Assembly: GCA_030600585.1 (NCBI GenBank)
Contig: JAUVLU010000010.1
Span: 1-64,000 of the forward strand
DNA length: 64,000 bases
Reading direction: 5' to 3'
Source: Candidatus Cloacimonadota bacterium
GTDB taxonomy: Bacteria; Cloacimonadota; Cloacimonadia; Cloacimonadales; TCS61
Under the pieces are notes generated by a model. The model was given only the letters and a program-made list of their open reading frames with translations. It did no database searches and had not been told where the DNA came from. The translations under genes and the position numbers were made by a program. Shown here piece after piece: positions 1 through 64,000 of the stretch. Every line of letters starts with the position of its first letter. Positions within the stretch are counted from its first letter, which is position 1.

Positions 1-1
1 G

Positions 2-115
2 ATCAGACAATTAAATCGAAAGTTAAAGAACTTGGATGGTTTCAAATCAGAGAAAAACCTTGCTGATTTTATGAACATCTGGTTTACGAGTTACCATGAA
101 AAATTTAATAATTAG
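2..115 (+). pseudogene. C-terminal fragment of a protein, possibly a transposase (cut by window edge)
   Basis: An open frame enters from the left edge and stops with TAG at 113-115. It encodes 37 residues that include NRKLKNLDGFKSEKNLADF and then a Trp/Tyr-containing helix. The pattern of a basic stretch, then GFKS/N, then a Leu/Trp-rich helix recalls the C-terminal end of mutator-like or related DDE transposases. That is from memory of the family only. No terminal inverted repeat is visible downstream. It could equally be the end of an unrelated gene, because only the tail lies in the window. Confidence 0.3.
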
Positions 116-139
116 ACACAGTTATCTTAACGCTACCTA

Positions 140-1483
140 TTAATTAATTTTTCTATGTAAAGTCCGGATATTAACATCAAGTAATTTTGCAGCTTTAGTT
201 TTATTTCCATCTGTCATATTAATAGCACTTTGAATTATTATAGATTCATATTCTTGTAACATTGTTTTTAAAGAATTAAAATTATTAATTTGTGGTTGTA
301 TCAAATTATTGGGAATATCATTTTGTGACTTAATTGATAATTGTTCCGGTTGGATCATATTACTGTTTGTCGTGATCACAGCCCGATTAATAACATTTTT
401 CAATTCACGAACATTTCCTGACCAATGATAATCCAACAAGAGCTGCATCGCTTTAGAGCTAAATCCTGAGATATTTTTATTATATTTTGAATTGGCGTTA
501 AGTAAGAATTCTTGTGCAAAAAGAGGAATATCGTCTTTTCTTTCGGAAAGAGAAGGAAGAGATATCTGAAATTCATTTAGACGATGATATAAATCTTCTC
601 TGAAATTTCCCTGTTTGATCTCCAACAAAAAATCTTTATTGGAAGTTGCTATAACCCTGATGTCAATATCATGTGGATTTATTCCACCAATTCGTGTTGT
701 TTGCTTTTCTTCTAAAACGCGCAATAGCTTTGCTTGACCTTGGATGGGCATATTGGTGATCTCATCTAAAAGTAATGTCCCTCCGTTGGCTTCTTCAAAT
801 TTTCCTGCTTTTGAAGACAACGCACCTGTAAATGCACCTTTTTCGTATCCAAATAATTCACTTTCTACAAGTGTTTCGGGAATTGCGCCGCAATCTAAGG
901 CAATAAATGGTCTTTTCCCCTTCATGCTCTTTTTATGTATTAGATGTGCAAAGACTTCTTTTCCTGTTCCACTTTTTCCCTGAATTATTACACTCATATT
1001 TGTAGGAGCAATTAGATCGATTTGATTTAATATTCTTTTTATTTGAGGGTCATTCCCAATTACGATATTATTTTTTTTAAAGTATAATTTTTTCTTAAGA
1101 TCATTGATTTGCTGATTTAATTCCCTCGTATTCAAGGCTCTTTTGATAGATATTAGAAGTTCATCTTGATTAAATGGTTTTCTTACATAATCGTATGCTC
1201 CTAATTTTATAGTCTCTACAATATTTTTTATCCCTCTGGTCCCGGATATCATTATTACAAGTGTGTTCTGATCAATTTCCTTTAATTTTTTTAATATTGA
1301 GATACCATTTTTACCTGGAAGTTGGATATCTAATAGTACAATATCGGGCTTACATGATATGAATTTACTTATTACTTTCTCGCCATCTGAAACCAGAAAT
1401 GTTTGATAACCATTTTCTCTTAATATGCTGGAAATAAGTAACTGAGTTTCAAAATTGTCTTCAACGATTAAAATAGAATGCAT
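140..1483 (-). CDS. Sigma-54-dependent response regulator, NtrC family
   Basis: A three-domain activator of sigma-54 promoters. Residues 1-120 are a receiver domain with the acidic pair near E8/D9, phospho-acceptor D52 in LLDIQLPG, and the conserved K of VRKPF near 102. Residues about 140-370 form the AAA+ domain, with Walker A GKSGTGKE, the sigma-54 contact loop GAFTGA and Walker B LLLDEI. The last 50 residues form a Fis-type helix-turn-helix (GNKTKAAKLLDVNIRTLHRK). About 447 aa is usual for the family. I chose ATG at 1483 because a ribosome-binding site AGAGGT lies 9 nt upstream; a TTG at 1504 would add seven residues with no support. No histidine kinase lies beside it, so its partner must be elsewhere. 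The targets cannot be told from the window. Confidence 0.93.
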   Translation of the reverse strand: MHSILIVEDNFETQLLISSILRENGYQTFLVSDGEKVISKFISCKPDIVLLDIQLPGKNGISILKKLKEIDQNTLVIMISGTRGIKNIVETIKLGAYDYVRKPFNQDELLISIKRALNTRELNQQINDLKKKLYFKKNNIVIGNDPQIKRILNQIDLIAPTNMSVIIQGKSGTGKEVFAHLIHKKSMKGKRPFIALDCGAIPETLVESELFGYEKGAFTGALSSKAGKFEEANGGTLLLDEITNMPIQGQAKLLRVLEEKQTTRIGGINPHDIDIRVIATSNKDFLLEIKQGNFREDLYHRLNEFQISLPSLSERKDDIPLFAQEFLLNANSKYNKNISGFSSKAMQLLLDYHWSGNVRELKNVINRAVITTNSNMIQPEQLSIKSQNDIPNNLIQPQINNFNSLKTMLQEYESIIIQSAINMTDGNKTKAAKLLDVNIRTLHRKIN

Positions 1484-1663
1484 ATATTTTATACCTCTCT
1501 TCAAAATTAAGTATCATCTAATTTAAAAAATTAAATAGTGACATAAATGTCAACATTAATATTATGAGTAATAATTATTAAATAAAAATAACCTTGAATA
1601 AAGCACAGAACATTATTCACGGATAGTTTAGTAAATGTATTGAAATTGGAACAGATATTACAA

Positions 1664-2614
1664 TTATGAAGTATCTTTATCGGTCAGATCAATATTTCTG
1701 CTGCGGAAACCGTAACCCATAACATCATTAACATCAGTGAGCAGAACGAAAGCTTTTGGATCGATGTCTTTTACAATATCGCGTATCATTGCCACCTGCC
1801 TACGGTTCATTGCACAGAACAGAACATCAAACTCATTACCGGTATAACCACCCTGAGCTTTAAAGAATGTTATGCCACGCCGGATCTTATCATATATCTT
1901 TTCTTTGATTTCATTATTTTTCTCGGAAATTATATAGACACCTTTTACGTAAGGCAGACCCTCACTGGCGAGATCGGTCATTTTGGTTGTAATAAACAGA
2001 TTAACATAACCCCATATTATCAGCTTCACATCTTTAAATACAATACCAATCGTCATGATTATTAATGTTTCGATTACCCAATATCCCATTCCAATAGAAA
2101 TTCCGGTTTTCTGTTTCAAAAAAGCAACGGGAATATCTGTTCCTCCGGTAGAACCACGGAAACGGAAGATCATTCCCAATCCTAAACCTAATAGAACAGA
2201 ACCTGCAATTGCTGATAAATATATATCTTGTGGCGATAACATTGCGTAAATTGTTTTACCATGATCTAAGTATGTATAAGGAGAAAGGTCTTTGATAATG
2301 CCCATATTATATAAATTCTTTAAATTGAGAAGGTCGGAAAGAATTGATGTTGCAAACATTCCAAAGAGAGATCGAAGTCCAAAACGTTTTCCCAAAAACA
2401 TAAAACTTAAAATAAATAATGGAACATTAAGCATTATCATCGATATACCAATAGGTATATTGAGAAAATGAAATAATATCTGGCTTAAGCCGCCAATACC
2501 ACCAGGTGCAATTTTGTAGGGAACCAGAAACCATGAATAGGCTATCGCAAATAATATAGCTCCTACTACTATCCCAAAATGTTGAATAATACTTCTTTTT
2601 AATTTTTTATTCAT
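1664..2614 (-). CDS. YitT family membrane protein (DUF161 + DUF2179)
   Basis: A protein of 316 aa with about five or six hydrophobic segments in the first 210 residues. These include the Gly-rich stretches KIAPGGIGGLSQ and FRGSTGGTD that mark the YitT family. A soluble C-terminal DUF2179 domain follows (about 220-305: KGVYIISEKN through the GNEFDVLFCAMNRRQ region). The family is found widely in Firmicutes and FCB bacteria; its transport or signalling role is not established. ATG at 2614 is preferred because GGAGGT sits 6 nt upstream at 2621-2626; the TTG at 2620 abuts that site. It is a single gene, transcribed leftward and divergent from the uridine kinase. Confidence 0.88.
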   Translation of the reverse strand: MNKKLKRSIIQHFGIVVGAILFAIAYSWFLVPYKIAPGGIGGLSQILFHFLNIPIGISMIMLNVPLFILSFMFLGKRFGLRSLFGMFATSILSDLLNLKNLYNMGIIKDLSPYTYLDHGKTIYAMLSPQDIYLSAIAGSVLLGLGLGMIFRFRGSTGGTDIPVAFLKQKTGISIGMGYWVIETLIIMTIGIVFKDVKLIIWGYVNLFITTKMTDLASEGLPYVKGVYIISEKNNEIKEKIYDKIRRGITFFKAQGGYTGNEFDVLFCAMNRRQVAMIRDIVKDIDPKAFVLLTDVNDVMGYGFRSRNIDLTDKDTS

Positions 2615-2752
2615 TATCAACCTCCGAAATGTGCAATTTATTTTCTTAGATTATAAGTCAATAATAAAATTACAACTAATATAATCCCAATTATAAATAC
2701 TTTCTAACCTGCTTCAAATAAGATACTTAACAATTGAATTAAGAATAATTAC

Positions 2753-2779
2753 TTGACTTAGAAATCTATAAAATATAAA
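2753..2779 (+). promoter_or_regulatory. Possible sigma-70 type promoter of the TGS-uridine kinase gene
   Basis: TTGACT at 2753-2758 is followed after 15 nt by TATAAA at 2774-2779, in an AT-rich intergenic stretch just upstream of the start at 2806. The spacing is slightly short and the leader would be brief. Inferred from resemblance to the consensus only. Confidence 0.35.
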
Positions 2780-2805
2780 TAATTTTCCATAACAAAGGAG
2801 GAAAT

Positions 2806-4455
2806 TTGTTTACTGTTGAAATAAGAATAGATGGCGAGCGTTTCAAAAAGATCGCTTATGCTAAACCTTTAGATATTCAGAGCATTCTGATTGAAAACTT
2901 AAAAGATGAAGAACAACAAATAGCCTGTAGAATAAATAATAAATTTAAGAATAATAAAACTATAATAAATTCTGATACAATATTGGAAAGTATTTCCAGA
3001 TCAAGTACAGCAGGTGATGCTATTTATAAAAATACATCGATATTTATTTTATGCAAAGCTTTCAATTCAACGTTTGAAACAGATAAAAAATTAGTTGTAG
3101 AACATTCAATCGGTGATGGAATTTATGTGGAAGTAATCGACTACACATTTTCAGAAAAGGAGATTAACCAACTTTCGCAGGAAATGCAGAATATAATAGA
3201 TAGTGAAATGCCAATTGATGAAATAGAAATAACATCTTCTGAAGCTGAAGATATATTTACTAAACAAAATCGTGAAGATATTCTTAAACATCTAACTCAT
3301 AATACCATAAAGCTTTATAAATGTGGAAATTTCTATGATTATCTTATCTGTCATACTGCGGATAATACAAGTTTAATCCAGAATTTTGAGATTGTTTATC
3401 ATGCTCCCGGCTTAATACTTAGATTTCCGAATAGGATCTCAAATAAGATAAATGGGGAATTCCAACTTTCCAGAAAACTTTTTGCTGCTCATCAGGAACA
3501 TGATAAATGGTTGAATATTTTGGAGGTTCATTTTGTAAATGCGATTAACATGGCTGTGAGGGATTATAAGATCACAGATCTAATTCAGGTTGAAGAAGCG
3601 CTTCACGAGAAGAAAATAGTTGATATCGCAAAACATATTACACGTAAAGGTGATACTAAACTTATACTAATTGCCGGACCTTCTTCTTCAGGGAAAACAT
3701 CTTTTGCAAAACGACTTTCCATCCATTTAAGGGTAAATGGAATAAAGCCGCATATTCTTGGAATGGACGACTATTTCCTACCGAGAAGCCAAACTTCCAG
3801 AAAGGAGAATGGAGATTATGATTTTGAAAATATAAATTCATTGGATCTTGAACTTCTAAATAGTGATCTTCAGAAATTGCTTAAAGGTGATGAAATTGAA
3901 TTACCAAAATATAATTTTAGGCGTGGAATCCGAGAGCTGAGTCATAATAGGCTGCAGTTAAAAGAAAATGAGATACTTATTATGGAAGGAATTCACGGGC
4001 TTAATGATGTATTATCATTGTCAGTTCCTTTTAATCAAAAACTAAGAATATATGTGAGTGCTTTGAATAATCTTAATATCGATGCTCATAACCGGATACC
4101 GACAACTGACTCAAGAAAGATAAGAAGGCTAGTTCGTGATTACAATTATAGAGGGCATTCGGGAGAACAAACATTGGAAATGTGGGATTCTGTGAGAGAA
4201 GGAGAGGATAAAAACATTTTTCCATTTCAAGAAAATGCCGATTTTATGTTCAATAGCATTTTAACTTACGAACTTGGAGTTCTTAAAAAATATATTTTAC
4301 CAATTTTGCATTCGATAACAGAATATTCTCCTCAATATTCAGAAGCACTGAGATTGTGGAAGATCGTAGAACATATTTATAATATTCCAGATGATATTGT
4401 ACCTTCTAATTCAATCTTGAGGGAATTTATCGGCGGCAGTATTTTTAATTATTGA
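2806..4455 (+). CDS. TGS-domain uridine/nucleoside kinase (phosphoribulokinase/uridine kinase family)
   Basis: A protein of 549 aa. The first 60 or so residues resemble a TGS/ubiquitin-like fold, and about 60-250 resembles the second N-terminal domain of threonyl-tRNA synthetase. The kinase lies in the C-terminal half, with P-loop GPSSSGKTSF near 290-299, the substrate loop GMDDYFLPR and later LIMEGIHGLN. This architecture is known in clostridia and FCB bacteria and is usually annotated as nucleoside kinase, presumed to phosphorylate uridine or cytidine. The synthetase-like part lacks a catalytic core. The start is TTG at 2806, preceded by GGAGG with only 4 nt spacing. A second, plain uridine kinase is encoded at 60352-60966, so the two are likely not redundant. 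The stop codon overlaps the 3' end of the convergent gene. Confidence 0.9.
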   Translation: MFTVEIRIDGERFKKIAYAKPLDIQSILIENLKDEEQQIACRINNKFKNNKTIINSDTILESISRSSTAGDAIYKNTSIFILCKAFNSTFETDKKLVVEHSIGDGIYVEVIDYTFSEKEINQLSQEMQNIIDSEMPIDEIEITSSEAEDIFTKQNREDILKHLTHNTIKLYKCGNFYDYLICHTADNTSLIQNFEIVYHAPGLILRFPNRISNKINGEFQLSRKLFAAHQEHDKWLNILEVHFVNAINMAVRDYKITDLIQVEEALHEKKIVDIAKHITRKGDTKLILIAGPSSSGKTSFAKRLSIHLRVNGIKPHILGMDDYFLPRSQTSRKENGDYDFENINSLDLELLNSDLQKLLKGDEIELPKYNFRRGIRELSHNRLQLKENEILIMEGIHGLNDVLSLSVPFNQKLRIYVSALNNLNIDAHNRIPTTDSRKIRRLVRDYNYRGHSGEQTLEMWDSVREGEDKNIFPFQENADFMFNSILTYELGVLKKYILPILHSITEYSPQYSEALRLWKIVEHIYNIPDDIVPSNSILREFIGGSIFNY

Positions 4456-5072
4456 TCAAGCTCATCAAGATCATTATTCTCATCTAATCTATCTTTGGGA
4501 ATAATCCTTTCGGGAGTTTTGAAAAACATTGTTTCCAATTTAGAATTAAGAAATTCCACAATACCAAAACTTACTCCAAGAGTTATCATTATTTTCAATC
4601 CATTTATAAAATAGATCAAAATAAACTGTCCATGAAAAGGCTTTTTGATAAGAATATGCAGAATAAAGTGAGCAAGAACGTAACCGATAGCTTCTAAAAT
4701 ACTGAACGCTATATTTCTAATATACTTAAACCTGAACCATGTAAATTTGAAGATCAATGCATAAACGGTAAATAGGATGAAAGCGTAAATGAAAAGTTGG
4801 AATAATCCTCCAACTTGAGCATTTAATGAAGTTTTACGCATTAGGAAGGCGAACAGACTGGAGATAAAGAGAACTATAATGAGCAGATCAAAATATCTTA
4901 GGTATTTGGAACTAAAGAATATGAAACTTCCTAAAATTGAGAACATTAAAAACTGAAATCCAAATTCATTAATATTGAAAATATTCTCATCGAATATCTT
5001 TCCTACTATAAAACTAATTGAAATAGTTATTACCAATAGTAAAATAAGAAAAACAATTTTCTGAAAATTCAT
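4449..5072 (-). CDS. Hypothetical membrane protein, about five helices
   Basis: I do not recognise this 207-residue protein. It shows an N-terminal hydrophobic helix (IVFLILLLVITISISFIVG), three or four further hydrophobic segments to about residue 170, and a charged C-terminal tail ending in ELDQ, so it is an inner-membrane protein. ATG at 5072 is chosen because AGGAG lies 7 nt upstream; starting further upstream would run into the preceding gene. It is the last gene of a leftward trio and overlaps the convergent kinase gene by 7 bp at the stop codons. Its link to the barrel protein upstream is positional only. Confidence 0.75.
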   Translation of the reverse strand: MNFQKIVFLILLLVITISISFIVGKIFDENIFNINEFGFQFLMFSILGSFIFFSSKYLRYFDLLIIVLFISSLFAFLMRKTSLNAQVGGLFQLFIYAFILFTVYALIFKFTWFRFKYIRNIAFSILEAIGYVLAHFILHILIKKPFHGQFILIYFINGLKIMITLGVSFGIVEFLNSKLETMFFKTPERIIPKDRLDENNDLDELDQ

Positions 5073-5082
5073 GGGTATTCTC

Positions 5083-6780
5083 CTAATTTGCAAAGATCCA
5101 GTGAACATTAAAATTGAAATGTGTTTCCGGATGATCGTAATTTGTGAACATCATTTTATTATTAGTCAAGTTGATAGCATCTACACTAATTTCAAATCTA
5201 TCTGTTAATTGTATTTTTAGATATGCATCAATGTTTTGAGTATCACTTGTTGTTGGTGATTCACACGCATCATAATAGTATGAGTAATCAGAATGATAAA
5301 TGTGTTTAAGCCCCAATATAATTGCATTATTGTGTTTCAGGTTATAAGTAACTTCTAGAGCGTCAAACATTTGCCATTCGGGGAATGATGAGATTTCAGA
5401 ATTATTATCAATTTGATAATTGGTTTGTTCTTTTCTTAGCCACAAATCATATTTGATATAAACATCTTCAAATAAATTTAAAGTAAAAGTATTTTGTAAT
5501 GAATAATATTTCCCATCAAAATCTTCAATATGATGTTGTCCCATTACAACTTTGGTTTTAATTAAAGGAAAATCAATAAAAATTCCGCCGTCTACACTTG
5601 ATCTTAATTGATTTAATAAACAGGATGACAGATGATTTGGGTAAAATTCAGTAGATGAAGTGTTAAATTCACCACAAAGACTAAATCCGTGAAATAATTC
5701 TTTTTGAAGGCTTGAATCTAATTGGAAATTGTTCTCATCTCGATAAAATCCTGTGTTTCCAATTTTGAATCCTACAATGTTTGAGTCATGATCAACAGAA
5801 AGAATATGGTATGAATTGTCTTTTTTGGAAATATCAGTTGGCTGGGTTGGAATATAATTATAAGATGTAACATTCTCAGAGACAAATTCATAAGACAAAT
5901 TAAGATTATGATTACGTGAATATAGTTTCTTCTGAACTAAAAATTGCATAAGATTTCGTTTCTTACGCCACCACTCATCCATTTTGTAATCACTTGATAA
6001 ATATTTGAAACCAAAATCAATAATATTATTTTCAACTGTAAACGAATATTCATTTTCTTTATTTGATGCTGAATAATTAGGATACATATATCCCAAATAT
6101 GCGTAAATATCTTTTCCGCTAGGAAGTGTCTGATTTATTAAGCTATTATCAAAATGAATTCTGGCAAAACCCAGGTCATAAATCAGATGTAAATGAAAGT
6201 TTTTAGAAGCTTCGTTCTCATATCCTTGCCATATACCCTTTTCACCGAGATAATCAAGCTGCATATCAAAGTCGGGAATTCCAAAGATACCACCTTTCAT
6301 CAAGGAAACAGCGATATTGTTCATATCGATATCACCGAGTCCCATATAGGTTTCGGTTAATGCTACAGGGAGAGAATATTCCCAAGAATTGTAAAGTATA
6401 TTTCCTCTTTTGTAAATCGTCTTATAAATACTTCTGTTATTCTGAACTGTCTGTAAGTTACCGGTTGCAAATGGGATTTCAGAAAATCCGTTTTTCTTAA
6501 TACGCATATTCAGATTAAAAGGCGAACTTAAATGGAAATTTTCTTTATAGATTAGATGCGGCAGGAAAAAATTATCTTCCATTTTTCTTTTCTCATCAAG
6601 AAAGTTGTTCATCTCAACCAAAAGCAGTTTTGGATCTATTCTTTCTTCTAAAGAATCAATAACTGCTTGTTCAATATTTAGAGTATCCGGTGGGATATTT
6701 TCTTCAATTTCTGTTTGTGCCCAAATGCAAGTTGTTAAAACAATAATTGTTAATATAACCAAAAATATTTTCATAACCAT
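5083..6780 (-). CDS. Putative outer-membrane beta-barrel protein (TonB-receptor-like barrel without plug)
   Basis: A protein of 565 aa. A signal peptide is clear (MKIFLVILTIIVLTTCIWA, cleavage near the AQT). The mature protein is rich in alternating aromatic/polar strands with Asn, Tyr and Ser, and it ends in FNVHWIF followed by AN, like the last strand of a barrel with a penultimate aromatic. The C-terminal segment DAINLTNN is typical of TonB-dependent receptor barrels. No plug domain or TonB box is seen, so it may be a porin or a barrel of other function. ATG at 6780 lies 5 nt after AAGGAT; ATG at 6774 is possible. It overlaps the epimerase gene by 10 nt, which suggests one transcript. Confidence 0.75.
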   Translation of the reverse strand: MVMKIFLVILTIIVLTTCIWAQTEIEENIPPDTLNIEQAVIDSLEERIDPKLLLVEMNNFLDEKRKMEDNFFLPHLIYKENFHLSSPFNLNMRIKKNGFSEIPFATGNLQTVQNNRSIYKTIYKRGNILYNSWEYSLPVALTETYMGLGDIDMNNIAVSLMKGGIFGIPDFDMQLDYLGEKGIWQGYENEASKNFHLHLIYDLGFARIHFDNSLINQTLPSGKDIYAYLGYMYPNYSASNKENEYSFTVENNIIDFGFKYLSSDYKMDEWWRKKRNLMQFLVQKKLYSRNHNLNLSYEFVSENVTSYNYIPTQPTDISKKDNSYHILSVDHDSNIVGFKIGNTGFYRDENNFQLDSSLQKELFHGFSLCGEFNTSSTEFYPNHLSSCLLNQLRSSVDGGIFIDFPLIKTKVVMGQHHIEDFDGKYYSLQNTFTLNLFEDVYIKYDLWLRKEQTNYQIDNNSEISSFPEWQMFDALEVTYNLKHNNAIILGLKHIYHSDYSYYYDACESPTTSDTQNIDAYLKIQLTDRFEISVDAINLTNNKMMFTNYDHPETHFNFNVHWIFAN

Positions 6781-7748
6781 CTTTTATCCTTATACCATTG
6801 ATAAGTTTTTTGTAAATTTTTTAAATAATTATCTTTAAATTTAATATTCAATTTATTTTCTGATCTATCTGTATTTACGATCCAGTAATCTTCTTTAAAT
6901 TCTTTTACCTTATCCCTATTGAGTACTGGAAATTTACTCTTAAACAATTTACTGATAAATTCCAAAATGGAAGCGATGGGGTAGAGCAGGAATTCAGGTA
7001 TCCTCATTGTAACAGTTTTTGAGTTCATCGCTTTACCAATTAATTTATGCAGTTCGCTGTTTTTTATAATTCTCGGATTTGCCGCAAAGAATGTTTCATT
7101 ATATGTCTTTTCATTATTTATTGTTCGTTCTATAAGATCAGTGAGTTCGTCGATATGGATAAGGTTATAGTATTTTGTTTTGAAACTACTTACAAATACA
7201 AAGTGATTTTTAACCAGTTTGAAAAGTTTGAGAAAATCTTTATCTCCGGCACCATAAACAGAAACGGGGCGGATAATTGTCCATGGGATTTTCGCATTTC
7301 TGCGAATGATCTCTTCTGCCAATAACTTGCTCTTCCCGTACATTGTAACCGGATTTGTCGGGTCTTCTTCCTTTTTCCCTAAATTTTTGTTTAATGCAGG
7401 TCCTGCCGCTGCCTGACTGCTTATAAAAATAAACTGTTTAATAGAAGAATCATTGCATAAATTCAAAAGTGTTTCTGTGAGATCAATGTTGATCTTCTTG
7501 AATGTCTCCCATTTGCGGGCGCGAGTTAAAGCAGCAACATGTATCAGAATATCCTTATCTTGTAATACCTGTTTGATTTCTTCTAAATTATTATAATCAA
7601 TAAAACAAACATTATTTTTATTTTCGATAAGAGAAATATCCGAACCAGTTCTAACAAAGCATGTAACATCATTACCACTATTCAGAAGTTTTTTTGTCAA
7701 AGCACTGCCGACAAATCCATTGGCTCCGGTAATTATAATTTTTTTCAT
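6771..7748 (-). CDS. NAD(P)-dependent epimerase/dehydratase (extended SDR)
   Basis: A protein of 325 aa. It begins with the Rossmann signature ITGANGFVGSAL at residues 5-16 and has the catalytic Tyr-Lys pair in MYGKSKLLAEE, preceded by a Ser-rich strand (FIFISSQAAAG), and the RPVSVYG motif. The C-terminal part contains a short hydrophobic stretch (FLLYPIASILEFISKLF), as in membrane-associated sterol-dehydrogenase-like or hopanoid-type members. The substrate is probably a nucleotide sugar or a lipid-linked sugar, but it cannot be named. It is the first gene of a leftward trio with the barrel protein. No strong ribosome-binding site is visible before ATG 7748. Confidence 0.87.
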   Translation of the reverse strand: MKKIIITGANGFVGSALTKKLLNSGNDVTCFVRTGSDISLIENKNNVCFIDYNNLEEIKQVLQDKDILIHVAALTRARKWETFKKINIDLTETLLNLCNDSSIKQFIFISSQAAAGPALNKNLGKKEEDPTNPVTMYGKSKLLAEEIIRRNAKIPWTIIRPVSVYGAGDKDFLKLFKLVKNHFVFVSSFKTKYYNLIHIDELTDLIERTINNEKTYNETFFAANPRIIKNSELHKLIGKAMNSKTVTMRIPEFLLYPIASILEFISKLFKSKFPVLNRDKVKEFKEDYWIVNTDRSENKLNIKFKDNYLKNLQKTYQWYKDKRWL

Positions 7749-7845
7749 AAATGTTATTCAAGAAATGCGAATGATTCGGTCAATTGTTTTGTGTAATTCT
7801 TTAATAGCTGAGCACAATTCAAACAGTTTATAATAAATGTAAAAC

Positions 7846-7874
7846 TTGACGTTAAATCACATTTTAAATTTATT
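7846..7874 (+). promoter_or_regulatory. Possible promoter upstream of adk
   Basis: TTGACG at 7846-7851 is followed by 17 nt and TTTATT at 7869-7874, in the 166-bp divergent gap between the epimerase and adk. The -10 match is weak; this is a resemblance only. Confidence 0.28.
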
Positions 7875-7914
7875 CTTCCCTGAATTATAAATAAAAAATT
7901 AAAAAGGAGTAATA

Positions 7915-8538
7915 ATGAATATTTTATTAATTGGCATTCAAGGATGTGGGAAAGGAACTCAGGCGAAGCTGCTTGAAGAGACTTTTGGTTGGAAGCATAT
8001 TACTACCGGTAATCTTCTGCGTGAAAGCATTGAGAAGCAAACCGAGTTAGGACTTGCTGCAAAGAAATTTATGGATGAGGGTGAACTTGTTCCTGATAAA
8101 TATGTTTTTCAGATTGTTGAAGATGCTTTAGCAAATGCAAAAGATGGAACAATTCTGGATGGATTTCCACGAAATATAGAGCAGCTTAAGTATTTGGAAA
8201 AGAACTTTACTATCGATAAGGTTGTTCTTTTAGAATTATCTGATGAAAAAGCTATAGAACGTGTCTCATCGAGAAGAAACTGCATTGATTGTAAGAAAGA
8301 CTATAATCTTCTTTATAGTAAACCAAAGAAAGAAGGAATCTGTGATGTGTGTGGCGGAAAGATAGTTCAAAGAGATGATGACTATGAAGCAGCAATAATT
8401 AAGAGGATAGAAAAATTTTACAAAGATACATCTGAAGTGATTTCCTATTTCTCGAAAGAAGGAAAACTTATTCGTGTTAATGCAGATGATCCAATTGATA
8501 TTATTCAGGAAAATATAGTAAAGGCATTAAAGGTTTAG
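7915..8538 (+). CDS. adk: Adenylate kinase
   Basis: A protein of 207 aa that converts ATP and AMP to two ADP in the cytosol. The P-loop GIQGCGKGTQ lies at residues 7-16. The AMP-binding TTGNLLRE and the DGFPRN motif follow. The LID carries two Cys pairs (CIDC and CDVC), consistent with a structural zinc site as in Gram-positive-type adenylate kinases. The ribosome-binding site AAGGAG lies 7 nt upstream of the ATG. The next gene, a potassium transporter, starts 22 bp downstream, so the two may be cotranscribed. Confidence 0.97.
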   Translation: MNILLIGIQGCGKGTQAKLLEETFGWKHITTGNLLRESIEKQTELGLAAKKFMDEGELVPDKYVFQIVEDALANAKDGTILDGFPRNIEQLKYLEKNFTIDKVVLLELSDEKAIERVSSRRNCIDCKKDYNLLYSKPKKEGICDVCGGKIVQRDDDYEAAIIKRIEKFYKDTSEVISYFSKEGKLIRVNADDPIDIIQENIVKALKV

Positions 8539-8560
8539 CGGCAATTCCTAACAGGGAAAA

Positions 8561-10243
8561 ATGATAGAAACAAAACGGGATAAAATTCAAAAAATTGCTA
8601 TTGCAATTCTTACACTATTTGCAATTGCTAATATTGAGTTCCTTTTTATAAAGATAATAGATGTAGAAAGCACTGTTATCAGTCTTTATACTCAGATTTC
8701 AATAGTATTTTTAGCATTATATATAAGCTATAGATTAATAAAGAATGGAGTTACAGTTCAAAGACTGTTGAATCTTCTACCTGATATCATCTTCATTCTT
8801 ACCGGTCTTTTAATTAACGATTCGGAGAGAGTTTTTCAATTTTATCTTATTGGACGTCAAACATTTTCCCTATTGCATTTAAGATCATTGTCGGATTCTA
8901 AAGGTACTTTTATAGATAAGCTTTCTGATAATCCGCCGGTACTTGTAATGCTTACATTCTTTCTTACTATTTTTATTGGTTCACTTCTGCTAATGCTTCC
9001 GGTTGCAACTTCATCAGGAGAAGAAACTTCTTTGCTGGGAGCGATATTTACTTCCACATCTGCAACCTGCGTTACCGGATTGATAGTATATGATACAGGA
9101 ACACATTTCACACTTTTCGGACAGATAATAATTCTTGCACTTATCCAAATTGGCGGGTTGGGAATTATGACGATTTCAAGTGCCTTCGCAATTATATTAG
9201 GTCAAAAATTAAGCTTGAAACGTGAATCTATCATGCAGAATGTCAGCGGGGAATCCAATAAACTGGATATGATAAACCTGGTTAAGAATGTTGTTGCTGT
9301 TACCATTACTCTTGAATTAATTGGTGCCGCTATTTTATATTTTACATTTATCTCTAAATCTTATTCAATTAATCAAGCTTTTTATCATTCCATATTCCAT
9401 TCGATTTCTGCTTTTTGTAACGCCGGATTCTGTTTATACCCGGATAGCCTGATTAGTTATTTAGATAATTTTAATATCAACTTTGTAATTACATCGCTTA
9501 TAATTCTGGGTGGTATCGGGTTTCCGGTAATGAAGGACATTCAAGGTACCATTAAGAACAAATTCCGCTTTAAAAGATTATCGCTTCACTCAAAAATTGT
9601 ATTGTCTGCAACACTGATTCTAATATTATTTGGAACGATGGCTTTCTTTATTTCAGAATATAATAATGAGATGAAAGGTTTTAGCTTTATGGATAGATTG
9701 TTTGCTTCATATTTTCAATCTGTTACAACCAGAACAGCAGGATTTAATACAATTGACACGGTTAATTTAAGTAAAGGATCATCGTTTGTTTCCGGGATAC
9801 TGATGTTTATTGGCGCATCACCAGGCTCTACAGGTGGTGGAGTTAAAACTACAGCTCTTGTAGTTGTATTTGTTGCTGTAATAGCAATGTTCCGCGGTCA
9901 TAAAGACGTAAATATATTTAAACGTAAAGTGTCGGAAAACATAATTAAGAAAGTAATGGCGCTTGTTGCTGCATCAATTGCTTTTCTTACGTTCATGATC
10001 TTTTTACTTCTTCTATTCGAGCCTTTTACTTTTGAAAAAACAATTTTTGAAGCAATTTCTGCCTTTGGAACAGTAGGGCTTTCCATGGGAATAACATCAC
10101 GGTTATCTGATGCAGGGCAGATAATAATTGTACTGTTAATGTATATAGGAAGAATAGGTCCATTAACTCTGATATTCGCAATTTCAGAAAATAAAGATAA
10201 ATCTTACTTTACATATACTGAAGAAAAAATAAGTATTGGTTAA
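8561..10243 (+). CDS. ktrB: TrkH/KtrB-type potassium uptake transmembrane subunit
   Basis: A protein of 560 aa with a polytopic inner-membrane core. The four pore-loop repeats of the Trk/Ktr/HKT superfamily are visible as TSATCVTGL, SAFCNAGF, TTRTAGFNT and SAFGTVGLS, each carrying the filter Gly. The first 110 residues form extra hydrophobic helices ahead of the core; this extension is seen in some FCB and clostridial members. It is followed by a TrkA-type regulatory subunit at 10345, giving a two-component uptake system. A ribosome-binding site AGGG precedes ATG 8561. Whether uptake is coupled to Na+ or H+ cannot be read from the sequence. Confidence 0.94.
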   Translation: MIETKRDKIQKIAIAILTLFAIANIEFLFIKIIDVESTVISLYTQISIVFLALYISYRLIKNGVTVQRLLNLLPDIIFILTGLLINDSERVFQFYLIGRQTFSLLHLRSLSDSKGTFIDKLSDNPPVLVMLTFFLTIFIGSLLLMLPVATSSGEETSLLGAIFTSTSATCVTGLIVYDTGTHFTLFGQIIILALIQIGGLGIMTISSAFAIILGQKLSLKRESIMQNVSGESNKLDMINLVKNVVAVTITLELIGAAILYFTFISKSYSINQAFYHSIFHSISAFCNAGFCLYPDSLISYLDNFNINFVITSLIILGGIGFPVMKDIQGTIKNKFRFKRLSLHSKIVLSATLILILFGTMAFFISEYNNEMKGFSFMDRLFASYFQSVTTRTAGFNTIDTVNLSKGSSFVSGILMFIGASPGSTGGGVKTTALVVVFVAVIAMFRGHKDVNIFKRKVSENIIKKVMALVAASIAFLTFMIFLLLLFEPFTFEKTIFEAISAFGTVGLSMGITSRLSDAGQIIIVLLMYIGRIGPLTLIFAISENKDKSYFTYTEEKISIG

Positions 10244-10246
10244 GTA

Positions 10247-10327
10247 GCTCGTTCATTCCTCCAAAGGCGGATAAATCTTGAACGAGCAAATTATGATAAT
10301 GTGTTTTGCACGGACAAGGTGTCCGTG
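10247..10327. repeat. Two hairpins in the gap between the potassium uptake genes
   Basis: GCTCGTTCA at 10247-10255 pairs perfectly with TGAACGAGC at 10279-10287. CACGGAC at 10309-10315 pairs with GTCCGTG at 10321-10327 around a 5-nt loop, just before the ribosome-binding site of the next gene. The first hairpin shares pieces with 28725-28790 (CTCGTTCA, GGCGGA, CTTGAACG). The second ends in GTGGTACATAA, also present at 32653-32663. These look like members of dispersed palindromic repeats and may also act on expression of the downstream gene. Confidence 0.7.
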
Positions 10328-10344
10328 GTACATAAGGAGTAAAT

Positions 10345-11046
10345 ATGGCAAAATTTGCAGTGATCGGGCTTGGTAAATTTGGGATGACTGTTGCAACCAC
10401 TCTTTTTGAAAGAGGAGCGGAGGTAATAGCTATCGATAATGACAAGACTTTAATAGATGAAATTGCCGGACGTGTTAGTGTTGCGATTCATCTTAATAGT
10501 ACAGATGAAAAAGCACTTAAAATGAATCGTATCCAAGATGTTGACGCAGTTATTCTAGCTATTGGAAATAACATAGAAGTAAGTGTGCTTACAACTGTTC
10601 TACTAAAAAAACTTGGTGTAAGTAATATTTATGCAAAGGTAGACAGCAAGGTTCATGCCAGAATTTTAGAGCTTTTGGGAGTTCAAAATATTATTTTCCC
10701 GGAAGAACAAATAGGAAGACAGCTTGCTAATTCTCTTATCTCCAGCAATGTAATGGAATATGTTGATCTTTCCAGCGGACACAGTGTTGTGGAACTGCTT
10801 GTTCCTGATGAATGGGCTGGAAAAACATTGCAGCAGCTTGCTCTTCCAACCGAGAAAGGTGTAAATATAATTGCTATAAAATATACCTCTCAGAGTGTAA
10901 CGGAAGAAGGCGAGAATGTAATTCGTAATAAAATAAATGATATGCCCGGAGCTAATGACATTATTAATGAGGAAGATGTCATGGTGCTTATCGGACCAAA
11001 AAGTAAGATAGATGAACTTATAGAAGAAACAAATAAAAAAGGATAG
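10345..11046 (+). CDS. ktrA: TrkA/KtrA-type potassium uptake regulatory subunit
   Basis: A protein of 233 aa. The N-terminal RCK (TrkA_N) Rossmann domain has GLGKFG near residues 7-12 and an acidic residue ending strand 2 (AIDND), as expected for NAD(H)/ATP/ADP binding. A TrkA_C-like domain starts at about residue 140. A single RCK_N plus RCK_C unit fits KtrA rather than the duplicated TrkA of enterobacteria. It should form the cytosolic gating ring on the transporter encoded 100 bp upstream. Ribosome-binding site AAGGAG precedes the ATG by 7 nt. The PAS protein gene follows after 4 bp. Confidence 0.95.
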   Translation: MAKFAVIGLGKFGMTVATTLFERGAEVIAIDNDKTLIDEIAGRVSVAIHLNSTDEKALKMNRIQDVDAVILAIGNNIEVSVLTTVLLKKLGVSNIYAKVDSKVHARILELLGVQNIIFPEEQIGRQLANSLISSNVMEYVDLSSGHSVVELLVPDEWAGKTLQQLALPTEKGVNIIAIKYTSQSVTEEGENVIRNKINDMPGANDIINEEDVMVLIGPKSKIDELIEETNKKG

Positions 11047-11050
11047 AATT

Positions 11051-11815
11051 ATGAGATTATCATTTACAGGGAAGATCAGGCTGTTAATAATTATAATGTT
11101 TATTGTTGCAATTCTTCAAGGTGGTATAATTCTACATTTGATCAATAACCCTGACAGTTTTTTGCAAATGAAATTAGATGTTCAAAATACAATCTTTATT
11201 GGATTGTTCATACAATTTCTTTTAGGGCTTGCTATAATTTTTTATGTGCCGGTATTTCTTCATAAAGCTTTTTCCGAAATCCATAATATAATCAAAGATA
11301 TTACGCAAGGCATCTACACTATAGATATTGATCTGGATAGCTATAAAAATACAATTGACAAAGAATTTTTTATGGTGATTTCTTTACTTAATGACATGCT
11401 GAAATCCATTCTTACTTTCGATAAATTGAAAAAAGAGAAAATTGTAGAACATCATAATCGCATTGTTTCAATTCTGAATCTTACTGATGACGGCTTTATG
11501 ATAGTTGATATAAAAGGGAATTTTGTCTATATGAACGAAAAAGTTACAAATACTTTCCCGGCATTGAGCGATAAAGCCAATATTATCGAGACGAACTTTC
11601 CACCCGAAATTGAGAATAACATAAAAAAATATACTTTGAATATATTGAGTTCTCACACCAAACAGGAACCGCAACAATTCTATGTGCCTTTATTGAAACG
11701 TCATATCGTACTAAACAGTGCCATGATCCGTGACGCAGCAGGACAGCCGACAGGTGCAATAATTGCACTTACAAATCTGGAAAAAAGAAAGCAGCATAAA
11801 GAAGAAGAACTTTAA
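11051..11815 (+). CDS. Membrane-anchored PAS-domain protein with no output domain
   Basis: A protein of 254 aa. Two transmembrane helices (about 8-29 and 48-71) flank a short extracytoplasmic loop. A HAMP-like helical linker is followed by one PAS domain at about 135-245 (ILNLTDDGFMIVDIKGNFVYMN). The protein ends with a charged tail (NLEKRKQHKEEEL) where a histidine kinase would normally start its dimerisation helix. No HisKA, HATPase, GGDEF or cyclase domain follows, and the next frame is a clean RluD gene, so this is not an obvious frameshift. It lies 4 bp after ktrA and 9 bp before rluD, suggesting cotranscription with potassium uptake. Confidence 0.75.
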   Translation: MRLSFTGKIRLLIIIMFIVAILQGGIILHLINNPDSFLQMKLDVQNTIFIGLFIQFLLGLAIIFYVPVFLHKAFSEIHNIIKDITQGIYTIDIDLDSYKNTIDKEFFMVISLLNDMLKSILTFDKLKKEKIVEHHNRIVSILNLTDDGFMIVDIKGNFVYMNEKVTNTFPALSDKANIIETNFPPEIENNIKKYTLNILSSHTKQEPQQFYVPLLKRHIVLNSAMIRDAAGQPTGAIIALTNLEKRKQHKEEEL

Positions 11816-11824
11816 TATCACAAA

Positions 11825-12796
11825 ATGAAAATTGAATATATTAAAGACGAAAAACAGAGAATCGATAAATATATCGTTAGCCTTGAAATGGAAGAATTAT
11901 ATTCACGATCTTTTATTGATAAGCTTTTAAGCGAAGAAGCAATACTGGTTAACGGTAAACCTGTAAAAAAAAATTACAAACTTTCCCGATTCGACATTAT
12001 CACGATAGAAGTTCCCCAAAAGAAGGAATTGGATATCAAACCGCAGAATATTCCAATAGATATAATTTGGGAAGATGATGATATTGCAGTTGTGAATAAG
12101 CCTGTTGGATTAGTTGTTCATCCGGGTGCAGGTGTGCAAGACGGGACTTTGGCAAATGCCCTGATGTTTCACTTTAAAGAAAAGCTGTCTGTTCAGCACG
12201 ACCCGCAAAGACCCGGCATTGTTCATAGATTGGATAAAGAAACAAGCGGACTTATCATAGTTGCCAAAAACGATAGAGTTCATTCTCTACTCTCACAAAT
12301 GTTTCAAAATAGAACAATTAAAAAAACATATCTGGCGATAACTGTGGGAATTCCCCCAAAAGCGGAAGACACAATTAAAACTTTGATTGGAAGAAGTAAG
12401 AAAGATAGAGTTAAAATGACCGTAACCACAGATGGAAGAGAAGCTGTTACACATTACAAAATTATTAAATATTTCGATTTTTTCTCGCTGGTGGAAGTTG
12501 AACTGGAAACCGGCAGAACCCATCAAATTCGAGTTCATTTCTCTCATATCAATTGTCCGATCTTGGGAGATAACACCTATTCAACTTTAAAACGAACTCT
12601 TAGTATTGTGCCTTTTCATTATCAGAAAAAAGTAAAATATTTATTGGCAAATCATCTTAAGAGACAAGCTTTGCATGCATACCAGCTGGAGTTTGAACAT
12701 CCGATCACTAAAAAAATTATTAAAGTGGAAGCACCGATCCCGGAAGACATTCAATATACCCTAAACTGGCTTGAGAAGTATTTTATAACAGAGTGA
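11825..12796 (+). CDS. rluD: RluA-family 23S rRNA pseudouridine synthase, RluD-like
   Basis: A protein of 323 aa. The N-terminal S4 RNA-binding domain covers about 12-75 (SRSFIDKLLSEEAILVNG). The catalytic core follows, with the RluA-family motif HRLDKETSGL containing the catalytic Asp, then the TGRTHQIRVH motif. Length and S4 domain fit RluD, which modifies helix 69 of 23S rRNA. RluC or a paralogue cannot be excluded. It is the last gene before a 774-bp repeat-filled gap. Confidence 0.93.
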   Translation: MKIEYIKDEKQRIDKYIVSLEMEELYSRSFIDKLLSEEAILVNGKPVKKNYKLSRFDIITIEVPQKKELDIKPQNIPIDIIWEDDDIAVVNKPVGLVVHPGAGVQDGTLANALMFHFKEKLSVQHDPQRPGIVHRLDKETSGLIIVAKNDRVHSLLSQMFQNRTIKKTYLAITVGIPPKAEDTIKTLIGRSKKDRVKMTVTTDGREAVTHYKIIKYFDFFSLVEVELETGRTHQIRVHFSHINCPILGDNTYSTLKRTLSIVPFHYQKKVKYLLANHLKRQALHAYQLEFEHPITKKIIKVEAPIPEDIQYTLNWLEKYFITE

Positions 12797-13570
12797 TATA
12801 AATTAGCAAGACTTGAGTTAAAAACGACACAGTCGGATTTGACTTAAGAGCCGAAGCAAAGCGAAGCCCAACGAAGTTAATTGCAAAATCTAAATAATTA
12901 CTTTCATTCTTTTGTGCCGACAAAAGAACGAAACAAGAAAAACTCGTCACTTTTAGTATACTTATTTCCGGATGGATAAAAGTAAATTCAGTAAACAAGT
13001 AAATATATTTGAGAACTATTATAGTTTTCAATGCAATTCATCCGGCGTACTAAAAGTGACATTCAAAGAATTTCAGTTTTATTTTCTATTTCTTTTGTTT
13101 TCCCTTTTCATGGCTTTTTGTAATTTGTTCTGAAATCTGTACGTAAGAAAAATGTCACTGTTTGAGTGAAACCTGAAGGGTAGAGCGAGTTTGGCATTTT
13201 TTAGAACAGATGAAGTTACAAATAAAAAAGTCTAATGAACGGGCACCTTTTCTTTTTGCTTCGCTTTTCTTTGGGTGAGCAAAGAAAAATGAAGAGAATC
13301 TAATTCTTAACAAAGTTCTTTAAGCTAAGTGTTATATCTATCTGATCTATCCTTCCTACGGAGAACAACGCCTGCCACGCTGAATAGCTTGGAGTAAAAA
13401 ATTCGTTAGGATGACGTCATATTGAGTTATAAAAAACCTTTATATGCCTTCCCCAAAAAATTTACAATTTGTCTGTTTATAATTGTCCTGGATATTGAAA
13501 TTTTTCGGAGGATGTGTGATAATTTCTTATAATTCTTGACATAAATCTTTTAAATAAAGATAAAACATTT
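12797..13570. repeat. 774-bp gap without genes, filled with palindromic repeats
   Basis: No convincing coding frame is seen here. From left to right: CTTGAGTTAA (12812-12821) and TTGACTTAAG (12839-12848), related to the repeats at 32337-32427; hairpin CTTTTGT/ACAAAAG at 12909-12926; a 115-bp palindrome (listed separately); hairpin TTTTCTTT/AAAGAAAA at 13265-13288; and a fragment CGCCTGCCACG-like around 13368-13379 that also occurs near 36166. TTGACA at 13536-13541 with GATAAA 17 nt downstream could be the ddl promoter. Confidence 0.6.
12946..13060. repeat. 115-bp imperfect palindrome (fold-back element)
   Basis: The ends are perfect inverted repeats: GTCACTTTTAGTA at 12946-12958 and TACTAAAAGTGAC at 13048-13060. 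Inside them CCGGATG (12968-12974) pairs with CATCCGG (13039-13045). Near the centre GAACTA and TAGTTTTC form a further short stem. The whole should fold as one long hairpin. No coding capacity is seen inside, so a MITE-like or other non-autonomous element is plausible. Confidence 0.75.
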
Positions 13571-14500
13571 ATGAATAAATTGAAAAAAATAATTATTTTA
13601 TCGGGTGGTTTTTCTGATGAATCGGAAGTATCTAAAACTACTTCCAGTGAGATCGAGAAAGCTCTAAATGAAAACGGGAAAGATATTACCATCATTGATC
13701 CGGCAGAATTTGATTCTTATTCCGAAATGATCAACAAGATAAAAGAGATAAAACCCGATATAGTCTTCAACGGCTTGCATGGTGCCGAAGGAGAGGATGG
13801 AGGGATTCAATCTCTTCTCGCCTTAGAAAACATACCGTTTACAGGTTCTGCCCAACGTGCCAGCGCTATCTCAATGGATAAATATATCTCAGGAATTATA
13901 GCACAATATATTGGAATTAAGCTTCCTGAACGCAGGCTTATTTATAAAGATTACGAATATGATTTTAATCCTATTATTCAGCATATCGGATTTCCAATGG
14001 TTATAAAACCGAATGATTCCGGTTCATCAGTTGGAATTAGCATCATTAATGAAGAAAACGAATTGGAGGAATCAATTAAATTTGCTTTTAAATACAGTAA
14101 AAGGGTGATAATTGAACATTTTGTTGATGGAAGAGAACTTACTGTTACAATACTTGGAAATGAAGCATTACCGGTGGTCGAAATAATTCCAAACGATGGC
14201 TGGTATGATTATAAAAATAAATATACAAAGGGTAAAACGATCTACGAAGTTCCTGCCAAACTTACAAAAGAAGAAGTTAAGATAATTCAGAAACAAGCTC
14301 TGGATGTCTTTACTCTTTTCGGGTGTGAAGTCTATGGAAGAGTCGATTTCCGCTATGATGGAAAAGATTTCTATTTTTTAGAAGTTAACACTCTGCCAGG
14401 GATGACGCATTTAAGTTTAACTCCAATGGCTGCAAAGGAAGCAGGTTTGAGTTTTAAGGAACTTATCTATAAGATCATTGAATTTTCATTAAATCGTTAA
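13571..14500 (+). CDS. ddl: D-alanine--D-alanine ligase
   Basis: A protein of 309 aa of the ATP-grasp fold that makes the D-Ala-D-Ala dipeptide for peptidoglycan. It shows IILSGGFSDESEVS at the N-terminus, FNGLHGAEGEDGGIQ, the ATP-grasp core VIKPNDSGSSVGIS and the Mg-binding end FLEVNTLPGMTHLS. No Shine-Dalgarno is evident before ATG 13571; the start is chosen from family alignment. A TTGACA box lies 30 bp upstream, so the leader may be very short. It is followed after 21 bp by the Ig-like/FecR/cyclase operon, with a new ribosome-binding site, and may or may not belong to it. Confidence 0.95.
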   Translation: MNKLKKIIILSGGFSDESEVSKTTSSEIEKALNENGKDITIIDPAEFDSYSEMINKIKEIKPDIVFNGLHGAEGEDGGIQSLLALENIPFTGSAQRASAISMDKYISGIIAQYIGIKLPERRLIYKDYEYDFNPIIQHIGFPMVIKPNDSGSSVGISIINEENELEESIKFAFKYSKRVIIEHFVDGRELTVTILGNEALPVVEIIPNDGWYDYKNKYTKGKTIYEVPAKLTKEEVKIIQKQALDVFTLFGCEVYGRVDFRYDGKDFYFLEVNTLPGMTHLSLTPMAAKEAGLSFKELIYKIIEFSLNR

Positions 14501-14521
14501 TTTTTTTTATCGGAGGGAAAA

Positions 14522-15571
14522 ATGAAAAAAATACTTATTCTTCTAATACTCACAATTTCTATGAGTCTTATCGCTCAAACGCCACCAATGCTGCACATAA
14601 CCCCAACGCACGTTACTTATAACGTATTGTATCCGGCAAATTTCAATCCTGATGAACCGGAGTTGCAGCCGAATCTTTTTAATATAACGATAAGCGGAAC
14701 TTCTACAGCTAATGCAGTTTTATATTGTAAGATGATTTGGGAAGATGAGGATGCTGAAATCACATTAACACCGAATACTCCAGGGCAATTTCCATCAAAT
14801 CTCAGTAGTGTGGATATCATTAATTCAGATCCGGAAGGTTTCTCCGTTCAAGAGTCTTTTAATCTTTTCTTGGATAATATTGAAGATTTGATCATCGATA
14901 CCGGAAGAATGCCTGACGGTACTTACATTTTTAACATTGGTATTTATGAAAATGATTCCAATGGTAACTTGCTTTCCAATCAAGCAACCGCAGTAGTTGT
15001 AATTCGTTCGCCCATATCCATTTCTCTTATTACTCCGGGTAATCCGGTAGGTTTGGGTGTAACCAATATTTCAGAATTATACCCTAATTTCATCTGGTTT
15101 TCCAACCTGGAAGATTACACTTTAAAAATCTATGAATTGGATGAAATGTATGATACGATTGAAGAAATTGAAATGTTGGATCCCCATTTTGTTGAGACGA
15201 ATATTAACGGCACTAATTACTCCTATTCGCCTGATGCACCGAATTTTGTTCTAAATAAAACTTATGCCTGGCAAGTTTCGGCTAAAGTGTTAAGTCCGAT
15301 CGCAGCATCAGAGAGTGAATACAAAAGTACAATGTACCTGTTTAAACTTTCCGATACTGCCTCAGAAGAGTTAAGCTTGCAGATCCTTAAAAACTTTCTT
15401 AACCAATTGGGAATTGATGGTGTAGATGAGTCTATCAAATTACTTGAAGCAGGATATACTATAGATAATATTATCTGGAAAGGAGAAGATATACCTGTTG
15501 ATGAACTAATGAAAATCCATGAAGAGATCACATCCGGCAATATTGAGCCGATAAAAATAACTGTTGAATAG
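14522..15571 (+). CDS. Secreted protein with Ig-like region, first gene of FecR/CHASE2 operon
   Basis: A protein of 349 aa. The signal peptide is MKKILILLILTISMSLIA, cut before QTPP. Residues about 25-170 look like one beta-sandwich, and about 175-275 like a second (LITPGNPVGL, then LYPNFIWFSN and YAWQVSA), as in fibronectin-type or Ig-like repeats. The last 70 residues are helical and acidic. I do not recognise a named family. The ribosome-binding site CGGAGGGA precedes the ATG. It starts a run of four genes separated by 2-9 bp, so a shared function with the FecR protein, the barrel protein and the cyclase is inferred. Confidence 0.8.
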   Translation: MKKILILLILTISMSLIAQTPPMLHITPTHVTYNVLYPANFNPDEPELQPNLFNITISGTSTANAVLYCKMIWEDEDAEITLTPNTPGQFPSNLSSVDIINSDPEGFSVQESFNLFLDNIEDLIIDTGRMPDGTYIFNIGIYENDSNGNLLSNQATAVVVIRSPISISLITPGNPVGLGVTNISELYPNFIWFSNLEDYTLKIYELDEMYDTIEEIEMLDPHFVETNINGTNYSYSPDAPNFVLNKTYAWQVSAKVLSPIAASESEYKSTMYLFKLSDTASEELSLQILKNFLNQLGIDGVDESIKLLEAGYTIDNIIWKGEDIPVDELMKIHEEITSGNIEPIKITVE

Positions 15572-15580
15572 GAGTATATC

Positions 15581-16240
15581 ATGAATAAAAAAATATTTGT
15601 TGCATTATTATTGATTATATTTGCGGCTTCGTTGATCGCTAAAGAATCTATTGGAATTACCTTGAAGGTTAAGGGTGATGTTATCTTAACTCATGAGGAA
15701 GATAATATCAGTGCCAAAGATGGAACCGAACTTGAAAATAACGATATATTGGAAAGTAAGGATGAATCTTTTGCTGTGATCAAGTTCATCGATGGAAGCT
15801 CTGTTATTAAGCTTTTCCCAAACAGCATACTTACGATAAATGGTGAAAAGACAAATGGAAAACTGAATAAAAAAAGCATAATGAAGCTTGGTGAATTATG
15901 GGCAAAAGTAACAAAAAACACCGGTGATTTTGTAATCGATACCCCTACAACTGTTGTTTCTGTAAAAGGAACAAAATTTGTTATTATGGTTGATGAAAAT
16001 GGCTTTACGGATCTTTATACTATTGAAGGTGTAGTGAATATGAAGAACAAGGATGATGAGCATGAAGCTGATGTTGGAGCAGGTCAGAAAGCTCATTCTA
16101 CAGGGGAAAATGAGATCATCGTGAGTGTTATTGAAGAAGGCGAAATGGATGATTATGATGTTCCATTAACCGAAACTCTGAATATCAATTTGAAAAACGA
16201 TAACGGGGAAAAGAGAACGATCAAGATTGAAATGGAATAG
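15581..16240 (+). CDS. FecR-domain periplasmic protein
   Basis: A protein of 219 aa. A signal peptide (KIFVALLLIIFAASLIA) is followed by a FecR-type domain at about 28-150: GDVILTHEE, a turn with ELENNDILES, FIDGSSVIKLFPNS, then the hallmark TPTTVVSVKGTKF and VNMKNKDDEHEADVGAGQKA. This fold occurs in anti-sigma FecR proteins, but here there is no cytoplasmic or transmembrane part and no ECF sigma gene beside it, so it is a free periplasmic module. FecR proteins encoded beside CHASE2-cyclases are known from other bacteria; a periplasmic contact between the two is a reasonable inference. It has a ribosome-binding site AGGAG and sits 9 bp after its upstream neighbour. Confidence 0.9.
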   Translation: MNKKIFVALLLIIFAASLIAKESIGITLKVKGDVILTHEEDNISAKDGTELENNDILESKDESFAVIKFIDGSSVIKLFPNSILTINGEKTNGKLNKKSIMKLGELWAKVTKNTGDFVIDTPTTVVSVKGTKFVIMVDENGFTDLYTIEGVVNMKNKDDEHEADVGAGQKAHSTGENEIIVSVIEEGEMDDYDVPLTETLNINLKNDNGEKRTIKIEME

Positions 16241-16249
16241 AGGTCATTT

Positions 16250-18631
16250 ATGAGAAAAAATTATATCTTTATATTCTTGCTGTTCATTCTGGTACCTCTT
16301 TTTTCTGAGATTTCTCTGAATCATGAACAGCCGGTAAATGTAATAAATAGGAAGAGAATAATACTGGATATTGAGGTACGGTCAGGGTTTTCTGAAATAG
16401 ATAAAGTTATGATCTTCTTCCGACAAACAGGAGAAACAGCATATTCTGAAAAAGAAATGGAAGCAGGCTCGGAATCTAATCCGCATTTTTCTTCAATGAT
16501 GAGCGAATTTGCAGATTATTCTTCAAATGCTGAGTATTACTTTGAGGTTTACAGCAAAACCGGAAGCATGATCACCTATCCTGAATTCCAACCTGAAATA
16601 AATCCTTTAAGAATTACAGTAAATATTCCTCAGGATGTAAATGATGGTTTTGTGCTTTTATCACCCGATGCAGATTATTCCGATGTAACCGAGAATTTTC
16701 TTATCGCTATTTCAATATTTGCGATCTCCGAAGAAATTGATCATAATTCAATAAACATATTTTTCGATGAAGAAGATGTTACAGCGGAATCAAGAATATT
16801 CACGAATGTGCTGACTTATCAGGTTGCAAATGCAAAACAGGGTATTCATTCTTACCATGTTACAGCCAAATTATTTGACGGCAATCCGGTTGAATCGAAA
16901 CATTGGATCACTATCGTTACTAAAAATGGATTTGAACTTCCTCTTGATCTTTCAGGGAAAGCACAATTTTCTATGCGTTACATGAATACTTCGCACGATA
17001 CACTTGATGATGACTCCGATAAATCTGCTAATTTCTTACTGAGCTTTAAGGGCTCTCACAAGTGGTTAAGATTCAAATCTAAACTATATCTTTCTTCCTT
17101 GGAAACAAGCTCAACACAGGCTGTGAATAGATACAATTTTGCATTTCAGGTTCCTCATTTTAATCTTACCTTTGGCGATCATGCGCCTAAAATGAACAGT
17201 TTTTTACTAAACTGTAAAAATGTTTTTGGAATTCATAGTAAATTGGACTTCAATTCATTTCGCTTATTACTTACACATGGAAATGTAAAACGAAGTGTAG
17301 ATGGCAAGATAATCCAAATTTCAACAGAACAAGACTCATTAAGTAAAAGTGGAACTTTCAAGCAAAAGAATAGTTCTGTTCGTTTGGAACTGGGAAATCC
17401 ACAAAGTTTTGTGATGGGATTTGGTTTTGCAAAGAATAAAGATAATATCGGTTCATTAGATGAAAAATATTATAATCTAAATGACAGCTTATCGATTAGT
17501 CCAAAAGATAATCTTGTGTTTGGAACTGATTTCCGGCTTTCACTGATGAATCAGCGTCTTGTGGTAGGAACTGAAGCAGCAATGAGCCTTTACAATGATA
17601 ACATAATTGATGGTGCAATCTCTCTTGATGAATTTGAACAGGATATTGATCTTCCTATCGACCCTCTGGATTTCGAGAGTATATTTGTAATAAATGAATC
17701 TATGGTTCCATTTAAACCGGGAATGCCTAATATCGCATTCAAATCGTATTTACGCCTGTTTTTTTATAGGAATCTATTAAATATTTCATTTACTAATATA
17801 GGCTCAAGCTTCAATTCGCTTTCTACGAATTATCTTCAAAAAGATGCAATGATCATATCCTTTAATGATAATATAATGCTGATGAATAACAGGCTTGCAT
17901 TAAATTTTGGGTTTAATCTGGCTTCTGATAATGTAGATGATACAAAAGATAACACTTCAACATCAACTGCGGTATTTACACAGGCAATGTATAAACCGAA
18001 TGACGAGATATACTTTAACCTGAATATCAATACAAACGGTTCTGAAGATGGATATGTGCCGGCTGAAGGTGACACCGTAAACACATACTTAGGTGCAGAT
18101 ATCAGATCTACGTTGCTCAGTTTTGGAACCGGATATTACATGAAGCAGATCAATAATGCTCCAACCAGATTTTCTTTAAATTTCTCCAGTTCATTAAATA
18201 AAGATGACGCAAATGATCTTTTTGAATATCAGAGGAATAACATCACACTGAGTGCAAAAACTGCCTTTGAACAAATACCAATGACAACTATATTTTCGTA
18301 TACTTTCACTATTAATGATAATTCTTTCTTTGTTACACAAGATACATTGACTGTTTCGGAAAAATCAAATTATAATTCTCTCTTCTTTAGAGGTGAGCTC
18401 GATCTTCTGGAGAGTCAATTAAAACCATATTTTGATTTTCGCTATAATCTCTTCAGTGGAGATATTGATTCGCAATCTGCTCAAATGTTCAATGTCGGCA
18501 CAAGTTATGCAATTACATCAAATTCATTTATTTCTGCTGATGCAGGCTTAAAGATGTATCAGAATTCCGATGTTCTCGATTCGGATTATACAAGATTGAA
18601 CTTTAAAATGAAGATCTCACAGAAATTCTAA
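16250..18631 (+). CDS. Large outer-membrane beta-barrel-like protein
   Basis: A protein of 793 aa. After a signal peptide (YIFIFLLFILVPLFSEI) residues about 25-225 look like two beta-sandwich domains (VRSGFSEIDKVMIFFRQ; NIFFDEEDVTAESRIF). From about 235 to the end the sequence is made of alternating strands and turns typical of a long outer-membrane barrel, ending KMKISQKF with a terminal Phe. No named family is recognised. It lies 9 bp after the FecR gene and 2 bp before the cyclase gene, so the four proteins probably form one envelope system: outer-membrane protein, two periplasmic proteins and an inner-membrane cyclase. Confidence 0.8.
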   Translation: MRKNYIFIFLLFILVPLFSEISLNHEQPVNVINRKRIILDIEVRSGFSEIDKVMIFFRQTGETAYSEKEMEAGSESNPHFSSMMSEFADYSSNAEYYFEVYSKTGSMITYPEFQPEINPLRITVNIPQDVNDGFVLLSPDADYSDVTENFLIAISIFAISEEIDHNSINIFFDEEDVTAESRIFTNVLTYQVANAKQGIHSYHVTAKLFDGNPVESKHWITIVTKNGFELPLDLSGKAQFSMRYMNTSHDTLDDDSDKSANFLLSFKGSHKWLRFKSKLYLSSLETSSTQAVNRYNFAFQVPHFNLTFGDHAPKMNSFLLNCKNVFGIHSKLDFNSFRLLLTHGNVKRSVDGKIIQISTEQDSLSKSGTFKQKNSSVRLELGNPQSFVMGFGFAKNKDNIGSLDEKYYNLNDSLSISPKDNLVFGTDFRLSLMNQRLVVGTEAAMSLYNDNIIDGAISLDEFEQDIDLPIDPLDFESIFVINESMVPFKPGMPNIAFKSYLRLFFYRNLLNISFTNIGSSFNSLSTNYLQKDAMIISFNDNIMLMNNRLALNFGFNLASDNVDDTKDNTSTSTAVFTQAMYKPNDEIYFNLNINTNGSEDGYVPAEGDTVNTYLGADIRSTLLSFGTGYYMKQINNAPTRFSLNFSSSLNKDDANDLFEYQRNNITLSAKTAFEQIPMTTIFSYTFTINDNSFFVTQDTLTVSEKSNYNSLFFRGELDLLESQLKPYFDFRYNLFSGDIDSQSAQMFNVGTSYAITSNSFISADAGLKMYQNSDVLDSDYTRLNFKMKISQKF

Positions 18632-18633
18632 AT

Positions 18634-20502
18634 ATGAAAATAGCAAAATATATTGTTATATCTTTAATTGTATTCGTTATTATCCGAATATTATTTATAA
18701 CGAATTTCTGGTATAATCTGGAACACAAAGGAAATGATGTTTTATTTATGATCAGAGGTGAACAGGAAATCTCAGATGATATTGTGATAGTTGAAATTGG
18801 AGATGATACATTCAATACCTTAAATGAACGTTGGCCTTTTCCAAGAGAATATCATGCAAAATTGATCGAGAATCTGGAAATGGCAGGAGCAAGCCAGATA
18901 ATCTTTGATATTGAATTTACAGAAAGAACTAATATTGATGCTGATTCTAAATTAGCTGCTACTATTGCTAAATACGACAATATAATTTTATCGGGGAAAC
19001 TCATTAGAACCGAATATAATAATTCTGTGAGAGAACAATTACTTTCTCCAATCCCGCTATTAACACAAACCGGCACAAAATGGGGAACAGTAAATATTTC
19101 AGTTGACCCTGATGGATTTGTCCGTCGATATGAACTATTTCAAAAAAGATCAAAAGAAGAGATCAAATTATCTATCGGTACAATTGCACTTGCACATCAA
19201 TATAAACTCGATCTGCTTTCGGAAGATATTCAGAATTACCCAAAATTTTTTAAAATTGGAAGTAATTACATTCCCAAAGTAAACGCCAAGAGTGCTCTTA
19301 TAAATTTTTATGGTCCTGCCGGAACATTTAAAACCTATGATTTCGCAGATGTGATAGATGACTCCACTTTTACCACAAGTTTTGAAAAAGAATTAGAAAC
19401 CGATCTTGACCAATATTACCAGCTTGCAGAGAATTTTAAGGACAAGATCGTTCTTATTGGACTTACTTCGGTTGAGTTTCACGATACACATCATACTCCA
19501 TTTTTCTCAGAAGATAATCAATTGATGCCCGGTGTGGAAATTCATGCAAACTTTATTGAAACTGTTTTAAGAAACGATTTTCTAAAAGAATATCCGATCC
19601 TTCCATATCTTCTATTCTTTTTTATAATAACTTTATTGCTCTTCATTTTCAATTCGTTAATAAGACCGTCGATTTCGGTTTTCATTAATATTGCACTTAT
19701 TATTTTTTATATATGGTTATCATATTTTTTATTTAGCACCAAACTGGTATCGATCCCAATTTTGGAAATTCCAGTACTTATTATCATCGTTTATATAATC
19801 GGTTTGGTTCTTCACTATATTCAAACAGTAAAAGAAAGAAAATTCATCAAGCATGCTTTCGGGCAGTATATTGCACCTGAGCTTGTTGATGAACTTATCA
19901 AAGATCCTAAAAAGCTGGAATATGGAGGAATTCAAAAAGAACTAACAATGCTTTATTCTGATATTGTATCTTTTACACCTTATGCAGAAAGTCATACACC
20001 TAAAGAGACAGTTGATATTCTTCGAGAGTATTTAACAGAGATGGTTAATATCATTACCGAGAATAAAGGAACTTTAGATAAATTTGTTGGAGATGAGATA
20101 GTTGCAATATTTGGAGCACCGGTTGATCTCGATGATCACGCTTTTTATGCTTGCAAAGCCGCAATGGAGATGAGGAAGAGGTTGAACGAACTTCATGAGA
20201 AATGGAAAGCAGAGAGGAGAGATCCGTTTGAAACCGGTATTGGCATAAATACAGGTGTTGTAACGGTTGGTAATTTAGGTTCCGAACAAATATTTGATTA
20301 TACTGCAATAGGTGATAATATGAATGCAGGCGCAAGAATACAATCACTGACAAGAGATTACGAAACTAAGAACAATATCATAATCAGTGATAGTACTTAT
20401 GAGCAAGTTAAAGATAAAGTGGAAGCAAGATATATTGATGATGCAACGGTTAAAGGTAAGAAGATAATAATAAAAATTCATGAACTTATAAGCATAAAAT
20501 AA
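18634..20502 (+). CDS. CHASE2-domain adenylate/guanylate cyclase (class III)
   Basis: A protein of 622 aa. An N-terminal helix (about 5-22) is followed by a CHASE2 sensor outside the membrane (DIVIVEIGDDTFNTL through GVEIHANFIETVL, about 45-312). Three close transmembrane helices follow (about 325-395). The catalytic domain (about 430-620) has metal-binding Asp residues in LYSDIVSFT and FVGDEIVAIFG, and the dimer motif TAIGDNMNAGARI. In that stretch a Lys/Asp pair for ATP choice is not obvious to me, so cAMP versus cGMP is open. CHASE2 proteins usually sense unknown extracytoplasmic cues. It is the last gene of the operon that starts at 14522. Confidence 0.92.
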   Translation: MKIAKYIVISLIVFVIIRILFITNFWYNLEHKGNDVLFMIRGEQEISDDIVIVEIGDDTFNTLNERWPFPREYHAKLIENLEMAGASQIIFDIEFTERTNIDADSKLAATIAKYDNIILSGKLIRTEYNNSVREQLLSPIPLLTQTGTKWGTVNISVDPDGFVRRYELFQKRSKEEIKLSIGTIALAHQYKLDLLSEDIQNYPKFFKIGSNYIPKVNAKSALINFYGPAGTFKTYDFADVIDDSTFTTSFEKELETDLDQYYQLAENFKDKIVLIGLTSVEFHDTHHTPFFSEDNQLMPGVEIHANFIETVLRNDFLKEYPILPYLLFFFIITLLLFIFNSLIRPSISVFINIALIIFYIWLSYFLFSTKLVSIPILEIPVLIIIVYIIGLVLHYIQTVKERKFIKHAFGQYIAPELVDELIKDPKKLEYGGIQKELTMLYSDIVSFTPYAESHTPKETVDILREYLTEMVNIITENKGTLDKFVGDEIVAIFGAPVDLDDHAFYACKAAMEMRKRLNELHEKWKAERRDPFETGIGINTGVVTVGNLGSEQIFDYTAIGDNMNAGARIQSLTRDYETKNNIIISDSTYEQVKDKVEARYIDDATVKGKKIIIKIHELISIK

Positions 20503-20783
20503 AGCTGATATTTAAGAAGTGCCTATCACCAAAGGTTATGCATTATGAAAAATAAATGTAAATAATTCATATTTTGAAGATCATAGAGTGATGAATATCT
20601 TAAATGCATATATATCAAAGACTTAGAAAACTATTTTATCTTGTAATATTGTGATGTATAACGCTGAAAGCTATAAAAACCCTTTAAAAACGGCTATCTA
20701 TAGATTTTTTTATTGACAAGATATTTTGAAAAAGGAAAAACTAAATCCATGTTTGTTAACCCAATAAAATAAGGAGGATATGA
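20503..20783. promoter_or_regulatory. 281-bp gap before hup, AT-rich leader
   Basis: No gene is seen. The stretch contains TTGACA at 20713-20718, a possible -35 of the hup promoter, but no good -10 at the right distance. It is otherwise AT-rich. I looked for clustered DnaA boxes because dnaN-recF follows, and found none. Confidence 0.3.
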
Positions 20784-21056
20784 ATGAACAGACAAGATTT
20801 GATTATTAAGATTGCTGGAGAAGCTGGTGTAACAAAAAAAGCTGCAAATCTCGCTTTAAATGCTATGATTGACGGCATTACACTTGCACTGGAGAATGGT
20901 GATAAAGTATCATTAGTAGGATTTGGTACTTTTAAAGTAAACCACAGAAATGCTCGTACAGGTGTTAATCCTCAAACAAAAGAAAAAATTCAAATACCTG
21001 CACGTAAAGTTCCAGTTTTCAAAGCTGGTAAAAAACTTAAAGAAGCAGTTAAGTAG
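20784..21056 (+). CDS. hup: HU-family DNA-binding protein
   Basis: A protein of 90 aa, the standard length of HU. It shows MNRQDLIIKIAGEAGVTKKAA, the DKVSLVGFGTF core, the NHRNARTGVNPQTKEKI beta-arm with its Pro, and the KAGKKLKEAV C-terminal helix. It binds and bends DNA as a dimer in the nucleoid. AAGGAGG precedes the ATG. It is a single-gene unit that ends in a strong terminator, upstream of dnaN. Confidence 0.97.
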   Translation: MNRQDLIIKIAGEAGVTKKAANLALNAMIDGITLALENGDKVSLVGFGTFKVNHRNARTGVNPQTKEKIQIPARKVPVFKAGKKLKEAVK

Positions 21057-21072
21057 AAATTGTTTATCAAAT

Positions 21073-21110
21073 AAAAGCAAGAGTTGAAAAAACTCTTGCT
21101 TTTATTTTAT
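21073..21110 (+). terminator. Rho-independent terminator after hup
   Basis: AAAAGCAAGAGTT (21073-21085) pairs over 13 bp with AACTCTTGCTTTT (21091-21103), loop GAAAA, followed by a T-rich run. It separates hup from dnaN. Confidence 0.93.
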
Positions 21111-21156
21111 CTATTTTTTATTAAGTTATTAAATTTTAAAATATAAAGAGGATAAT

Positions 21157-22275
21157 ATGAAATTTTCTATTGAAAAGGTAGATTTACAAGCTCAAATTCA
21201 ACATCTTTATAATATTGTGCCAAGTAAGAATACTATGCCGATTCTTACAAATTACCTGATAGAGGCAGATGAACAAAATAATATCATTAAATTTACTGCT
21301 ACAGATCTAGAGATAACAGTTGTTGTTGAGTTTGAAGCAAATATTACTGAAGGTGGCAATGTCGCAATATCTGCAAAAAATCTTAATGAAATCATTAATT
21401 CCTTACCTGATTCGATAGTTCATTTCATTATTGATGAAGACAAGTTGAAGATACGTTGCGAACAATCCAAATTTAGTTTGCTTTGTGCTGAGAGCAGTCA
21501 ATTCCCACTTGTACCACAAAAGGATTTAACAAACGTAATTACTTTAGATGCGAAAATGTTTAAAAAGATGATAGATAATACACACTTCGCTGTTTCTTCA
21601 GAAATAAACCGTCCCATATTTTCAGGGATTTTCTGGAAAATGGCAGCCGATTCTCAATTGATGGTCGCTACTGATGGGAAAAAGATAGCTGAGTTTAAAC
21701 TAAAAAAGCAAATAGATCTTTCTCAACCTGTTGAACAGATAATTCCAACAAAAGGATTTCTTTTCCTCGATAAAGTTATTACTGATGATCTTCCCGAAAT
21801 TGCTGTACTTATTGAATCAAATCGTGTGATGTTCGCATATGGGAACTATACTATCTTTACACATATTATTGAAGGAAGATTTCCGGATTATACAAAAGCA
21901 ATACCTACTAATAACAACAATGTTCTTGTTATTAATAAGAAAAAGTTACGCGAAGCTGTAAAAAGGGTATCACTTCTTGCTTCTGAAGAGACATTTAAAG
22001 TTAAACTTGATATTGCAGATAATTCACTTATAATAAGTAGTGCAAAACGTGAAGAAGGTGAAGCGAATGAAAAACTGGAAGATATTAAGTATTCAGGAGA
22101 ACCCTTAACGATCGCTTTTAATTATAGATACCTTATTGCAATACTTTCTGTTATAGAATCAGATGAAATCGAAATCAAAATGGGTAAATCGAATGAACCT
22201 GCACTCTTCTTTAACACTGAAACAAAAGAAAATTTTGTCGCAAGATTTCTATTGATGCCATTACGGTTAGTTTAG
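21157..22275 (+). CDS. dnaN: DNA polymerase III beta subunit (sliding clamp)
   Basis: A protein of 372 aa with the three repeated clamp domains. Recognisable parts are the N-terminal KNTMPILTNYLI, the mid-protein LMVATDGKKIAEFKL, the EGRFPDYTKAIP linker and the C-terminal FLLMPLRLV, where the last residues form the protein-binding pocket. It is one base from recF, and this dnaN-recF order is conserved in bacteria. No dnaA gene is found nearby; hup lies upstream instead. Confidence 0.97.
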   Translation: MKFSIEKVDLQAQIQHLYNIVPSKNTMPILTNYLIEADEQNNIIKFTATDLEITVVVEFEANITEGGNVAISAKNLNEIINSLPDSIVHFIIDEDKLKIRCEQSKFSLLCAESSQFPLVPQKDLTNVITLDAKMFKKMIDNTHFAVSSEINRPIFSGIFWKMAADSQLMVATDGKKIAEFKLKKQIDLSQPVEQIIPTKGFLFLDKVITDDLPEIAVLIESNRVMFAYGNYTIFTHIIEGRFPDYTKAIPTNNNNVLVINKKKLREAVKRVSLLASEETFKVKLDIADNSLIISSAKREEGEANEKLEDIKYSGEPLTIAFNYRYLIAILSVIESDEIEIKMGKSNEPALFFNTETKENFVARFLLMPLRLV

Positions 22276-22276
22276 G

Positions 22277-23362
22277 TTGCTGATATCTTCACTAAAATTA
22301 AAGAATTTTCGAAATTATTCGAACTTTAAATTAAAATTTGATCCGGGAGGTGCACTAATTGTCGGTGCAAATGGAATTGGTAAAACCAATCTTCTGGAAT
22401 CGATATCGTATTTTGCTTTTGGGAAATCATTTCAGACCAGTAGAGATCTGGAACTGATAAATTTCTCAAAAGCATTTTTTCGTATTGAAGCAGAATTTGT
22501 AATACAGAATAAATCACATTTCTTTGAGGCAGCATCAGATAGATCAAAAAAAATAATAAAGATCAATAAAGTGAACATAGCAAGAATTAGTGAATTGTAT
22601 AAATATTTGAAAGTTGTTTATTTCTCACCAAATGATATTGAAATAATATCCGGTTCACCTGTTTTCAGAAGAAGTTTTATAGATCAGGCGATCTCACAAT
22701 ATTCTTTTGAATATATCCAAGCTCTTAGAACCTATAAAAGGATATTGAAACAACGCAATGCTTTGTTTAAAACAGATTATTCGAGCAAAGAAAAAAGAGT
22801 GTGGGATGAACAATTTGCGCAGATCGGAACAAATATCATTAAACTTAGATTAAAATACCTGAAAAATTTCATTCCGCTGTTAGAAAAATATTATGAGGAC
22901 ATCAGTGGTAACAAAGAAGAATTGAATGCTTGCTATAAATATTCATTCCCCAATGATAATGATGATATATTCGATAACTTGATGGATCATTTATTACGAA
23001 TAGAAGAACAGGAAAAGCACCAGGAGAGAAGCCTTGCCGGACCTCATCTCGATGATATTGACATCTTTATCGATTCCCATTCAGCCAGAAGTTTCAGCTC
23101 ACATGGGCAGAAGAGATCTATTGCTATCGCAATGCGATTGGTTCAAACAGAACTTATTAAAAATAAAGATAACGATACACCTATTTTGATGTTCGATGAT
23201 GTTCTTGCTGACCTTGATAAACAAAGGGCAAAGAGGATAGTTGAAATGCTAAAAGGTAAACATCAGATATTTATTGCAACTCCGAATATTACAAATTACA
23301 GATCGTTTGGTTTACCTGAAATTGATTTAAGGCACGAGTTAGGGAAAACAAGTGAAGCTTAA
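22277..23362 (+). CDS. recF: DNA replication and repair protein RecF
   Basis: A protein of 361 aa, an SMC-like ATPase that helps load RecA at gaps. It has the start LKNFRNYSNFKLKF, Walker A VGANGIGKTNLLE, the signature SSHGQKRSIAIA and Walker B PILMFDDVLADLD. The start codon is TTG at 22277, one base after the dnaN stop, in line with translational coupling; no in-frame ATG is available before the conserved N-terminus. The end overlaps the start of the MFS gene by 11 bp. Confidence 0.95.
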   Translation: MLISSLKLKNFRNYSNFKLKFDPGGALIVGANGIGKTNLLESISYFAFGKSFQTSRDLELINFSKAFFRIEAEFVIQNKSHFFEAASDRSKKIIKINKVNIARISELYKYLKVVYFSPNDIEIISGSPVFRRSFIDQAISQYSFEYIQALRTYKRILKQRNALFKTDYSSKEKRVWDEQFAQIGTNIIKLRLKYLKNFIPLLEKYYEDISGNKEELNACYKYSFPNDNDDIFDNLMDHLLRIEEQEKHQERSLAGPHLDDIDIFIDSHSARSFSSHGQKRSIAIAMRLVQTELIKNKDNDTPILMFDDVLADLDKQRAKRIVEMLKGKHQIFIATPNITNYRSFGLPEIDLRHELGKTSEA

Positions 23363-24593
23363 CAAAAACATTTTAGGTTGGGTAATGTACGATTTCGCAA
23401 ATTCGTCATTTACAACTATAATTGTAACAGTGATCTACAGTGTATATTTTAAAGATGTTGTTGTTGCTCAGGGTGAACTTGGAACTGCATTATGGGGCAG
23501 AGCTATAAGTATTTCAATGTTGATGGTAGCTGCCACTGCCCCAATATTCGGAGCTGTTGCAGATTTTTCAAGAGCAAAAAAGAAATTCCTTTTTTATAAT
23601 TGTTATCTAACCGTTATTTTTACTGCTCTCTTATATTTTGTTCAAGCCGGTGATATTTTTAAAGGAATGTTTTTTTTCATCATAGCAAATTTTGCATTTA
23701 ATAGTGGGAATGTATTTTATAATGCACTTTTGCCCGATGTGGCTGCACGTGATGAAATTGGGAAGGTCTCAGGTTGGGGATGGGCTGTAGGCTATATTGG
23801 AGGACTTATTGCATTACTGCTCATGCTGCCGCTTGTTCACAATAATTGGATACGTCTTGTATTCCCGGCTGTAGCAGTTTTCTTCGGGATATTTGCAATT
23901 CCAACTTTTATTCTTCTCAAAGAAATTCGGAAGCCTTCTAAAAGAACAAACTACCTTAAAACCGCTATCAAACGGATAAAACGATCTACAGAAAATATTA
24001 AGGATTTCAGAGAACTTATCAAATTTATTATTAGTTACCTTATTTATAATGATGGAATTATAATTGTGATCAGTTTTGGTGCGATCTACGGCGCAACCAG
24101 ATTTGGAATGGATACAAAGCAATTGATCACATATTTTGTAATTGCTAACGTTACCTCCATGATCGGGGCGTTTATCTTCGGTTATATTTTCGATAAAATC
24201 GGAGCAAAAAAAACAATTAGCACAACACTCATTATCTGGATCGCAGTTGTAATTTGGACGTTTATGTGCAAAAGTGTTAATGAATTTTATTTCATTGGAA
24301 TGCTGGCGGGAATTGCTATCGGGTCAAGTCAATCAAGCAGCAGAGCTATGCTGGTGCTTCTCACACCTGATGATAAGATGACAGAATTTTTCGGTTTCTA
24401 TTCTGTAACCGGACGCATCGCTTCAATTCTTGGTCCGCTTGTTTATGGAGAAGTTTCCCGAATAACAGGAAACCAGAAATGGGCGATCCTTTCAATTGGT
24501 CTATTCTTCATCGCCGGAGTCATCGTTCTGCAAACCGTGAATGAAGAAAAAGGTAAATTAGCTGCGTTAAATTGGAAAGAAGATGTTGACTAA
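23352..24593 (+). CDS. UMF1-type MFS transporter
   Basis: A protein of 413 aa with about 12 transmembrane helices. The N-terminus ILGWVMYDFANSSFTTII and the GWGWAVGYIGGL segment are typical of the UMF1/Atg22-like branch of the major facilitator superfamily. The substrate is unknown in bacteria; vacuolar amino-acid efflux is the role of the yeast relative. The start is GTG at 23352, inside the end of recF. Genes for pantothenate synthesis follow after a 74-bp gap, so a link to that pathway would be speculative. Confidence 0.88.
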   Translation: MKLNKNILGWVMYDFANSSFTTIIVTVIYSVYFKDVVVAQGELGTALWGRAISISMLMVAATAPIFGAVADFSRAKKKFLFYNCYLTVIFTALLYFVQAGDIFKGMFFFIIANFAFNSGNVFYNALLPDVAARDEIGKVSGWGWAVGYIGGLIALLLMLPLVHNNWIRLVFPAVAVFFGIFAIPTFILLKEIRKPSKRTNYLKTAIKRIKRSTENIKDFRELIKFIISYLIYNDGIIIVISFGAIYGATRFGMDTKQLITYFVIANVTSMIGAFIFGYIFDKIGAKKTISTTLIIWIAVVIWTFMCKSVNEFYFIGMLAGIAIGSSQSSSRAMLVLLTPDDKMTEFFGFYSVTGRIASILGPLVYGEVSRITGNQKWAILSIGLFFIAGVIVLQTVNEEKGKLAALNWKEDVD

Positions 24594-24605
24594 TTTGAAA
24601 ATAAG

Positions 24606-24652
24606 TTTACAAAAAAGTTTATCAAAAAATATTTGAAAAAAAAGTTTGTAAA
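24606..24652. repeat. AT-rich inverted repeat before panD
   Basis: TTTACAAA (24606-24613) is the exact reverse complement of TTTGTAAA (24645-24652), with tandem AAGTTT-like words between. It is the only structure in the 74-bp gap between the permease gene and panD. It could be an operator or chance in AT-rich DNA. Confidence 0.35.
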
Positions 24653-24667
24653 ATAATTGGAGGGTAA

Positions 24668-25030
24668 ATGCAACGAACAATGCTTTTATCAAAAATCCAC
24701 CGTGCCAATATTACGATGCGTGATCTTAACTATGTCGGCAGCATTACAATCGATAAAATATTTTTGGATAAAACAGGAATGTTGCCGGGTGAGAAAGTTG
24801 ATATTTATAATATCAGCAACGGAAACAGATTTGCAACATATATTTTGGAAGGTAAAGCAGGTTCCGGGATCATTGGTATAAATGGTGCAGCAGCACGTTT
24901 AGTCAGCATAAATGATAAAGTTATAATCGCAAGTTATGGTTTATTAGATGAAGAAGAACTTAAAAACTATTCGCAAAAAATACTTGTGGTCGATGATGAC
25001 GAAAATAAAAAATACTATCTGATCAAATGA
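24668..25030 (+). CDS. panD: Aspartate 1-decarboxylase (pyruvoyl enzyme)
   Basis: A protein of 120 aa that makes beta-alanine from L-aspartate. The proenzyme self-cleaves at a Gly-Ser bond: here G24-S25 in YVGSIT, giving the pyruvoyl group on the former Ser25. Other hallmarks are LLSKIHRANIT at the N-terminus (Lys9) and GIIGINGAAARL. Ribosome-binding site GGAGGG. It overlaps panC by 4 bp (ATGA). Confidence 0.97.
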   Translation: MQRTMLLSKIHRANITMRDLNYVGSITIDKIFLDKTGMLPGEKVDIYNISNGNRFATYILEGKAGSGIIGINGAAARLVSINDKVIIASYGLLDEEELKNYSQKILVVDDDENKKYYLIK

Positions 25031-25863
25031 AACCAAAACTTATTAATTCCATTGAAGAAATGTTTGCTATTCGTAAACATCTAACTGGTGTAATTGGTTT
25101 TGTGCCGACAATGGGATTCTTACATGAAGGACATCTGAGTCTTGTAAGGGAAGCAAAAAAACAAACTGATATTGTAATCGTAAGTATTTTTGTTAATCCA
25201 ACTCAATTTAGTGCAAATGAAGATCTCAGCGAGTATCCAAGAAATATAGAACGTGATATTGAACTTCTTACAGACCTTGAAGTAGATCATATTTTTTTTC
25301 CAACAGATGAGCAGATGTATCCCGAAGATTATAAAACCTGGGTGGATGTTGATAAAATTACCCAAGTGCTTTGCGGAAGATCTCGTCCAACGCATTTTCG
25401 CGGAGTTACCACGATTGTAACTAAATTGATGAATATCATTGATCCGGATATTATGTTCATGGGGGAGAAGGATTTTCAACAATTAGTTGTGCTAAGACAG
25501 ATGGCAAAAGATTTAAATTTCCGAACAAAGATCGTGGGTTGTTCCATTGTAAGAGAAAAAGACGGACTCGCCTTAAGCTCGCGGAATAAGTATTTATCTC
25601 CTGACGGAAGAAAAAAGGCGTTATGCTTGAATAAATCACTTCTGCTGGCTCAAAAATTATTTAGCGGGAATGTTGTTTCATCCAATAAGATCATCTCTCA
25701 TATGACTGATTTGATAGAAGATAATGAAGGTATAATAGATTACATCGAAGTTCTTGAACCGAAAACGCTGGAACATATTCCCGAACTTATAAGCGGTTGC
25801 AGGATTGCGCTTGCTGTAGTTGTAGAAAATACAAGGTTAATTGATAATATAAAAATAGTTTAA
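25027..25863 (+). CDS. panC: Pantothenate synthetase
   Basis: A protein of 278 aa that joins pantoate and beta-alanine using ATP. It shows VPTMGFLHEGHLSLV (HIGH-like motif), SIFVNPTQF, FMGEKDFQQL and the SSRNKYLS loop corresponding to KMSKS. It is translationally coupled to panD. panB and panE are not in the window, so the pantoate branch must be encoded elsewhere. Confidence 0.97.
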   Translation: MKPKLINSIEEMFAIRKHLTGVIGFVPTMGFLHEGHLSLVREAKKQTDIVIVSIFVNPTQFSANEDLSEYPRNIERDIELLTDLEVDHIFFPTDEQMYPEDYKTWVDVDKITQVLCGRSRPTHFRGVTTIVTKLMNIIDPDIMFMGEKDFQQLVVLRQMAKDLNFRTKIVGCSIVREKDGLALSSRNKYLSPDGRKKALCLNKSLLLAQKLFSGNVVSSNKIISHMTDLIEDNEGIIDYIEVLEPKTLEHIPELISGCRIALAVVVENTRLIDNIKIV

Positions 25864-25885
25864 TTTCCAAATAAGGGCAAAATTT

Positions 25886-26986
25886 ATGGAACAAGTTAAT
25901 ATTCTAATTATTGGAGCAGGTGTAATAGGACTGGCAATTGCCAGAGAACTTTCGGAAGAATTTGATGATGTTGTGCTTGTGGAAAAAGAAGGAACATTCG
26001 GAAAGCATACAAGCAGCAGAAACAGCGAAGTTCTGCATTCGGGTATTTACTATCCTCAAAATTCATTGAAAGCACGATTATGCGTTAGCGGTGTTAAAGA
26101 ACTTTATATGTATGCTAAAGAAAATGACATTCCTTTTAAAAACTGCGGAAAACTTATTGTTGCCAATAACAAAAAAGAACTATACATATTAGAAGAGCTA
26201 AAGATCAACGGTGAAAAAAATGGTGTTCCAAATTTGCAGATCATTAATAAAGCAGAATGTAAAAAATTAGAGCCGCAAATAATTGCTGAATACGCATTAA
26301 AAGTACCATCAACTGGAATTATAGATACACACAAACTTATGCAGAAACTGGAGAGCGAAGCTGAAAATAACGGCGCATTCATTGTATATGAAATGGAAGT
26401 AATTTCTATCGATGCATTAGATGATGGCTATCTTGTTAATTTTGAAAACGGAGAAATATTTGAAGCAAACACAATTATCAATTGCGGCGGATTACATTCT
26501 AATAAAATAGCTGAGATGGTCGGGATAAATATTGAACGTGAGAATTTGCAGTTACACTGGTGTAAAGGTGAATATTATAAATCTTCAAAGATAAAAGATA
26601 TTGATCATCTTATCTATCCGGTTCCCGATTCAAATGGTGTTTTTTTAGGAATTCACCTGACAATTAATTTGCATGGTGATGTTCGATTTGGACCTAACGC
26701 TTATTATGTTGATGAACTTAATTATGAAATGGACGAAGCATATAAATCTGAATTTTTGAAAGCGATAAAAAACTATATTAAAATTGATGAAGAAAACTTT
26801 CATCTTGATGACTGTGGAATACGCGCAAAACTACAGGAAAAAGGTGGAGAATTTAGAGATTTTTATATTAAAGAAGAATCTGAGAAAGGTTTGCCTAACT
26901 TTATAAATTGTATAGGAATAGAATCACCCGGGTTAACCTGCTGTCTGACAATTGCTGAAGAAGTGAGAAAACTGTTAAAGAATTAA
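25886..26986 (+). CDS. lhgO: FAD-dependent oxidoreductase, L-2-hydroxyglutarate oxidase (LhgO)-like
   Basis: A protein of 366 aa of the DAO/GlpD fold. FAD-binding is at IIGAGVIGLAIARE (residues 8-21), followed by VEKEGTFGKHTSSRNSEV, where the His and Ser are typical of the LhgO/YgaF branch. The end has the second flavin-binding strand (NCIGIESPGLTCC). The likely reaction is oxidation of L-2-hydroxyglutarate to 2-oxoglutarate, electrons passing to a quinone or flavoprotein; other short 2-hydroxy acids are possible. It follows panC by 22 bp but has no pathway link to it. Confidence 0.85.
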   Translation: MEQVNILIIGAGVIGLAIARELSEEFDDVVLVEKEGTFGKHTSSRNSEVLHSGIYYPQNSLKARLCVSGVKELYMYAKENDIPFKNCGKLIVANNKKELYILEELKINGEKNGVPNLQIINKAECKKLEPQIIAEYALKVPSTGIIDTHKLMQKLESEAENNGAFIVYEMEVISIDALDDGYLVNFENGEIFEANTIINCGGLHSNKIAEMVGINIERENLQLHWCKGEYYKSSKIKDIDHLIYPVPDSNGVFLGIHLTINLHGDVRFGPNAYYVDELNYEMDEAYKSEFLKAIKNYIKIDEENFHLDDCGIRAKLQEKGGEFRDFYIKEESEKGLPNFINCIGIESPGLTCCLTIAEEVRKLLKN

Positions 26987-27124
26987 ACGCTGATCTACGC
27001 TGATAAATAAGAAAAACATAAGAATTTATGTTGAAATAAAGTGGATAAATTATTGTAAGTCTTTTGAATCATATTAAATCATAAGTTTCATATAAAATCT
27101 GCGTTGAATAATAAAGGAGTTATT

Positions 27125-28444
27125 ATGCAATTTTCCGAAGAGTTCTTATACCATATCTGGGATGCTCAACATTTAAAGAAGAATCTAAAAACAATATCAG
27201 GTAAAAAGCTCATCATTAAATTTCCCGGACGTTGGAATACAGATTCAGGTCCCGATTTTAAGGATGCAATTCTGGAAATAAATGGGAAAATTCAAAAAGG
27301 CGATGTCGAGATAGATCTAACCTCATATCACTGGAAATCTCACTCACATAATGAAAATCCCGAATTCAATGGTGTGCTTTTACACATCGTTTACGAAGAT
27401 AACGGAAAGTATCCTTTCACGATCAATGAAGATGGTGGGAAAATTGAGATTTTAGAGATCAAAGAACAATTAACTGATGATATCAATAAACTAATAAAAC
27501 ATTATTCAGGGAAACCGTATTCTGAGAAAGATAAAACCTGCAAATTGTTTAACAAAATGACTAAAGACGAAACAATACAACTTCTTACAAAGATGGGTAT
27601 AATGCGCTTTGAGAAGAAGATAAAACGGTTTAGTGCAGAACATTTCTTCAGCGATTTTGATCAACTTATTTATATGGGTCTCATGGAAGCTCTGGGTTAC
27701 AGTAAGAATAAATACCAAATGCTGCAGATCGCCTTGAATAACACTTTTAAAGACCTTAAACAATTTTATAATAATGGTATGACAAAAGACGAGTTTATAG
27801 GTATTCTGCTTTGTTCTTCAAATCTGATAGACCATCTTCCATCCACAATTTCCAACGAGTATAAAATGAAATGGCAAAAGCTTTTCCAAAAACAGAAATT
27901 CATAAATAAAACTTCTGAGATCAAATGGAAATTATTCAGGATAAGACCTGTTAATCATCCGGTAATAAGAATATTACAAATTACAGATATTCTTTATGAC
28001 AGCTTGGAAACATCGCTTTTCCACAATATACTAAAACTGTTCTCATTCCCTTCCAATAATTTTAAACTGAACGATTTCAAAAAGAAATTATACAGCTATT
28101 TCCAAACAGAAAATAATTACCTTCCCGAACGCTGTAAACTTGGTAAAACTCGCATTGATACAATTCTTATAAATATAATTCTGCCTCTTACTGTTATCTA
28201 TGCTCGTGAAAAGAAATACGAACAATTGGAAGATACAGCAATTAATATTTACCAAAGTTTTCCGGGTTTACCTTCAAATTATCTAACGCAATATATGGGA
28301 AAATTCTTAGATGAAGAACAGAAGAAACTAATAAAGAAACGAGCGGTTTATCAACAGGGATTACTAAAAATATATTACGAAAACTGCCGACACCATTATT
28401 GCGAAGCATGCAAAACCTTGCGAAAGATGCATCGGCTTGAGTAG
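27125..28444 (+). CDS. DUF2851 family protein
   Basis: A protein of 439 aa. The start MQFSEEFLYHIW and the block GRWNTDSGPDFKDAIL followed by KGDVEIDLTSYHWKSH are diagnostic of DUF2851, a conserved family of unknown function in Bacteroidetes-related bacteria. A nuclease-like core in the N-terminal part has been suggested by the D...E pattern, which I infer only. ATG 27125 has AAAGGAG 8 nt upstream; a TTG at 27104 would add seven residues. The end carries a Cys/His cluster (CRHHYCEAC). The last ten residues (KTLRKMHRLE) and the stop are encoded by a dispersed repeat that begins at 28411. Confidence 0.87.
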   Translation: MQFSEEFLYHIWDAQHLKKNLKTISGKKLIIKFPGRWNTDSGPDFKDAILEINGKIQKGDVEIDLTSYHWKSHSHNENPEFNGVLLHIVYEDNGKYPFTINEDGGKIEILEIKEQLTDDINKLIKHYSGKPYSEKDKTCKLFNKMTKDETIQLLTKMGIMRFEKKIKRFSAEHFFSDFDQLIYMGLMEALGYSKNKYQMLQIALNNTFKDLKQFYNNGMTKDEFIGILLCSSNLIDHLPSTISNEYKMKWQKLFQKQKFINKTSEIKWKLFRIRPVNHPVIRILQITDILYDSLETSLFHNILKLFSFPSNNFKLNDFKKKLYSYFQTENNYLPERCKLGKTRIDTILINIILPLTVIYAREKKYEQLEDTAINIYQSFPGLPSNYLTQYMGKFLDEEQKKLIKKRAVYQQGLLKIYYENCRHHYCEACKTLRKMHRLE

Positions 28445-28644
28445 CAAACGATGCTGGGACTCTCTTGCTTGTCTAACGGTTGAGTTACGGTTACCTTCGC
28501 AACGGTCGCAGACCTTGCGAATGGTGACAAAGCAATTCAGTGATTTTTTCCAACCATTAGTTGGCAGAAAGAATTCCAGTATCGTTTTCAACAAGTTGAA
28601 AGCCGATACATTATTGCGGAGGCTTACAGCCATCCGCAAGGTTT
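28411..28644. repeat. Fold-back repeat, AACCTTGCG family, copy 1
   Basis: It starts with AAAACCTTGCGA and ends with CATCCGCAAGGTTT. The left arm has GATGCATCGGCTT...CAAACGATGCTGG. The right arm has the inverse: TCCAGTATCGTTTTC...GAAAGCCGATACATT. The middle has ACCTTCGCAACGGTCG and ACCTTGCGAATGGTGACAAA. Copies with the same words are at 39134-39343, 39350-39482 and 41352-41501. The left end overlaps the 3' end of the DUF2851 gene. Confidence 0.85.
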
Positions 28645-28689
28645 AGAGTTACCTTCGGAAAGGTTACTGTAAATCAGCAATAAACAATC

Positions 28690-28720
28690 AGCCTTTCAGT
28701 GCAAACTGGGAGGCTTTTTT
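28690..28720 (+). terminator. Rho-independent terminator after DUF2851 gene
   Basis: AGCCT pairs with AGGCT and an inner CAGT pairs with ACTG, followed by seven T. It ends transcription from the left before the restriction-modification segment. Confidence 0.75.
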
Positions 28721-28792
28721 GTATCTCGTTCACTCAGCCAAGAAAACCGGCGGACTTGTAAGCCTACGGCTTATAAACCTTGAACGTGTTTG

Positions 28793-28811
28793 AACGATCG
28801 GGGCGATCGTT
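28793..28811. repeat. Perfect hairpin AACGATCG-GGG-CGATCGTT
   Basis: An 8-bp perfect stem with loop GGG, followed by TTACATATTTTTC. It may act as a second terminator. The stem contains CGATCG. Confidence 0.6.
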
Positions 28812-29117
28812 TTACATATTTTTCTTTTATCCGTGTTCATCAGTGTGTATCCGTGGGCAATTTTTTATCCTAATTACTGGTGGTTTGTCATTCCGATCTT
28901 TTCCCTCGTCATTTCGACTCCATTCGACAACCTTTGGGAATCTAAAAATTACTATAATAAAAACATTATTCTCACCTCATCCAGCGACTGCCGATTACGA
29001 ATTGGCAAATAGAGTGACTGGAAAGAATAATAAAGTAATTGACTAAATATAAAACAGAATATCTTTTTGGATTTAATTAATTTGTTATACGGATATTTAA
29101 ATATAATGAGGTTATAA

Positions 29118-32100
29118 ATGCTAAAAAAGTATCTTTCAGAAATAAAGACAATATATTTACGAGGTGATGCTAGAGAAGAAAGCTATTATTCTTGTTTGGA
29201 AAAATTGATCAATGAATTTTCTGAGAGTAAGAAGCTAAAAACTGCAATCACAACTTTGCCAAAAAAGACCGAAGCTGGAAATCCCGACTTCCGCATTTGG
29301 GACGGTAAAAATCACATAATCGGTTATATAGAAGCAAAAGCCCCAACCCAACAAAACCTTGATAATATCAAACATTCCGAACAATTGAAAAGATACATTG
29401 CCACTTTCCCAAATGTAATACTCACTAACTTTTTGGAATTTCTCTTGTTCCGAAACGGAGAAGAGATAGATCGTGTACAGATTGGAAGATTATACCATAT
29501 TGAACAATTACATAAAACTCCAGTTATGGAAAATGAGATTGAATTTTTCCAACTTCTTGAAAAATATTTTTCCTTTAATTTACCCAAAGTACATTCTGCC
29601 AGTTCACTCGCCAAAGAATTAGCCAAACGAACCCGCTTCCTGAGAGATGAAGTTGTACGAATTGAATTAGATGACGAGCATAAAAGCAATGACAGCATTT
29701 TGGGCTTTTATCAGGCATTTCAAAAATATCTTATTAAGGGTTTGACCGCAGAGGATTTTGCCGACCTTTATTCTCAAACTATAACTTATGGTTTATTTGC
29801 AGCTCGAACCAGAGCAGGAGATGATTTCAGCCGCCAACTGGCTTTCCAGTATATTCCACAAACTATTGGAATTTTGCGCGATGTTTTCCGGTTTATTTCT
29901 TTGGAAGAACCACCGCCGGCTCTACAGGTTATTGTTGATGATATTGCCGAAGTTTTAAAAGTTACAAAAGTAAATAAGATCTTGAAGAAATTTTACGAAG
30001 ATGGAAAAGGTAAAGATCCCATTATTCATTTCTATGAAACTTTCCTTTCGGCTTACGATCCTAAAATGCGTGAAAAACGCGGAGTTTATTACACTCCCGA
30101 ACCGGTTGTAAAATACATCGTTCGTGCAGTTCATACAGTTTTGAAATCTCACTTCAACTTGTCAGATGGATTGGCAGATGAAAAAGTTACTTTGCTCGAT
30201 CCGGCAGGTGGAACACTCACATTTCCAGCCGAAGCGATGAAATTAGCAGTGCAGGAATACAAAAGTAAATATGGTGATGGCAATATTCAAGCTTTCCTGC
30301 GAAATCATATTCTTAAAAACTTTTACGCCTTTGAATTAATGATGGCTCCGTATGCTATTGGACATTTAAAAATGGGTTTTCTCTTTGAAGAATTGGGTTT
30401 AACAATGCAGGATGATGAACGGTTCAAACTTTATTTAACCAATACTTTGGAAATGGAAGTATTAGATCAAATTCATATTCCGGGTTTAAGCTCTTTAAGT
30501 GAAGAAAGCCATCTTGCAGCAGATGTAAAAAAAGACCAGCCGATTCTGGTTATTATAGGAAATCCACCATACAGTGGGATTTCTTCAAATAAAAACGATT
30601 GGACAGAAAAACTTTTGAAAACAGATCTCGATGGAGCACAAAGCTATTATGAAGTTGACGGCAAACCTCTCGGAGAACGCAATCCTAAATGGCTGCAGGA
30701 CGATTATGTAAAATTCCTGCGTTTTGCTCAATGGAAGATCCAAAAAGAAGGTTTCGGTATTGTTGCCATGATTACCAATCACAGCTATTTGGATAACCCG
30801 ACCTTTCGGGGAATGCGGCAAAGTTTAACGGAAACCTTTGATGAAATGTACATCCTCGATCTGCACGGAAATTTACTGAAAAAAGAAACATGCCCTGATG
30901 GAAGCAAAGATGAAAACGTTTTTGATATTCGACAGGGTGTAGCGATTGCAATTTTCATTAAACAAAAGGATAAAGAAAATAAGAAAATTATGCATTCCGA
31001 TCTTTTCGGTTTGCGGGAAGCCAAATACAACTGGTTGGAAAAAACTGAATTCATCGAGAAGAATTATGATCCAATCAGACCAGTCTCACCTTATCATTTC
31101 TTAATCAAGAGAAATACAGATGATATTCAACAGTATTTAAAATGGCCAAAAGTAAATGAGATTTTTCCAACAAATAATGCAGGAATTGTTACTTCAAGAG
31201 ATTCTTTCTCAATTGCAATTTCACAAAATGGGTTACAACAACGTTTCTCTCAATTTAAAAACCAGAACATTGATGATGACATTATTGCATCTACATACTC
31301 TCTGAAAGATAAATCTAATTGGAAGTTAGAAAAGGCTAGAAAAGCATTAAAAAACATTGATTTTGTTGATATTGTGAAACATATTTCATATCGTCCTTTT
31401 GATGATCGTTTTATTTTATACAATTCAAATCTTGTTGAAAGGATGCGATATGATACAATGCATCATATGTTTGATGAGAATGTTGGTTTAATAACTGTTA
31501 GAAGGACTCCACCCGATAGTAAGAGTGGATATTTTTTCATTACTGATAAAATCATTTCAAATGGGTGCATTAGAAGTGATAATGTAAGTATTGATACGAT
31601 TTTGCCCCTTTATCTTTATCCCGAACAAGATTCCGGGGATTGGCACAAACAGCAGCAAACCGAGCGTCAACCAAATATTGCACCGGAAATATTGGAACAA
31701 TTAACTTCCAAATTTGGAGAGCAGCCAGCTCCCGAAGAAATACTGTATTACATTTATGCAGTGTTTTACAGTAATATTTACCGTGAGCGTTATGCGGAAT
31801 TTCTCAAGATAGATTTCCCGCGAGTTCCGTTCACTTCCAATTATAAATTGTTCAAAAAGATGGCAGATTTGGGAGAGAAAATTGCCAACCTGCATCTACT
31901 TAAAGGTGATGATTTCGATAAACCAGTTTCCCGCTATCAAGGAAGTGGGGAAGATAACAAGATCGCTAAACCAATTTACAATGAAGCAGAAAAACGAGTT
32001 TATATAAATGCTGATAAATATTTTGATAATGTGAAGCTGGAAGTCTGGGAATATCAAATCGGTGGTTACCAAGTTCTACATAAATATTTGAAAGATCGAA

Positions 32101-32219
32101 AAAGACGTCAAATGGATGATCCACGCCATTATTGCCGTGTGGTTACAGCTTTGGTAAAAACGATTGAATATCAAAAAAAGATTGATGAAATATATGAGGA
32201 TGTGGAAAAAGGGATTTAG
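29118..32219 (+). CDS. Single-chain restriction-modification enzyme (type IIG / ISP-like N6-adenine methyltransferase with nuclease)
   Basis: A protein of 1033 aa. Residues about 20-110 form a PD-(D/E)xK nuclease: D57 in GNPDF and E72-x-K74 in YIEAKAP. A helical connector follows (about 150-330). The N6-adenine methyltransferase starts near 330 with RGVYYTPEPVVKYIVR, SAM-binding motif LLDPAGGTLTFPAEA and the catalytic motif IIGNPPYSG near 480. The last 350 residues match the target-recognition region of type ISP enzymes in layout. The helicase block of LlaBIII-like ISP enzymes is absent, which explains the smaller size and points to a type IIG-like enzyme that cuts without translocation. No separate specificity or methylase gene is nearby. 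It lies in a repeat-flanked accessory segment and is probably mobile. Confidence 0.88.
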   Translation: MLKKYLSEIKTIYLRGDAREESYYSCLEKLINEFSESKKLKTAITTLPKKTEAGNPDFRIWDGKNHIIGYIEAKAPTQQNLDNIKHSEQLKRYIATFPNVILTNFLEFLLFRNGEEIDRVQIGRLYHIEQLHKTPVMENEIEFFQLLEKYFSFNLPKVHSASSLAKELAKRTRFLRDEVVRIELDDEHKSNDSILGFYQAFQKYLIKGLTAEDFADLYSQTITYGLFAARTRAGDDFSRQLAFQYIPQTIGILRDVFRFISLEEPPPALQVIVDDIAEVLKVTKVNKILKKFYEDGKGKDPIIHFYETFLSAYDPKMREKRGVYYTPEPVVKYIVRAVHTVLKSHFNLSDGLADEKVTLLDPAGGTLTFPAEAMKLAVQEYKSKYGDGNIQAFLRNHILKNFYAFELMMAPYAIGHLKMGFLFEELGLTMQDDERFKLYLTNTLEMEVLDQIHIPGLSSLSEESHLAADVKKDQPILVIIGNPPYSGISSNKNDWTEKLLKTDLDGAQSYYEVDGKPLGERNPKWLQDDYVKFLRFAQWKIQKEGFGIVAMITNHSYLDNPTFRGMRQSLTETFDEMYILDLHGNLLKKETCPDGSKDENVFDIRQGVAIAIFIKQKDKENKKIMHSDLFGLREAKYNWLEKTEFIEKNYDPIRPVSPYHFLIKRNTDDIQQYLKWPKVNEIFPTNNAGIVTSRDSFSIAISQNGLQQRFSQFKNQNIDDDIIASTYSLKDKSNWKLEKARKALKNIDFVDIVKHISYRPFDDRFILYNSNLVERMRYDTMHHMFDENVGLITVRRTPPDSKSGYFFITDKIISNGCIRSDNVSIDTILPLYLYPEQDSGDWHKQQQTERQPNIAPEILEQLTSKFGEQPAPEEILYYIYAVFYSNIYRERYAEFLKIDFPRVPFTSNYKLFKKMADLGEKIANLHLLKGDDFDKPVSRYQGSGEDNKIAKPIYNEAEKRVYINADKYFDNVKLEVWEYQIGGYQVLHKYLKDRKRRQMDDPRHYCRVVTALVKTIEYQKKIDEIYEDVEKGI

Positions 32220-32230
32220 AATCTATTTAA

Positions 32231-32341
32231 GCAGTAATCTTTGGTAAAAATGCCGATGAAAGAGAAATTGAGATAATAAGAAAAATTGTCGAAAGTAATT
32301 ATGATAATGTGAAAAATTCAATAATAGAATTACAGACTTGA
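32231..32341 (+). pseudogene. Short open fragment after the restriction gene
   Basis: A 36-codon frame with no start codon reads VIFGKNADEREIEIIRKIV and continues to a TGA at 32339, inside the repeat that begins at 32335. The composition looks protein-like (Glu, Ile and Lys-rich helix), so it may be the end of a decayed gene. I cannot assign a family. Chance is possible at this length. Confidence 0.25.
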
Positions 32342-32427
32342 CTTAAGACGGAGTCTTGAGTTAAGTTGACTTATAACAACAGATTAGAAAACTTAAGTCA
32401 AGTCAGCTAAAGCGAACTTAACTCAAG
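32335..32427. repeat. Four interleaved inverted repeats of the CTTGACTTAAG type
   Basis: GACTTGACTTAAG (32335-32347) is the exact complement of CTTAAGTCAAGTC (32392-32404). CTTGAGTTAAGTT (32355-32367) is the exact complement of AACTTAACTCAAG (32415-32427). The two 13-bp pairs interleave as A-B-C-D with A pairing C and B pairing D. A shorter relative is at 12812-12848. Confidence 0.85.
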
Positions 32428-32753
32428 TTTTCGATAGAGAAAAATTGTAAGAAAAAATATTCTTCTTGCTTTTCTTATGCTTGCCCGCCTCTGGTGTGGT
32501 TCCTTCTTTCTTGAGAGAAGGACACGCCTTCGTATTAAACTACGGCGGTGCAAGTAGCAGGATGAGTTAAAAAAAAAGGCAGAATTATATTCTTTTATTT
32601 CAGATCACTTTACCCCGAAGGGGTTTTATAAAATAGCCGCCGGTGAAACCGGTGGTACATAAAAAACAAAAAATCAACCCTGAAGGGGTTAAATATCTAA
32701 AGCAGGAACGAAATTCCGCTTATTCAATCATCCTGATTGAACCACATATAAAA
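32428..32753. repeat. Remainder of the 594-bp gap: small hairpin repeats
   Basis: Holds ACCCC-GAA-GGGGT (32612-32624), CCGGT-GAA-ACCGG (32640-32652) followed by TGGTACATAA, and AACCC-TGAA-GGGGTT (32676-32690). A short CCTTCT/AGAAGG stem lies near 32500-32520. The repeated use of a GAA loop on GC-rich stems is typical of FCB intergenic repeats. No gene is seen. Confidence 0.55.
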
Positions 32754-32777
32754 AAGGGCAGAAATTAATCCGCCCTT
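32751..32777 (-). terminator. Rho-independent terminator of the cyclic-DPG-synthetase-like gene
   Basis: On the minus strand AAGGGC (32777-32772) pairs with GCCCTT (32759-32754), followed by TTTTT (32755-32751). It lies 37 bp beyond the stop codon of the leftward gene. Confidence 0.78.
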
Positions 32778-32813
32778 ATTCTATTTACTACTTACTGAAT
32801 ACTATTTACTGAT

Positions 32814-34130
32814 TTAACAGAAGTCTTTTAAAACATCAGCGATTGTTGGATGTCCGATTTCCTGAAGTTCATAAGTTACCTGAGCTGCAGGTTTATTGAT
32901 CTTAAGTATTCTTCTAAGATCGATAGGAGTTGCAATAACAACTGCATCACATTCTGTTTTATTAATTGTAGTTTCCAGGTCTTTGATCTGTTGTTCACCA
33001 TAACCCATTGCCGGAAGTAAAATCCCGATTTCAGGATATTTCTCAAATGTTTCTGCAATAGAACCAACAGCGTATGGACGTGGATCAACCAGGTCAGCAG
33101 CACCGTATTTCTCAGCAGCTACAATACCCGCACCATATTTCATTTCACCATGAGTAAGAGTTGGACCGTCTTCCACGATAAGCACCTCAGCGCCTTTCAC
33201 GATCTCTGGTTTGTCAATGCTCACAGGAGAAGCACCATCGATAACGACAGCTTCGGGATTAAGTTCACGGATGTTATCTCGAACTATCTGGATTCCTTCA
33301 GGATCAGCAGAATCTATCTTGTTGATAACGACAACATCAGCATTGATAAGGTTAGTTTCACCCGGGTAATAAGATCTTTCATGATCCGGTCTGTGTGGAT
33401 CGACAACAACAATATTTATCATATTATCTGAAACATAAAAAGGCGTATCATTGTTTCCGCCGTCCCATACTATTACATCAGCTTCTTTTTCAGCTTCACG
33501 CACAATAGCTTCATAATCTACACCAGAGTAAATTATGCTGCCCATCATAATATGTGGTTCGTATTCTTCCATTTCTTCAATTGTACATTCATGTTTTACA
33601 AGATCTTCAAGCTCTGCAAATCTTTGTACTTTTTGTTTAATAAGATCACCGTAAGGCATTGGGTGGCGAATTGAAGCCACTTTAAGTCCTTTTTCTTTAA
33701 GAACTTTTACAACCGCACGTGTAGTTTGGCTCTTTCCGCAACCTGTTCTTGTAGCACAGATCGTTATCAATGGCTTGGTTGTTTTAACGGTAGAATTGTT
33801 CATTCCGATAAGTTTGAAATCGGCTCCGGCAGCATTAACCAGAGAAGCATTGTTCATAACTCTTTCATGTGGAACATCACTGTAAGCAAATACAACTTCT
33901 TCTACATTATGTTCCTTTATCAGGTTTACTATTTCATTTTCTGCGAAGATAGGGATACCTTCAGGATAGAGTTCTCCGGCAAGTTCAGCCGGATATTTTC
34001 TTCCATCGATATCAGGGATCTGTGTTGCCGTGAAAGCAACTACAACGTAATTATCATTGTTTCTGTAATAACAATTAAAGTTATGAAAATCACGCCCTGC
34101 AGCACCCATAATGATGACTTTTTTCTTCAT
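32814..34130 (-). CDS. Cyclic 2,3-diphosphoglycerate synthetase-like GTPase
   Basis: A protein of 438 aa. The N-terminal part is Rossmann-like (IIMGAAGRDFHNFN). A P-loop domain follows from about 125, with ATRTGCGKSQTTRAV, then VIVWDGGNNDTPF and a VVVINKID-type base-recognition motif. It matches proteins named after the methanogen cyclic 2,3-diphosphoglycerate synthetase. In bacteria the product has not been shown, and the CobW/hydrogenase-maturation-like P-loop (GCGKS) would also fit a metal or cofactor role. AAAGGAGAG precedes the ATG. It is divergent from nfu, with a 205-bp shared upstream region. Confidence 0.83.
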   Translation of the reverse strand: MKKKVIIMGAAGRDFHNFNCYYRNNDNYVVVAFTATQIPDIDGRKYPAELAGELYPEGIPIFAENEIVNLIKEHNVEEVVFAYSDVPHERVMNNASLVNAAGADFKLIGMNNSTVKTTKPLITICATRTGCGKSQTTRAVVKVLKEKGLKVASIRHPMPYGDLIKQKVQRFAELEDLVKHECTIEEMEEYEPHIMMGSIIYSGVDYEAIVREAEKEADVIVWDGGNNDTPFYVSDNMINIVVVDPHRPDHERSYYPGETNLINADVVVINKIDSADPEGIQIVRDNIRELNPEAVVIDGASPVSIDKPEIVKGAEVLIVEDGPTLTHGEMKYGAGIVAAEKYGAADLVDPRPYAVGSIAETFEKYPEIGILLPAMGYGEQQIKDLETTINKTECDAVVIATPIDLRRILKINKPAAQVTYELQEIGHPTIADVLKDFC

Positions 34131-34294
34131 CTTTCTCTCCTTTATCTTTAGTTTATAATTTAGAAGCTACGCTTAAAAATAGGGGTTTGAAGTCAAGAAG
34201 TTTAATAATTGTAATTAATTATTAATTTAATAAGAATTTATAACTTTACTAATTTTTAATTATTATATTTTAGGTATCATTAAAAAAAACGTAT

Positions 34295-34331
34295 GGAGAT
34301 CGTTTGCAAATGCAAGCCGACTCCCGGGAGG
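34295..34331 (+). promoter_or_regulatory. Structured leader covering the nfu ribosome-binding site
   Basis: GGAGATCG (34295-34302) can pair with CGACTCC (34318-34324) with one bulged A, closing an inner TTGCA/TGCAA stem. Overlapping it, CTCCCGGGAG (34321-34330) is self-complementary and contains the Shine-Dalgarno GGGAGG. A switch between the two states could expose or hide the start of nfu. Seen in sequence; function inferred. Confidence 0.4.
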
Positions 34332-34335
34332 AAAT

Positions 34336-34563
34336 ATGTTGGATAAAGTAAAAGTTCAGGAAGTTCTAAATAAAGTTCGTCCTTCTCTTCAAGCAGATGG
34401 CGGAGATTGTGAGCTTATTAACATCACAGAAGATAATGTTGTTGAAGTAAGATTGAAAGGTGCTTGTGGAAACTGCCCGATGGCTACTCTCACTCTTAAA
34501 GCAGGCATCGAACGAGTCCTGAAAGAAGAGATCCCTGAAGTTAAAGAAGTTATTTCAGTTTAA
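34336..34563 (+). CDS. Nfu-type iron-sulfur carrier (NifU C-terminal domain)
   Basis: A protein of 75 aa consisting only of the NifU_C domain. It has [11 protein letters not shown], then the cluster-binding pair in [13 protein letters not shown] (CxxC), and ends in [10 protein letters not shown]. As a dimer it would hold one [4Fe-4S] cluster between the two CxxC motifs and pass it to targets such as PFOR or the dehydratase activase encoded in this window. GGGAGGAAAT precedes the ATG. Confidence 0.95.
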
Positions 34564-34644
34564 GTTCAGAGGAATAATAAATTAAAAAATAGAGGTATCT
34601 TGTAAATAGATCCCTCAATTATATTTAATGGTTTTGGAGAAAGA

Positions 34645-35046
34645 ATGAAACATAAACATTATTCACAAGTATCTTTGGAAGAAGTTACAATGGAAGGAGC
34701 AAAGAAAGCAAAGATTCGCTGGCTCATTTCAGAAAAGGATAAAGCTCCTAATTTTGCAATGCGCATGTTTGAGGTTGAACCCGGTGGTTTTACACCGTAT
34801 CATTCCCACAGTTGGGAACATGAAAATTTCATTGTTGAAGGTACCGGCACTTTGGTAACTGAAGACGGCGAATTTCCCTTCAAACAAGGTGATGTAATAT
34901 TTGTAGATCCTTTTATGAAACATAATTATAAAAATACAGGCGATACAACTCTTAAATTTCTTTGTTTAATTCCGTTAGAAAAACCGGCAAAAAAAATCAG
35001 ACAAAATGTGAATCCTTTTGCAGCCGGCAAAGCAAATAATTGTTAA
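34645..35046 (+). CDS. Small cupin-domain protein
   Basis: A protein of 133 aa with one cupin barrel. Metal-binding motif 1 is HSHSWEHENFIVEG (three His and one Glu), and motif 2 is FVDPFMKHNYKNTG. The C-terminal 20 residues are basic and include a Cys two residues from the end. Such single-domain cupins bind a metal but vary in function, so none is assigned. It lies 81 bp after nfu and 23 bp before the peptidase gene. Confidence 0.9.
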   Translation: MKHKHYSQVSLEEVTMEGAKKAKIRWLISEKDKAPNFAMRMFEVEPGGFTPYHSHSWEHENFIVEGTGTLVTEDGEFPFKQGDVIFVDPFMKHNYKNTGDTTLKFLCLIPLEKPAKKIRQNVNPFAAGKANNC

Positions 35047-35069
35047 TAAATATAAATAGGAGAAAGTTT

Positions 35070-36125
35070 ATGGAAAAGAAATTCTTTAAAGATCTTGTAA
35101 TGGCACCAAGCCCTTCCGGATTTGAACAACCGGCGCAGGAAGTGTACAGAAACTTTGTAAAAAAATACGCAGATGAAGTTACAACCGATGTTCATGGAAA
35201 TGTGATAGCACTTAAAAAAGGAACCGGCAAACTTCGTATCATGATTTCCGGTCATGCTGACGAAATTGGGCTGATGATTAAATACATCGATGATAACGGA
35301 TTTATCAGATTTACAGCTATTGGTGGTGTGGATGCAACTCTGCTCCCCGGACTTCGTGTAAATATCTATCATAATAAAAAGGTTGTACGTGGTATTATCG
35401 GCAGAAAGCCGATTCATTTAATGACCCCGGAAGATAGAAAAAATACACCAAAATTATCTGATCTCTGGATCGATATTGGCGCAAAAGATAAAAAAGCTGC
35501 TGAGAAAAGAGTGTGTGTTGGTGATCATATAACATACTCACCCGGTTTGGAAACTCTTTCAGGAAGCATTATTACAACTAAAGCTACAGATAATAAAGCA
35601 GGTGTTTACGTTGCCGGATGTCTTCTTAAAGAACTCGCCGGTAAAAAGATCTCTGCAAATATTTATTCGGTTTCTTCAGTTCAGGAAGAAGTTGGACTTC
35701 GCGGCGCAAGAACAAGTGCTTTTGGTATCGATCCACACGTTGGTATAGCAATTGATGTTACTCATGCTTCCGATTATCCGGGAATTGACAAAAATCAATT
35801 GGGTGAAGTTACATTGGGAAAAGGACCGTCCATCGCTGTTGGTGCAAACATAAACCCCAAAGTATTTGAACTTCTTAAAAAAGCCGGAGAAAATGTAAAA
35901 GTTCAGTATCAGATAGAAGCTGCACCACGCGGAACCGGAACCGATGCGAATGCGATTCAAATTACAAGAGCCGGTGTTGCAGCAGGACTCGTCAGTATTC
36001 CAAATAGATACATGCATACTCCCAACGAAGTGATCTCATTTAAAGATCTGGATGGAGCTGTGAAATTACTTGTTGAATTTGTGTGTCTAATCGATGATAA
36101 CACAGATTTTATTCCTAAAGTATAG
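35070..36125 (+). CDS. M42-family aminopeptidase
   Basis: A protein of 351 aa of the glutamyl aminopeptidase / cellulase M group. The co-catalytic metal ligands are visible in ISGHADEIG, TDNKAGVYV, SVQEEVGLRGA (catalytic Glu and ligand Glu), IDVTHASDYPG and the late RYMHTPNE. It forms large tetrahedral assemblies that degrade short peptides in the cytosol. ATG 35070 is chosen because AGGAG lies 7 nt upstream; the ATG-like start ten codons before would overlap the cupin gene and lacks a binding site. It ends before a palindromic repeat and a terminator. Confidence 0.94.
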   Translation: MEKKFFKDLVMAPSPSGFEQPAQEVYRNFVKKYADEVTTDVHGNVIALKKGTGKLRIMISGHADEIGLMIKYIDDNGFIRFTAIGGVDATLLPGLRVNIYHNKKVVRGIIGRKPIHLMTPEDRKNTPKLSDLWIDIGAKDKKAAEKRVCVGDHITYSPGLETLSGSIITTKATDNKAGVYVAGCLLKELAGKKISANIYSVSSVQEEVGLRGARTSAFGIDPHVGIAIDVTHASDYPGIDKNQLGEVTLGKGPSIAVGANINPKVFELLKKAGENVKVQYQIEAAPRGTGTDANAIQITRAGVAAGLVSIPNRYMHTPNEVISFKDLDGAVKLLVEFVCLIDDNTDFIPKV

Positions 36126-36139
36126 ACTAATTAGTGATC

Positions 36140-36296
36140 ATCCGTAGAGTCGGTTTTATCATCCTGCCTGCCACGTCGAAGCTTAGCGAAGACGGGAGCG
36201 GAGTCGGTTTTGTCATCCTGAGCGGAGTCGAAGGATTGTAACAATATGGTTCGTCTAAGCCTGTCCTGAGCTAAGTCGAAAGGCTCAGCACGATAG
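36140..36296. repeat. Dispersed intergenic repeat cluster (TCATCCTGAGCGGAGTCGAAGGAT type)
   Basis: AGTCGGTTTTATCATCCTG and AGTCGGTTTTGTCATCCTG occur in tandem here, followed by AGCGGAGTCGAAGGATTG and TCCTGAGCTAAGTCGAAAGG. Words of this kind recur at 47221 in altered form. Short GTCGAAG motifs are characteristic of a very widespread intergenic repeat of FCB and other bacteria. No coding function is seen. Confidence 0.7.
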
Positions 36297-36342
36297 TTTT
36301 TATGATTTTATGTACTTTGCGAATAGACGTTAAATAATAAAT

Positions 36343-36373
36343 AAAAGGTAGAGAATTTTCTCTGCCTTTTTAT
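36343..36373 (+). terminator. Rho-independent terminator after the M42 peptidase gene
   Basis: AAAAGG-T-AGAGAA pairs with TTCTCT-G-CCTTTT (stem with one mismatch), followed by T-rich sequence. The palindrome would also work in the other direction. Confidence 0.75.
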
Positions 36374-36386
36374 AATCTGAGGTAAT

Positions 36387-37136
36387 ATGATAATTGTTAA
36401 TAATCTTACAAAAGTATTTCATCAACAAAATGGGGAAGAGCTTTATGCTGTTAATGATCTCTCATTCACTGCTGATAAGGGTGAGATAGTTGTTTTATTG
36501 GGAGTGAACGGAGCGGGGAAGACGACTGCAATGCGGATGCTTTCTACTGTTTTGCAGCCTACGGCAGGAACTGCAACTCTCGAAGGCTACGATCTTAAAA
36601 AAGATCCACAGAATGTGAGAGCTAATCTTGGGTTTCTTTCGGGGGATACCGGACTTTATGCCAGACTTACCGCACGCGAAACTATTACATATTTTGCTAG
36701 ACTGTATGATGTTCCTGAAAATAAGATAGATGCCCGGATAAATGAAATGGCTGATCTATTGGATATGCATGATTTCCTGGATAAAAAAATCGATTTTCTT
36801 TCCACCGGCATGAAACAGAAAGTTTCCATAGCTCGCTCGATTATTCACGATCCTCCCATAATGATATTTGATGAACCAACTGCGGGACTCGATATCCTGA
36901 CTGCAAAAAATATAATCTCCTTCATTCATAAATGTAAAGAAGATGGGAAATGTGTTCTCTTCTCAACTCATATCATGCGGGAAGCCGAACGAATTGCAGA
37001 TAAAATTGTCATGATCCATCAAGGGAAAGTTCTGGCTCAGGGCAGTTGGGAAAATTTTAAAAAAGATACAGGTCTGCATGACCTCGATGACATTTTCATT
37101 CATTATGTGAATAACATAACGAAGGAGGATGTATGA
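36387..37136 (+). CDS. ABC transporter ATP-binding protein (NatA-like)
   Basis: A protein of 249 aa. Walker A is LGVNGAGKTT, the signature is STGMKQKVSIA (a variant of LSGGQ) and Walker B is PIMIFDEPTAGLD, followed by the His of FSTHIM. It is most like the NatA / drug- or ion-exporter group. It overlaps by 4 bp the gene of its permease, so the two form an export system. Confidence 0.93.
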   Translation: MIIVNNLTKVFHQQNGEELYAVNDLSFTADKGEIVVLLGVNGAGKTTAMRMLSTVLQPTAGTATLEGYDLKKDPQNVRANLGFLSGDTGLYARLTARETITYFARLYDVPENKIDARINEMADLLDMHDFLDKKIDFLSTGMKQKVSIARSIIHDPPIMIFDEPTAGLDILTAKNIISFIHKCKEDGKCVLFSTHIMREAERIADKIVMIHQGKVLAQGSWENFKKDTGLHDLDDIFIHYVNNITKEDV

Positions 37137-39187
37137 ATTTAAAGAAAATATTCGTAATCTATAAAAAAGAAATGCTCGATCTCGTTCGTGACAGAAGAAC
37201 TATAATTACCGCATTCGTACTTCCAATTATACTCTATCCACTTTTAATGATCGGTATTTCATCGATGATGTCACGTCAGGAAATGAAACTGGAGCAGCAG
37301 GAACTTGTTATATATCTTAATGATACTATTCATGATGAGACTTCCCGTGAATTAATAGAATCACTTTCTCAAATCGAGACTCTTCAAATCATGGATGAAG
37401 CAATAGTTTACAACGAGGGTACATATCTTGATCTACTTCAGGATAAATCTATTCAGGCTCTGATCAATATTGAGGACAGTCTATCTTCATCCGGCTATAG
37501 AATTTTCAATATTACCTGTTTCTACGATGAAACTTCCGAGAAAAGTTCTATGGCATACAGAAAGATCAAAGACAATCTGCGTGATCTTGAAGAAGTTCTT
37601 ATCAGTAAAAGATTGGAGAAGATAAAAATAAACAGTGAAATTCTCAATGCAGTAGAGATCAAAAAGGAGAATATCGCTCCACCGGAACAGATGGTCGGTT
37701 TTGTTGTTGGGAAGTTCCTGCCGTATCTGCTTATTATGCTTACGATAAGCGGTGCTTCTGTAATAGCATCGGATCTGATAGCTGGTGAAAAGGAACGCGG
37801 CACGCTTGAAACAATTCTGGTAAGTGCTGCTAGACGGGATGAACTGGTTATTGGTAAATATCTCACAATTATTACAATTTCAATTATCACTGTTCTTTTA
37901 AATCTTTTGAGTATGTATCTGTCTTTCCGGCATATATTTATGCAGACGGGAACAAATATAGGTGACTTCCAATTACCAATTGGAAATTTTGTGCTCATCT
38001 TGTTGTTGATGCTTCCATTAATTACATTATTCTCAGCTATTCTGCTTTCTATTTCAACATATTCCAGGAATATTAAGGAAGCTCAAAGCTATCAAATGCC
38101 GTTACTTTTTGGAGCTATCATGCTTTCTATGGTTAGTTTTCTGCCCGGATTTGAATTGAATATAGGTTTCGCTCTTATCCCAATTGTAAATTTTTCTTTG
38201 TTAATGCGCGATATCATGATGAATAATTTTCAATTAAGTTATTTATTTATTGTAATAGGGTCCACACTGGTCCTAGATGTTATCACAGTATATATTTCAA
38301 TAAAACTATTCCATAGTGAAAATGTTCTTTTTAGAACTGCCGAGGAAAAATCACTGAAATTCTGGGGTAAAAATAAGAAAGATGTTCTCAACATACAATT
38401 TATTATGGTCTATTTTGTTATCATGATAATTGCACTTTATTATATCGGTGGAAGCTGGCAGTTAAAGGATATGATGAACGGACTCATCAAAACTCAATTA
38501 CTCATAATTTTATTACCGGTAATAATGATTTTAAGAATTTCTAAAGCAGATATTAAAAAGACTTTAAGATTGAATTATACAAATCCGATAAATTTCTTGT
38601 TAGTGCTCATTGCAGCACTTCCACTTTTATTGTTATCAGGAATTTTGGGTCAGATTATTAACCATATATTTCCTGTTTCCGAAGCATATTTGGAAATCCT
38701 GCAGAATCTGATTACAGTTCAACAAGAAGGTTTATGGTTCACGATCTTCGTAGTTGGAATTTTACCAGGGGTTTGTGAGGAAGTAATGTTCAGGGGGTTT
38801 ATTTTAAATGCCTTAAGAAAGAAAGGGGTTTGGTATGGAATAATTCTTACGGCTGTTTTGTTTGGAGCTTTCCATCTTGATCCGTTCCGTTTTCTTCCTG
38901 CAACTTTACTTGGAATTTGGCTTGGTTATCTCGCAGTTAAAACTAATAGCTTATTTGTACCTGTTCTGGCACATTTTTTGCAGAATTCACTGGCAATTCT
39001 CATAACAAATTATGCAGAGAATTTTTCATTTATCAAACTTATAATTAGAGATGATGAGATAGCATATTGGGTTGTTATTCCTTCTGTAATAATACTTTAT
39101 TTTGTTGTAAAAGGTTTATCAACTCTAAATCCTAAAACCTTCGCAACGGTCGAGGAACAAGACCTTGCGAACGGTGACAAAGATTGA
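37133..39187 (+). CDS. ABC-2 permease fused to a CPBP intramembrane protease (NatB-type)
   Basis: A protein of 684 aa. Residues 1-400 form an ABC-2 permease: a first helix near 27-45, a large extracytoplasmic loop, then six helices including IASDLIAGEKERGTLETIL. Residues about 410-660 form a CPBP/CAAX-type membrane protease with CEEVMFRGFIL (motif 1, Glu-Glu), FGAFHLDPFRF (motif 2 His) and AHFLQNS (motif 3 His). Fused permease-proteases of this order are known in several phyla. Their cargo is unknown; sodium or peptide export is proposed for relatives. The last 17 residues (KTFATVEEQDLANGDKD) and the stop are encoded by a dispersed repeat. Confidence 0.9.
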   Translation: MNLKKIFVIYKKEMLDLVRDRRTIITAFVLPIILYPLLMIGISSMMSRQEMKLEQQELVIYLNDTIHDETSRELIESLSQIETLQIMDEAIVYNEGTYLDLLQDKSIQALINIEDSLSSSGYRIFNITCFYDETSEKSSMAYRKIKDNLRDLEEVLISKRLEKIKINSEILNAVEIKKENIAPPEQMVGFVVGKFLPYLLIMLTISGASVIASDLIAGEKERGTLETILVSAARRDELVIGKYLTIITISIITVLLNLLSMYLSFRHIFMQTGTNIGDFQLPIGNFVLILLLMLPLITLFSAILLSISTYSRNIKEAQSYQMPLLFGAIMLSMVSFLPGFELNIGFALIPIVNFSLLMRDIMMNNFQLSYLFIVIGSTLVLDVITVYISIKLFHSENVLFRTAEEKSLKFWGKNKKDVLNIQFIMVYFVIMIIALYYIGGSWQLKDMMNGLIKTQLLIILLPVIMILRISKADIKKTLRLNYTNPINFLLVLIAALPLLLLSGILGQIINHIFPVSEAYLEILQNLITVQQEGLWFTIFVVGILPGVCEEVMFRGFILNALRKKGVWYGIILTAVLFGAFHLDPFRFLPATLLGIWLGYLAVKTNSLFVPVLAHFLQNSLAILITNYAENFSFIKLIIRDDEIAYWVVIPSVIILYFVVKGLSTLNPKTFATVEEQDLANGDKD

Positions 39188-39343
39188 TCAGTGTTTCTTC
39201 CAACCATTGCGTCCATTCTCCGAAGTATTCTACGAAGGATGAAGAGGTCTCCGACCATCAGACAGGTGAGAGAGTTCCAGCATCGTTTTCTTGAAAAGCA
39301 GGAAGAATCAATGACGAAAGCCGATGCATCATCCGTAAGGTTT
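39134..39343. repeat. Fold-back repeat, AACCTTGCG family, copy 2
   Basis: It starts AAAACCTTCGCAACGGTCG, contains GACCTTGCGAACGGTGACAAA and TCCAACCATTGCG, and ends with the inverse arm TCCAGCATCGTTTTC...AAAGCCGATGCATCATC, then CCGTAAGGTTT. The first 54 bp are inside the coding region of the ABC permease fusion. Confidence 0.85.
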
Positions 39344-39349
39344 AGTGTT

Positions 39350-39482
39350 ACCTTCGCAACGGTTGAAATCCTTGCGAATGGTGACAAAGTGATTTAATGG
39401 TTGAACGCCTTGCGAATGGTGAAAATGATTGATCAGTGTTTCTTTCAACCATTGCGGAGGACATTGTCCATCCGCAAGGTTT
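39350..39482. repeat. Fold-back repeat, AACCTTGCG family, copy 3 (shorter)
   Basis: It begins ACCTTCGCAACGGTTGAAA, 6 bp after copy 2. It contains CCTTGCGAATGGTGACAAAG and a second CCTTGCGAATGGTG, and ends in the hairpin AACCATTGCGGA / TCCGCAAGGTTT. It ends 22 bp before the glmS start. Together, copies 2 and 3 fill the 317-bp gap between the ABC permease gene and glmS; no glmS-type ribozyme is seen. Confidence 0.85.
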
Positions 39483-39504
39483 CAGTAAATATTAAGGAGC
39501 AAAT

Positions 39505-41343
39505 ATGTGTGGTATAGTAGGATATATTGGTAAAAGAAATGCAACACCAATAATTATTGAGGGAATTAAGAGATTGGAATATCGTGGTTACGATAGTTCC
39601 GGTATTGCAATTCTGAATGATGAAAAAGAACTTAAGATATTTAAAGAATCAGGTAAAATAATAGAACTTGAAAGAGCTTTACCTTCACCTGAACAAACTT
39701 TCGGAAATGTTGGAATTGCTCACACTCGCTGGGCAACTCATGGTGAACCAAATACAATTAACGCACACCCGCATACCGGCTGTAAAGGCAAGATTGCCGT
39801 TGTTCACAACGGTATTATTGAAAATCATATGAACTTACGTAACAAATTAGAATCAGAAGGTCACAAGTTCAAAAGTGACACCGATTCAGAAGTCTTAGCA
39901 CATCTAATTGAACACTTTTTAAAGATAGAAAATAATCTTAAGATAGCTGTTCAGGATGCTTTAAAATTAGTAGAAGGAACATTTGGTATTGCAGTTATCA
40001 GCCAAGAAAATCCTGATAGTATAATTGCAGCTCGTAAGGGAAGTCCGTTAATCTTAGGGATTGGGGAAGACGAGTTTTTTGTTACTTCAGATGTGACTGC
40101 TATAATTATTCATACAAAAAAAGTTATCTATCTCGAAGATGATGAAATTGTAACCATAAACCATGAAAGTTACCAAATTACAAATTTGCAAAATGAAGAT
40201 ATTGAAGCCGATATTTCAATTGTAGATTGGGATGTATCCTCAATTGATAAAGGAGAATACAAGCATTTTATGCTCAAGGAGATCTTCGAACAACCTACTT
40301 CTATCTATAATGCCTTTAGAGGACGACTTTATGGAAGACTTTCTACTGTGAAGTTGGGTGGATTGAATATGACAGGAGAGGAGTTACGCAGGGTTAAAAG
40401 GCTACAAATAATTGCCTGTGGAACTTCCTGGCATGCAGCTCTTATTGGAAAACACATCATAGAAAATCTGGCAAGGATCCCTGTAGAAGTGGAATATGCC
40501 AGTGAGTATCGTTATCGAAATCCAATCATTCCAGAGGATACAATTGTTTTTGCAATCAGTCAATCTGGTGAAACAGCCGATACTCTTGCCGGTTTAAGAG
40601 AAGCGCAGGCAAAAGGTGCTAGAGTTCTGGGTATCACAAATACTATTGGAAGTACAATTGCCCGTGAATCTGATGGTGGCACATATATTCATGCCGGAGT
40701 TGAGATAGGTGTAGCCTCTACAAAAGCATTTACATCTCAAGTAACAATTCTTACACTTCTTGCTGTTTTATTGGGTAGAATGAAAGATCTCCAACCTACT
40801 TTCGGAAAATCTTTCATCAGGGAACTCGAATTAATTCCCAAAAAGATTGAAGTTATATTACAAAAAAGCAACGAGATTAGAAAAATTGCAAAAACAATAA
40901 AAAACTTTCCAAATGCGCTTTATCTGGGAAGAGGTGTGAATTACCCTGTAGCTTTAGAGGGTGCACTCAAGCTAAAGGAAATTTCCTACATTCATGCAGA
41001 AGGTTATCCTGCAGCCGAAATGAAACACGGTCCGATTGCACTAATAGATGAAAATATGCCCGTTATAGCCATTGCCCCTGATGATGAAATTTACGAAAAA
41101 ATTATTTCTAACTTAGAAGAAGTGAAAGCAAGGAATGGTCGTATTATTTCTATTGCCACAGAAGGTGATGAAAGGATTAAACAAATATCAGAGAGTGTTA
41201 TTTATGTTCCGAAAACTATTAGGACATTGCAGCCTCTACTTACAGTGATTCCACTTCAACTTCTCGCATATCATGTTGCAGACCTGCGCGGATTAGATGT
41301 AGATCAACCCAGGAATCTTGCCAAAAGCGTCACTGTAGAATAA
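39505..41343 (+). CDS. glmS: Glutamine--fructose-6-phosphate aminotransferase (isomerizing)
   Basis: A protein of 612 aa that makes glucosamine 6-phosphate for cell-wall and lipopolysaccharide sugars. Cys2 after the initiator Met is the glutaminase nucleophile (MCGIVGYIG). RGYDSSG, HTRWATHGEP and HNGIIENH are conserved. Two SIS domains follow, with CGTSWHAAL, SQSGETADTL and the C-terminal QPRNLAKSVTVE. The ribosome-binding site AAGGAG lies just after a repeat. Control must rest on a promoter inside or before the repeats. Confidence 0.97.
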   Translation: MCGIVGYIGKRNATPIIIEGIKRLEYRGYDSSGIAILNDEKELKIFKESGKIIELERALPSPEQTFGNVGIAHTRWATHGEPNTINAHPHTGCKGKIAVVHNGIIENHMNLRNKLESEGHKFKSDTDSEVLAHLIEHFLKIENNLKIAVQDALKLVEGTFGIAVISQENPDSIIAARKGSPLILGIGEDEFFVTSDVTAIIIHTKKVIYLEDDEIVTINHESYQITNLQNEDIEADISIVDWDVSSIDKGEYKHFMLKEIFEQPTSIYNAFRGRLYGRLSTVKLGGLNMTGEELRRVKRLQIIACGTSWHAALIGKHIIENLARIPVEVEYASEYRYRNPIIPEDTIVFAISQSGETADTLAGLREAQAKGARVLGITNTIGSTIARESDGGTYIHAGVEIGVASTKAFTSQVTILTLLAVLLGRMKDLQPTFGKSFIRELELIPKKIEVILQKSNEIRKIAKTIKNFPNALYLGRGVNYPVALEGALKLKEISYIHAEGYPAAEMKHGPIALIDENMPVIAIAPDDEIYEKIISNLEEVKARNGRIISIATEGDERIKQISESVIYVPKTIRTLQPLLTVIPLQLLAYHVADLRGLDVDQPRNLAKSVTVE

Positions 41344-41351
41344 TTGTTATT

Positions 41352-41501
41352 TACCTTCGCAATCATGCATCGGCTTTGCAAAGCAAAACGATGCTGGAAC
41401 TCTCTTGCTTAACAAACGGTCGAGGAACGAGACCTTGCGAATGGTGACTAAAAGAATGGTTGTTCAACCATTGCGGAGGTCTTTGACCATCCGCAAGGTT
41501 T
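41352..41501. repeat. Fold-back repeat, AACCTTGCG family, copy 4
   Basis: It starts ACCTTCGCAATCATGCATCGG, has a GCATCG / CGATGC hairpin around GCTTTGCAAAGCAAAA, then ACGGTCGAGGAACGAGACC and TTGCGAATGGTGAC, and ends in the hairpin AACCATTGCGGA / TCCGCAAGGTTT. It fills the 168-bp gap between glmS and recO almost completely, and the recO ribosome-binding site TAAGGT begins at its last base. Confidence 0.85.
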
Positions 41502-41511
41502 AAGGTAATTT

Positions 41512-42255
41512 ATGAGCAGAGATATAAAAACTAAAGGAATAATAATCAAGAAAATCAATTTTCGTGAGACCAGTATTATTCTTGATGTATTAACACCTGA
41601 GTATGGCGTTATCTCTGTAATGGCAAAAGGAATACGCACACAAAAAAGCAAGAACACCGGACTGCTTGAAATTCTTAATGAGCTTGAACTTGTTCTTTAC
41701 AAAAATCCAAACTCAGAATGGTATATTTATAAATCTTCCAATATCATAAATGCACACCTGTTTAATATTGATCTTCCAACCGGTATCCTCATGCAGGCTG
41801 CGGTAGAAGTGATCCGGCAGATCATTATTCCAATAGAAGATTCACAGGAAATTTATAAGTTACTCGAAACTTACCTTGAATACATAAAAACGGTTAAGAA
41901 AAACGGAATTGCGATCTTCTGGCGTTTTCTGCTGAAACTATTTAGGATTATTGGAATTGAATTCAATATTACAAATTGCATAGAATGCTCTCAAAGAAAA
42001 CATTTCGTAGCGTACTTTCCCCAAAAACATGGCTTTATCTGTGAGGATTGTTACCGTCCAGTTTATGATGAAAAGCTATTTAAGATAAATAGTAACGCAG
42101 CAGAACTGATCTCAAAATTAAATAATATTGGGAAATATCTCAATGAAATATCAATTCCAAAATCAACAATAAAACAATTGAATAGAATATTCATTACACA
42201 TCTATCAGAACATTTTCATAAGAATTTCCATTTGAAAAGTGTTGAATTGTTGTAA
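41512..42255 (+). CDS. recO: DNA repair protein RecO
   Basis: A protein of 247 aa. The N-terminal OB domain (KTKGIIIKKINFRETSIILDV) is followed by VMAKGIRTQKSKN. A C-terminal zinc-binding region has CIEC and CEDC, 25 residues apart. It anneals single strands and works with RecF, encoded at 22277, and RecR to load RecA. A fold-back repeat ends 10 bp before the ATG. Confidence 0.93.
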   Translation: MSRDIKTKGIIIKKINFRETSIILDVLTPEYGVISVMAKGIRTQKSKNTGLLEILNELELVLYKNPNSEWYIYKSSNIINAHLFNIDLPTGILMQAAVEVIRQIIIPIEDSQEIYKLLETYLEYIKTVKKNGIAIFWRFLLKLFRIIGIEFNITNCIECSQRKHFVAYFPQKHGFICEDCYRPVYDEKLFKINSNAAELISKLNNIGKYLNEISIPKSTIKQLNRIFITHLSEHFHKNFHLKSVELL

Positions 42256-42261
42256 TGCTTT

Positions 42262-42315
42262 AACCTTGAAAATGTTTCTTTCAAGGTATCTTCCTGTTTA
42301 ACACTTTCAAGGTTT
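42262..42315 (+). other. Alternative hairpins after recO
   Basis: ACCTTGAAA (42263-42271) can pair with TTTCAAGGT at 42279-42287 or with TTTCAAGGT at 42305-42313. The first hairpin has a 7-nt loop, the second is followed by TTTATATATT. It is probably a terminator region; the mutually exclusive arrangement is the odd point. Confidence 0.45.
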
Positions 42316-42453
42316 ATATATTCTCCGTGTCTTTGTATTTAATATCCTGTCTATCCAGTTGATCCGGTCAAAAATACCTGCTTATTTCACCTTAAAATAA
42401 CTTAAAACCATAACAATTGACAAATTAACTGCCCTAATTTTTGTGACGAATAT

Positions 42454-43437
42454 ATGAAAAGAAAAGATATAATTAATCTAATTTTATTTATTTTGGTGTT
42501 TGCTTTTGCGGCATACAGGTATTCAACCAGAACATATTCATCACAGAGATCTGCCTTTGTAATGGATACACTGGTTGATATAAAAATTGAAACGAAACAT
42601 AAGAATACAAATGAGTTATTGGATATGGCATTCAGATTAATGGAAGATTATGAGGATAAATTATCATTTTATAAAAACGAAAGCCCAATATGGAAATTCA
42701 ATAATTCCATCATCGATAGTCTTTACATTGATGAAAACCTAAAAGAAATTCTTCTCATTTCCGAAAAACTTTTCAGTAAGACAAACTCACATTACGATAT
42801 CACCATTGGTGCTTTATCTGAGGTTTGGGATTTTGATAATAATATAATTCCTTCAAATTCAGAGATTGAAAAAGCAATTCAAAATACTAATTTCAGAAAA
42901 TTAATAATTCAAAACGGTTATCTGTATAAACCGGCTGGAATGAAGATAAATCTGGGAAGCTTGGCAAAGGGTTATATTATTGATAAAACAATCGAATATT
43001 TAAAGCAGCAGAATGTAATTTCAGGATTTGTTAATGCCGGGGGCGATATGCGTATCTTCGGCAGGAAGAAACCTTTTAAAATTGGAATTCAGCATCCCAG
43101 AAGTGAATCGAACGAAATGATCGATGTGATAAAAGTTATGAATATGTCGGTTGTTACTTCAGGTGATTATGAAAGATATTTCATAAAAGATGGAAAACGT
43201 TATCATCATATTATCGATCCTTTTACGGGTTATCCATCACAAAATGCTGTCTCTGTCACTGTTATTGCCAAAACTGCTTTAATTGCCGATGCATATTCTA
43301 CTGCGCTGTTTTTATTGGAACCGGAAAATGCAATAAAACTTGCAGATGAAACCGAAGAACTTGATGCAGTTATTTATTTTTTTAGAGAAGATAAAATAGA
43401 GAAACTTGAAACTGTTGGAATAAATGTTTATTATTGA
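42454..43437 (+). CDS. apbE: FAD:protein FMN transferase
   Basis: A protein of 327 aa. A hydrophobic anchor (about 8-21) without a lipobox Cys is followed by the ApbE domain: VMDTLVDIKIE, LSFYKNES, NLGSLAKGYIIDKTIE, NAGGDMRIFG, VTSGDYERYF, HHIIDPFTGYPS and DAYSTALF. It attaches FMN to Thr or Ser of flavoproteins such as RnfG/RnfD or NqrB/C on the outer face of the membrane. No Rnf genes are in the window. Confidence 0.95.
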   Translation: MKRKDIINLILFILVFAFAAYRYSTRTYSSQRSAFVMDTLVDIKIETKHKNTNELLDMAFRLMEDYEDKLSFYKNESPIWKFNNSIIDSLYIDENLKEILLISEKLFSKTNSHYDITIGALSEVWDFDNNIIPSNSEIEKAIQNTNFRKLIIQNGYLYKPAGMKINLGSLAKGYIIDKTIEYLKQQNVISGFVNAGGDMRIFGRKKPFKIGIQHPRSESNEMIDVIKVMNMSVVTSGDYERYFIKDGKRYHHIIDPFTGYPSQNAVSVTVIAKTALIADAYSTALFLLEPENAIKLADETEELDAVIYFFREDKIEKLETVGINVYY

Positions 43438-43476
43438 AAATGAATATTTAAAATCGAAGAATGAAAAGGAAAAATT

Positions 43477-43684
43477 AGCCGCGAAGTTCACTAAGGAGCA
43501 CTAAGACAAAAAACGAAAGGTTTTTCTCCCGACTTAGCACATGATCTTTGACATGTGCTAAGTCTTGGTTGAAACTTGTCCCAAGTTCCTGCAGTAATCT
43601 TCCTTCGGCAATTAAATCTTGGGATAAGTTGGTTTGAACCATATTCTTTGCGTCTTTGCGTTCTTAGCGGTGAAAAAAGGAAAT
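43477..43684. repeat. Palindromic repeat before folE2, long copy
   Basis: It starts AGCCGCGAAGTTCACTAAGG and ends GCGTTCTTAGCGGTGAAAA-AAGGAAAT. Inside, GACTTAGCACATG (43531-43543) pairs perfectly over 13 bp with CATGTGCTAAGTC (43552-43564). AACTTGTCCCAAG (43573-43585) pairs with CTTGGGATAAGTT (43618-43630) with one mismatch. Its last bases are the ribosome-binding site of folE2. Confidence 0.85.
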
Positions 43685-43687
43685 ATT

Positions 43688-44500
43688 ATGAAAGATAAAA
43701 TTGATATACAAAGTCTGGAAGATAAAAGAAATGTAATGATAAACAAAGTTGGTGTGAAAAATGTGCAATATCCAATTATTGTGGATGACCGTGAGAATAA
43801 ATTACAGAATACAGTTGCCGATCTGGACATTTTTGTAGAACTGCCGCATCATAATCGTGGAACACACATGAGCAGATTTCTGGAAGTTCTTAATCATTTC
43901 CATAAAGATAATTTAATTCAGAGATTACCGGAGTTTCTTGCTGAAATAAAGAAAGCTCTTAATTCCGATTGTGCTTATGTTAACATCAGGTTCCCGTACT
44001 TTATGAAGAAGGCAGCTCCGGTTTCCAAAACCAGTTCACTGCTTTCTTATAACTGTTATTTTCAGGCTTCACTAAACAATGAATTCGAAATGCAGATTGG
44101 AGTTGAGGTACCGATTACTACTTTATGTCCATGCTCAAAGGAAATAAGTGATAATGGCGCTCATAGTCAGCGGTCAATGGTAAATGTAATAATTGGTTAC
44201 AATAAATTTATCTGGTTGGAAGAGATAATACAGCTTGTAGAAAGTTGTGCGAGTTGTGAGATATATTCGCTGCTTAAACGGGTTGATGAAAAATACGTTA
44301 CAGAAAAAGCTTATGAGAATCCAAAATTTGTTGAGGATATTGTAAGAGAAGTTACATTAAAATTGCAAAAAGATGAACGAGTTGATTGGTTCAAAGTGCA
44401 ATCGGAAAATTATGAATCGATCCATAATCATAATGCTTATGCCTGCGTGGAATTTGATAAAAGAAAAAAATCAGCCGCGAAGTACACGAAGAAGCACTAA
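43688..44500 (+). CDS. folE2: GTP cyclohydrolase, FolE2 type
   Basis: A protein of 270 aa. It carries the FolE2 marks VELPHHNRGTHMSRF, TTLCPCSKEISDNGAHSQRS with the catalytic-site Cys, and the C-terminal NYESIHNHNAYA. It opens GTP to dihydroneopterin triphosphate for folate or queuosine, and unlike FolE can use metals other than zinc. ATG 43688 has AAAAAAGGAAA upstream; an in-frame ATG at 43634 would add 18 residues encoded by repeat DNA and is rejected. The last nine residues (SAAKYTKKH) and the stop are also encoded by a second copy of that repeat. Confidence 0.95.
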   Translation: MKDKIDIQSLEDKRNVMINKVGVKNVQYPIIVDDRENKLQNTVADLDIFVELPHHNRGTHMSRFLEVLNHFHKDNLIQRLPEFLAEIKKALNSDCAYVNIRFPYFMKKAAPVSKTSSLLSYNCYFQASLNNEFEMQIGVEVPITTLCPCSKEISDNGAHSQRSMVNVIIGYNKFIWLEEIIQLVESCASCEIYSLLKRVDEKYVTEKAYENPKFVEDIVREVTLKLQKDERVDWFKVQSENYESIHNHNAYACVEFDKRKKSAAKYTKKH

Positions 44501-44615
44501 GACGAAAAACGAAATGTTTTTTCCCGATTTAACACATGATCTTCGACATGGGTCAAGTCTTGGTTAGTTTGTATTCTTAGCGTCTTTGCGTTCTTGGCGG
44601 TGGAAAAAAGGAAAT
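44473..44615. repeat. Palindromic repeat after folE2, short copy
   Basis: It starts AGCCGCGAAGTACACGAAG and ends GCGTTCTTGGCGGTGG-AAAAAAGGAAAT. The central stem is decayed (GATTTAACACATG against CATGGGTCAAGTC), and the second palindrome of the long copy is missing. It fills the folE2 to M16 gap completely, overlaps the folE2 3' end by 28 bp and ends in the ribosome-binding site of the next gene. Confidence 0.85.
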
Positions 44616-44617
44616 AA

Positions 44618-47140
44618 ATGAAAGTAACATCGAAAATATTTAAAAATGATTTTAAGGTAATTACAGCTCGGGATAATTCTAATCCTCTGGTTTGCCTTCA
44701 GCTATATATTCGTATTGGTTCTGCCTGGGAAGAGAGATCGGAAGCCGGATATTCACATCTAACAGAACATCTTGTGTTTAAATCTACAAAAGCATTTCCA
44801 CAGAATTCAATGATGAACAAGATAACAAATCTGGGTGGATCTGTTAATGCATATACCGAATTCGATTCTACCTGTTTCTATATTATTATTCCTTCCAAAT
44901 TTACAGAAGAAGGAATTGAAATGCTGTCTGAACTTGCAATTAATACAAATTTTTCCAATGAAGATTTCAGCTCGGAAAAAAAAGTAGTTATAGAAGAACT
45001 TAAACAATTTAAGAACGAACCTGAAGATTCATTCATAGAAGATATTGCGGCAGATTACTTTACGAAAAATCCGTATAAGAAACCTATCATCGGAAACATG
45101 AATTCCCTAAAGAAAGCAGATCCCGATTCTCTTCGCGATTTTTATAAAAAATATTATGTTCCAAATAACTGCTTCTTAGTTGTTTCGGGTGATATTAATG
45201 GAAATAAGCTTTATAAAGTGATCGAAAAGTATTTTGGCAAATGGGAACCCTCTAAATTAAAAGAACGTAAGCGAATGAGCAATAATTTTCCAGATAACCC
45301 CAAAATCAAATATTTGCCCAAAGACATCTCCAGCAATATGCTTGCTTTTGTTCTTCCTGACCTTGCAGAGACAGATCCCGATGCATATCCACTTTCTCTG
45401 GCGACCAAAGCATTTGCAATCGGTAAGAATTCAAGGTTGTATAAAAGATTGTTTACACAGGAAAAACTTATAGATGGAGTACGTGTTCATTCTCTCAGCG
45501 GAATCAATGACGGCGCTTCTGTAATAATACTTCTACCAAAAAGAAAAGCCGATCTAACAAAGATCAGTAAAATATTCCTGGAAGAACTAAAACAATTCTT
45601 TATGCATGGGATGAACGATATAGAATTAGATGATAACAAAAAGGAATTAGTTTATTTCTATCGTTATACATTTGAATATATGGAATCTCTTGCATCGAGT
45701 TTGGGAAGTGAAGAGATTTTATTTAACTACAAGAAATTCTTTGAATATCCGGAAATGATAAGAAATATCACAAGCAATGATATCAAACGGATAATAAAAA
45801 GTTATTTCAGCAAAGAACATCTTTATATTTACTGCACAGGTAAAGATAATGTAAATAAGAACGTTCTTGGTAAACTTCTTAAAGAAAAATATAAAATTAA
45901 TAAAATTATAGAACAAACATTTTTTGAAACCCGTTTGGATAATGGAATGAAAATCCTACTGAAAAAGGTTACAGGTAAACCAACGGTGGGGCTATCGCTC
46001 TCGTATGAAGTGTCGCAATTGAATGAAACAAAAGAAAATCTCGGAATAAACTATCTTACATCTACTCTGCTGCTGTACGGTAACGAGAAACGCAATTATC
46101 AGCAGTTTCTAAATTATTGTACTTCAAATGGAATCAACTTTGGGATCAGTCCGCAAAGCGAAACAACTCTTTTTAATGCAAAATGTTTTAAGGAAATGCT
46201 TCCGGCAAGCTTGGAATTACTTTCCGATGTTGTGCTTTGTCCCACCTTCCCAATAGAACATTTCAATAACATTAAACTTACTATAAAAAGTAATCTGGAT
46301 AGAGTAAAAGATTATCCACAACATAATTCCGCACGTCTTTTCTCAGAGATGATATTTGGAAAAAAAAGCAATCTTAACAGTCGTTCCGGTTCAAAAACAT
46401 CAATCCAGAGTATTACATTAAAGAAGATCAAAGAATGGTATGGAAAGCATTATCAACCACAAAATATGTCGCTTGCAATTGTTGGTGATTTTAATTTTGA
46501 TGAAGTTCTAAGATCATGTGAAGCAAATTTTGTTTTTAAGAGAAAAAATTATAGAAGATCTATTCAAAAGGTAATAATAAATTCATCTAAAATTAGATAC
46601 AAATTAACAAAAAAAGGAATGGATCAGGCAATCATTAATATTGGCGGATTTGCCTGCAATGCAGACCAGAAAGTAAAGAACACGGCATTTCATGTTCTTT
46701 CACAGATCATAGGCGGAGAAAGTGATTCGATCCTTTTCCGTGAACTTCGTGAGAAACGCGGTCTTGCTTATTCTGTTGATTTTAATTATAGTTCCGTTAG
46801 ATCTACAGGATTCTGGATTGCTTCGGCAGTTGTTGATAAAATAAATAAAGACGAAGCAGTAAAGGTTATCTGCGATGTTCTAAAAGATATTAAGACAAAC
46901 GGCATCACACCCGAAGAGCTTGAAACAACCAAAAATTTTGTTCGAGGTCAAAGAGTTATGGAACAGGAAAGTGTGCTTAATCAGGCACAAACGCTTTCCA
47001 TTTTGGAATCTCTTGGCTTAGGTTATTCTTATTATCTCAAAAGAGATGAGCGTCTGAATAGGGTAGATGTGAAAATGTTACACGAGCTTGCGGCTGAATA
47101 TTTCAAAGAAGAAGATCATTTCATACATATTATGGTTTAA
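44618..47140 (+). CDS. M16-family zinc peptidase with two M16 units
   Basis: A protein of 840 aa. The N-terminal unit has the inverted zinc motif HLTEH near residues 46-50 and the downstream Glu in VVIEELKQF. The C-terminal unit, from about 437 (FETRLDNGMKILLKK), lacks HxxEH and should be the inactive partner half, with the RELREKRGLAYSVDF motif near 705-719 that binds substrate. There is no signal peptide, so it is probably cytosolic. The two-half layout in one chain is like PqqF or pitrilysin, which close around short peptides. Confidence 0.92.
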   Translation: MKVTSKIFKNDFKVITARDNSNPLVCLQLYIRIGSAWEERSEAGYSHLTEHLVFKSTKAFPQNSMMNKITNLGGSVNAYTEFDSTCFYIIIPSKFTEEGIEMLSELAINTNFSNEDFSSEKKVVIEELKQFKNEPEDSFIEDIAADYFTKNPYKKPIIGNMNSLKKADPDSLRDFYKKYYVPNNCFLVVSGDINGNKLYKVIEKYFGKWEPSKLKERKRMSNNFPDNPKIKYLPKDISSNMLAFVLPDLAETDPDAYPLSLATKAFAIGKNSRLYKRLFTQEKLIDGVRVHSLSGINDGASVIILLPKRKADLTKISKIFLEELKQFFMHGMNDIELDDNKKELVYFYRYTFEYMESLASSLGSEEILFNYKKFFEYPEMIRNITSNDIKRIIKSYFSKEHLYIYCTGKDNVNKNVLGKLLKEKYKINKIIEQTFFETRLDNGMKILLKKVTGKPTVGLSLSYEVSQLNETKENLGINYLTSTLLLYGNEKRNYQQFLNYCTSNGINFGISPQSETTLFNAKCFKEMLPASLELLSDVVLCPTFPIEHFNNIKLTIKSNLDRVKDYPQHNSARLFSEMIFGKKSNLNSRSGSKTSIQSITLKKIKEWYGKHYQPQNMSLAIVGDFNFDEVLRSCEANFVFKRKNYRRSIQKVIINSSKIRYKLTKKGMDQAIINIGGFACNADQKVKNTAFHVLSQIIGGESDSILFRELREKRGLAYSVDFNYSSVRSTGFWIASAVVDKINKDEAVKVICDVLKDIKTNGITPEELETTKNFVRGQRVMEQESVLNQAQTLSILESLGLGYSYYLKRDERLNRVDVKMLHELAAEYFKEEDHFIHIMV

Positions 47141-47220
47141 AATAGCCCAGCCGTTCACGGTTTGTGTAATAGGTAGTGTAACATAATTTATGAAAGATTA
47201 TGAAAAGTAAAATAAATAAT

Positions 47221-47323
47221 ATCATCCTGAGTGATCCTGTAATTGCCGGATTGTATCGAAGGATATATGTTAATAAAAAACACTTCGATACATCCCGATA
47301 AATCGGGATTACTCAGTGTGACA
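47221..47323. repeat. Palindromic intergenic repeat before the activase gene
   Basis: TGTATCGAAG (47252-47261) pairs with CTTCGATACA (47283-47292), TCCCGAT-AA-ATCGGGA forms a second hairpin at 47293-47308, and CTGAGT (47227-47232) with ACTCAG (47311-47316) closes the outside. TCATCCTGAG at the left links it to the repeat at 36140. An open frame runs through it into the next gene but is not coding in my view. Confidence 0.75.
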
Positions 47324-47344
47324 GGAATAAGAAAGGATAATAAA

Positions 47345-48121
47345 ATGCTCAATATTGGAATCGATCTTGGCTCCAGGATGTCAAAAATTGTAATTTTGAA
47401 AAATAACAAAATATTTTACTCAAATGTTATTGATACCGGTGTAAATCCGAGAAAAACATCAGAAATTTTATTACAGAAAGCTCTGTATGAAACTTCCATT
47501 ACCAAATCTGAAATTGTAAATATATATTCCACCGGCTATGGAAGGAATATTGTTCCTTTCTCAGATAAACGGATTTCAGAAATAAGTTGTCATGCCAGGG
47601 GAGCGAATTATTTCTTCCCAAAAGCGCGTACGATCATCGATATCGGCGGGCAGGATTCCAAAATTATTTTAGTAGATGAGAAAGGACATGTTAAAGATTT
47701 TGTAATGAACGATAGATGCGCTGCGGGAACCGGTAAGTTTTTGGAAGTTACGGCGACTACACTTGAAACAACTATTGAGGAACTGGGCAGAATATCACAA
47801 GAATCAACTGAGAAAATTGATATTAACAGCACTTGTGTTGTTTTTGCCGAATCTGAAATAATTGGTCTCATTGCTCAAGGTTTGGAAAAACCGGATATTA
47901 TAAATGCTGTTCATCGTTCCATTGCAAAACGAACAAAAAATCTTACTGCCCAACTTCATTGGCAAATCCCAATAGTTTTTACAGGTGGTGTGGCAAAGAA
48001 CACCGGAATGCAAACGGCGATATCAGAGATCATGGGTTCAGAAGTGATCGTACCGGAAGATTCATTTATTACCGGTGCTCTTGGTGCTGCCATATTTGCA
48101 AAAGAGAATCTTGAAAGATGA
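47345..48121 (+). CDS. 2-hydroxyacyl-CoA dehydratase activase (BadF/BadG/HgdC family ATPase)
   Basis: A protein of 258 aa. The ASKHA ATPase fold is shown by NIGIDLGSRMSKIVIL, IDIGGQDSKII and FTGGVAKNTGM. The two Cys that hold the bridging [4Fe-4S] cluster of the dimer are in NDRCAAGTGKF and STCVVFAESE. It drives one electron, with ATP hydrolysis, into a dehydratase or benzoyl-CoA-reductase type partner. No HgdA/B partner gene is in the window. ATG 47345 starts exactly at the conserved N-terminus; ATG 47243 would add 34 residues encoded by the palindromic repeat. Confidence 0.93.
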   Translation: MLNIGIDLGSRMSKIVILKNNKIFYSNVIDTGVNPRKTSEILLQKALYETSITKSEIVNIYSTGYGRNIVPFSDKRISEISCHARGANYFFPKARTIIDIGGQDSKIILVDEKGHVKDFVMNDRCAAGTGKFLEVTATTLETTIEELGRISQESTEKIDINSTCVVFAESEIIGLIAQGLEKPDIINAVHRSIAKRTKNLTAQLHWQIPIVFTGGVAKNTGMQTAISEIMGSEVIVPEDSFITGALGAAIFAKENLER

Positions 48122-48193
48122 CTTTCAACTTGACACTAAAATCGTTTATAGATTCTTTAATTTCAATTATTAAAGGAGTTTTAATAAACTAAA

Positions 48194-49171
48194 ATGAAAG
48201 CAAAAATATTAATCTTGTTGGTCATTGTTTTCTGCATTGATTTATATGCGCAGAATAATAGTGTATCTAATATTAATGATGTAAAATACAACATTAAACT
48301 CATTATATTTTATATAGAAAAAAACGAATATGAAACTGCTCTTGAATATATAGATAAAACTTTAGAAGAGGCAATAAAAAAAGATTCTCTATTCTATTTA
48401 AAGGGATTTATTTATAAAGAGAACGAAGATTTACTGCAAGCATCTGAATTTTTTGCTAAAGCAATTTTATACACTTCAGAAAAATCATTAATCAATGATT
48501 GGTTAGCATATTTTGAGGAAGTAATTATTCAAGTTTCTCCGCTTTCCGCATTTGATATTGTTTCGGCTGCAGTTTCTAAAGCACAAAACACTCAGAAGCA
48601 TGTTGGTTTTTTGAATATATTGGCAAGATTATATGAGAGCAATCAGCTTTATGGTGAAGCAAATGATGTTTATAGAACAATTCTACAGGAAAACGATGAA
48701 TCTGAAAGATACAATTTACAGATCAAAATTGCGACGAACAAAATATTCCAAAAGGAGTATGAGAAAGCATTGAATATCCTTGAACCTCTAATTGCTCTTG
48801 ATGATTCCTTATATATCGAGAAGTTACTTTTTTTAGATTATATAGCCAATATTTCACTCGAACATTACGAAGATGCAAAATCATCACTTCTTCGACTATA
48901 TTTAGATTTTCCTCAACATCCAAATAGAGAGGAGATACTTGCCGGGTTGGTTGATACTTTTTTGCATCAAGAACAATATCTTATGAGCTGGTATATGTTA
49001 AATGAGCTTTTTAAAATAAGTGATGAGGTGCAGAGACTCAAGCTTCAAAAAGATCTTAAATTTATTAAACAGAAGGTATCTGATAATTCCACATTAGAAG
49101 ATCAGTTTAAATATTTTAAGCCAATATTTGAAATTGAAGAACATGGCTTATTGCCCGATAATAAAGAATGA
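48194..49171 (+). CDS. Secreted tetratricopeptide-like repeat protein
   Basis: A protein of 325 aa. A signal peptide (KILILLVIVFCIDLYA, cut before QNN) is followed by helical pairs of TPR type from about 30 to 280 (for example NEYETALEYIDKTLEEAI, LARLYESNQLYGEANDVYR and EYEKALNILEPLIALD). It is probably periplasmic and acts by protein binding; no partner is evident. AAAGGAG lies 14 nt before the ATG, which is long. TTGACA at 48130 could be the -35 box. Confidence 0.8.
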   Translation: MKAKILILLVIVFCIDLYAQNNSVSNINDVKYNIKLIIFYIEKNEYETALEYIDKTLEEAIKKDSLFYLKGFIYKENEDLLQASEFFAKAILYTSEKSLINDWLAYFEEVIIQVSPLSAFDIVSAAVSKAQNTQKHVGFLNILARLYESNQLYGEANDVYRTILQENDESERYNLQIKIATNKIFQKEYEKALNILEPLIALDDSLYIEKLLFLDYIANISLEHYEDAKSSLLRLYLDFPQHPNREEILAGLVDTFLHQEQYLMSWYMLNELFKISDEVQRLKLQKDLKFIKQKVSDNSTLEDQFKYFKPIFEIEEHGLLPDNKE

Positions 49172-49293
49172 AAGATATTCTAAACTATTTTTATTTATGA
49201 AAAATTTAATATATTGACTCATAAATGTTATATTAATTTTTTGTAACAAATTAATTTTAAAATTAGAAGAATGTAATGAATAGAGGAGCTAAA

Positions 49294-52200
49294 ATGAAAA
49301 AATTTGAAAAAGTTACTTTAGATGGTAATTATGCTGCTGCGCATGTAGCTTATGCCTTCAGTGAAGTTGCTGCAATTTACCCGATCACTCCGTCATCTAC
49401 GATGGGAGAATATGCAGATGCATGGGCATCGAATGACCGTAAGAATGTTTTTGACCAAACTGTCGATGTAATCGAAATGCAATCGGAAGCTGGTGCAGCA
49501 GGAGCTGTTCATGGCGCACTTTCAGGTGGAGCATTTACAACCACATTTACTGCTTCTCAAGGTCTTATGCTTATGCTCCCGAACATGCATAAAATCGCTG
49601 GTGAAATGTTACCTACGGTTTTCCACGTTACAGCAAGATCACTTGCTTCACAATCACTTTCGATATTTGGAGATCACTCAGATGTGATGTCTGCAAGAAA
49701 CACCGGTTTTGCTTTAATGTCGGCATGTTCAATTCAAGAGATCATGGATCTGGGGGTTGTTTCACATCTTTCTACATTAAAAACCAGTATTCCTTTCTTG
49801 AACTTTTTTGATGGATTCAGAAATTCACACGAAATCCAAAAGATCGAAGTTATCGATTATGACACAATGCGTGAAATGATGGATATGAAATATGTTGAAA
49901 ATTTCAGGAATAGATCCATGAATCCGGAAAGACCAATGGTAAAAGTTGGTGCTCAAAATCCAGATGTATTTTTCCAGGGTCGTGAAACTTCTAATAAATA
50001 TTATGATGTGGCTCCTGAAATTGTGCAGGAATACATGGATAAATTAGCGAAAGTTATTGGAAGACAGTATCATCTATTTGATTATGTCGGTGCTCCGGAT
50101 GCAGAAAAGCTGATTATTGCAATGGGCAGTGGTGTAGAAACTATAGAAGAAACAATTAATTATCTAAATGCAAGAGGTGGAAAACTCGGACTTATTAAAG
50201 TTCGTCTTTTCCGTCCATTCTCTGTAAAAGCTTTCATCGATGCGATTCCGGAAACAGTTAAGAAAATTGCTGTTCTTGATAGAACAAAAGAACCAGGCGC
50301 AATCGGTGATCCATTATATTTAGATACAATTGCAGCTCTTAAAGATAGAAAAGATCTCACAATTATTGGTGGACGTTATGGTCTTTCTTCAAAAGAGTTC
50401 ACACCCTCAATGGTTAAAGCTGTTTACGATCATCTCGATGGAAAAGCAACTCACGGTTTCACTGTTGGTATCAATGATGATGTAACTAATAAGTCACTTA
50501 AAATTGGAGAACAACTTAACACAATGCCGGAAGGCGGCATTAGTTGTAAATTTTGGGGATTGGGATCTGATGGAACAGTTGGTGCAAATAAAAACTCAAT
50601 TAAGATAATCGGTGATAATACTGATATGTATGCTCAAGGTTACTTCCAATACGATTCAAAAAAATCTGGCGGAATCACACGATCACATCTTCGTTTTGGA
50701 AAAAGTCCGATCCAATCTGAATATCTTGTAGAAAATGCGGGGTTCATCGGATGTCATAATCCAGCATTCATTGGACGTTACGACATTCTTGAAGGGATTA
50801 AAGATGACGGAGTATTCCTACTTAATTCACATTGGGAAACCGAAAATGTCTTTGAAAACCTGACAGAAGATATGCAGAAAACAATAATAGAAAAAAATAT
50901 TAAACTATATAATATCAATGCATTGAAAATAGCTAATGATGTCGGACTCGGCAGCAGGATCAATACAGTTATGCAGACTGCTTTCTTTCTTATTTCCGGC
51001 GTTTTAGATAGAGAAGAAGCTATAAAGATGATCAAAAAAGCTATCGAAAAAACTTTCATCAAGAAAGGAAAGAATGTTGTTGAAATGAACTGGACAGCAG
51101 TTGATAAAACTAATGAAGCATTAGTTGAGATCTCTGTTCCCGATGCGGTTCCGGCAAATCATACAAAATTGAAGAAACTTGTACCGGATGATGCAGATGA
51201 ATTCACAAAGAATATTATCGAGAAGATAATGAGAGAAAAGGGAGACAGTATTCCTGTTTCTCATATGCCGTTAGATGGTTTTGTTCCTTCCGGAACCACA
51301 AAACTTGAAAAACGCGGCGTATCTCCAATCGTCCCACATTGGGATGCTGACTTGTGTATTCAGTGTAATCAGTGTTCTATTGTATGTCCTCATGCAGCTA
51401 TCCGGCCTAAACTAATTAAAAATGAAGATATGAAAGGCGCACCTGAAAGTTTTAATACTCTTACCGCAATGGGTAAAGATAAAGATGAATTCAAATACAA
51501 AATACAGGTTTATATTGAGGACTGTACAGGCTGTAAAGTATGTGTAAATGAATGTCCTAAACAAGCTTTGGAAATGAGACCTATCGAAGAAGAACGAGCT
51601 ATCGGTGAAAATGCAAATGTAGATTTCTTTGAATCCATTCCAAACGATGTGTTGGGTTCAAATTTAGAAACAACAGTAAAGGGAAGTCAATTCAAACAGC
51701 CTCTTTTGGAATTCTCAGGTGCTTGTGCAGGTTGTGGTGAAACTCCGTATGTTAAACTTATCACACAGCTTTTTGGTAACAGAATGATCGTTGCCAATGC
51801 AACCGGTTGTACATCTATTTGGGGTGGAACGTTCCCGACTATTCCATATTGTAAGAATAAAGACGGGCATGGTCCTACCTGGGCAAACAGTCTTTTTGAA
51901 GATAATGCGGAATACAGTTTTGGCATGAGATTAGCTGTTGATGCAAATAGAAAACAACTTCGCTATAATGTAGAGAAACTTCTCACAAATGGTACAGATG
52001 CCAAACTTGAAACAGTACTGAGAAAAGCTCTTGAATTATGGAACGCAAAAGATAATGAAGCTATACAAAATTCAATTCAGATTCAGAATATTCTTCCGGG
52101 AATATTGAAAAAAGCTTCAGGAGAAAATGAAGAATCTATCAGAAAGATAGTTGAACTTAAGAATCATTTTGTTGATAAATCTGTATGGGCTTTCGGTGGT

Positions 52201-52821
52201 GACGGCTGGGCTTATGATATTGGTTATGGTGGTGTAGATCACGTAATGGCAACTGGAAGAAATGTAAATATTCTGATAGTTGATACAGAAGTTTATTCCA
52301 ATACCGGTGGTCAGGCTTCCAAAGCTACTCCGTTGGGTGCGGTAGCAAAATTTGCAGAAGCCGGTAAAGAAACGGTTAAAAAAGATCTTGGTCTTATGCT
52401 GATGAGTTATGGATATGTTTATATTGCATCGATCGCATTGGGTGCAAATAAAAATCAGGCATTAAAAGCAATTCGTGAAGCTGAAAACTATGATGGACCT
52501 TCAATAATTATGGCTTATGCTCCTTGTATTAATCACGGATTTGATATGTCTCAAACCATGAAGGAAGAGAAAAAAGCTGTGGATACAGGTTATTGGCTTC
52601 TTTACAGATTTAATCCTGAATTGAAAAAAGAAGGTAAGAATCCATTTGTATTAGATTCGAGAGAACCAACATTACCGGTTAGAGATTTCCTCGAAGGTGA
52701 AAGACGATACACATCTCTGGAAAGAACATTCCCGGATAAAGTGGAAGGTTTCCGAACAGGATTTGATAAATACGCAAAAGAGCGTTATGCAAAATATGTA
52801 AAGATGGCAGAAAATAAATAA
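49294..52821 (+). CDS. nifJ: Pyruvate:ferredoxin (flavodoxin) oxidoreductase, single chain
   Basis: A protein of 1175 aa that converts pyruvate and CoA to acetyl-CoA and CO2 and reduces ferredoxin. The order of domains is the pyrimidine-binding domain (YPITPSSTMGEYAD, then EMQSEAGAAGAVHGA), the CoA and gamma domains, a double-cluster ferredoxin domain (CIQCNQCSIVC...CP and CTGCKVCVNEC...CP), and the TPP-binding domain (GCGETPYVKL, GGDGWAYDIGYGG, TEVYSNTGGQASKAT). The proximal-cluster Cys residues in CAGCGE are present. ATG 49294 has GAGGAG 6 nt upstream; ATG 49276 would add six residues. It is a single gene with its own terminator, and the likely centre of carbon metabolism. Confidence 0.97.
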   Translation: MKKFEKVTLDGNYAAAHVAYAFSEVAAIYPITPSSTMGEYADAWASNDRKNVFDQTVDVIEMQSEAGAAGAVHGALSGGAFTTTFTASQGLMLMLPNMHKIAGEMLPTVFHVTARSLASQSLSIFGDHSDVMSARNTGFALMSACSIQEIMDLGVVSHLSTLKTSIPFLNFFDGFRNSHEIQKIEVIDYDTMREMMDMKYVENFRNRSMNPERPMVKVGAQNPDVFFQGRETSNKYYDVAPEIVQEYMDKLAKVIGRQYHLFDYVGAPDAEKLIIAMGSGVETIEETINYLNARGGKLGLIKVRLFRPFSVKAFIDAIPETVKKIAVLDRTKEPGAIGDPLYLDTIAALKDRKDLTIIGGRYGLSSKEFTPSMVKAVYDHLDGKATHGFTVGINDDVTNKSLKIGEQLNTMPEGGISCKFWGLGSDGTVGANKNSIKIIGDNTDMYAQGYFQYDSKKSGGITRSHLRFGKSPIQSEYLVENAGFIGCHNPAFIGRYDILEGIKDDGVFLLNSHWETENVFENLTEDMQKTIIEKNIKLYNINALKIANDVGLGSRINTVMQTAFFLISGVLDREEAIKMIKKAIEKTFIKKGKNVVEMNWTAVDKTNEALVEISVPDAVPANHTKLKKLVPDDADEFTKNIIEKIMREKGDSIPVSHMPLDGFVPSGTTKLEKRGVSPIVPHWDADLCIQCNQCSIVCPHAAIRPKLIKNEDMKGAPESFNTLTAMGKDKDEFKYKIQVYIEDCTGCKVCVNECPKQALEMRPIEEERAIGENANVDFFESIPNDVLGSNLETTVKGSQFKQPLLEFSGACAGCGETPYVKLITQLFGNRMIVANATGCTSIWGGTFPTIPYCKNKDGHGPTWANSLFEDNAEYSFGMRLAVDANRKQLRYNVEKLLTNGTDAKLETVLRKALELWNAKDNEAIQNSIQIQNILPGILKKASGENEESIRKIVELKNHFVDKSVWAFGGDGWAYDIGYGGVDHVMATGRNVNILIVDTEVYSNTGGQASKATPLGAVAKFAEAGKETVKKDLGLMLMSYGYVYIASIALGANKNQALKAIREAENYDGPSIIMAYAPCINHGFDMSQTMKEEKKAVDTGYWLLYRFNPELKKEGKNPFVLDSREPTLPVRDFLEGERRYTSLERTFPDKVEGFRTGFDKYAKERYAKYVKMAENK

Positions 52822-52861
52822 TTGAACCGTAGATAAATGCGGATTGACGCAGATAATAAAC

Positions 52862-52894
52862 GCCTGCCATGATTGATTTTCTGGCAGGCTTTTT
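52862..52894 (+). terminator. Rho-independent terminator after nifJ
   Basis: GCCTGCCA (52862-52869) pairs with TGGCAGGC (52882-52889), followed by five T. Clear hairpin. Confidence 0.9.
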
Positions 52895-52905
52895 GATTTG
52901 GAATA

Positions 52906-53415
52906 ATGATGAATACAAAACATAAACAGAAAGAAATAATATTTAAACCAATCGGAATTATTCATACACCTTTCAAAGATCGCGAAGGAATGCCGATTCA
53001 ACCTATCGGAGCGCAAGGTGTGAAAGGTCAAATAGAGATTTCCCCCGAATTAAAAGATGGCCTCAAAGATCTGGATGGATTTTCTCATATTGTGCTTATA
53101 TATAATTTTCATCTTTCCAAAAGCTTCAAATTACTGGTTCATCCATATATGGAAAATAAGATAAGAGGTGTATTTGCCACTCGAGCTCCACGCCGTCCAA
53201 ACCAGATCGGAATGTCAATCGTTAAACTAGAAAGTGTTGAAGATAATATTCTTCATATTTCTAATGTTGACATCGTGGACATGACACCAATTTTAGACAT
53301 AAAGCCATATGTGAAAAGAATTGATTGCGTTGAAAGTGAAAAAATTGGTTGGTTAGAGAAAAATGTAAATAAATTCGATAATAAAATTTCGGATGGCAGG
53401 TTTAGCGGAAAATAA
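52906..53415 (+). CDS. trmO: TsaA/TrmO-family tRNA N6-methyltransferase
   Basis: A protein of 169 aa of the VirR/TsaA family. It shows IGIIHTPFKDREGMPIQP near the start, LDGFSHIVLIYNF, then FATRAPRRPNQIGMSIV and DILDIKPYVKRID-like residues. E. coli TrmO methylates t6A37 of tRNA-Thr using S-adenosylmethionine. The protein is shorter than TrmO (about 235 aa) and lacks the C-terminal domain, as do many family members. Two adjacent ATG codons (52906, 52909) can start it; there is no strong ribosome-binding site. mutL begins at its stop codon. Confidence 0.88.
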   Translation: MMNTKHKQKEIIFKPIGIIHTPFKDREGMPIQPIGAQGVKGQIEISPELKDGLKDLDGFSHIVLIYNFHLSKSFKLLVHPYMENKIRGVFATRAPRRPNQIGMSIVKLESVEDNILHISNVDIVDMTPILDIKPYVKRIDCVESEKIGWLEKNVNKFDNKISDGRFSGK

Positions 53416-55250
53416 TGGGAAGAATAAGAGTATTATCAGAAGAAGTTACAAATAGAATTGCAGCAGGCGAAGTAATTGAAAGACCGGTTTCAGTGGTTAA
53501 GGAACTGGTAGAAAATTCAATAGACGCCGGATCATCACAAATAACAGTGCATATAGAAAACGGTGGCAAGAAACTGATCCGTGTTATAGATAACGGAAGA
53601 GGGATGAGCGAAGATGATGCTTTGCAGGCTTTTGAACGGCATGCAACCAGTAAAATTAGAACTGTAACGGATATTTTCAATATATCATCACTCGGCTTCC
53701 GCGGAGAAGCGCTTCCCAGTATTGCTTCGGTAAGTCAACTTATTCTTATCAGCAAAGATGCAGAAAGCGATACAGCTTCCAGAGTCGAATTCAAAGGCGG
53801 CAAGCTTATCGATTTTTCTAAAACTTCTGCAAATAAAGGAACGACCATAACGGTAAGGAATTTATTCAGTAATGTACCTGCCCGCAGAAAATTCTTAAAA
53901 TCAGATCAAGTTGAATTCAAACATATACTTAATTATCTGCATTATCAGTCTATTTTATATCCTCAAATTCATTTCCGCTTTTCATCTGATGGAAAGGAAA
54001 AACTAAATTATCCCGCTGTTGCTGAAATGAAAGCGAGAATGTCCACCGTGTTCGGAAGTGATTTTTTAAAACGTGATTTAATTGAAGTTTCCGAGAAAGG
54101 ATATGAAATTGAGCTTTCAGGTTATATAAGCGGCTTAAACGAAGAGAAAGTGGGTTTTGCGGATTACAGGTATCTTTTTGTGAATGGAAGGTACATTCGC
54201 GATAAAATAGTTTTACACAGCTTAAAATCGGCATATGAGCCATTCATAAAGAAACTTCGCATATTTCAGCAAGGTAAAATCCCACCATATATTCTCTTTT
54301 TGAATATCGATCCGCAACAAGTAGATTTCAATGTTCATCCTGCTAAAATGGAAATACGTTTTCGTGATCCCGGAAAAGTTTATACATTTGTAAAGAAGAC
54401 TATCGAGAATTTGCTTCTGCAATATGAAGATGATAAGTTTAAACAGATAAAAAATATAATGAGTTCAACTTACCAAACTAACAAAACTACCGATGTCGAA
54501 TCTAAGATATTTTCTAATAAGATGGAGAAAAAACGTTTCAATCAGGTAAGAAAGGAACTGAAAGAGATCTATCAACCCGATCTATTCAGAAAAAAGACAG
54601 ATGATGATATCCAGATAGAAAAGAATTTTACAAAACATAAAATACAGATGTTCCTTAGACCGGAAGAAGATGTAATAAATCCCTGGCAGCTTCATCAAAG
54701 TTACATTTTTGTTCAGGTAGAAGAAGGATTGATGATCATCGATCAGCATGCAGCGCACGAGCGGATAATCTATGAAAAAATATTACACAGAATTCATGGA
54801 GCTCCTGCCAAAACACAGAAATTACTGTTTCCAATAGTAATCGACCTGCCGCCGCATCTCAGTAACACAATTCCTGAATTGATTTCGGAAAATATTGAAG
54901 TATTCAATAAAATTGGATTTTCAATCAAAACTTTCAGCGGTGATTCTATTGTAATCGATGAAATACCTATCGAACTTGAAAATTGGGATGGCGGAGATAT
55001 TTTCATCGATATTATTAAGCAATTAGAAGATGAATTTGAACAGACCGAAGATTTCAGGGACAGCCTCTCCAAATCTGTTGCATGTAAAGCTGCTATCAAA
55101 GCAGGAAGAAAGATGAACCGAAAAGAAATGCTGGCACTCATTAACGATCTATTCGCCTGTGAAGTACCGTATTTCTGTCCGCATGGCAGACCGCTCATCA
55201 TCAAGATGACAATGCCGGAATTTGAAAAGAAATTCAAACGAACAACATGA
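53415..55250 (+). CDS. mutL: DNA mismatch repair protein MutL
   Basis: A protein of 611 aa. The N-terminal GHKL ATPase has KELVENSIDAG, DNGRGM, LGFRGEALPSI and the KGTTITVRNLF lid. The C-terminal domain carries the endonuclease motif DQHAAHERIIYEK, ACKAAIKAG and CPHGRP, so this MutL should nick DNA itself, as in bacteria without MutH. No mutS is in the window. Its ATG shares a base with the stop of trmO, and its end overlaps miaA by 4 bp. Confidence 0.97.
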   Translation: MGRIRVLSEEVTNRIAAGEVIERPVSVVKELVENSIDAGSSQITVHIENGGKKLIRVIDNGRGMSEDDALQAFERHATSKIRTVTDIFNISSLGFRGEALPSIASVSQLILISKDAESDTASRVEFKGGKLIDFSKTSANKGTTITVRNLFSNVPARRKFLKSDQVEFKHILNYLHYQSILYPQIHFRFSSDGKEKLNYPAVAEMKARMSTVFGSDFLKRDLIEVSEKGYEIELSGYISGLNEEKVGFADYRYLFVNGRYIRDKIVLHSLKSAYEPFIKKLRIFQQGKIPPYILFLNIDPQQVDFNVHPAKMEIRFRDPGKVYTFVKKTIENLLLQYEDDKFKQIKNIMSSTYQTNKTTDVESKIFSNKMEKKRFNQVRKELKEIYQPDLFRKKTDDDIQIEKNFTKHKIQMFLRPEEDVINPWQLHQSYIFVQVEEGLMIIDQHAAHERIIYEKILHRIHGAPAKTQKLLFPIVIDLPPHLSNTIPELISENIEVFNKIGFSIKTFSGDSIVIDEIPIELENWDGGDIFIDIIKQLEDEFEQTEDFRDSLSKSVACKAAIKAGRKMNRKEMLALINDLFACEVPYFCPHGRPLIIKMTMPEFEKKFKRTT

Positions 55251-56200
55251 ATTTAAAACAAAACAAATCTCAAAAACTAATTCCGCTGATCATCATTCAG
55301 GGACCGACTGCGGTAGGGAAGAGCAGTCTTGCCGTTAAAATTGCAGAAGAACTTGATTCCTCAATAATTTCTGCTGATTCCAGGCAGGTATATAAATATC
55401 TAAATATTGGTACTGCAAAACCCACTCTTGAAGAGCAACAAAAAATTAAGCATCACCTAATTGATATTGTAGAACCTGATGAAGAATATAATGCAGGCAC
55501 TTTTGCTGTAGATGCAGATAAATTGATCAAGAAAATATCATCTCAGAATAAGATCCCGATAGTTTGCGGAGGTACCGGATTTTATGTAAAAGCTCTTCTG
55601 GAGGGTATCTTCAATGCTCCTGAAATTCCAATTGATATAAGAAATAGTCTTAGAGAAACTGCAAAAGAAAAAGGTACGGAATTTTTTTATAATAAACTTA
55701 AGATAATTGATCCTGAATCTGCGATGCGGATAAATAAAAATGATGCAAATCGGATCATTCGTGCATTGGAGATCTTTGAGACAACAGGAAAAACAATTAC
55801 ACAATTGTGGAAAGAAGATACCGAAGAACAGAGGAACTTCCAAACAATAAATATTATGATAACAGAAGATCGGGAAATTCTTTATGAAAGAATAAATAAC
55901 CGTGTTGATAAAATGATAGATAACGGATTGTTTAATGAAATGAAAGAACTTGTTGAGAGTGGATATAAAAGAACTGATCCCGGCATGAATACTGTCGGTT
56001 ACAAAGAACTTTATCCTTTCTTGAATGGAGATGCTGAACTGGTTGATTGTATTGATAAAATTAAACAAAACACGCGTAACTTTGCCAAACAGCAGTTTAC
56101 ATGGTATAGAAAAATCGATTTTGATTTGACATTTGATAGGAAAAGCATTAACTTTTTAAATGTCTTTAATGAAATAATGAGGAAATTACAGGAGAAATAA
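55247..56200 (+). CDS. miaA: tRNA dimethylallyltransferase
   Basis: A protein of 317 aa that adds the isopentenyl group to A37 of tRNAs reading UNN codons. P-loop GPTAVGKSSLA lies near residues 19-29. ISADSRQVYKYLNIGTAKP, VCGGTGFYVKALLEG, RVDKMIDNGLFNEM and the C-terminal KQQFTWYRK are conserved. The mutL-miaA order is shared with many bacteria. It overlaps both neighbours by 1-4 bp. Confidence 0.97.
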   Translation: MNLKQNKSQKLIPLIIIQGPTAVGKSSLAVKIAEELDSSIISADSRQVYKYLNIGTAKPTLEEQQKIKHHLIDIVEPDEEYNAGTFAVDADKLIKKISSQNKIPIVCGGTGFYVKALLEGIFNAPEIPIDIRNSLRETAKEKGTEFFYNKLKIIDPESAMRINKNDANRIIRALEIFETTGKTITQLWKEDTEEQRNFQTINIMITEDREILYERINNRVDKMIDNGLFNEMKELVESGYKRTDPGMNTVGYKELYPFLNGDAELVDCIDKIKQNTRNFAKQQFTWYRKIDFDLTFDRKSINFLNVFNEIMRKLQEK

Positions 56201-57051
56201 TGATCGTTGCAAAAGTAAATGATTACGAAATTAAATTTCAGGAATATCAAGCAGAATTAAAAGAAGTGCTTAAAAACATGCATCTTGGAGAACCTAATAA
56301 TGAAGCAAAGAAAAGAGCAGTAGAGCAACTCATTGACGGATATCTGCTGCTTAACTCTGCAAAAAAAACTAACATCGAAATTTCTGATGATGAAATAGAA
56401 CATGAAATGGTTGATCTGAAATTAAAGTTTAAATCTGAAGAAGATTTCAATAATATGTTAACGGAAAATAAAATTAAAATAGAAACAATAAAAGAAAGAA
56501 TTAAAAATAGATTAATACTAACAAAATATGTAAATCTCAATTTTGCAAATGGTGCTGATATTCCAATTGAAAAACTTAGAGAAATGTATAAAGAGAATTT
56601 AAATTCATTCAAAACTCAGGAGATGGTAAAAGCTTCCCATATACTTATAAAAGGCACCGATGAAGAGAGTTTGTTAAAGGCTAAGAAACTGTATAAAAAA
56701 ATCAAAACGAAAGATGATTTTAATAAAATCGCTGCAGAATGTTCGGACTGTCCAAGCAATTGCCAATGCGGTGATCTCGGCTATTTCCCAAAAGGAAAAA
56801 TGGTAAGGGATTTCGAAGATGTTGCTTTTAATTTGGAATTGAACGAAATAAGTAAACCGGTAAAAACAAAGTTCGGCTATCACATTATTATGAATACAGG
56901 TAAAAAAGAAAGCGTTTTCGCTGATTTTAATGAAGTTAAAGATGCTCTTAAAGACAGACTTAAAAGGATTGATTCTGAGCTGAAACTTATTAAACATCTC
57001 AAAGGATTGCGCAGTAAAGCAAATATTGTAATCAATCACGAAGAATTATAA
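56200..57051 (+). CDS. Parvulin-type peptidyl-prolyl isomerase
   Basis: A protein of 283 aa. A SurA-N-like helical region (about 1-125) is followed by one PpiC domain (about 140-235: KASHILIKGTDEES, CGDLGYFPKGKMVRDFEDVAF, KTKFGYHII). The usual CPS-GGDLG segment is expanded with extra Cys (CSDCPSNCQCGDLG), so metal or redox sensitivity is possible. There is no signal peptide or anchor, so unlike SurA it should be cytosolic. It is coupled to miaA (TAATG). Confidence 0.9.
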   Translation: MIVAKVNDYEIKFQEYQAELKEVLKNMHLGEPNNEAKKRAVEQLIDGYLLLNSAKKTNIEISDDEIEHEMVDLKLKFKSEEDFNNMLTENKIKIETIKERIKNRLILTKYVNLNFANGADIPIEKLREMYKENLNSFKTQEMVKASHILIKGTDEESLLKAKKLYKKIKTKDDFNKIAAECSDCPSNCQCGDLGYFPKGKMVRDFEDVAFNLELNEISKPVKTKFGYHIIMNTGKKESVFADFNEVKDALKDRLKRIDSELKLIKHLKGLRSKANIVINHEEL

Positions 57052-57073
57052 CATTTTATCAGGAGATAAACAA

Positions 57074-57778
57074 ATGGCATTATTAGGTGTAAATATTGAT
57101 CATATTGCAACATTACGAGAAGCAAGAAAAGGAATCGAACCGGAACCGGTTTATGCCGCAAGCATCGCTGAGCAAAACGGAGCAGATCAAATAACAATTC
57201 ATTTAAGGGAAGATCGAAGACATATTCAAGATCGTGACCTGAAACTGCTCAGGGAAACAATTCAAACAAAACTGAATTTGGAAATGGCATCGACCAATGA
57301 AATGGTAAAGATAGCCTCAGAGATCAAACCGGATACGGTTACACTGGTTCCGGAAAAGAGGGAAGAGCTGACAACAGAAGGCGGATTGAATTTATCGGAA
57401 GATCTCCGGGAAGTAATATCTTCATTAAAGAAAGCCGGAATTGAAGTTAGTGTGTTTATCGAACCCGATACGGAAATGATACAAACAGCTAAAGAGCTTG
57501 GTGTTGATGCTGTGGAAATACATACAGGAAGATATGCAAACTTGAAAAAGGAAAGTGAAATTCTTGCAGAAGTTGAAAAAATAAACAAGGCTGCTATTTT
57601 AATAAAAAAATTGGGAATGCGGGTTGTAGCTGGTCATGGGCTAAACTATCATAACACCCAAAAACTTGTAGATCTGAATATTATCGAGGAATTCAATATT
57701 GGGCACAGTATAATTTCTCGTGCAGTATTTTCCGGTCTTGCAGAAGCAGTTCTTACAATGAAATTAATTGTTGAGTAA
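57074..57778 (+). CDS. pdxJ: Pyridoxine 5'-phosphate synthase
   Basis: A protein of 234 aa that joins 1-deoxyxylulose 5-phosphate with 3-amino-1-hydroxyacetone phosphate. It has LGVNIDHIATLREARKG, ITIHLREDRRHIQDRD, TLVPEKREELTTEGG, EIHTGRYA and AGHGLNYHN, and EEFNIGHSIISRAVF at the end. It is the last gene of the mutL-miaA-isomerase run (22-bp gap, AGGAGA binding site). pdxA and the rest of the pathway are elsewhere. Confidence 0.97.
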   Translation: MALLGVNIDHIATLREARKGIEPEPVYAASIAEQNGADQITIHLREDRRHIQDRDLKLLRETIQTKLNLEMASTNEMVKIASEIKPDTVTLVPEKREELTTEGGLNLSEDLREVISSLKKAGIEVSVFIEPDTEMIQTAKELGVDAVEIHTGRYANLKKESEILAEVEKINKAAILIKKLGMRVVAGHGLNYHNTQKLVDLNIIEEFNIGHSIISRAVFSGLAEAVLTMKLIVE

Positions 57779-57795
57779 TAAGAACAAAAATGAAC

Positions 57796-57966
57796 TTTTT
57801 CACCGCAAAGAACGCAAAGACGCAAATTCTAAACTTCTATAACCGTGAATCTCGTTCCCAATGCCCTCATTGGGAACACACAGCATTTCCAAACGGGCAG
57901 TCTGTGTGAAAATGAAAAATCCGTTGATTTTAGGAACTTAAATTAGCCTTCTAAACTTCTATAACC
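57796..57966. repeat. Hairpins and direct repeat after pdxJ
   Basis: TTTCACCGCAAAGAACGCAAA at its left is the inverse of the right end of the folE2 repeats. GTTCCCAATG-CCCT-CATTGGGAAC (57854-57877) is a perfect 10-bp hairpin that may terminate pdxJ. CACACAG (57877-57883) pairs with CTGTGTG (57902-57908). An 18-bp word TTCTAAACTTCTATAACC is present twice, at 57827-57844 and 57949-57966. Confidence 0.7.
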
Positions 57967-58005
57967 AATGACCAGTTACCAATGACCAGTTACCAATGAC
58001 CAATT
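57964..58005. repeat. Three tandem 14-bp units ACCAATGACCAGTT
   Basis: Units start at 57964, 57978 and 57992; the first differs in its first two bases' context and the third ends ATT in place of GTT. There are no spacers, so it is a minisatellite-like repeat and not CRISPR. Confidence 0.85.
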
Positions 58006-58030
58006 TTTTCTCGGTGTTAAATTTATTCTC

Positions 58031-58984
58031 TTATTTATAGATCGTAATATTTCCTTCTTTGTTCCTGTTTGAATCGAATGCGGCATGTTCTGCAAATTTC
58101 AAAAGTTTTTCAGCATTTTTAGTTTCATTCTCATTACTGGCAATTCCCCAACCGATCTTACAAACTTTTATCATTGGTAGTTTTTTTATTCTGTTATTAA
58201 CTCTATTAATTGTGATAAACCCATTTTTACTTGATGTTTCAGGCATTAAAACGGCAAAAGAATCTTTATGTATTTTACCGATAATATCAGTTTCCCGCAG
58301 ATCGTTTTTTATTATAAAAGATATCTGCTTTAAAAAATCATTTGTCTCATGTTCACCGATAGTTCTAACTATTTTCTCGAAATTATCAACTATGATAACA
58401 GCAATTGTGAGATAGCGTTTATAACGTTTCATCATTGAGAAAATAACTTCACTTTTCTCTATAAATGCTTTGGAGGAATATATTCTTGCTGATTCATATA
58501 TATCGCGATGCTGCTCGATCTTCTTACTTTGCAAGTGTAGTTGCACATTTAATGATATTATCGATGCGAATAATTTTATTTTAGTCATTTCTTCGCTTTC
58601 AAATACCTCGTTACTCTTATCGATAAATATAAATCCCAGTAATTCTTCATTGTAATTTAGTGGAAAAACTAATAAATGGGAATATTCCTTTTCGAATATA
58701 TATCTTCCAAGAGGTCGGATATCAAGATGTTTATAGTGCATCAACTCTTTTATCATCGGATCACCTTTTGTGAAGATCGTGTTTTTTGCAAAAGTATGGC
58801 TGATATTTCGGGAAATTTTCATTCGGAATATCTCTGAATTTGGAACTTTAAGATAAACTCCAATAGATTGAAAATCAAATTCATCTTCAATATTGCGGAT
58901 GATATGACTTAAATGTTCTTCTAATTCCTGCTTTTTAAGAAAATTGTACAACATATCATCAAATGACAATAAGTTAAATCCCAT
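58031..58984 (-). CDS. GAF-domain protein with degenerate GGDEF domain
   Basis: A protein of 317 aa. Residues about 20-160 look like a GAF domain (FDFQSIGVYLKV, SHLLVFPLNYNEELLGFIFID). Residues about 165-317 follow the GGDEF fold (YKRYLTIAVIIVDNFEKIVRTIGEHETNDFLKQ, with VDNF where active cyclases have xDxDxFK), but the signature loop is GKIHKDSFAVLMPE in place of GG(D/E)EF. It should not make cyclic di-GMP; a binding or structural role is inferred. It is the last gene of the leftward run; 14 bp separate it from the DUF4139 gene. Confidence 0.85.
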   Translation of the reverse strand: MGFNLLSFDDMLYNFLKKQELEEHLSHIIRNIEDEFDFQSIGVYLKVPNSEIFRMKISRNISHTFAKNTIFTKGDPMIKELMHYKHLDIRPLGRYIFEKEYSHLLVFPLNYNEELLGFIFIDKSNEVFESEEMTKIKLFASIISLNVQLHLQSKKIEQHRDIYESARIYSSKAFIEKSEVIFSMMKRYKRYLTIAVIIVDNFEKIVRTIGEHETNDFLKQISFIIKNDLRETDIIGKIHKDSFAVLMPETSSKNGFITINRVNNRIKKLPMIKVCKIGWGIASNENETKNAEKLLKFAEHAAFDSNRNKEGNITIYK

Positions 58985-58998
58985 TTTATCCCCCTATC

Positions 58999-60336
58999 TT
59001 AAGATTCAATCCTCTCTGTCCAGGTTAGTTTATATACTTCGTCAGGCTTCAGCTCTTTTTCAAATTCTATAAGCGATGCGCTTTTCTTCTTAAAAGATAA
59101 ACTATTTTTCATTATTTTCCAATCACCATACAAATTATGAAGAACATTAATTGTTTTTATCTTTCCAGATCTATTTTTCAATGTTACTTTCATATCACGT
59201 TCGATTATTCTTTTAGAAATCGTTCTTCGTTCCATTGTCAAAGTTTCACCAACCAGATCAAAGGCGTTTCCTGTGGTGAGGAGTACCTCTTCATCTTTTG
59301 CAGTATGGTCAAGTTTGTTTTCTCCAATGAATTCTAATTCGTTATCGGCATCATCTTTTTTATATATTTTTACAACACCTTTTGGTAATGGAATTCCTAA
59401 TCCTTCCTTTTTGGAATTAATGAATTTTATCATACTTTTAATATCTGTATAACCTGTAATGTATTCATATCTTGATTCTGCATTAACGGTTTTTGTAGGA
59501 AAAAGTCGGAGCTGTTTGGTCTGATTATTATTGATATTAACATTTTCGCTGAGAGTGTACATGTGAAAATCGTGAAAAGCTTTTTCCTCAAAATCGGGAG
59601 CAGCAGCGGTAACTTTTTCAATTGCAAATTTAGCATAGGAATGTCTTTCGATCTCATCGTGGATCTTTTGTACATCACCGGCAATTAGTTTGAGTTTTGT
59701 ATCGATAAATGCTTTACCGGTTTTATTTATTATTGTAACCCAACTGTTGATCTCAAGCTTGCCGATATCTTCATTCCAAACAGTATTATAGGTAACATCC
59801 CATTTCATACCGGTACACATATAAGAAAAATCAATTGGGAATTTTCCAGCTTTTGTGGCATTCAATCGCCAGTGAAGAGTTGGTTTGAGAAAGAAGTTTT
59901 TTGGAAGTTCTGCCAGGCTGATGTTTCTAATTTCATCTCTTTGTATAAGAATAAGTTTATTTGTATTATTCTCGATTATTCCAATTGTCGAACTGTCATT
60001 GAATTGCAATTTACCATTGAACTTAACATCGTCTTCGGCGATTATTTCAATATTTTTCCCAATATATTTTTCCAATATTTTGGAAGTATTCGCCAGATCG
60101 TATTCATAATTCTGTGAGAATATCTCAAATTTACTTTTGAGAGGTTTTATGATAACTGAATTGGCTTCTATTGTTGTTGGAATATCATCCATATAATAGC
60201 TTTGAATTCCTTTTGATAGTGTAATATCAATTGTCGAACGAACCAATGAGAAATTCTCATTGTAAATTGTTACCTGATCTTTAGCATTAAGGCATGTGAT
60301 CAGGAACAGGGTTAAAATGATTATTTTAAATTTCAT
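58999..60336 (-). CDS. Secreted DUF4139-domain protein
   Basis: A protein of 445 aa. The signal peptide (MKFKIIILTLFLITCLNA) is cut before KDQ. The mature part matches DUF4139: VTIYNENFSLVRSTIDITL, then LNATKAGKFPIDFSYMCTGMKWDVTYN, and the C-terminal KRIIERDMKVTLKNRSGKI. The family is widespread and its function is not known. ATG 60336 has GGAGG 4 nt upstream; the ATG at 60348 lies before that site. It follows udk by 15 bp, probably in one transcript. Confidence 0.88.
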   Translation of the reverse strand: MKFKIIILTLFLITCLNAKDQVTIYNENFSLVRSTIDITLSKGIQSYYMDDIPTTIEANSVIIKPLKSKFEIFSQNYEYDLANTSKILEKYIGKNIEIIAEDDVKFNGKLQFNDSSTIGIIENNTNKLILIQRDEIRNISLAELPKNFFLKPTLHWRLNATKAGKFPIDFSYMCTGMKWDVTYNTVWNEDIGKLEINSWVTIINKTGKAFIDTKLKLIAGDVQKIHDEIERHSYAKFAIEKVTAAAPDFEEKAFHDFHMYTLSENVNINNNQTKQLRLFPTKTVNAESRYEYITGYTDIKSMIKFINSKKEGLGIPLPKGVVKIYKKDDADNELEFIGENKLDHTAKDEEVLLTTGNAFDLVGETLTMERRTISKRIIERDMKVTLKNRSGKIKTINVLHNLYGDWKIMKNSLSFKKKSASLIEFEKELKPDEVYKLTWTERIES

Positions 60337-60351
60337 ATTTCCTCCCATGAT

Positions 60352-60966
60352 TTAATCAATAATTTGTTTTATTTTAGATACTATCATATCGATACCGATC
60401 TTATTCTTTCCGCCTTCCGGAATAATAACATGAGCATATTTTTTGCTTGGTTCTACAAACTCGATGTGCATTGGCCTCACAGTATAAAGATATTGATTTA
60501 CAACAGATTGAAAATCTCTTCCACGTTCATTTATATCTCGCTGGATCCTTCTTAATATCCTGATATCCGCATCGGTATCAACAAATATTTTTATATCCAT
60601 CAAGTCTCTTAATTCAGAATTTTCAAATATTAGAATTCCTTCAATAATGATAAGTTTCGTTGGTTTTTTGCTTATTGTTTTATCTATTCTTGTATGAGTT
60701 TTAAAATCGTAAACCGGCATCTGAATTGTCTGATTACTTTTAAGAAGTTGAATATGCTGTATCAAAAGTTCATTATCTAAAGTATTTGGATGATCGAAAT
60801 TTATTTTATTTCGTTTTTCAGGTGGAAGATGCCCAAAGTTTTTATAGTAACTATCCTGAGGAATCGTTGTAATTTTATCCTTAACTTCTTTTTGGATCGC
60901 ATCTGTAATTGTGCTTTTACCGGAACCTGTTCCACCGGAAATTCCTATCACTACGGGAGAATTCAT
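60352..60966 (-). CDS. udk: Uridine kinase
   Basis: A protein of 204 aa. The P-loop is GISGGTGSGKST near residues 8-19. IPQDSYYKNF, NFDHPNTLDNELL, the DFKTHTR segment and IIEGILIFENSELR are all present. It phosphorylates uridine and cytidine for pyrimidine salvage. It is the short canonical form, distinct from the TGS-fused kinase at 2806. AAGGAAT precedes the ATG; the methyltransferase stop is 2 bp upstream. Confidence 0.95.
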   Translation of the reverse strand: MNSPVVIGISGGTGSGKSTITDAIQKEVKDKITTIPQDSYYKNFGHLPPEKRNKINFDHPNTLDNELLIQHIQLLKSNQTIQMPVYDFKTHTRIDKTISKKPTKLIIIEGILIFENSELRDLMDIKIFVDTDADIRILRRIQRDINERGRDFQSVVNQYLYTVRPMHIEFVEPSKKYAHVIIPEGGKNKIGIDMIVSKIKQIID

Positions 60967-60968
60967 TT

Positions 60969-61538
60969 TTATTCCTTTTTATTATTATAAATAGCAACAT
61001 TAAGTCCGGAATCTAAATTCAATGTTACGCTATCAAAGAGTTTACTGCTTTCTATGTAGTCAAGATATTCCTTAACTGTATTTTTATGAGAAATAACATT
61101 ATCTGCAACTATTATTGCATTGTTGCTCAATTTATTTTGCAGTAATTCAATATAATTAATATAATTTATTTTTCCTGCATCAATGAAAACAAAATCGTAT
61201 TTGCCGGTTAATTCAGGAATGATCAATTCAGCTTTTCCTAAGCGTTGTATAACATTATTTCTGTTTACGAGATTCTTTTTAGCCAGTTTAAATCTGCTTT
61301 CATCTATCTCGATAGTATCTACATCAGCACCACAAGTTTCCGCAGCGAGAGATAGCCAGAATGTTGAAAACCCGTTTGAAGTTCCGATCTCCAATATATG
61401 TTTAGGTAACTTTATTTTGATAAAAGTATATAGCAGTTCAGCCGTTGTCTGCGGAATATTCCATAAACGCTTGATATTATTTTTTTGAACTTCGAATCTT
61501 GCCAGTTCATATTTATATTGTTTTTTTAATCTTTCCAT
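60969..61538 (-). CDS. Class I SAM-dependent O-methyltransferase
   Basis: A protein of 189 aa. SAM-binding motif ILEIGTSNGFSTFWLS lies near 55-70, motif II ends in VDTIEIDESR, and the YDFVFIDAGK segment fits the catechol/caffeoyl-CoA O-methyltransferase type (family 3). The methyl acceptor is unknown. It overlaps the end of the glycosyltransferase gene by 13 bp and precedes udk by 2 bp. Confidence 0.88.
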   Translation of the reverse strand: MERLKKQYKYELARFEVQKNNIKRLWNIPQTTAELLYTFIKIKLPKHILEIGTSNGFSTFWLSLAAETCGADVDTIEIDESRFKLAKKNLVNRNNVIQRLGKAELIIPELTGKYDFVFIDAGKINYINYIELLQNKLSNNAIIVADNVISHKNTVKEYLDYIESSKLFDSVTLNLDSGLNVAIYNNKKE

Positions 61539-62620
61539 TTGTACTTCCCAAAAGTGCCTTTTAATCCAAAAAAAACAAAATATGGAATGTAGATCAGCTC
61601 AGCAATTGGGAAGACCCACATTAATCTTAATCTTTTAATTCGTGCTAAAAAAAGTGTTAACAGCAAAAATTCAGGTAATATCTTTAAAATAAGAATAATT
61701 ACGAAAAATGATAATGAAAGCTTTGCAAAAAGAAATCCAATTAAACATCCAATAAAAGCTAAATAATATACAAATATAAATAGAGTCATAATTTTAATTG
61801 GTGTTGTATAATAACGCCATTTTGAGCCGCGTCGTGTTTCCTGCTGGATTTGTGAATCGGCTGTTGAATCTCTACCTGTGCAAACAATTGAATCTGGATG
61901 GAACATGAAATTCATTCGGCGAACATATTTCCCCATTTTTTGTATCAATAGAACATCATCACCCGATTTGATCTGACCAATATTGCCGAATCCGTCTGCT
62001 TTATAAAAAAGCTCTTTCCGATACGCCATATTCCCCGCAGTAATCGTAATACCCCAATTCCAACCGAAACTTCCAGCAATTACAGCAAAAATGGATGACC
62101 TTTCCAGATTTTTTAGAAATTCAAAAAAACGATTTTTATATTTAACATAAGAATATCCTGCGACAATATCCGTTTTATCGGTGAATTGATCATTGATCTG
62201 CTTGAGCCAGTTTTTGGTTGGAACGCAATCAGCATCTGTGAATGCAAGGATATTATGCTTAGCTGCCCTAATTCCTTTGTTCAGAGCGCCTTTCTTCCCT
62301 AAAAGGTGTTTTGATTCATTCTTGATCTGAAGTAATGTTATATTGCTGTTTTTCGCTTGAAACTCTTTAATAATATTAACCGTGTTATCTTCCGATCTGT
62401 CATCAACAACTATTATCTCATAATTTTCTTGCGGGTAATTCTGGGATATTAAAGAATCTAAAAGGTTGGGGAGATGCTTCTCTTCGTTTCTCGCTGCGAT
62501 GATAACAGAAATATTATTGATCTTTGTATTCTTTGAATTCTCTAAAAACACAATTCCAATAAAAAATGAGAATATTATTGTGAAATAAAATATTGCGAAT
62601 ATATATATTATAAGTTCCAT
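61526..62620 (-). CDS. Membrane-bound family 2 glycosyltransferase
   Basis: A protein of 364 aa. One N-terminal helix (about 1-25) is followed by the GT-A domain: ISVIIAARNEEKHLPNLLDSL, VVDDRSEDNTV, LAFTDADCVPTKNWL (DxD), GDDVLLIQ and QQETRRGSKW (Q-x-x-R-x-W-like). Two or three helices close the protein. It resembles the ceramide-glucosyltransferase / HpnI-type branch, and so probably acts on a lipid or polysaccharide at the inner membrane. It is the first gene of the leftward run ending at 58031. Confidence 0.92.
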   Translation of the reverse strand: MELIIYIFAIFYFTIIFSFFIGIVFLENSKNTKINNISVIIAARNEEKHLPNLLDSLISQNYPQENYEIIVVDDRSEDNTVNIIKEFQAKNSNITLLQIKNESKHLLGKKGALNKGIRAAKHNILAFTDADCVPTKNWLKQINDQFTDKTDIVAGYSYVKYKNRFFEFLKNLERSSIFAVIAGSFGWNWGITITAGNMAYRKELFYKADGFGNIGQIKSGDDVLLIQKMGKYVRRMNFMFHPDSIVCTGRDSTADSQIQQETRRGSKWRYYTTPIKIMTLFIFVYYLAFIGCLIGFLFAKLSLSFFVIILILKILPEFLLLTLFLARIKRLRLMWVFPIAELIYIPYFVFFGLKGTFGKYKWKD

Positions 62621-62937
62621 AATTTCCGTAATTCACAGTTGTTCTTGCAAAAACCTTGACCGTGAACCCTTTATAATAAATTTCTATTTCAAAAATAAAT
62701 ATATTAAATATTTAGTCAATGAATGAGTTCTGTATAATAGAGTGTTTTTAATGCGACGTTGTTAAGTGGATGTGATTGCGAGTAATCTTTCAACGGTATC
62801 GAACGAAGCAATCTCATACTTTATCATATACTTAAGTGTTTGTAATTGTTTAGTAAGAAAATATTTGAAAAACACTTCGTAATTACAATTTTAAATTATG
62901 CAGAACCATATTAGTAAATGATATTGGAGAGAAATAA
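62621..62937. other. 317-bp divergent gap with a dispersed repeat and an AT-rich half
   Basis: 62750-62812 (GCGACGTTGTTAAG... ATTGCGAGTAATC ... CGAACGAAGCAATCTCAT) resembles the widespread intergenic word ATTGCGAG-x-CGAAGCAATCTC. AAGTGTTT at about 62833 can pair with AAACACTT at about 62870. The rest is AT-rich and should hold promoters for the two divergent genes, but none stands out. Confidence 0.5.
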
Positions 62938-63573
62938 ATGGGTATAATTCCAAAAATAATCTTTAAAGCAAAGATCAAAGAAAAACTGGCAGCTCTCACG
63001 TTTGATGATGGACCTCATCCCGAGTTCACGATAGAGCTTCTTGATATATTTAAAGAAAACGGCATTAAAGCTACATTCTTTGTCACCGGCAAGAATATCG
63101 AAAAGTATAAAATGATAATTCGCAGAATGATCGCAGAAGGGCATGAACTCGGCAATCATACGTACTCGCATAAAAACTTGATATTTAAGAAAAAGAGCAT
63201 GATCTTTGAAGAAATAGAAAGGACAGATAAATTATTACGTGATCTTGGAGTAAAAGGTGATATTTTTTTCCGACCACCTTACGGCAGAATTTTATTTGCA
63301 GCAGCAGCGGTTCTTGCATCTCTGAATAAAAAGGTGATTATGTGGAACATTCCAACAAAAGATTATAAAGAAAATGACCCTGATATTATTTTAAAAAGAA
63401 TTTACAAACGTATCAAACCTGGATCAATAATCGAATTACATGATTGCGGCGTAGAAAGAGCAGGAAAGAAAATTGATAGGCAGGCTACCATTAACGCAGT
63501 AAAAATACTTATTAATGAATTACCAAAAAGAGGATATGAATTTAGAACTGTTTCAGAATTAATTAAATATTGA
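62938..63573 (+). CDS. Polysaccharide deacetylase (NodB domain, CE4)
   Basis: A protein of 211 aa. The five CE4 motifs are visible: LTFDDGPHPE (motif 1, catalytic base and metal Asp), GHELGNHTYSHKNL (motif 2, two metal His), FRPPYGR (motif 3), a WNIPTKDY region (motif 4) and IELHDCG (motif 5, His). There is no cleavable signal, only a mildly hydrophobic N-terminus, so location is uncertain. The substrate is peptidoglycan, chitin-like or other N-acetylated glycan. It stands alone and its 3' end overlaps the convergent gene by 15 bp. Confidence 0.93.
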   Translation: MGIIPKIIFKAKIKEKLAALTFDDGPHPEFTIELLDIFKENGIKATFFVTGKNIEKYKMIIRRMIAEGHELGNHTYSHKNLIFKKKSMIFEEIERTDKLLRDLGVKGDIFFRPPYGRILFAAAAVLASLNKKVIMWNIPTKDYKENDPDIILKRIYKRIKPGSIIELHDCGVERAGKKIDRQATINAVKILINELPKRGYEFRTVSELIKY

Positions 63574-64000
63574 ATCGGTATCTTCGATAAATTTTGCAAT
63601 AGTTGGAGATTCTTTTTTGATATTATCCAATGTAAGATCAGTTATTACTTTCTTATTTTTATCTTCTTCAAGTGTAAAATCAACTTTAATTTTCAAATTG
63701 AAATGTTTTGAGAAAATATCAGAAATTATTTCTTTCTCATCTCTTAACATATCGTATGCTAAAGAATTAGCTGAGGCTAAGTGAAGGAAATTATTAGATA
63801 AGTTACGTATTTTACATTTTAATAAATAGTTAGATACAATAGGCTTCTGTTTTGAAAGTGTATTTGTAATGCTTTCTAAATTCTCTTCAACTGCTTCAAT
63901 AGTTAATTTATCGATCTTAGGTTTTTCCTGTTCAGCCTCTTTTTGGATTTCAGCTTTTACTTCTTCTGTTTTATCATGCATTGTAGTAATTGGTTGTTGT
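63559..64000 (-). CDS. dnaX: 3' part of a DnaX-like protein (DNA polymerase III gamma/tau), cut by window edge
   Basis: The frame stays open from the stop to the right edge, so only the C-terminal 147 or so codons are in view. They show a Gln/Glu/Lys-rich linker (HDKTEEVKAEIQKEAEQEK), a helical section, and a small domain with SANSLAYDMLRDEKE and IISDIFSKHFNLKIKVDF. That domain and the linker before it recall the tail of gamma/tau subunits (the stretch ending ...I..al.e.fg..i.v.f). The ATP-binding part is not visible, so the call is tentative; the ATG at 63981 is probably internal. Confidence 0.45.
   Translation of the reverse strand, partial: QQPITTMHDKTEEVKAEIQKEAEQEKPKIDKLTIEAVEENLESITNTLSKQKPIVSNYLLKCKIRNLSNNFLHLASANSLAYDMLRDEKEIISDIFSKHFNLKIKVDFTLEEDKNKKVITDLTLDNIKKESPTIAKFIEDTDSIFN

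Follow-up and report, generated by a model that had tools for sequence, protein, structure and literature searches.

The window analysed here, a 64-kb stretch of the genome of a Candidatus Cloacimonadota bacterium, holds four fold-back sequences with common ends, which raises the question of what these repeats are and what could have moved them. An original prediction, made from the letters of the window, offered two readings, a non-autonomous mobile element or a structured RNA-level repeat. In this study I argue that the repeats are very probably REPs, mostly arranged as inverted pairs (REPINs, BIME-like), and as such non-autonomous mobile DNA, with the Y1/HUH tyrosine transposase (RAYT) of the C25 gene in the same genome as the likely agent.

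The four units and their common hairpin

All four fold-back copies are present within a few bases of where they had been placed (Table 1), and their common words and inverted arms are real: ACCTTGCGAATGGTGACAAA or one-letter variants of it occur at 28512, 39162 and 39369, TCCGCAAGGTTT stands at the right ends, and GATGCATCGGCTT and AAGCCGATGCATC are the inverted arms. Within the window, all five exact occurrences of the 14-base word CTTGCGAAYGGTGA fall inside the four units. Folded as single strands, the units beat their shuffles (z -2.3 to -7.6), with -90.5 kcal/mol and z -7.6 for unit 1.

Table 1. Positions of the repeat units, nested modules and an adjoining REP of another family in the window.
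Feature	Position	Strand	Remarks
Unit 1	28413..28644	+	long-loop REP 28415-28506; adjoining arm 28512-28525; spacer; inverted long-loop REP 28550-28644
Nested module, type GATGCATCGGCTTGAGTAGCAAACGATGCTGGRAYTCTCTTGCTTGTCTAAYGGT, in REP loop of unit 1	28427..28475	+	19 copies genome-wide, reversed control 0
Second nested module of unit 1, CAACTTGTTG-loop subtype	28554..28612	-	missing from paralogue L008
GTAG-tagged REP copy of another family (CGATCGGGGCGATCG), adjoining unit 1	28780..28812	+	cognate RAYT locus L177
Unit 2	39134..39345	+	REP 39137-39175; conserved spacer; inverted REP with inserts 39207-39343
Unit 3	39348..39483	+	REP 39350-39382; extra arm 39408-39420; spacer; inverted REP 39445-39481; z -4.5
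Unit 4, between glmS and recO	41352..41502	+	REP with module 41353-41445; spacer; inverted REP 41465-41501; z -4.9
54-bp nested module of unit 4	41363..41416	+	missing at orthologous unit in G009

The repeats are built from one kind of hairpin, ACC-N7-Y-GGT / loop / ACC-N7'-Y-GGT, whose 7-base cores complement each other. The ACC at the end of one arm forms base pairs with the GGT of its partner arm, and each arm leaves one pyrimidine unpaired; from the foot upwards, the fold consists of an outer ACC/GGT stem, an unpaired pyrimidine, the 7-bp core, the second unpaired pyrimidine and an inner GGT/ACC stem. Cores are fully Watson-Crick in 30 of the 33 hairpins of the own genome; 2000 random re-pairings of the arms gave 7.6 such hairpins on average and 15 at most. 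The cores vary between copies by compensatory changes (TTGCGAA/TTCGCAA, TTGCGGA/TCCGCAA, TTACGGA/TCCGTAA, TTCCAAA/TTTGGAA). The two bulge bases are identical within a hairpin in 31 of 33 cases in the own genome and in 56 of 58 cases in relatives (Fisher P ~8e-6 and ~1e-7, values that are optimistic because the copies are related). As in REPINs, the units of 90-230 bp consist of a pair of these hairpins, inverted relative to each other and separated by a spacer that is conserved in part (GACAAAGATTGATCAGTGTTTCTTYC in unit 2, with a close match in unit 3).

The GTAG tag is found in none of 37 hairpins of the own genome and in none of 76 in relatives (0 of 113 in total), and the 5' and 3' flank profiles of the hairpins show no conserved CGTC tetranucleotide. 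The GTAG- and CGTC-tagged palindrome superfamilies (PMC3733652) resemble the present repeats in being short dispersed palindromes with loop variants that give stop codons to flanking ORFs; however, with neither tag, the ACC-N7-Y-GGT family lies outside both.

The neighbour of unit 1 (window 29118-32219) encodes a single-chain Type ISP restriction-modification enzyme (Type_ISP_C, N6 methylase). A separate repeat, TTTGCGTCTTTGCGTTCTTAGCGGTGAAAAA, is located at window positions 43642-43694, 44572-44624 and 57796-57826 (inverted), and two of its copies directly precede an ATG, with a stretch rich in GGA, and look as though they provided the leader of those genes.

Genome-wide occurrence and empty orthologous sites

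The repeats were counted in the own genome (G000, a 2.58-Mb assembly in 89 contigs) by pattern and profile searches, and as the patterns are approximate, the counts are lower bounds. The arm motif CCTTGCGAAYGGTGA with up to two mismatches has 54 sites where its reversed control has 6; for the arm motif ACCTTCGCAAYGGTY with up to one mismatch the numbers are 52 and 0. In the own genome, a core-free pattern for the hairpin architecture (ACCTN5AYGGT, 2-30 bases, ACCTN5AYGGT) picks out 43 strict hairpins; 30 of 60 relatives also have matches, up to 82 in each, while the reversed pattern yields 0 in every genome. The copies form at least 39 clusters, a modest number for a REP family, though well above the ten or so below which the original prediction would have been in doubt; its fold is conserved as well, as the paired cores show, and the repeats did not turn out to be part of a longer known element. 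With ORFs called mechanically, 35 clusters are intergenic, 2 lie within an ORF and 2 at contig edges; the intergenic ones are located between co-directional (23), convergent (6) or divergent (6) genes. A scan of public contigs with a 16-base word, too short for this use, gave 114 stretches, nearly all of them single matches in unrelated genomes; among the named public contigs listed, only L086, from a Candidatus Cloacimonadota MAG, contains the word twice, within a dense array of the same units.

The original prediction saw no ORF inside the units, which is true, but two flanking ORFs of the window run into repeats and end there, with the repeats providing their C-terminus and stop codon. These are the ORFs at 27104-28444 (DUF2851) and at 37133-39187 (ABC-2/CAAX protease, ending in ...NPKTFATVEEQDLANGDKD*). 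As the orthologue of the latter protein in the congener G002 ends in ...NPVVIENIEE, without any repeat, unit 2 displaced the original protein end.

Comparison of orthologous loci with and without the repeat, which had been suggested as a check, shows that the sites around glmS are empty in congeners. Units 2 and 3 are missing upstream of glmS in G002, where the site is clean, and also in G003, G008 and G005; unit 4 is missing in G002 and present without its module in G009. The empty orthologous sites point to insertion. At the glmS loci compared, I found no duplication of a whole-unit kind at an empty site, and neither an exact target duplication nor an exact junction could be made out there.

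Alternatively, the repeats may be old and now immobile, having been distributed when intergenic segments recombined or underwent gene conversion. The loci L019, L169 and L171 have a caaagctccataat...taatg flank in common, the right half and downstream flank of unit 1 recur at its paralogue L008 (G000:C53:60728), and the relative G013 is rich in repeats without having the transposase, all of which would agree with such a spread. However, most copies have flanks that are unrelated to each other, the empty sites speak for insertion, and conversion leaves unexplained why cognate hairpins lie beside one transposase clade (see below), so that I consider this explanation unlikely.

Nested modules in long-loop variants

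The units had been described as varying by gain or loss of arms. These modular arms are long-loop variants of the REP, with a nested hairpin of 44-54 bp within the REP and a short direct repeat flanking it, and what is gained or lost is this nested module, as can be seen directly at the glmS-recO locus, where the orthologous unit of the congener G009 is without the 54-bp module. The piece GATGCATCGGCTT...AAACGATGC is the nested hairpin, with TGGAAYTCTCTTGC as its tail. I rejected the module as a free element, as its 19 genome copies (reversed control 0) are all in or beside the ACC-N7-Y-GGT REP. Among paralogues, L169 and L019 have their flanks in common and differ by the module, and L008 is without the inner module of unit 1. 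The CAACTTGTTG-loop subtype of the module also adjoins G000:C47:41095 and C53:94792.

On either side of the module stands a copy of RAYGGT or of a sequence close to it. The Y agrees between both copies in 15 of the 19 modules, and in the 3 module copies whose REP core has G at the position of R, R is G on both sides. The nested hairpin was probably inserted into the apical side of the REP, with a short duplication (RAYGGT), and the module data fit such an insertion; its presence and absence may also have arisen by loss, or by copying through template switching. Another loop variant of the same REP, with a nested AACCTGCCAAAGGCAGGTAAACC hairpin, was found at L010 and L028 (G000:C10, C21), so the REP loop tolerates different inserts.

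The RAYGGT-like duplications around the modules, and the AACC...GGTT ends that make inverted repeats, might bring to mind a conventional MITE, moved by a DDE transposase by means of terminal inverted repeats and target-site duplications. Every REP is itself an internal palindrome, however, no duplication of the whole unit is seen at an empty site, and the gene that the repeats bracket is of the Y1/HUH type, which together make a MITE extremely improbable.

A transposase clade bracketed by the hairpin

A RAYT that shares its ends with the repeats, which the original prediction had proposed to look for, was found on contig C25 (the C25 gene). The own genome has eight Y1_Tnp matches; the C25 protein (L179:1231-1797(-), 188 aa) matches this family (PF01797) with 36 bits at a cut-off of 23, and its best and only NCBIfam match is NF047646, the REP-associated tyrosine transposase (65 bits, below the equivalog cut-off of 80). 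It contains the motifs NHYH and YIHNNP, and a sequence search of the PDB gave no match. Full ACC-N7-Y-GGT units lie on both sides of the gene, and at the hairpin density of the own genome both 500-bp flanks would contain a hairpin by chance with a probability of ~7e-5.

Among ~89 Y1 loci, five genes have strict ACC-N7-Y-GGT hairpins on both sides, namely C25 and those in G022, G034, G045 and G051, which belong to four genera and two families. In a tree of these loci all five fall within one clade of seven members (support 99/92), and all five match NF047646. Two of the genes are broken, by a stop (G022) and by a frame split (G034). The other two members of the clade have the near-variant hairpins GGA/TCC and AAC/GTT, and a Y1 gene in G047 is flanked by a related form, GGC/GCC, which suggests that the hairpin architecture is wider than the strict pattern. 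The link between repeat and transposase is not one to one, because no transposase of the C25 clade was detected in G013 (60 hairpins) and G052 (20); the transposase may have been lost once the repeats had spread, the assemblies may be incomplete, or a different transposase may act, any of which would account for this. More broadly, G013, G044 and G050, which are of one genus, and G052 have many hairpins of this type, and no bracketed clade transposase was found in them.

The bracketing also bears on the RNA-level reading, according to which the units are maintained for a regulatory role, as 3'-UTR stabilisers, attenuators or terminators, with an incidental association to a DNA transposase. The units do fold well as RNA, they are intergenic and often near 3' ends, with 23 of the 39 clusters between co-directional genes, and such secondary roles are known for REPs (PMC3733652). 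However, they match no Rfam family, a terminator scan found no terminator-like site at the glmS units, the units are missing at orthologous loci in congeners, and the palindromes track and bracket one clade of DNA transposases. The RNA-level reading is therefore not needed and seems quite improbable, although the repeats may have a secondary RNA effect, for instance on 3'-end stability. The prediction of a non-autonomous mobile element, on the other hand, gains from more than ten copies, a conserved fold with compensatory core changes, a bracketed RAYT-type gene and empty orthologous sites.

In a broad sense, the repeats and the C25 gene have most features of a REP/RAYT system: a PF01797 gene bracketed by the repeat, dispersed, mostly extragenic imperfect palindromes, inverted pairs, and a palindrome type that evolves together with the transposase lineage. 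The REP/REPIN and RAYT (TnpA-REP) systems of the gammaproteobacteria (PMC2817692, PMC3116915, PMC8266576) likewise consist of dispersed extragenic hairpins with stem irregularities and inverted pairs, and of a Y1/HUH transposase that is bracketed by its own palindromes and diverges together with them. In contrast to these, the present system lacks a GTAG guide, has two symmetric one-base bulges of matched identity and includes long-loop REPs that contain a nested module; its copies are fewer, and its transposases carry the motifs NHYH / LFEG / YIHxNP. Atypical flanking structures are known for the TnpA-Y1 subclasses 2.6 and 3 (PMC6006769). Subclass 2.6, mostly from Bacteroidetes, has transposases of similar length and such structures also elsewhere in the genome, and differs in its motifs, with HUH NH[LIV]H and WQ against NHYH and FE here (PMC6006769). 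The motifs of subclass 2.1 / TIRYT (NH[YF]H, FQ, Y[IV]HLNP) are the closest to those of the C25 clade, a resemblance of motifs only, but this subclass is reported to be free of REP-like sequences and to have a C-terminal HTH, whereas the present proteins of ~190 aa come with clear REPs (PMC6006769, PMC3733652).

In the TnpA-REP model, the folded strand is recognised via its stem irregularities and cut near the hairpin foot, followed by strand transfer (PMC8266576). By analogy, each REP would fold as single-stranded DNA into the bulged hairpin, which the C25 transposase would recognise; the element would be cut next to the hairpin foot, as single-stranded DNA and probably at the replication fork, and joined elsewhere, mostly between genes. 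I infer this mobility and cleavage, as well as hairpin binding, the single-strand route and any current activity, from the sequence patterns described above. As the GTAG guide is missing, the twin bulged pyrimidines would be the obvious candidate for recognition. A more specific proposal, which I put forward tentatively and hold to be rather doubtful, is that untagged REPs, recognised by two symmetric bulged pyrimidines and not by GTAG, are driven by a RAYT clade whose motif type has been reported as REP-free, and that the nested module of 44-54 bp is itself a second-order element, inserting into REP loops with a short target duplication.

In open-access text I found no paper describing REPs in Cloacimonadota. 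The untagged family and its transposase clade, probably of this phylum, appear to be undescribed, while the kind of system is already known. In a phylum that is mostly uncultivated, a large load of repeats without annotation is thereby tied to identifiable transposases, and a REP system that lacks the GTAG guide allows comparative tests of the rule by which a RAYT locates its hairpin and the site to cut. One genome with several RAYTs, whose palindromes are distinct, provides a natural panel for specificity, and most of the RAYTs inspected in relatives are likewise bracketed by palindromes of their own. In the own genome, a different palindrome, with a GTAG tag, lies on both sides of the C77 gene; at this locus (L177, G000:C77, 1052-2130) the GTAG REP family (GTAGAGCGATCGCCCCGATCG / ACGTTCAAGGTGAACGT) forms arrays around its own RAYT. 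A third RAYT (L178, G000:C60, 1130-2295) has on both sides direct copies of a composite of ~250 bp with AACTTGAATTAAGTT palindromes.

What the first reader, a model, noticed from the sequence alone, without database searches (positions are those of the whole stretch)
43477..44615. Two copies of a second palindromic repeat flank folE2 and carry ribosome-binding sites
Both copies start GCCGCGAAG and end with GCGTCTTTGCGTTCTT(A/G)GCGGTG-AAAAAAGGAAAT directly before an ATG. So the repeat's right end acts as the Shine-Dalgarno of folE2 and of the M16 peptidase. The second copy also encodes the last nine residues of FolE2 (SAAKYTKKH). The folE2 to M16 junction therefore consists only of repeat. The long copy has a perfect 13-bp hairpin (GACTTAGCACATG); in the short copy it is decayed and a second palindrome is lost.
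Basis: partly seen in the sequence, partly recalled or inferred. Interest (0 to 1): 0.66.

Follow-up and report, generated by a model that had tools for sequence, protein, structure and literature searches.

The report
Gene-free relics of operon-gap elements
The two repeats beside folE2 are inserted DNA elements, probably gene-free relatives of small nuclease-carrying elements that repeatedly settle between a stop codon and the next ribosome-binding site in operons; they do not supply that binding site, which was already there before the insertion.

Summary
Both copies exist (43478-43672 and 44474-44602), 15 nt before folE2 and M16. In same-genus relatives without the insert, the same Shine-Dalgarno (SD) sequences are present. 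The M16 SD, AAAAGGAAATAA, is the old 3' end of folE2 (gap 0 nt). So the repeat inserted beside an existing SD; it is not the SD.

The repeat is composite: outer arms (GCCGCGAAG.. / ..GCGTTCTTAGCGGTG) around a palindrome that also occurs alone. Arms of this class bracket a GxxExxY gene (PDDEXK_3, PD-(D/E)XK nuclease family) in the pur operon of the same genome, and fill gene-free junctions there. Across 80 GxxExxY genes in this Cloacimonadota family, the arms are gene-specific inverted repeats (20/80 above the 99th percentile; ordinary genes 3/185). They travel with the protein subfamily (0/1000 permutations) and often end within 30 nt of the next SD and start (17/37; random 7.5%). The purE-purD gap alone received at least three independent insertions. 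S23/IVP genes behave alike.

Best reading: the folE2 repeats are ORF-less, decaying members of this little-described element class. How the elements move is unknown; no general target duplication was found.

The parts
43478..43672 (+). Long copy: composite insert between apbE and folE2 (outer arms plus inner palindrome modules)
   Evidence: absent in same-genus relatives L054, L056, L058
43478..43506 (+). Left outer arm GCCGCGAAGTTCACTAAGGAGCACTAAGA
   Evidence: same left arm without the inner module at C84, C80, C62
43531..43564 (+). Inner perfect 13-bp hairpin (GACTTAGCACATG ... CATGTGCTAAGTC), first part of a palindrome module found alone elsewhere
43565..43634 (+). Second palindrome of the inner module (AACTTGTCCCAAG ... 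CTTGGGATAAGTT); lost in the short copy
43645..43672 (+). Right outer arm CTTTGCGTCTTTGCGTTCTTAGCGGTG, same class as the arms of GxxExxY elements in the pur operon
43673..43687 (+). Host Shine-Dalgarno region of folE2; pre-dates the insert (relatives: GAAGGAATATT-ATG)
43688..44500 (+). folE2 (GTP cyclohydrolase FolE2); last nine codons plus stop come from the second insert
   Evidence: relatives end DKRK*
44474..44602 (+). Short copy: insert between folE2 and the M16 peptidase gene, shared with relatives G034 and G038 (L051, L052)
44603..44617 (+). Host Shine-Dalgarno region of the M16 gene; equals the ancestral 3' end of folE2 (AAAAGGAAATAA)
   Evidence: L054, L056, L057; gap 0
44618..47140 (+). 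M16-type peptidase gene (YfmF/YfmH-like)
57796..57826 (-). Third right arm of the same class, facing the stop of a pdxJ-like gene, no SD

Best explanation
The two repeats are insertions, each an ORF-less and decaying member of a family of intercistronic elements with inverted arms. Gene-bearing members carry a small GxxExxY protein (PDDEXK_3 family, intact D...ExK motif) or an S23/IVP four-helix-bundle protein between the arms. They settle in the gap between one gene's stop codon and the next gene's SD in the same operon. Transcribed, the element becomes a hairpin that ends just upstream of the SD, so the downstream gene keeps its own SD and the upstream gene keeps or gains a nearby stop; here FolE2 gains nine residues by reading into the left arm. 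Shown: insertion (empty sites), an SD older than the insert, gene-specific inverted arms around GxxExxY and IVP genes, arms that move with the protein subfamily, repeated independent insertion at one junction, and arms-only states at junctions where sister species have the gene. Inferred: that the folE2 copies derive from a GxxExxY element, that the protein helps the element move, and that the precise position reflects selection, a target preference, or both.
For: Empty sites with the same SDs in same-genus relatives at M16 and at folE2; 19 of the 27 relatives with both ends scored have a folE2-M16 gap of 4 nt or less, against +117 here. Same-class arms bracket a GxxExxY gene between purC/E and purD, and ORF-less arms fill the purH-purC gap of the same operon. 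Sister species have GxxExxY genes in that purH-purC gap. Inverted arms: 20/80 GxxExxY genes above the 99th percentile of mismatched pairings and 11/33 IVP genes, against 3/185 ordinary short genes. Arm similarity follows protein similarity where flanking DNA is unrelated (rho 0.23, 0/1000 permutations). Right arm ends followed by SD+start within 30 nt in 17/37, random 7.5%, left ends outward 0/37. The purD junction holds proteins from at least three clades with three arm classes. RNA folds close just before the SD: z -4.5, -2.25, -7.2 and -5.4 for pur-operon arms. Active-site residues D70, E80, K82 and Q94 are 99-100% conserved in 80 proteins.
Against: No GxxExxY gene was found at the folE2 junctions in any relative, so descent of these two copies from a gene-bearing element rests on arm class only. 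Arm complementarity of the window copies is weak: the long copy is no better than shuffles (0.26), the short copy 0.022; the long copy's fold is driven by the inner hairpins. Just under half of the GxxExxY genes (37/80) have arms above the 95th percentile. A target-site duplication, suggested at M16, is not general (mean rank 0.51 in 29 elements). No transposition was observed.
Confidence: 0.72

Rival explanations
1. One reading: the repeat is a mobile or regulatory unit whose right end is itself the Shine-Dalgarno, so inserting it supplies translation initiation to the next gene.
For: Similarity between the two copies runs on past GCGGTG through AAAAAAGGAAAT to the ATG; 9 of 29 GCG-class arms lie 10-22 nt before a start.
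Against: The SDs exist in relatives without the insert. Right ends facing stops lack GGAAAT. Arms face stops as often as starts.
Confidence: 0.07
2. Ordinary MITE: a non-autonomous derivative of a conventional transposon, mobilised in trans by a DDE or tyrosine transposase, unrelated in mechanism to GxxExxY or IVP.
For: Short, palindromic, multi-copy, intergenic, sometimes fused to ORF ends, like ERIC, Correia and RPE elements (PMC2229807).
Against: No transposase with such termini was seen beside any copy read. No consistent target duplication. The arms match those of GxxExxY elements, and such arms travel with that protein.
Confidence: 0.15
3. Local regulatory structures (attenuators, mRNA-stability hairpins) that arose in place and are kept for operon regulation, not mobile DNA.
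For: Hairpins end exactly before the SD; they occur in biosynthetic operons such as pur and folE2.
Against: At the same junction related species have unrelated repeats, GxxExxY genes or nothing. The same class recurs at unrelated genes. No Rfam match.
Confidence: 0.06

Closest known systems
23S rRNA intervening sequences (IVS) with S23/IVP protein (Coxiella, Leptospira and others; PMC4990558)
   Same: Small ORF inside a stem formed by terminal inverted repeats, inserted where the host RNA tolerates it; described there as a selfish element with unclear mobility. The same protein family (PF05635) sits in inverted arms here.
   Different: Here the elements lie in mRNA intercistronic gaps, not in rRNA; the main protein is GxxExxY/PDDEXK_3; the folE2 copies have no ORF.
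REPIN/RAYT (PMC3116915)
   Same: Short inverted repeats dispersed outside genes, with different repeat classes each tied to a different copy of a small catalytic protein.
   Different: No RAYT seen; the gene lies inside its own arms; arms are built of 8-11 nt micro-repeats and differ between elements; PD-(D/E)XK-type protein.
ERIC / Correia (NEMIS) / Rickettsia palindromic elements (PMC2229807)
   Same: About 100-200 bp, imperfect palindromes, in gaps between genes, sometimes fused in frame with a gene end (as FolE2 SAAKYTKKH).
   Different: No TA target duplication seen; no sequence relation shown; arms shared with protein-bearing elements.
GxxExxY protein family (TIGR04256 / PF13366 PDDEXK_3)
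   Same: Gene-bearing members of the element carry exactly this protein.
   Different: The databases list it as a protein family; an element with arms around it was not found in the papers searched.

Membership tests
MITE-like non-autonomous element (general) | Short, multi-copy, no transposase gene inside | tested here: met
   195 and 129 nt, no ORF for a transposase; about 8 right ends in the genome
MITE-like non-autonomous element (general) | Insertion shown by empty sites in relatives | tested here: met
   L054, L056, L057 (M16 junction), L054, L056, L058 (folE2 junction)
MITE-like non-autonomous element (general) | Terminal inverted repeats | tested here: inconclusive
   Arms pair in the RNA folds, but complementarity is only p 0.26 and 0.022 against shuffles
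MITE-like non-autonomous element (general) | Target-site duplication | tested here: inconclusive
   A-rich match AAAAGGAAA on both sides at M16; no general signal in 29 related elements
GxxExxY inverted-arm elements (this report) | Arms of the same class as those around a GxxExxY gene | tested here: met
   C47 pur-operon element and G031 L116 right arm GCGTCTTTGCGAACTTAGCGGTG
GxxExxY inverted-arm elements (this report) | GxxExxY gene between the arms | tested here: not met
   No such gene at the folE2 junctions in the window or any relative; ORF-less arms do occur at the purH-purC and purE-purD gaps where sister species have the gene. So the copies are at most gene-free derivatives.
IVS of 23S rRNA | Located in a 23S rRNA gene | tested here: not met
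   Located between protein-coding genes
IVS of 23S rRNA | Stem excised by RNase III | not testable with these tools
   Needs RNA data
REPIN/RAYT | REP motif and an associated RAYT gene | not tested
   No RAYT search was run; no RAYT was seen beside the copies read
Rickettsia palindromic elements / ERIC / other Rfam-listed RNAs | Match to a curated RNA family | tested here: not met
   No Rfam match in 42800-45200 up to E = 1

The most novel reading that the evidence does not exclude
GxxExxY (PD-(D/E)XK-type) and S23/IVP genes, each inside its own inverted micro-repeat arms, are autonomous mobile elements of an undescribed kind. They spread without a classical transposase into the stop-to-SD gaps of operons in many bacterial phyla, and leave ORF-less hairpins such as the two at folE2.
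Probability: 0.4. Interest if true: 0.85.

Novelty: new variant of a known kind. Interest (0 to 1): 0.62.

Why it matters
GxxExxY, 23S_rRNA_IVP and similar small proteins are annotated in many genomes without a role. If they are the genes of inverted-arm elements that settle in operon gaps, that gives them a context, explains many of the degenerate 'CGCAAAGACGCAAAG / CACAGAGACACAGAG' intergenic repeats, and provides a natural experiment on how operons tolerate insertions between stop codon and ribosome-binding site. It also warns that repeat-derived tails (SAAKYTKKH) get annotated as protein ends.

Tried and rejected
(1) SD as part of the repeat: rejected by empty sites. (2) General target-site duplication covering the SD: suggested by M16, rejected as a general rule. 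(3) A specific preference for starts over stops: not found. (4) Exact 23-mer scan of genome contigs gave only two hits, both Candidatus Cloacimonadota AUK116; too strict for statistics. (5) Several hits of the 15-mer right-end pattern with one mismatch in relatives lie in ordinary coding sequence and are chance. (6) Rfam: nothing. (7) Phage records: no GxxExxY relative. (8) Solved structures: no hit for the GxxExxY protein by single sequence. (9) Literature by sequence string and by family name: no paper on such elements in the open-access library.

Full report
OBSERVATION. The window carries apbE, folE2 and an M16 peptidase gene in one direction. Between apbE and folE2 lies a 195-nt insert (43478-43672), and between folE2 and M16 a 129-nt insert (44474-44602). 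Their ends are alike and their middles differ: the short copy lacks about 65 nt, including the second palindrome, and its first hairpin has decayed. The long copy's hairpin is a perfect 13 bp. The right-end 23-mer occurs three times in the window with at most one mismatch, against none in shuffles, and an 18-mer of it about eight times in the 2.58-Mb genome with up to two mismatches.

THE REPEAT IS COMPOSITE. A BLAST of the long copy against its own genome gives separate families of hits. The outer arms occur without the inner part (C84, C80, C24, C62). The inner palindrome (ACTTAGCACA..TGTGCTAAGT plus AACTTGTCC..GGGATAAGTT) occurs without the arms (C19 at 88% over 102 nt, C10 twice, C68, C16, C58, C47). 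The folE2 copies are therefore one element class holding a second one.

THE SD IS NOT PART OF THE REPEAT. FolE2 was searched in 40 genomes of the same family and the junctions were read. In G036 and G031, folE2 ends GAT AAA AGG AAA TAA and the M16 ATG follows at once; G032 is alike (GAT AAA AGA AAG GAC TAA ATG). The M16 SD is the end of folE2. In 19 of the 27 relatives where both ends were scored, the gap is 4 nt or less. In the window, and in G034 and G038, the insert separates GATAAAAGAAAA from AAAAAAGGAAATAAATG, and FolE2 reads into the left arm (SAAKYTKKH or SAAKFTKKH). Upstream of folE2 the empty form is GAAGGAATATT-ATG, with apbE running into folE2 (G036, G031; G033 nearly so). The same gap holds a different repeat in G034 and G037 (..GTCAGTGTAAATCTGTGGC..), another in G039 (CACAGAGACACAGGG), and a GCGGTA arm with a different body in G038. 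At M16, G037 and G039 carry yet another class (CCACAGAC.. in G039..GTCAGTGAAAGTCATGTGGC in both). So both gaps have been hit several times, by different repeats, always just upstream of the SD.

WHERE THE ARMS COME FROM. In the same genome, arms of this class bracket a GxxExxY gene between purC/E and purD. ORF-less arms of the class fill the purH-purC gap from just after the stop to just before the SD, and right arms precede purH and purN. The purH-purC arms fold into a long stem ending before the SD (-36.9 kcal/mol, z -5.4). In G031, G038 and G039 that very gap holds a GxxExxY gene with ACAGAG-type arms. The purE-purD gap holds a GxxExxY gene in five genus members (the window genome included) with three arm classes, an arm without the gene in G039, a right-arm remnant in G038, and nothing recognisable in G035. 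A tree of 80 proteins needs at least three separate entries into that gap. This shows gene-bearing and arms-only states at one site.

IS IT GENERAL? In this family 32 of 39 genomes carry GxxExxY genes, up to 16 each, and 33 of 39 carry IVP genes. For 80 GxxExxY genes the 150 nt upstream and the reverse complement of the 150 nt downstream match far better than mismatched pairs: median 25 against 17; 20 above the 99th percentile; 26 beat all 40 mismatched partners. IVP genes: 11 of 33 above the 99th percentile. Ordinary short genes: 3 of 185, and the top two scorers are an IVP gene and a DUF559 nuclease-like gene. Between elements with unrelated flanking DNA, arm similarity rises with protein identity (rho 0.23; 0 of 1000 permutations as high), so arms and gene move as a unit. 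The right arm is followed by an SD and start within 30 nt in 17 of 37 elements, random positions 7.5%, left ends 0. Named plasmid records show the same layout: Bacteroides finegoldii radA-GxxExxY-FAD protein (arm score 45), Bernardetia ade-GxxExxY-guanylyltransferase (36), with related arms or operon-gap placement in Gemmatirosa, Treponema and Sphingomonas (fabD-GxxExxY-fabG). The Fusobacteria plasmid copy lacks inverted arms.

MECHANISM. GxxExxY is PDDEXK_3. In 80 proteins D70, E80, K82, Q94, E30 and Y33 are at least 99% conserved, as expected for a working PD-(D/E)XK active site. I infer that the protein acts on its own arms or on the target. The insertion point between stop and SD may be a target preference or simply what survives selection; arms touch stops as often as starts (8/29 and 9/29, background 2.2% each), which favours filling the gap without damage. 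A target duplication is suggested at M16 but is not general, which would fit repair-type insertion better than a classical transposase. These steps are not shown.

LIMITS. The two folE2 copies have weak arm complementarity, and no relative has a GxxExxY gene at those gaps. Their link to GxxExxY elements rests on arm class, orientation, position and the parallel in the pur operon. Gene calls in the statistics are simple ORF calls. The library searched holds only open papers, so 'undescribed' means not found there.

KNOWN RELATIVES. Delihas (PMC2229807) reviews ERIC, Correia and RPE elements, which also sit in gaps, fold in RNA and fuse to reading frames. REPINs with RAYTs (PMC3116915) are the closest model for repeat classes tied to a small catalytic protein. 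The IVS of Coxiella 23S rRNA (PMC4990558) is the closest for a small ORF inside a stem, with the S23 protein and the same open question of mobility.

Noticed in passing
window 28413-28645, 39145-39491, 41385-41509: A different intergenic repeat family (CCTTGCGAATGGTGACAAAG... / ATTGCGGAGG..CCATCCGCAAGG), several copies in both orientations; similar sequence (aaccttgcgaatggtc..) follows the HD gene in relatives G007, G010 and G015.
   Followed up: no
G000 C47:66516-75945 (L240): pur operon in which most gaps (before purH, purH-purC, purC/E-GxxExxY, GxxExxY-purD, before purN) carry GCG-class arms; one holds a GxxExxY gene.
   Followed up: yes
G000 C19:9850-11210 (L044, L046, L082): Two near-identical S23/IVP genes with AATTAGGAATTAGG-type arms occupy both gaps around an HD-domain gene between an isocitrate-dehydrogenase-like gene and an aconitase-like gene; a second HD gene copy is at C21:86698.
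   Followed up: partly
G000 C47:88258-88575 (L241 8258-8575, minus): A DUF559 (nuclease-like) gene flanked by inverted copies of another common repeat (CCCCTCT..AGAGGGG..GTGGGGTGTG); possibly a third protein family with its own arm class.
   Followed up: partly
uppS junction: L045 (window genome) and L198, L202, L204 (G008, G014, G009): The gap before uppS holds an IVP gene in the window genome and a GxxExxY gene with GACAGGATTAACAGGAT arms in three relatives: different element genes use the same gap.
   Followed up: partly
L010, L012, L014, L015, L017, L018, L035, L036: The inner palindrome module (ACTTAGCACA..TGTGCTAAGT + AACTTGTCC..GGGATAAGTT) is a separate intergenic repeat family with about eight other copies, two of them near each other on C10.
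   Followed up: partly
window 57780-58030: A stack of nested repeats downstream of a pdxJ-like gene, including a GCGGTG arm, a CCCAATGCCCTCATTGGGAAC palindrome and ACCAATGACCAGTT tandem units.
   Followed up: no
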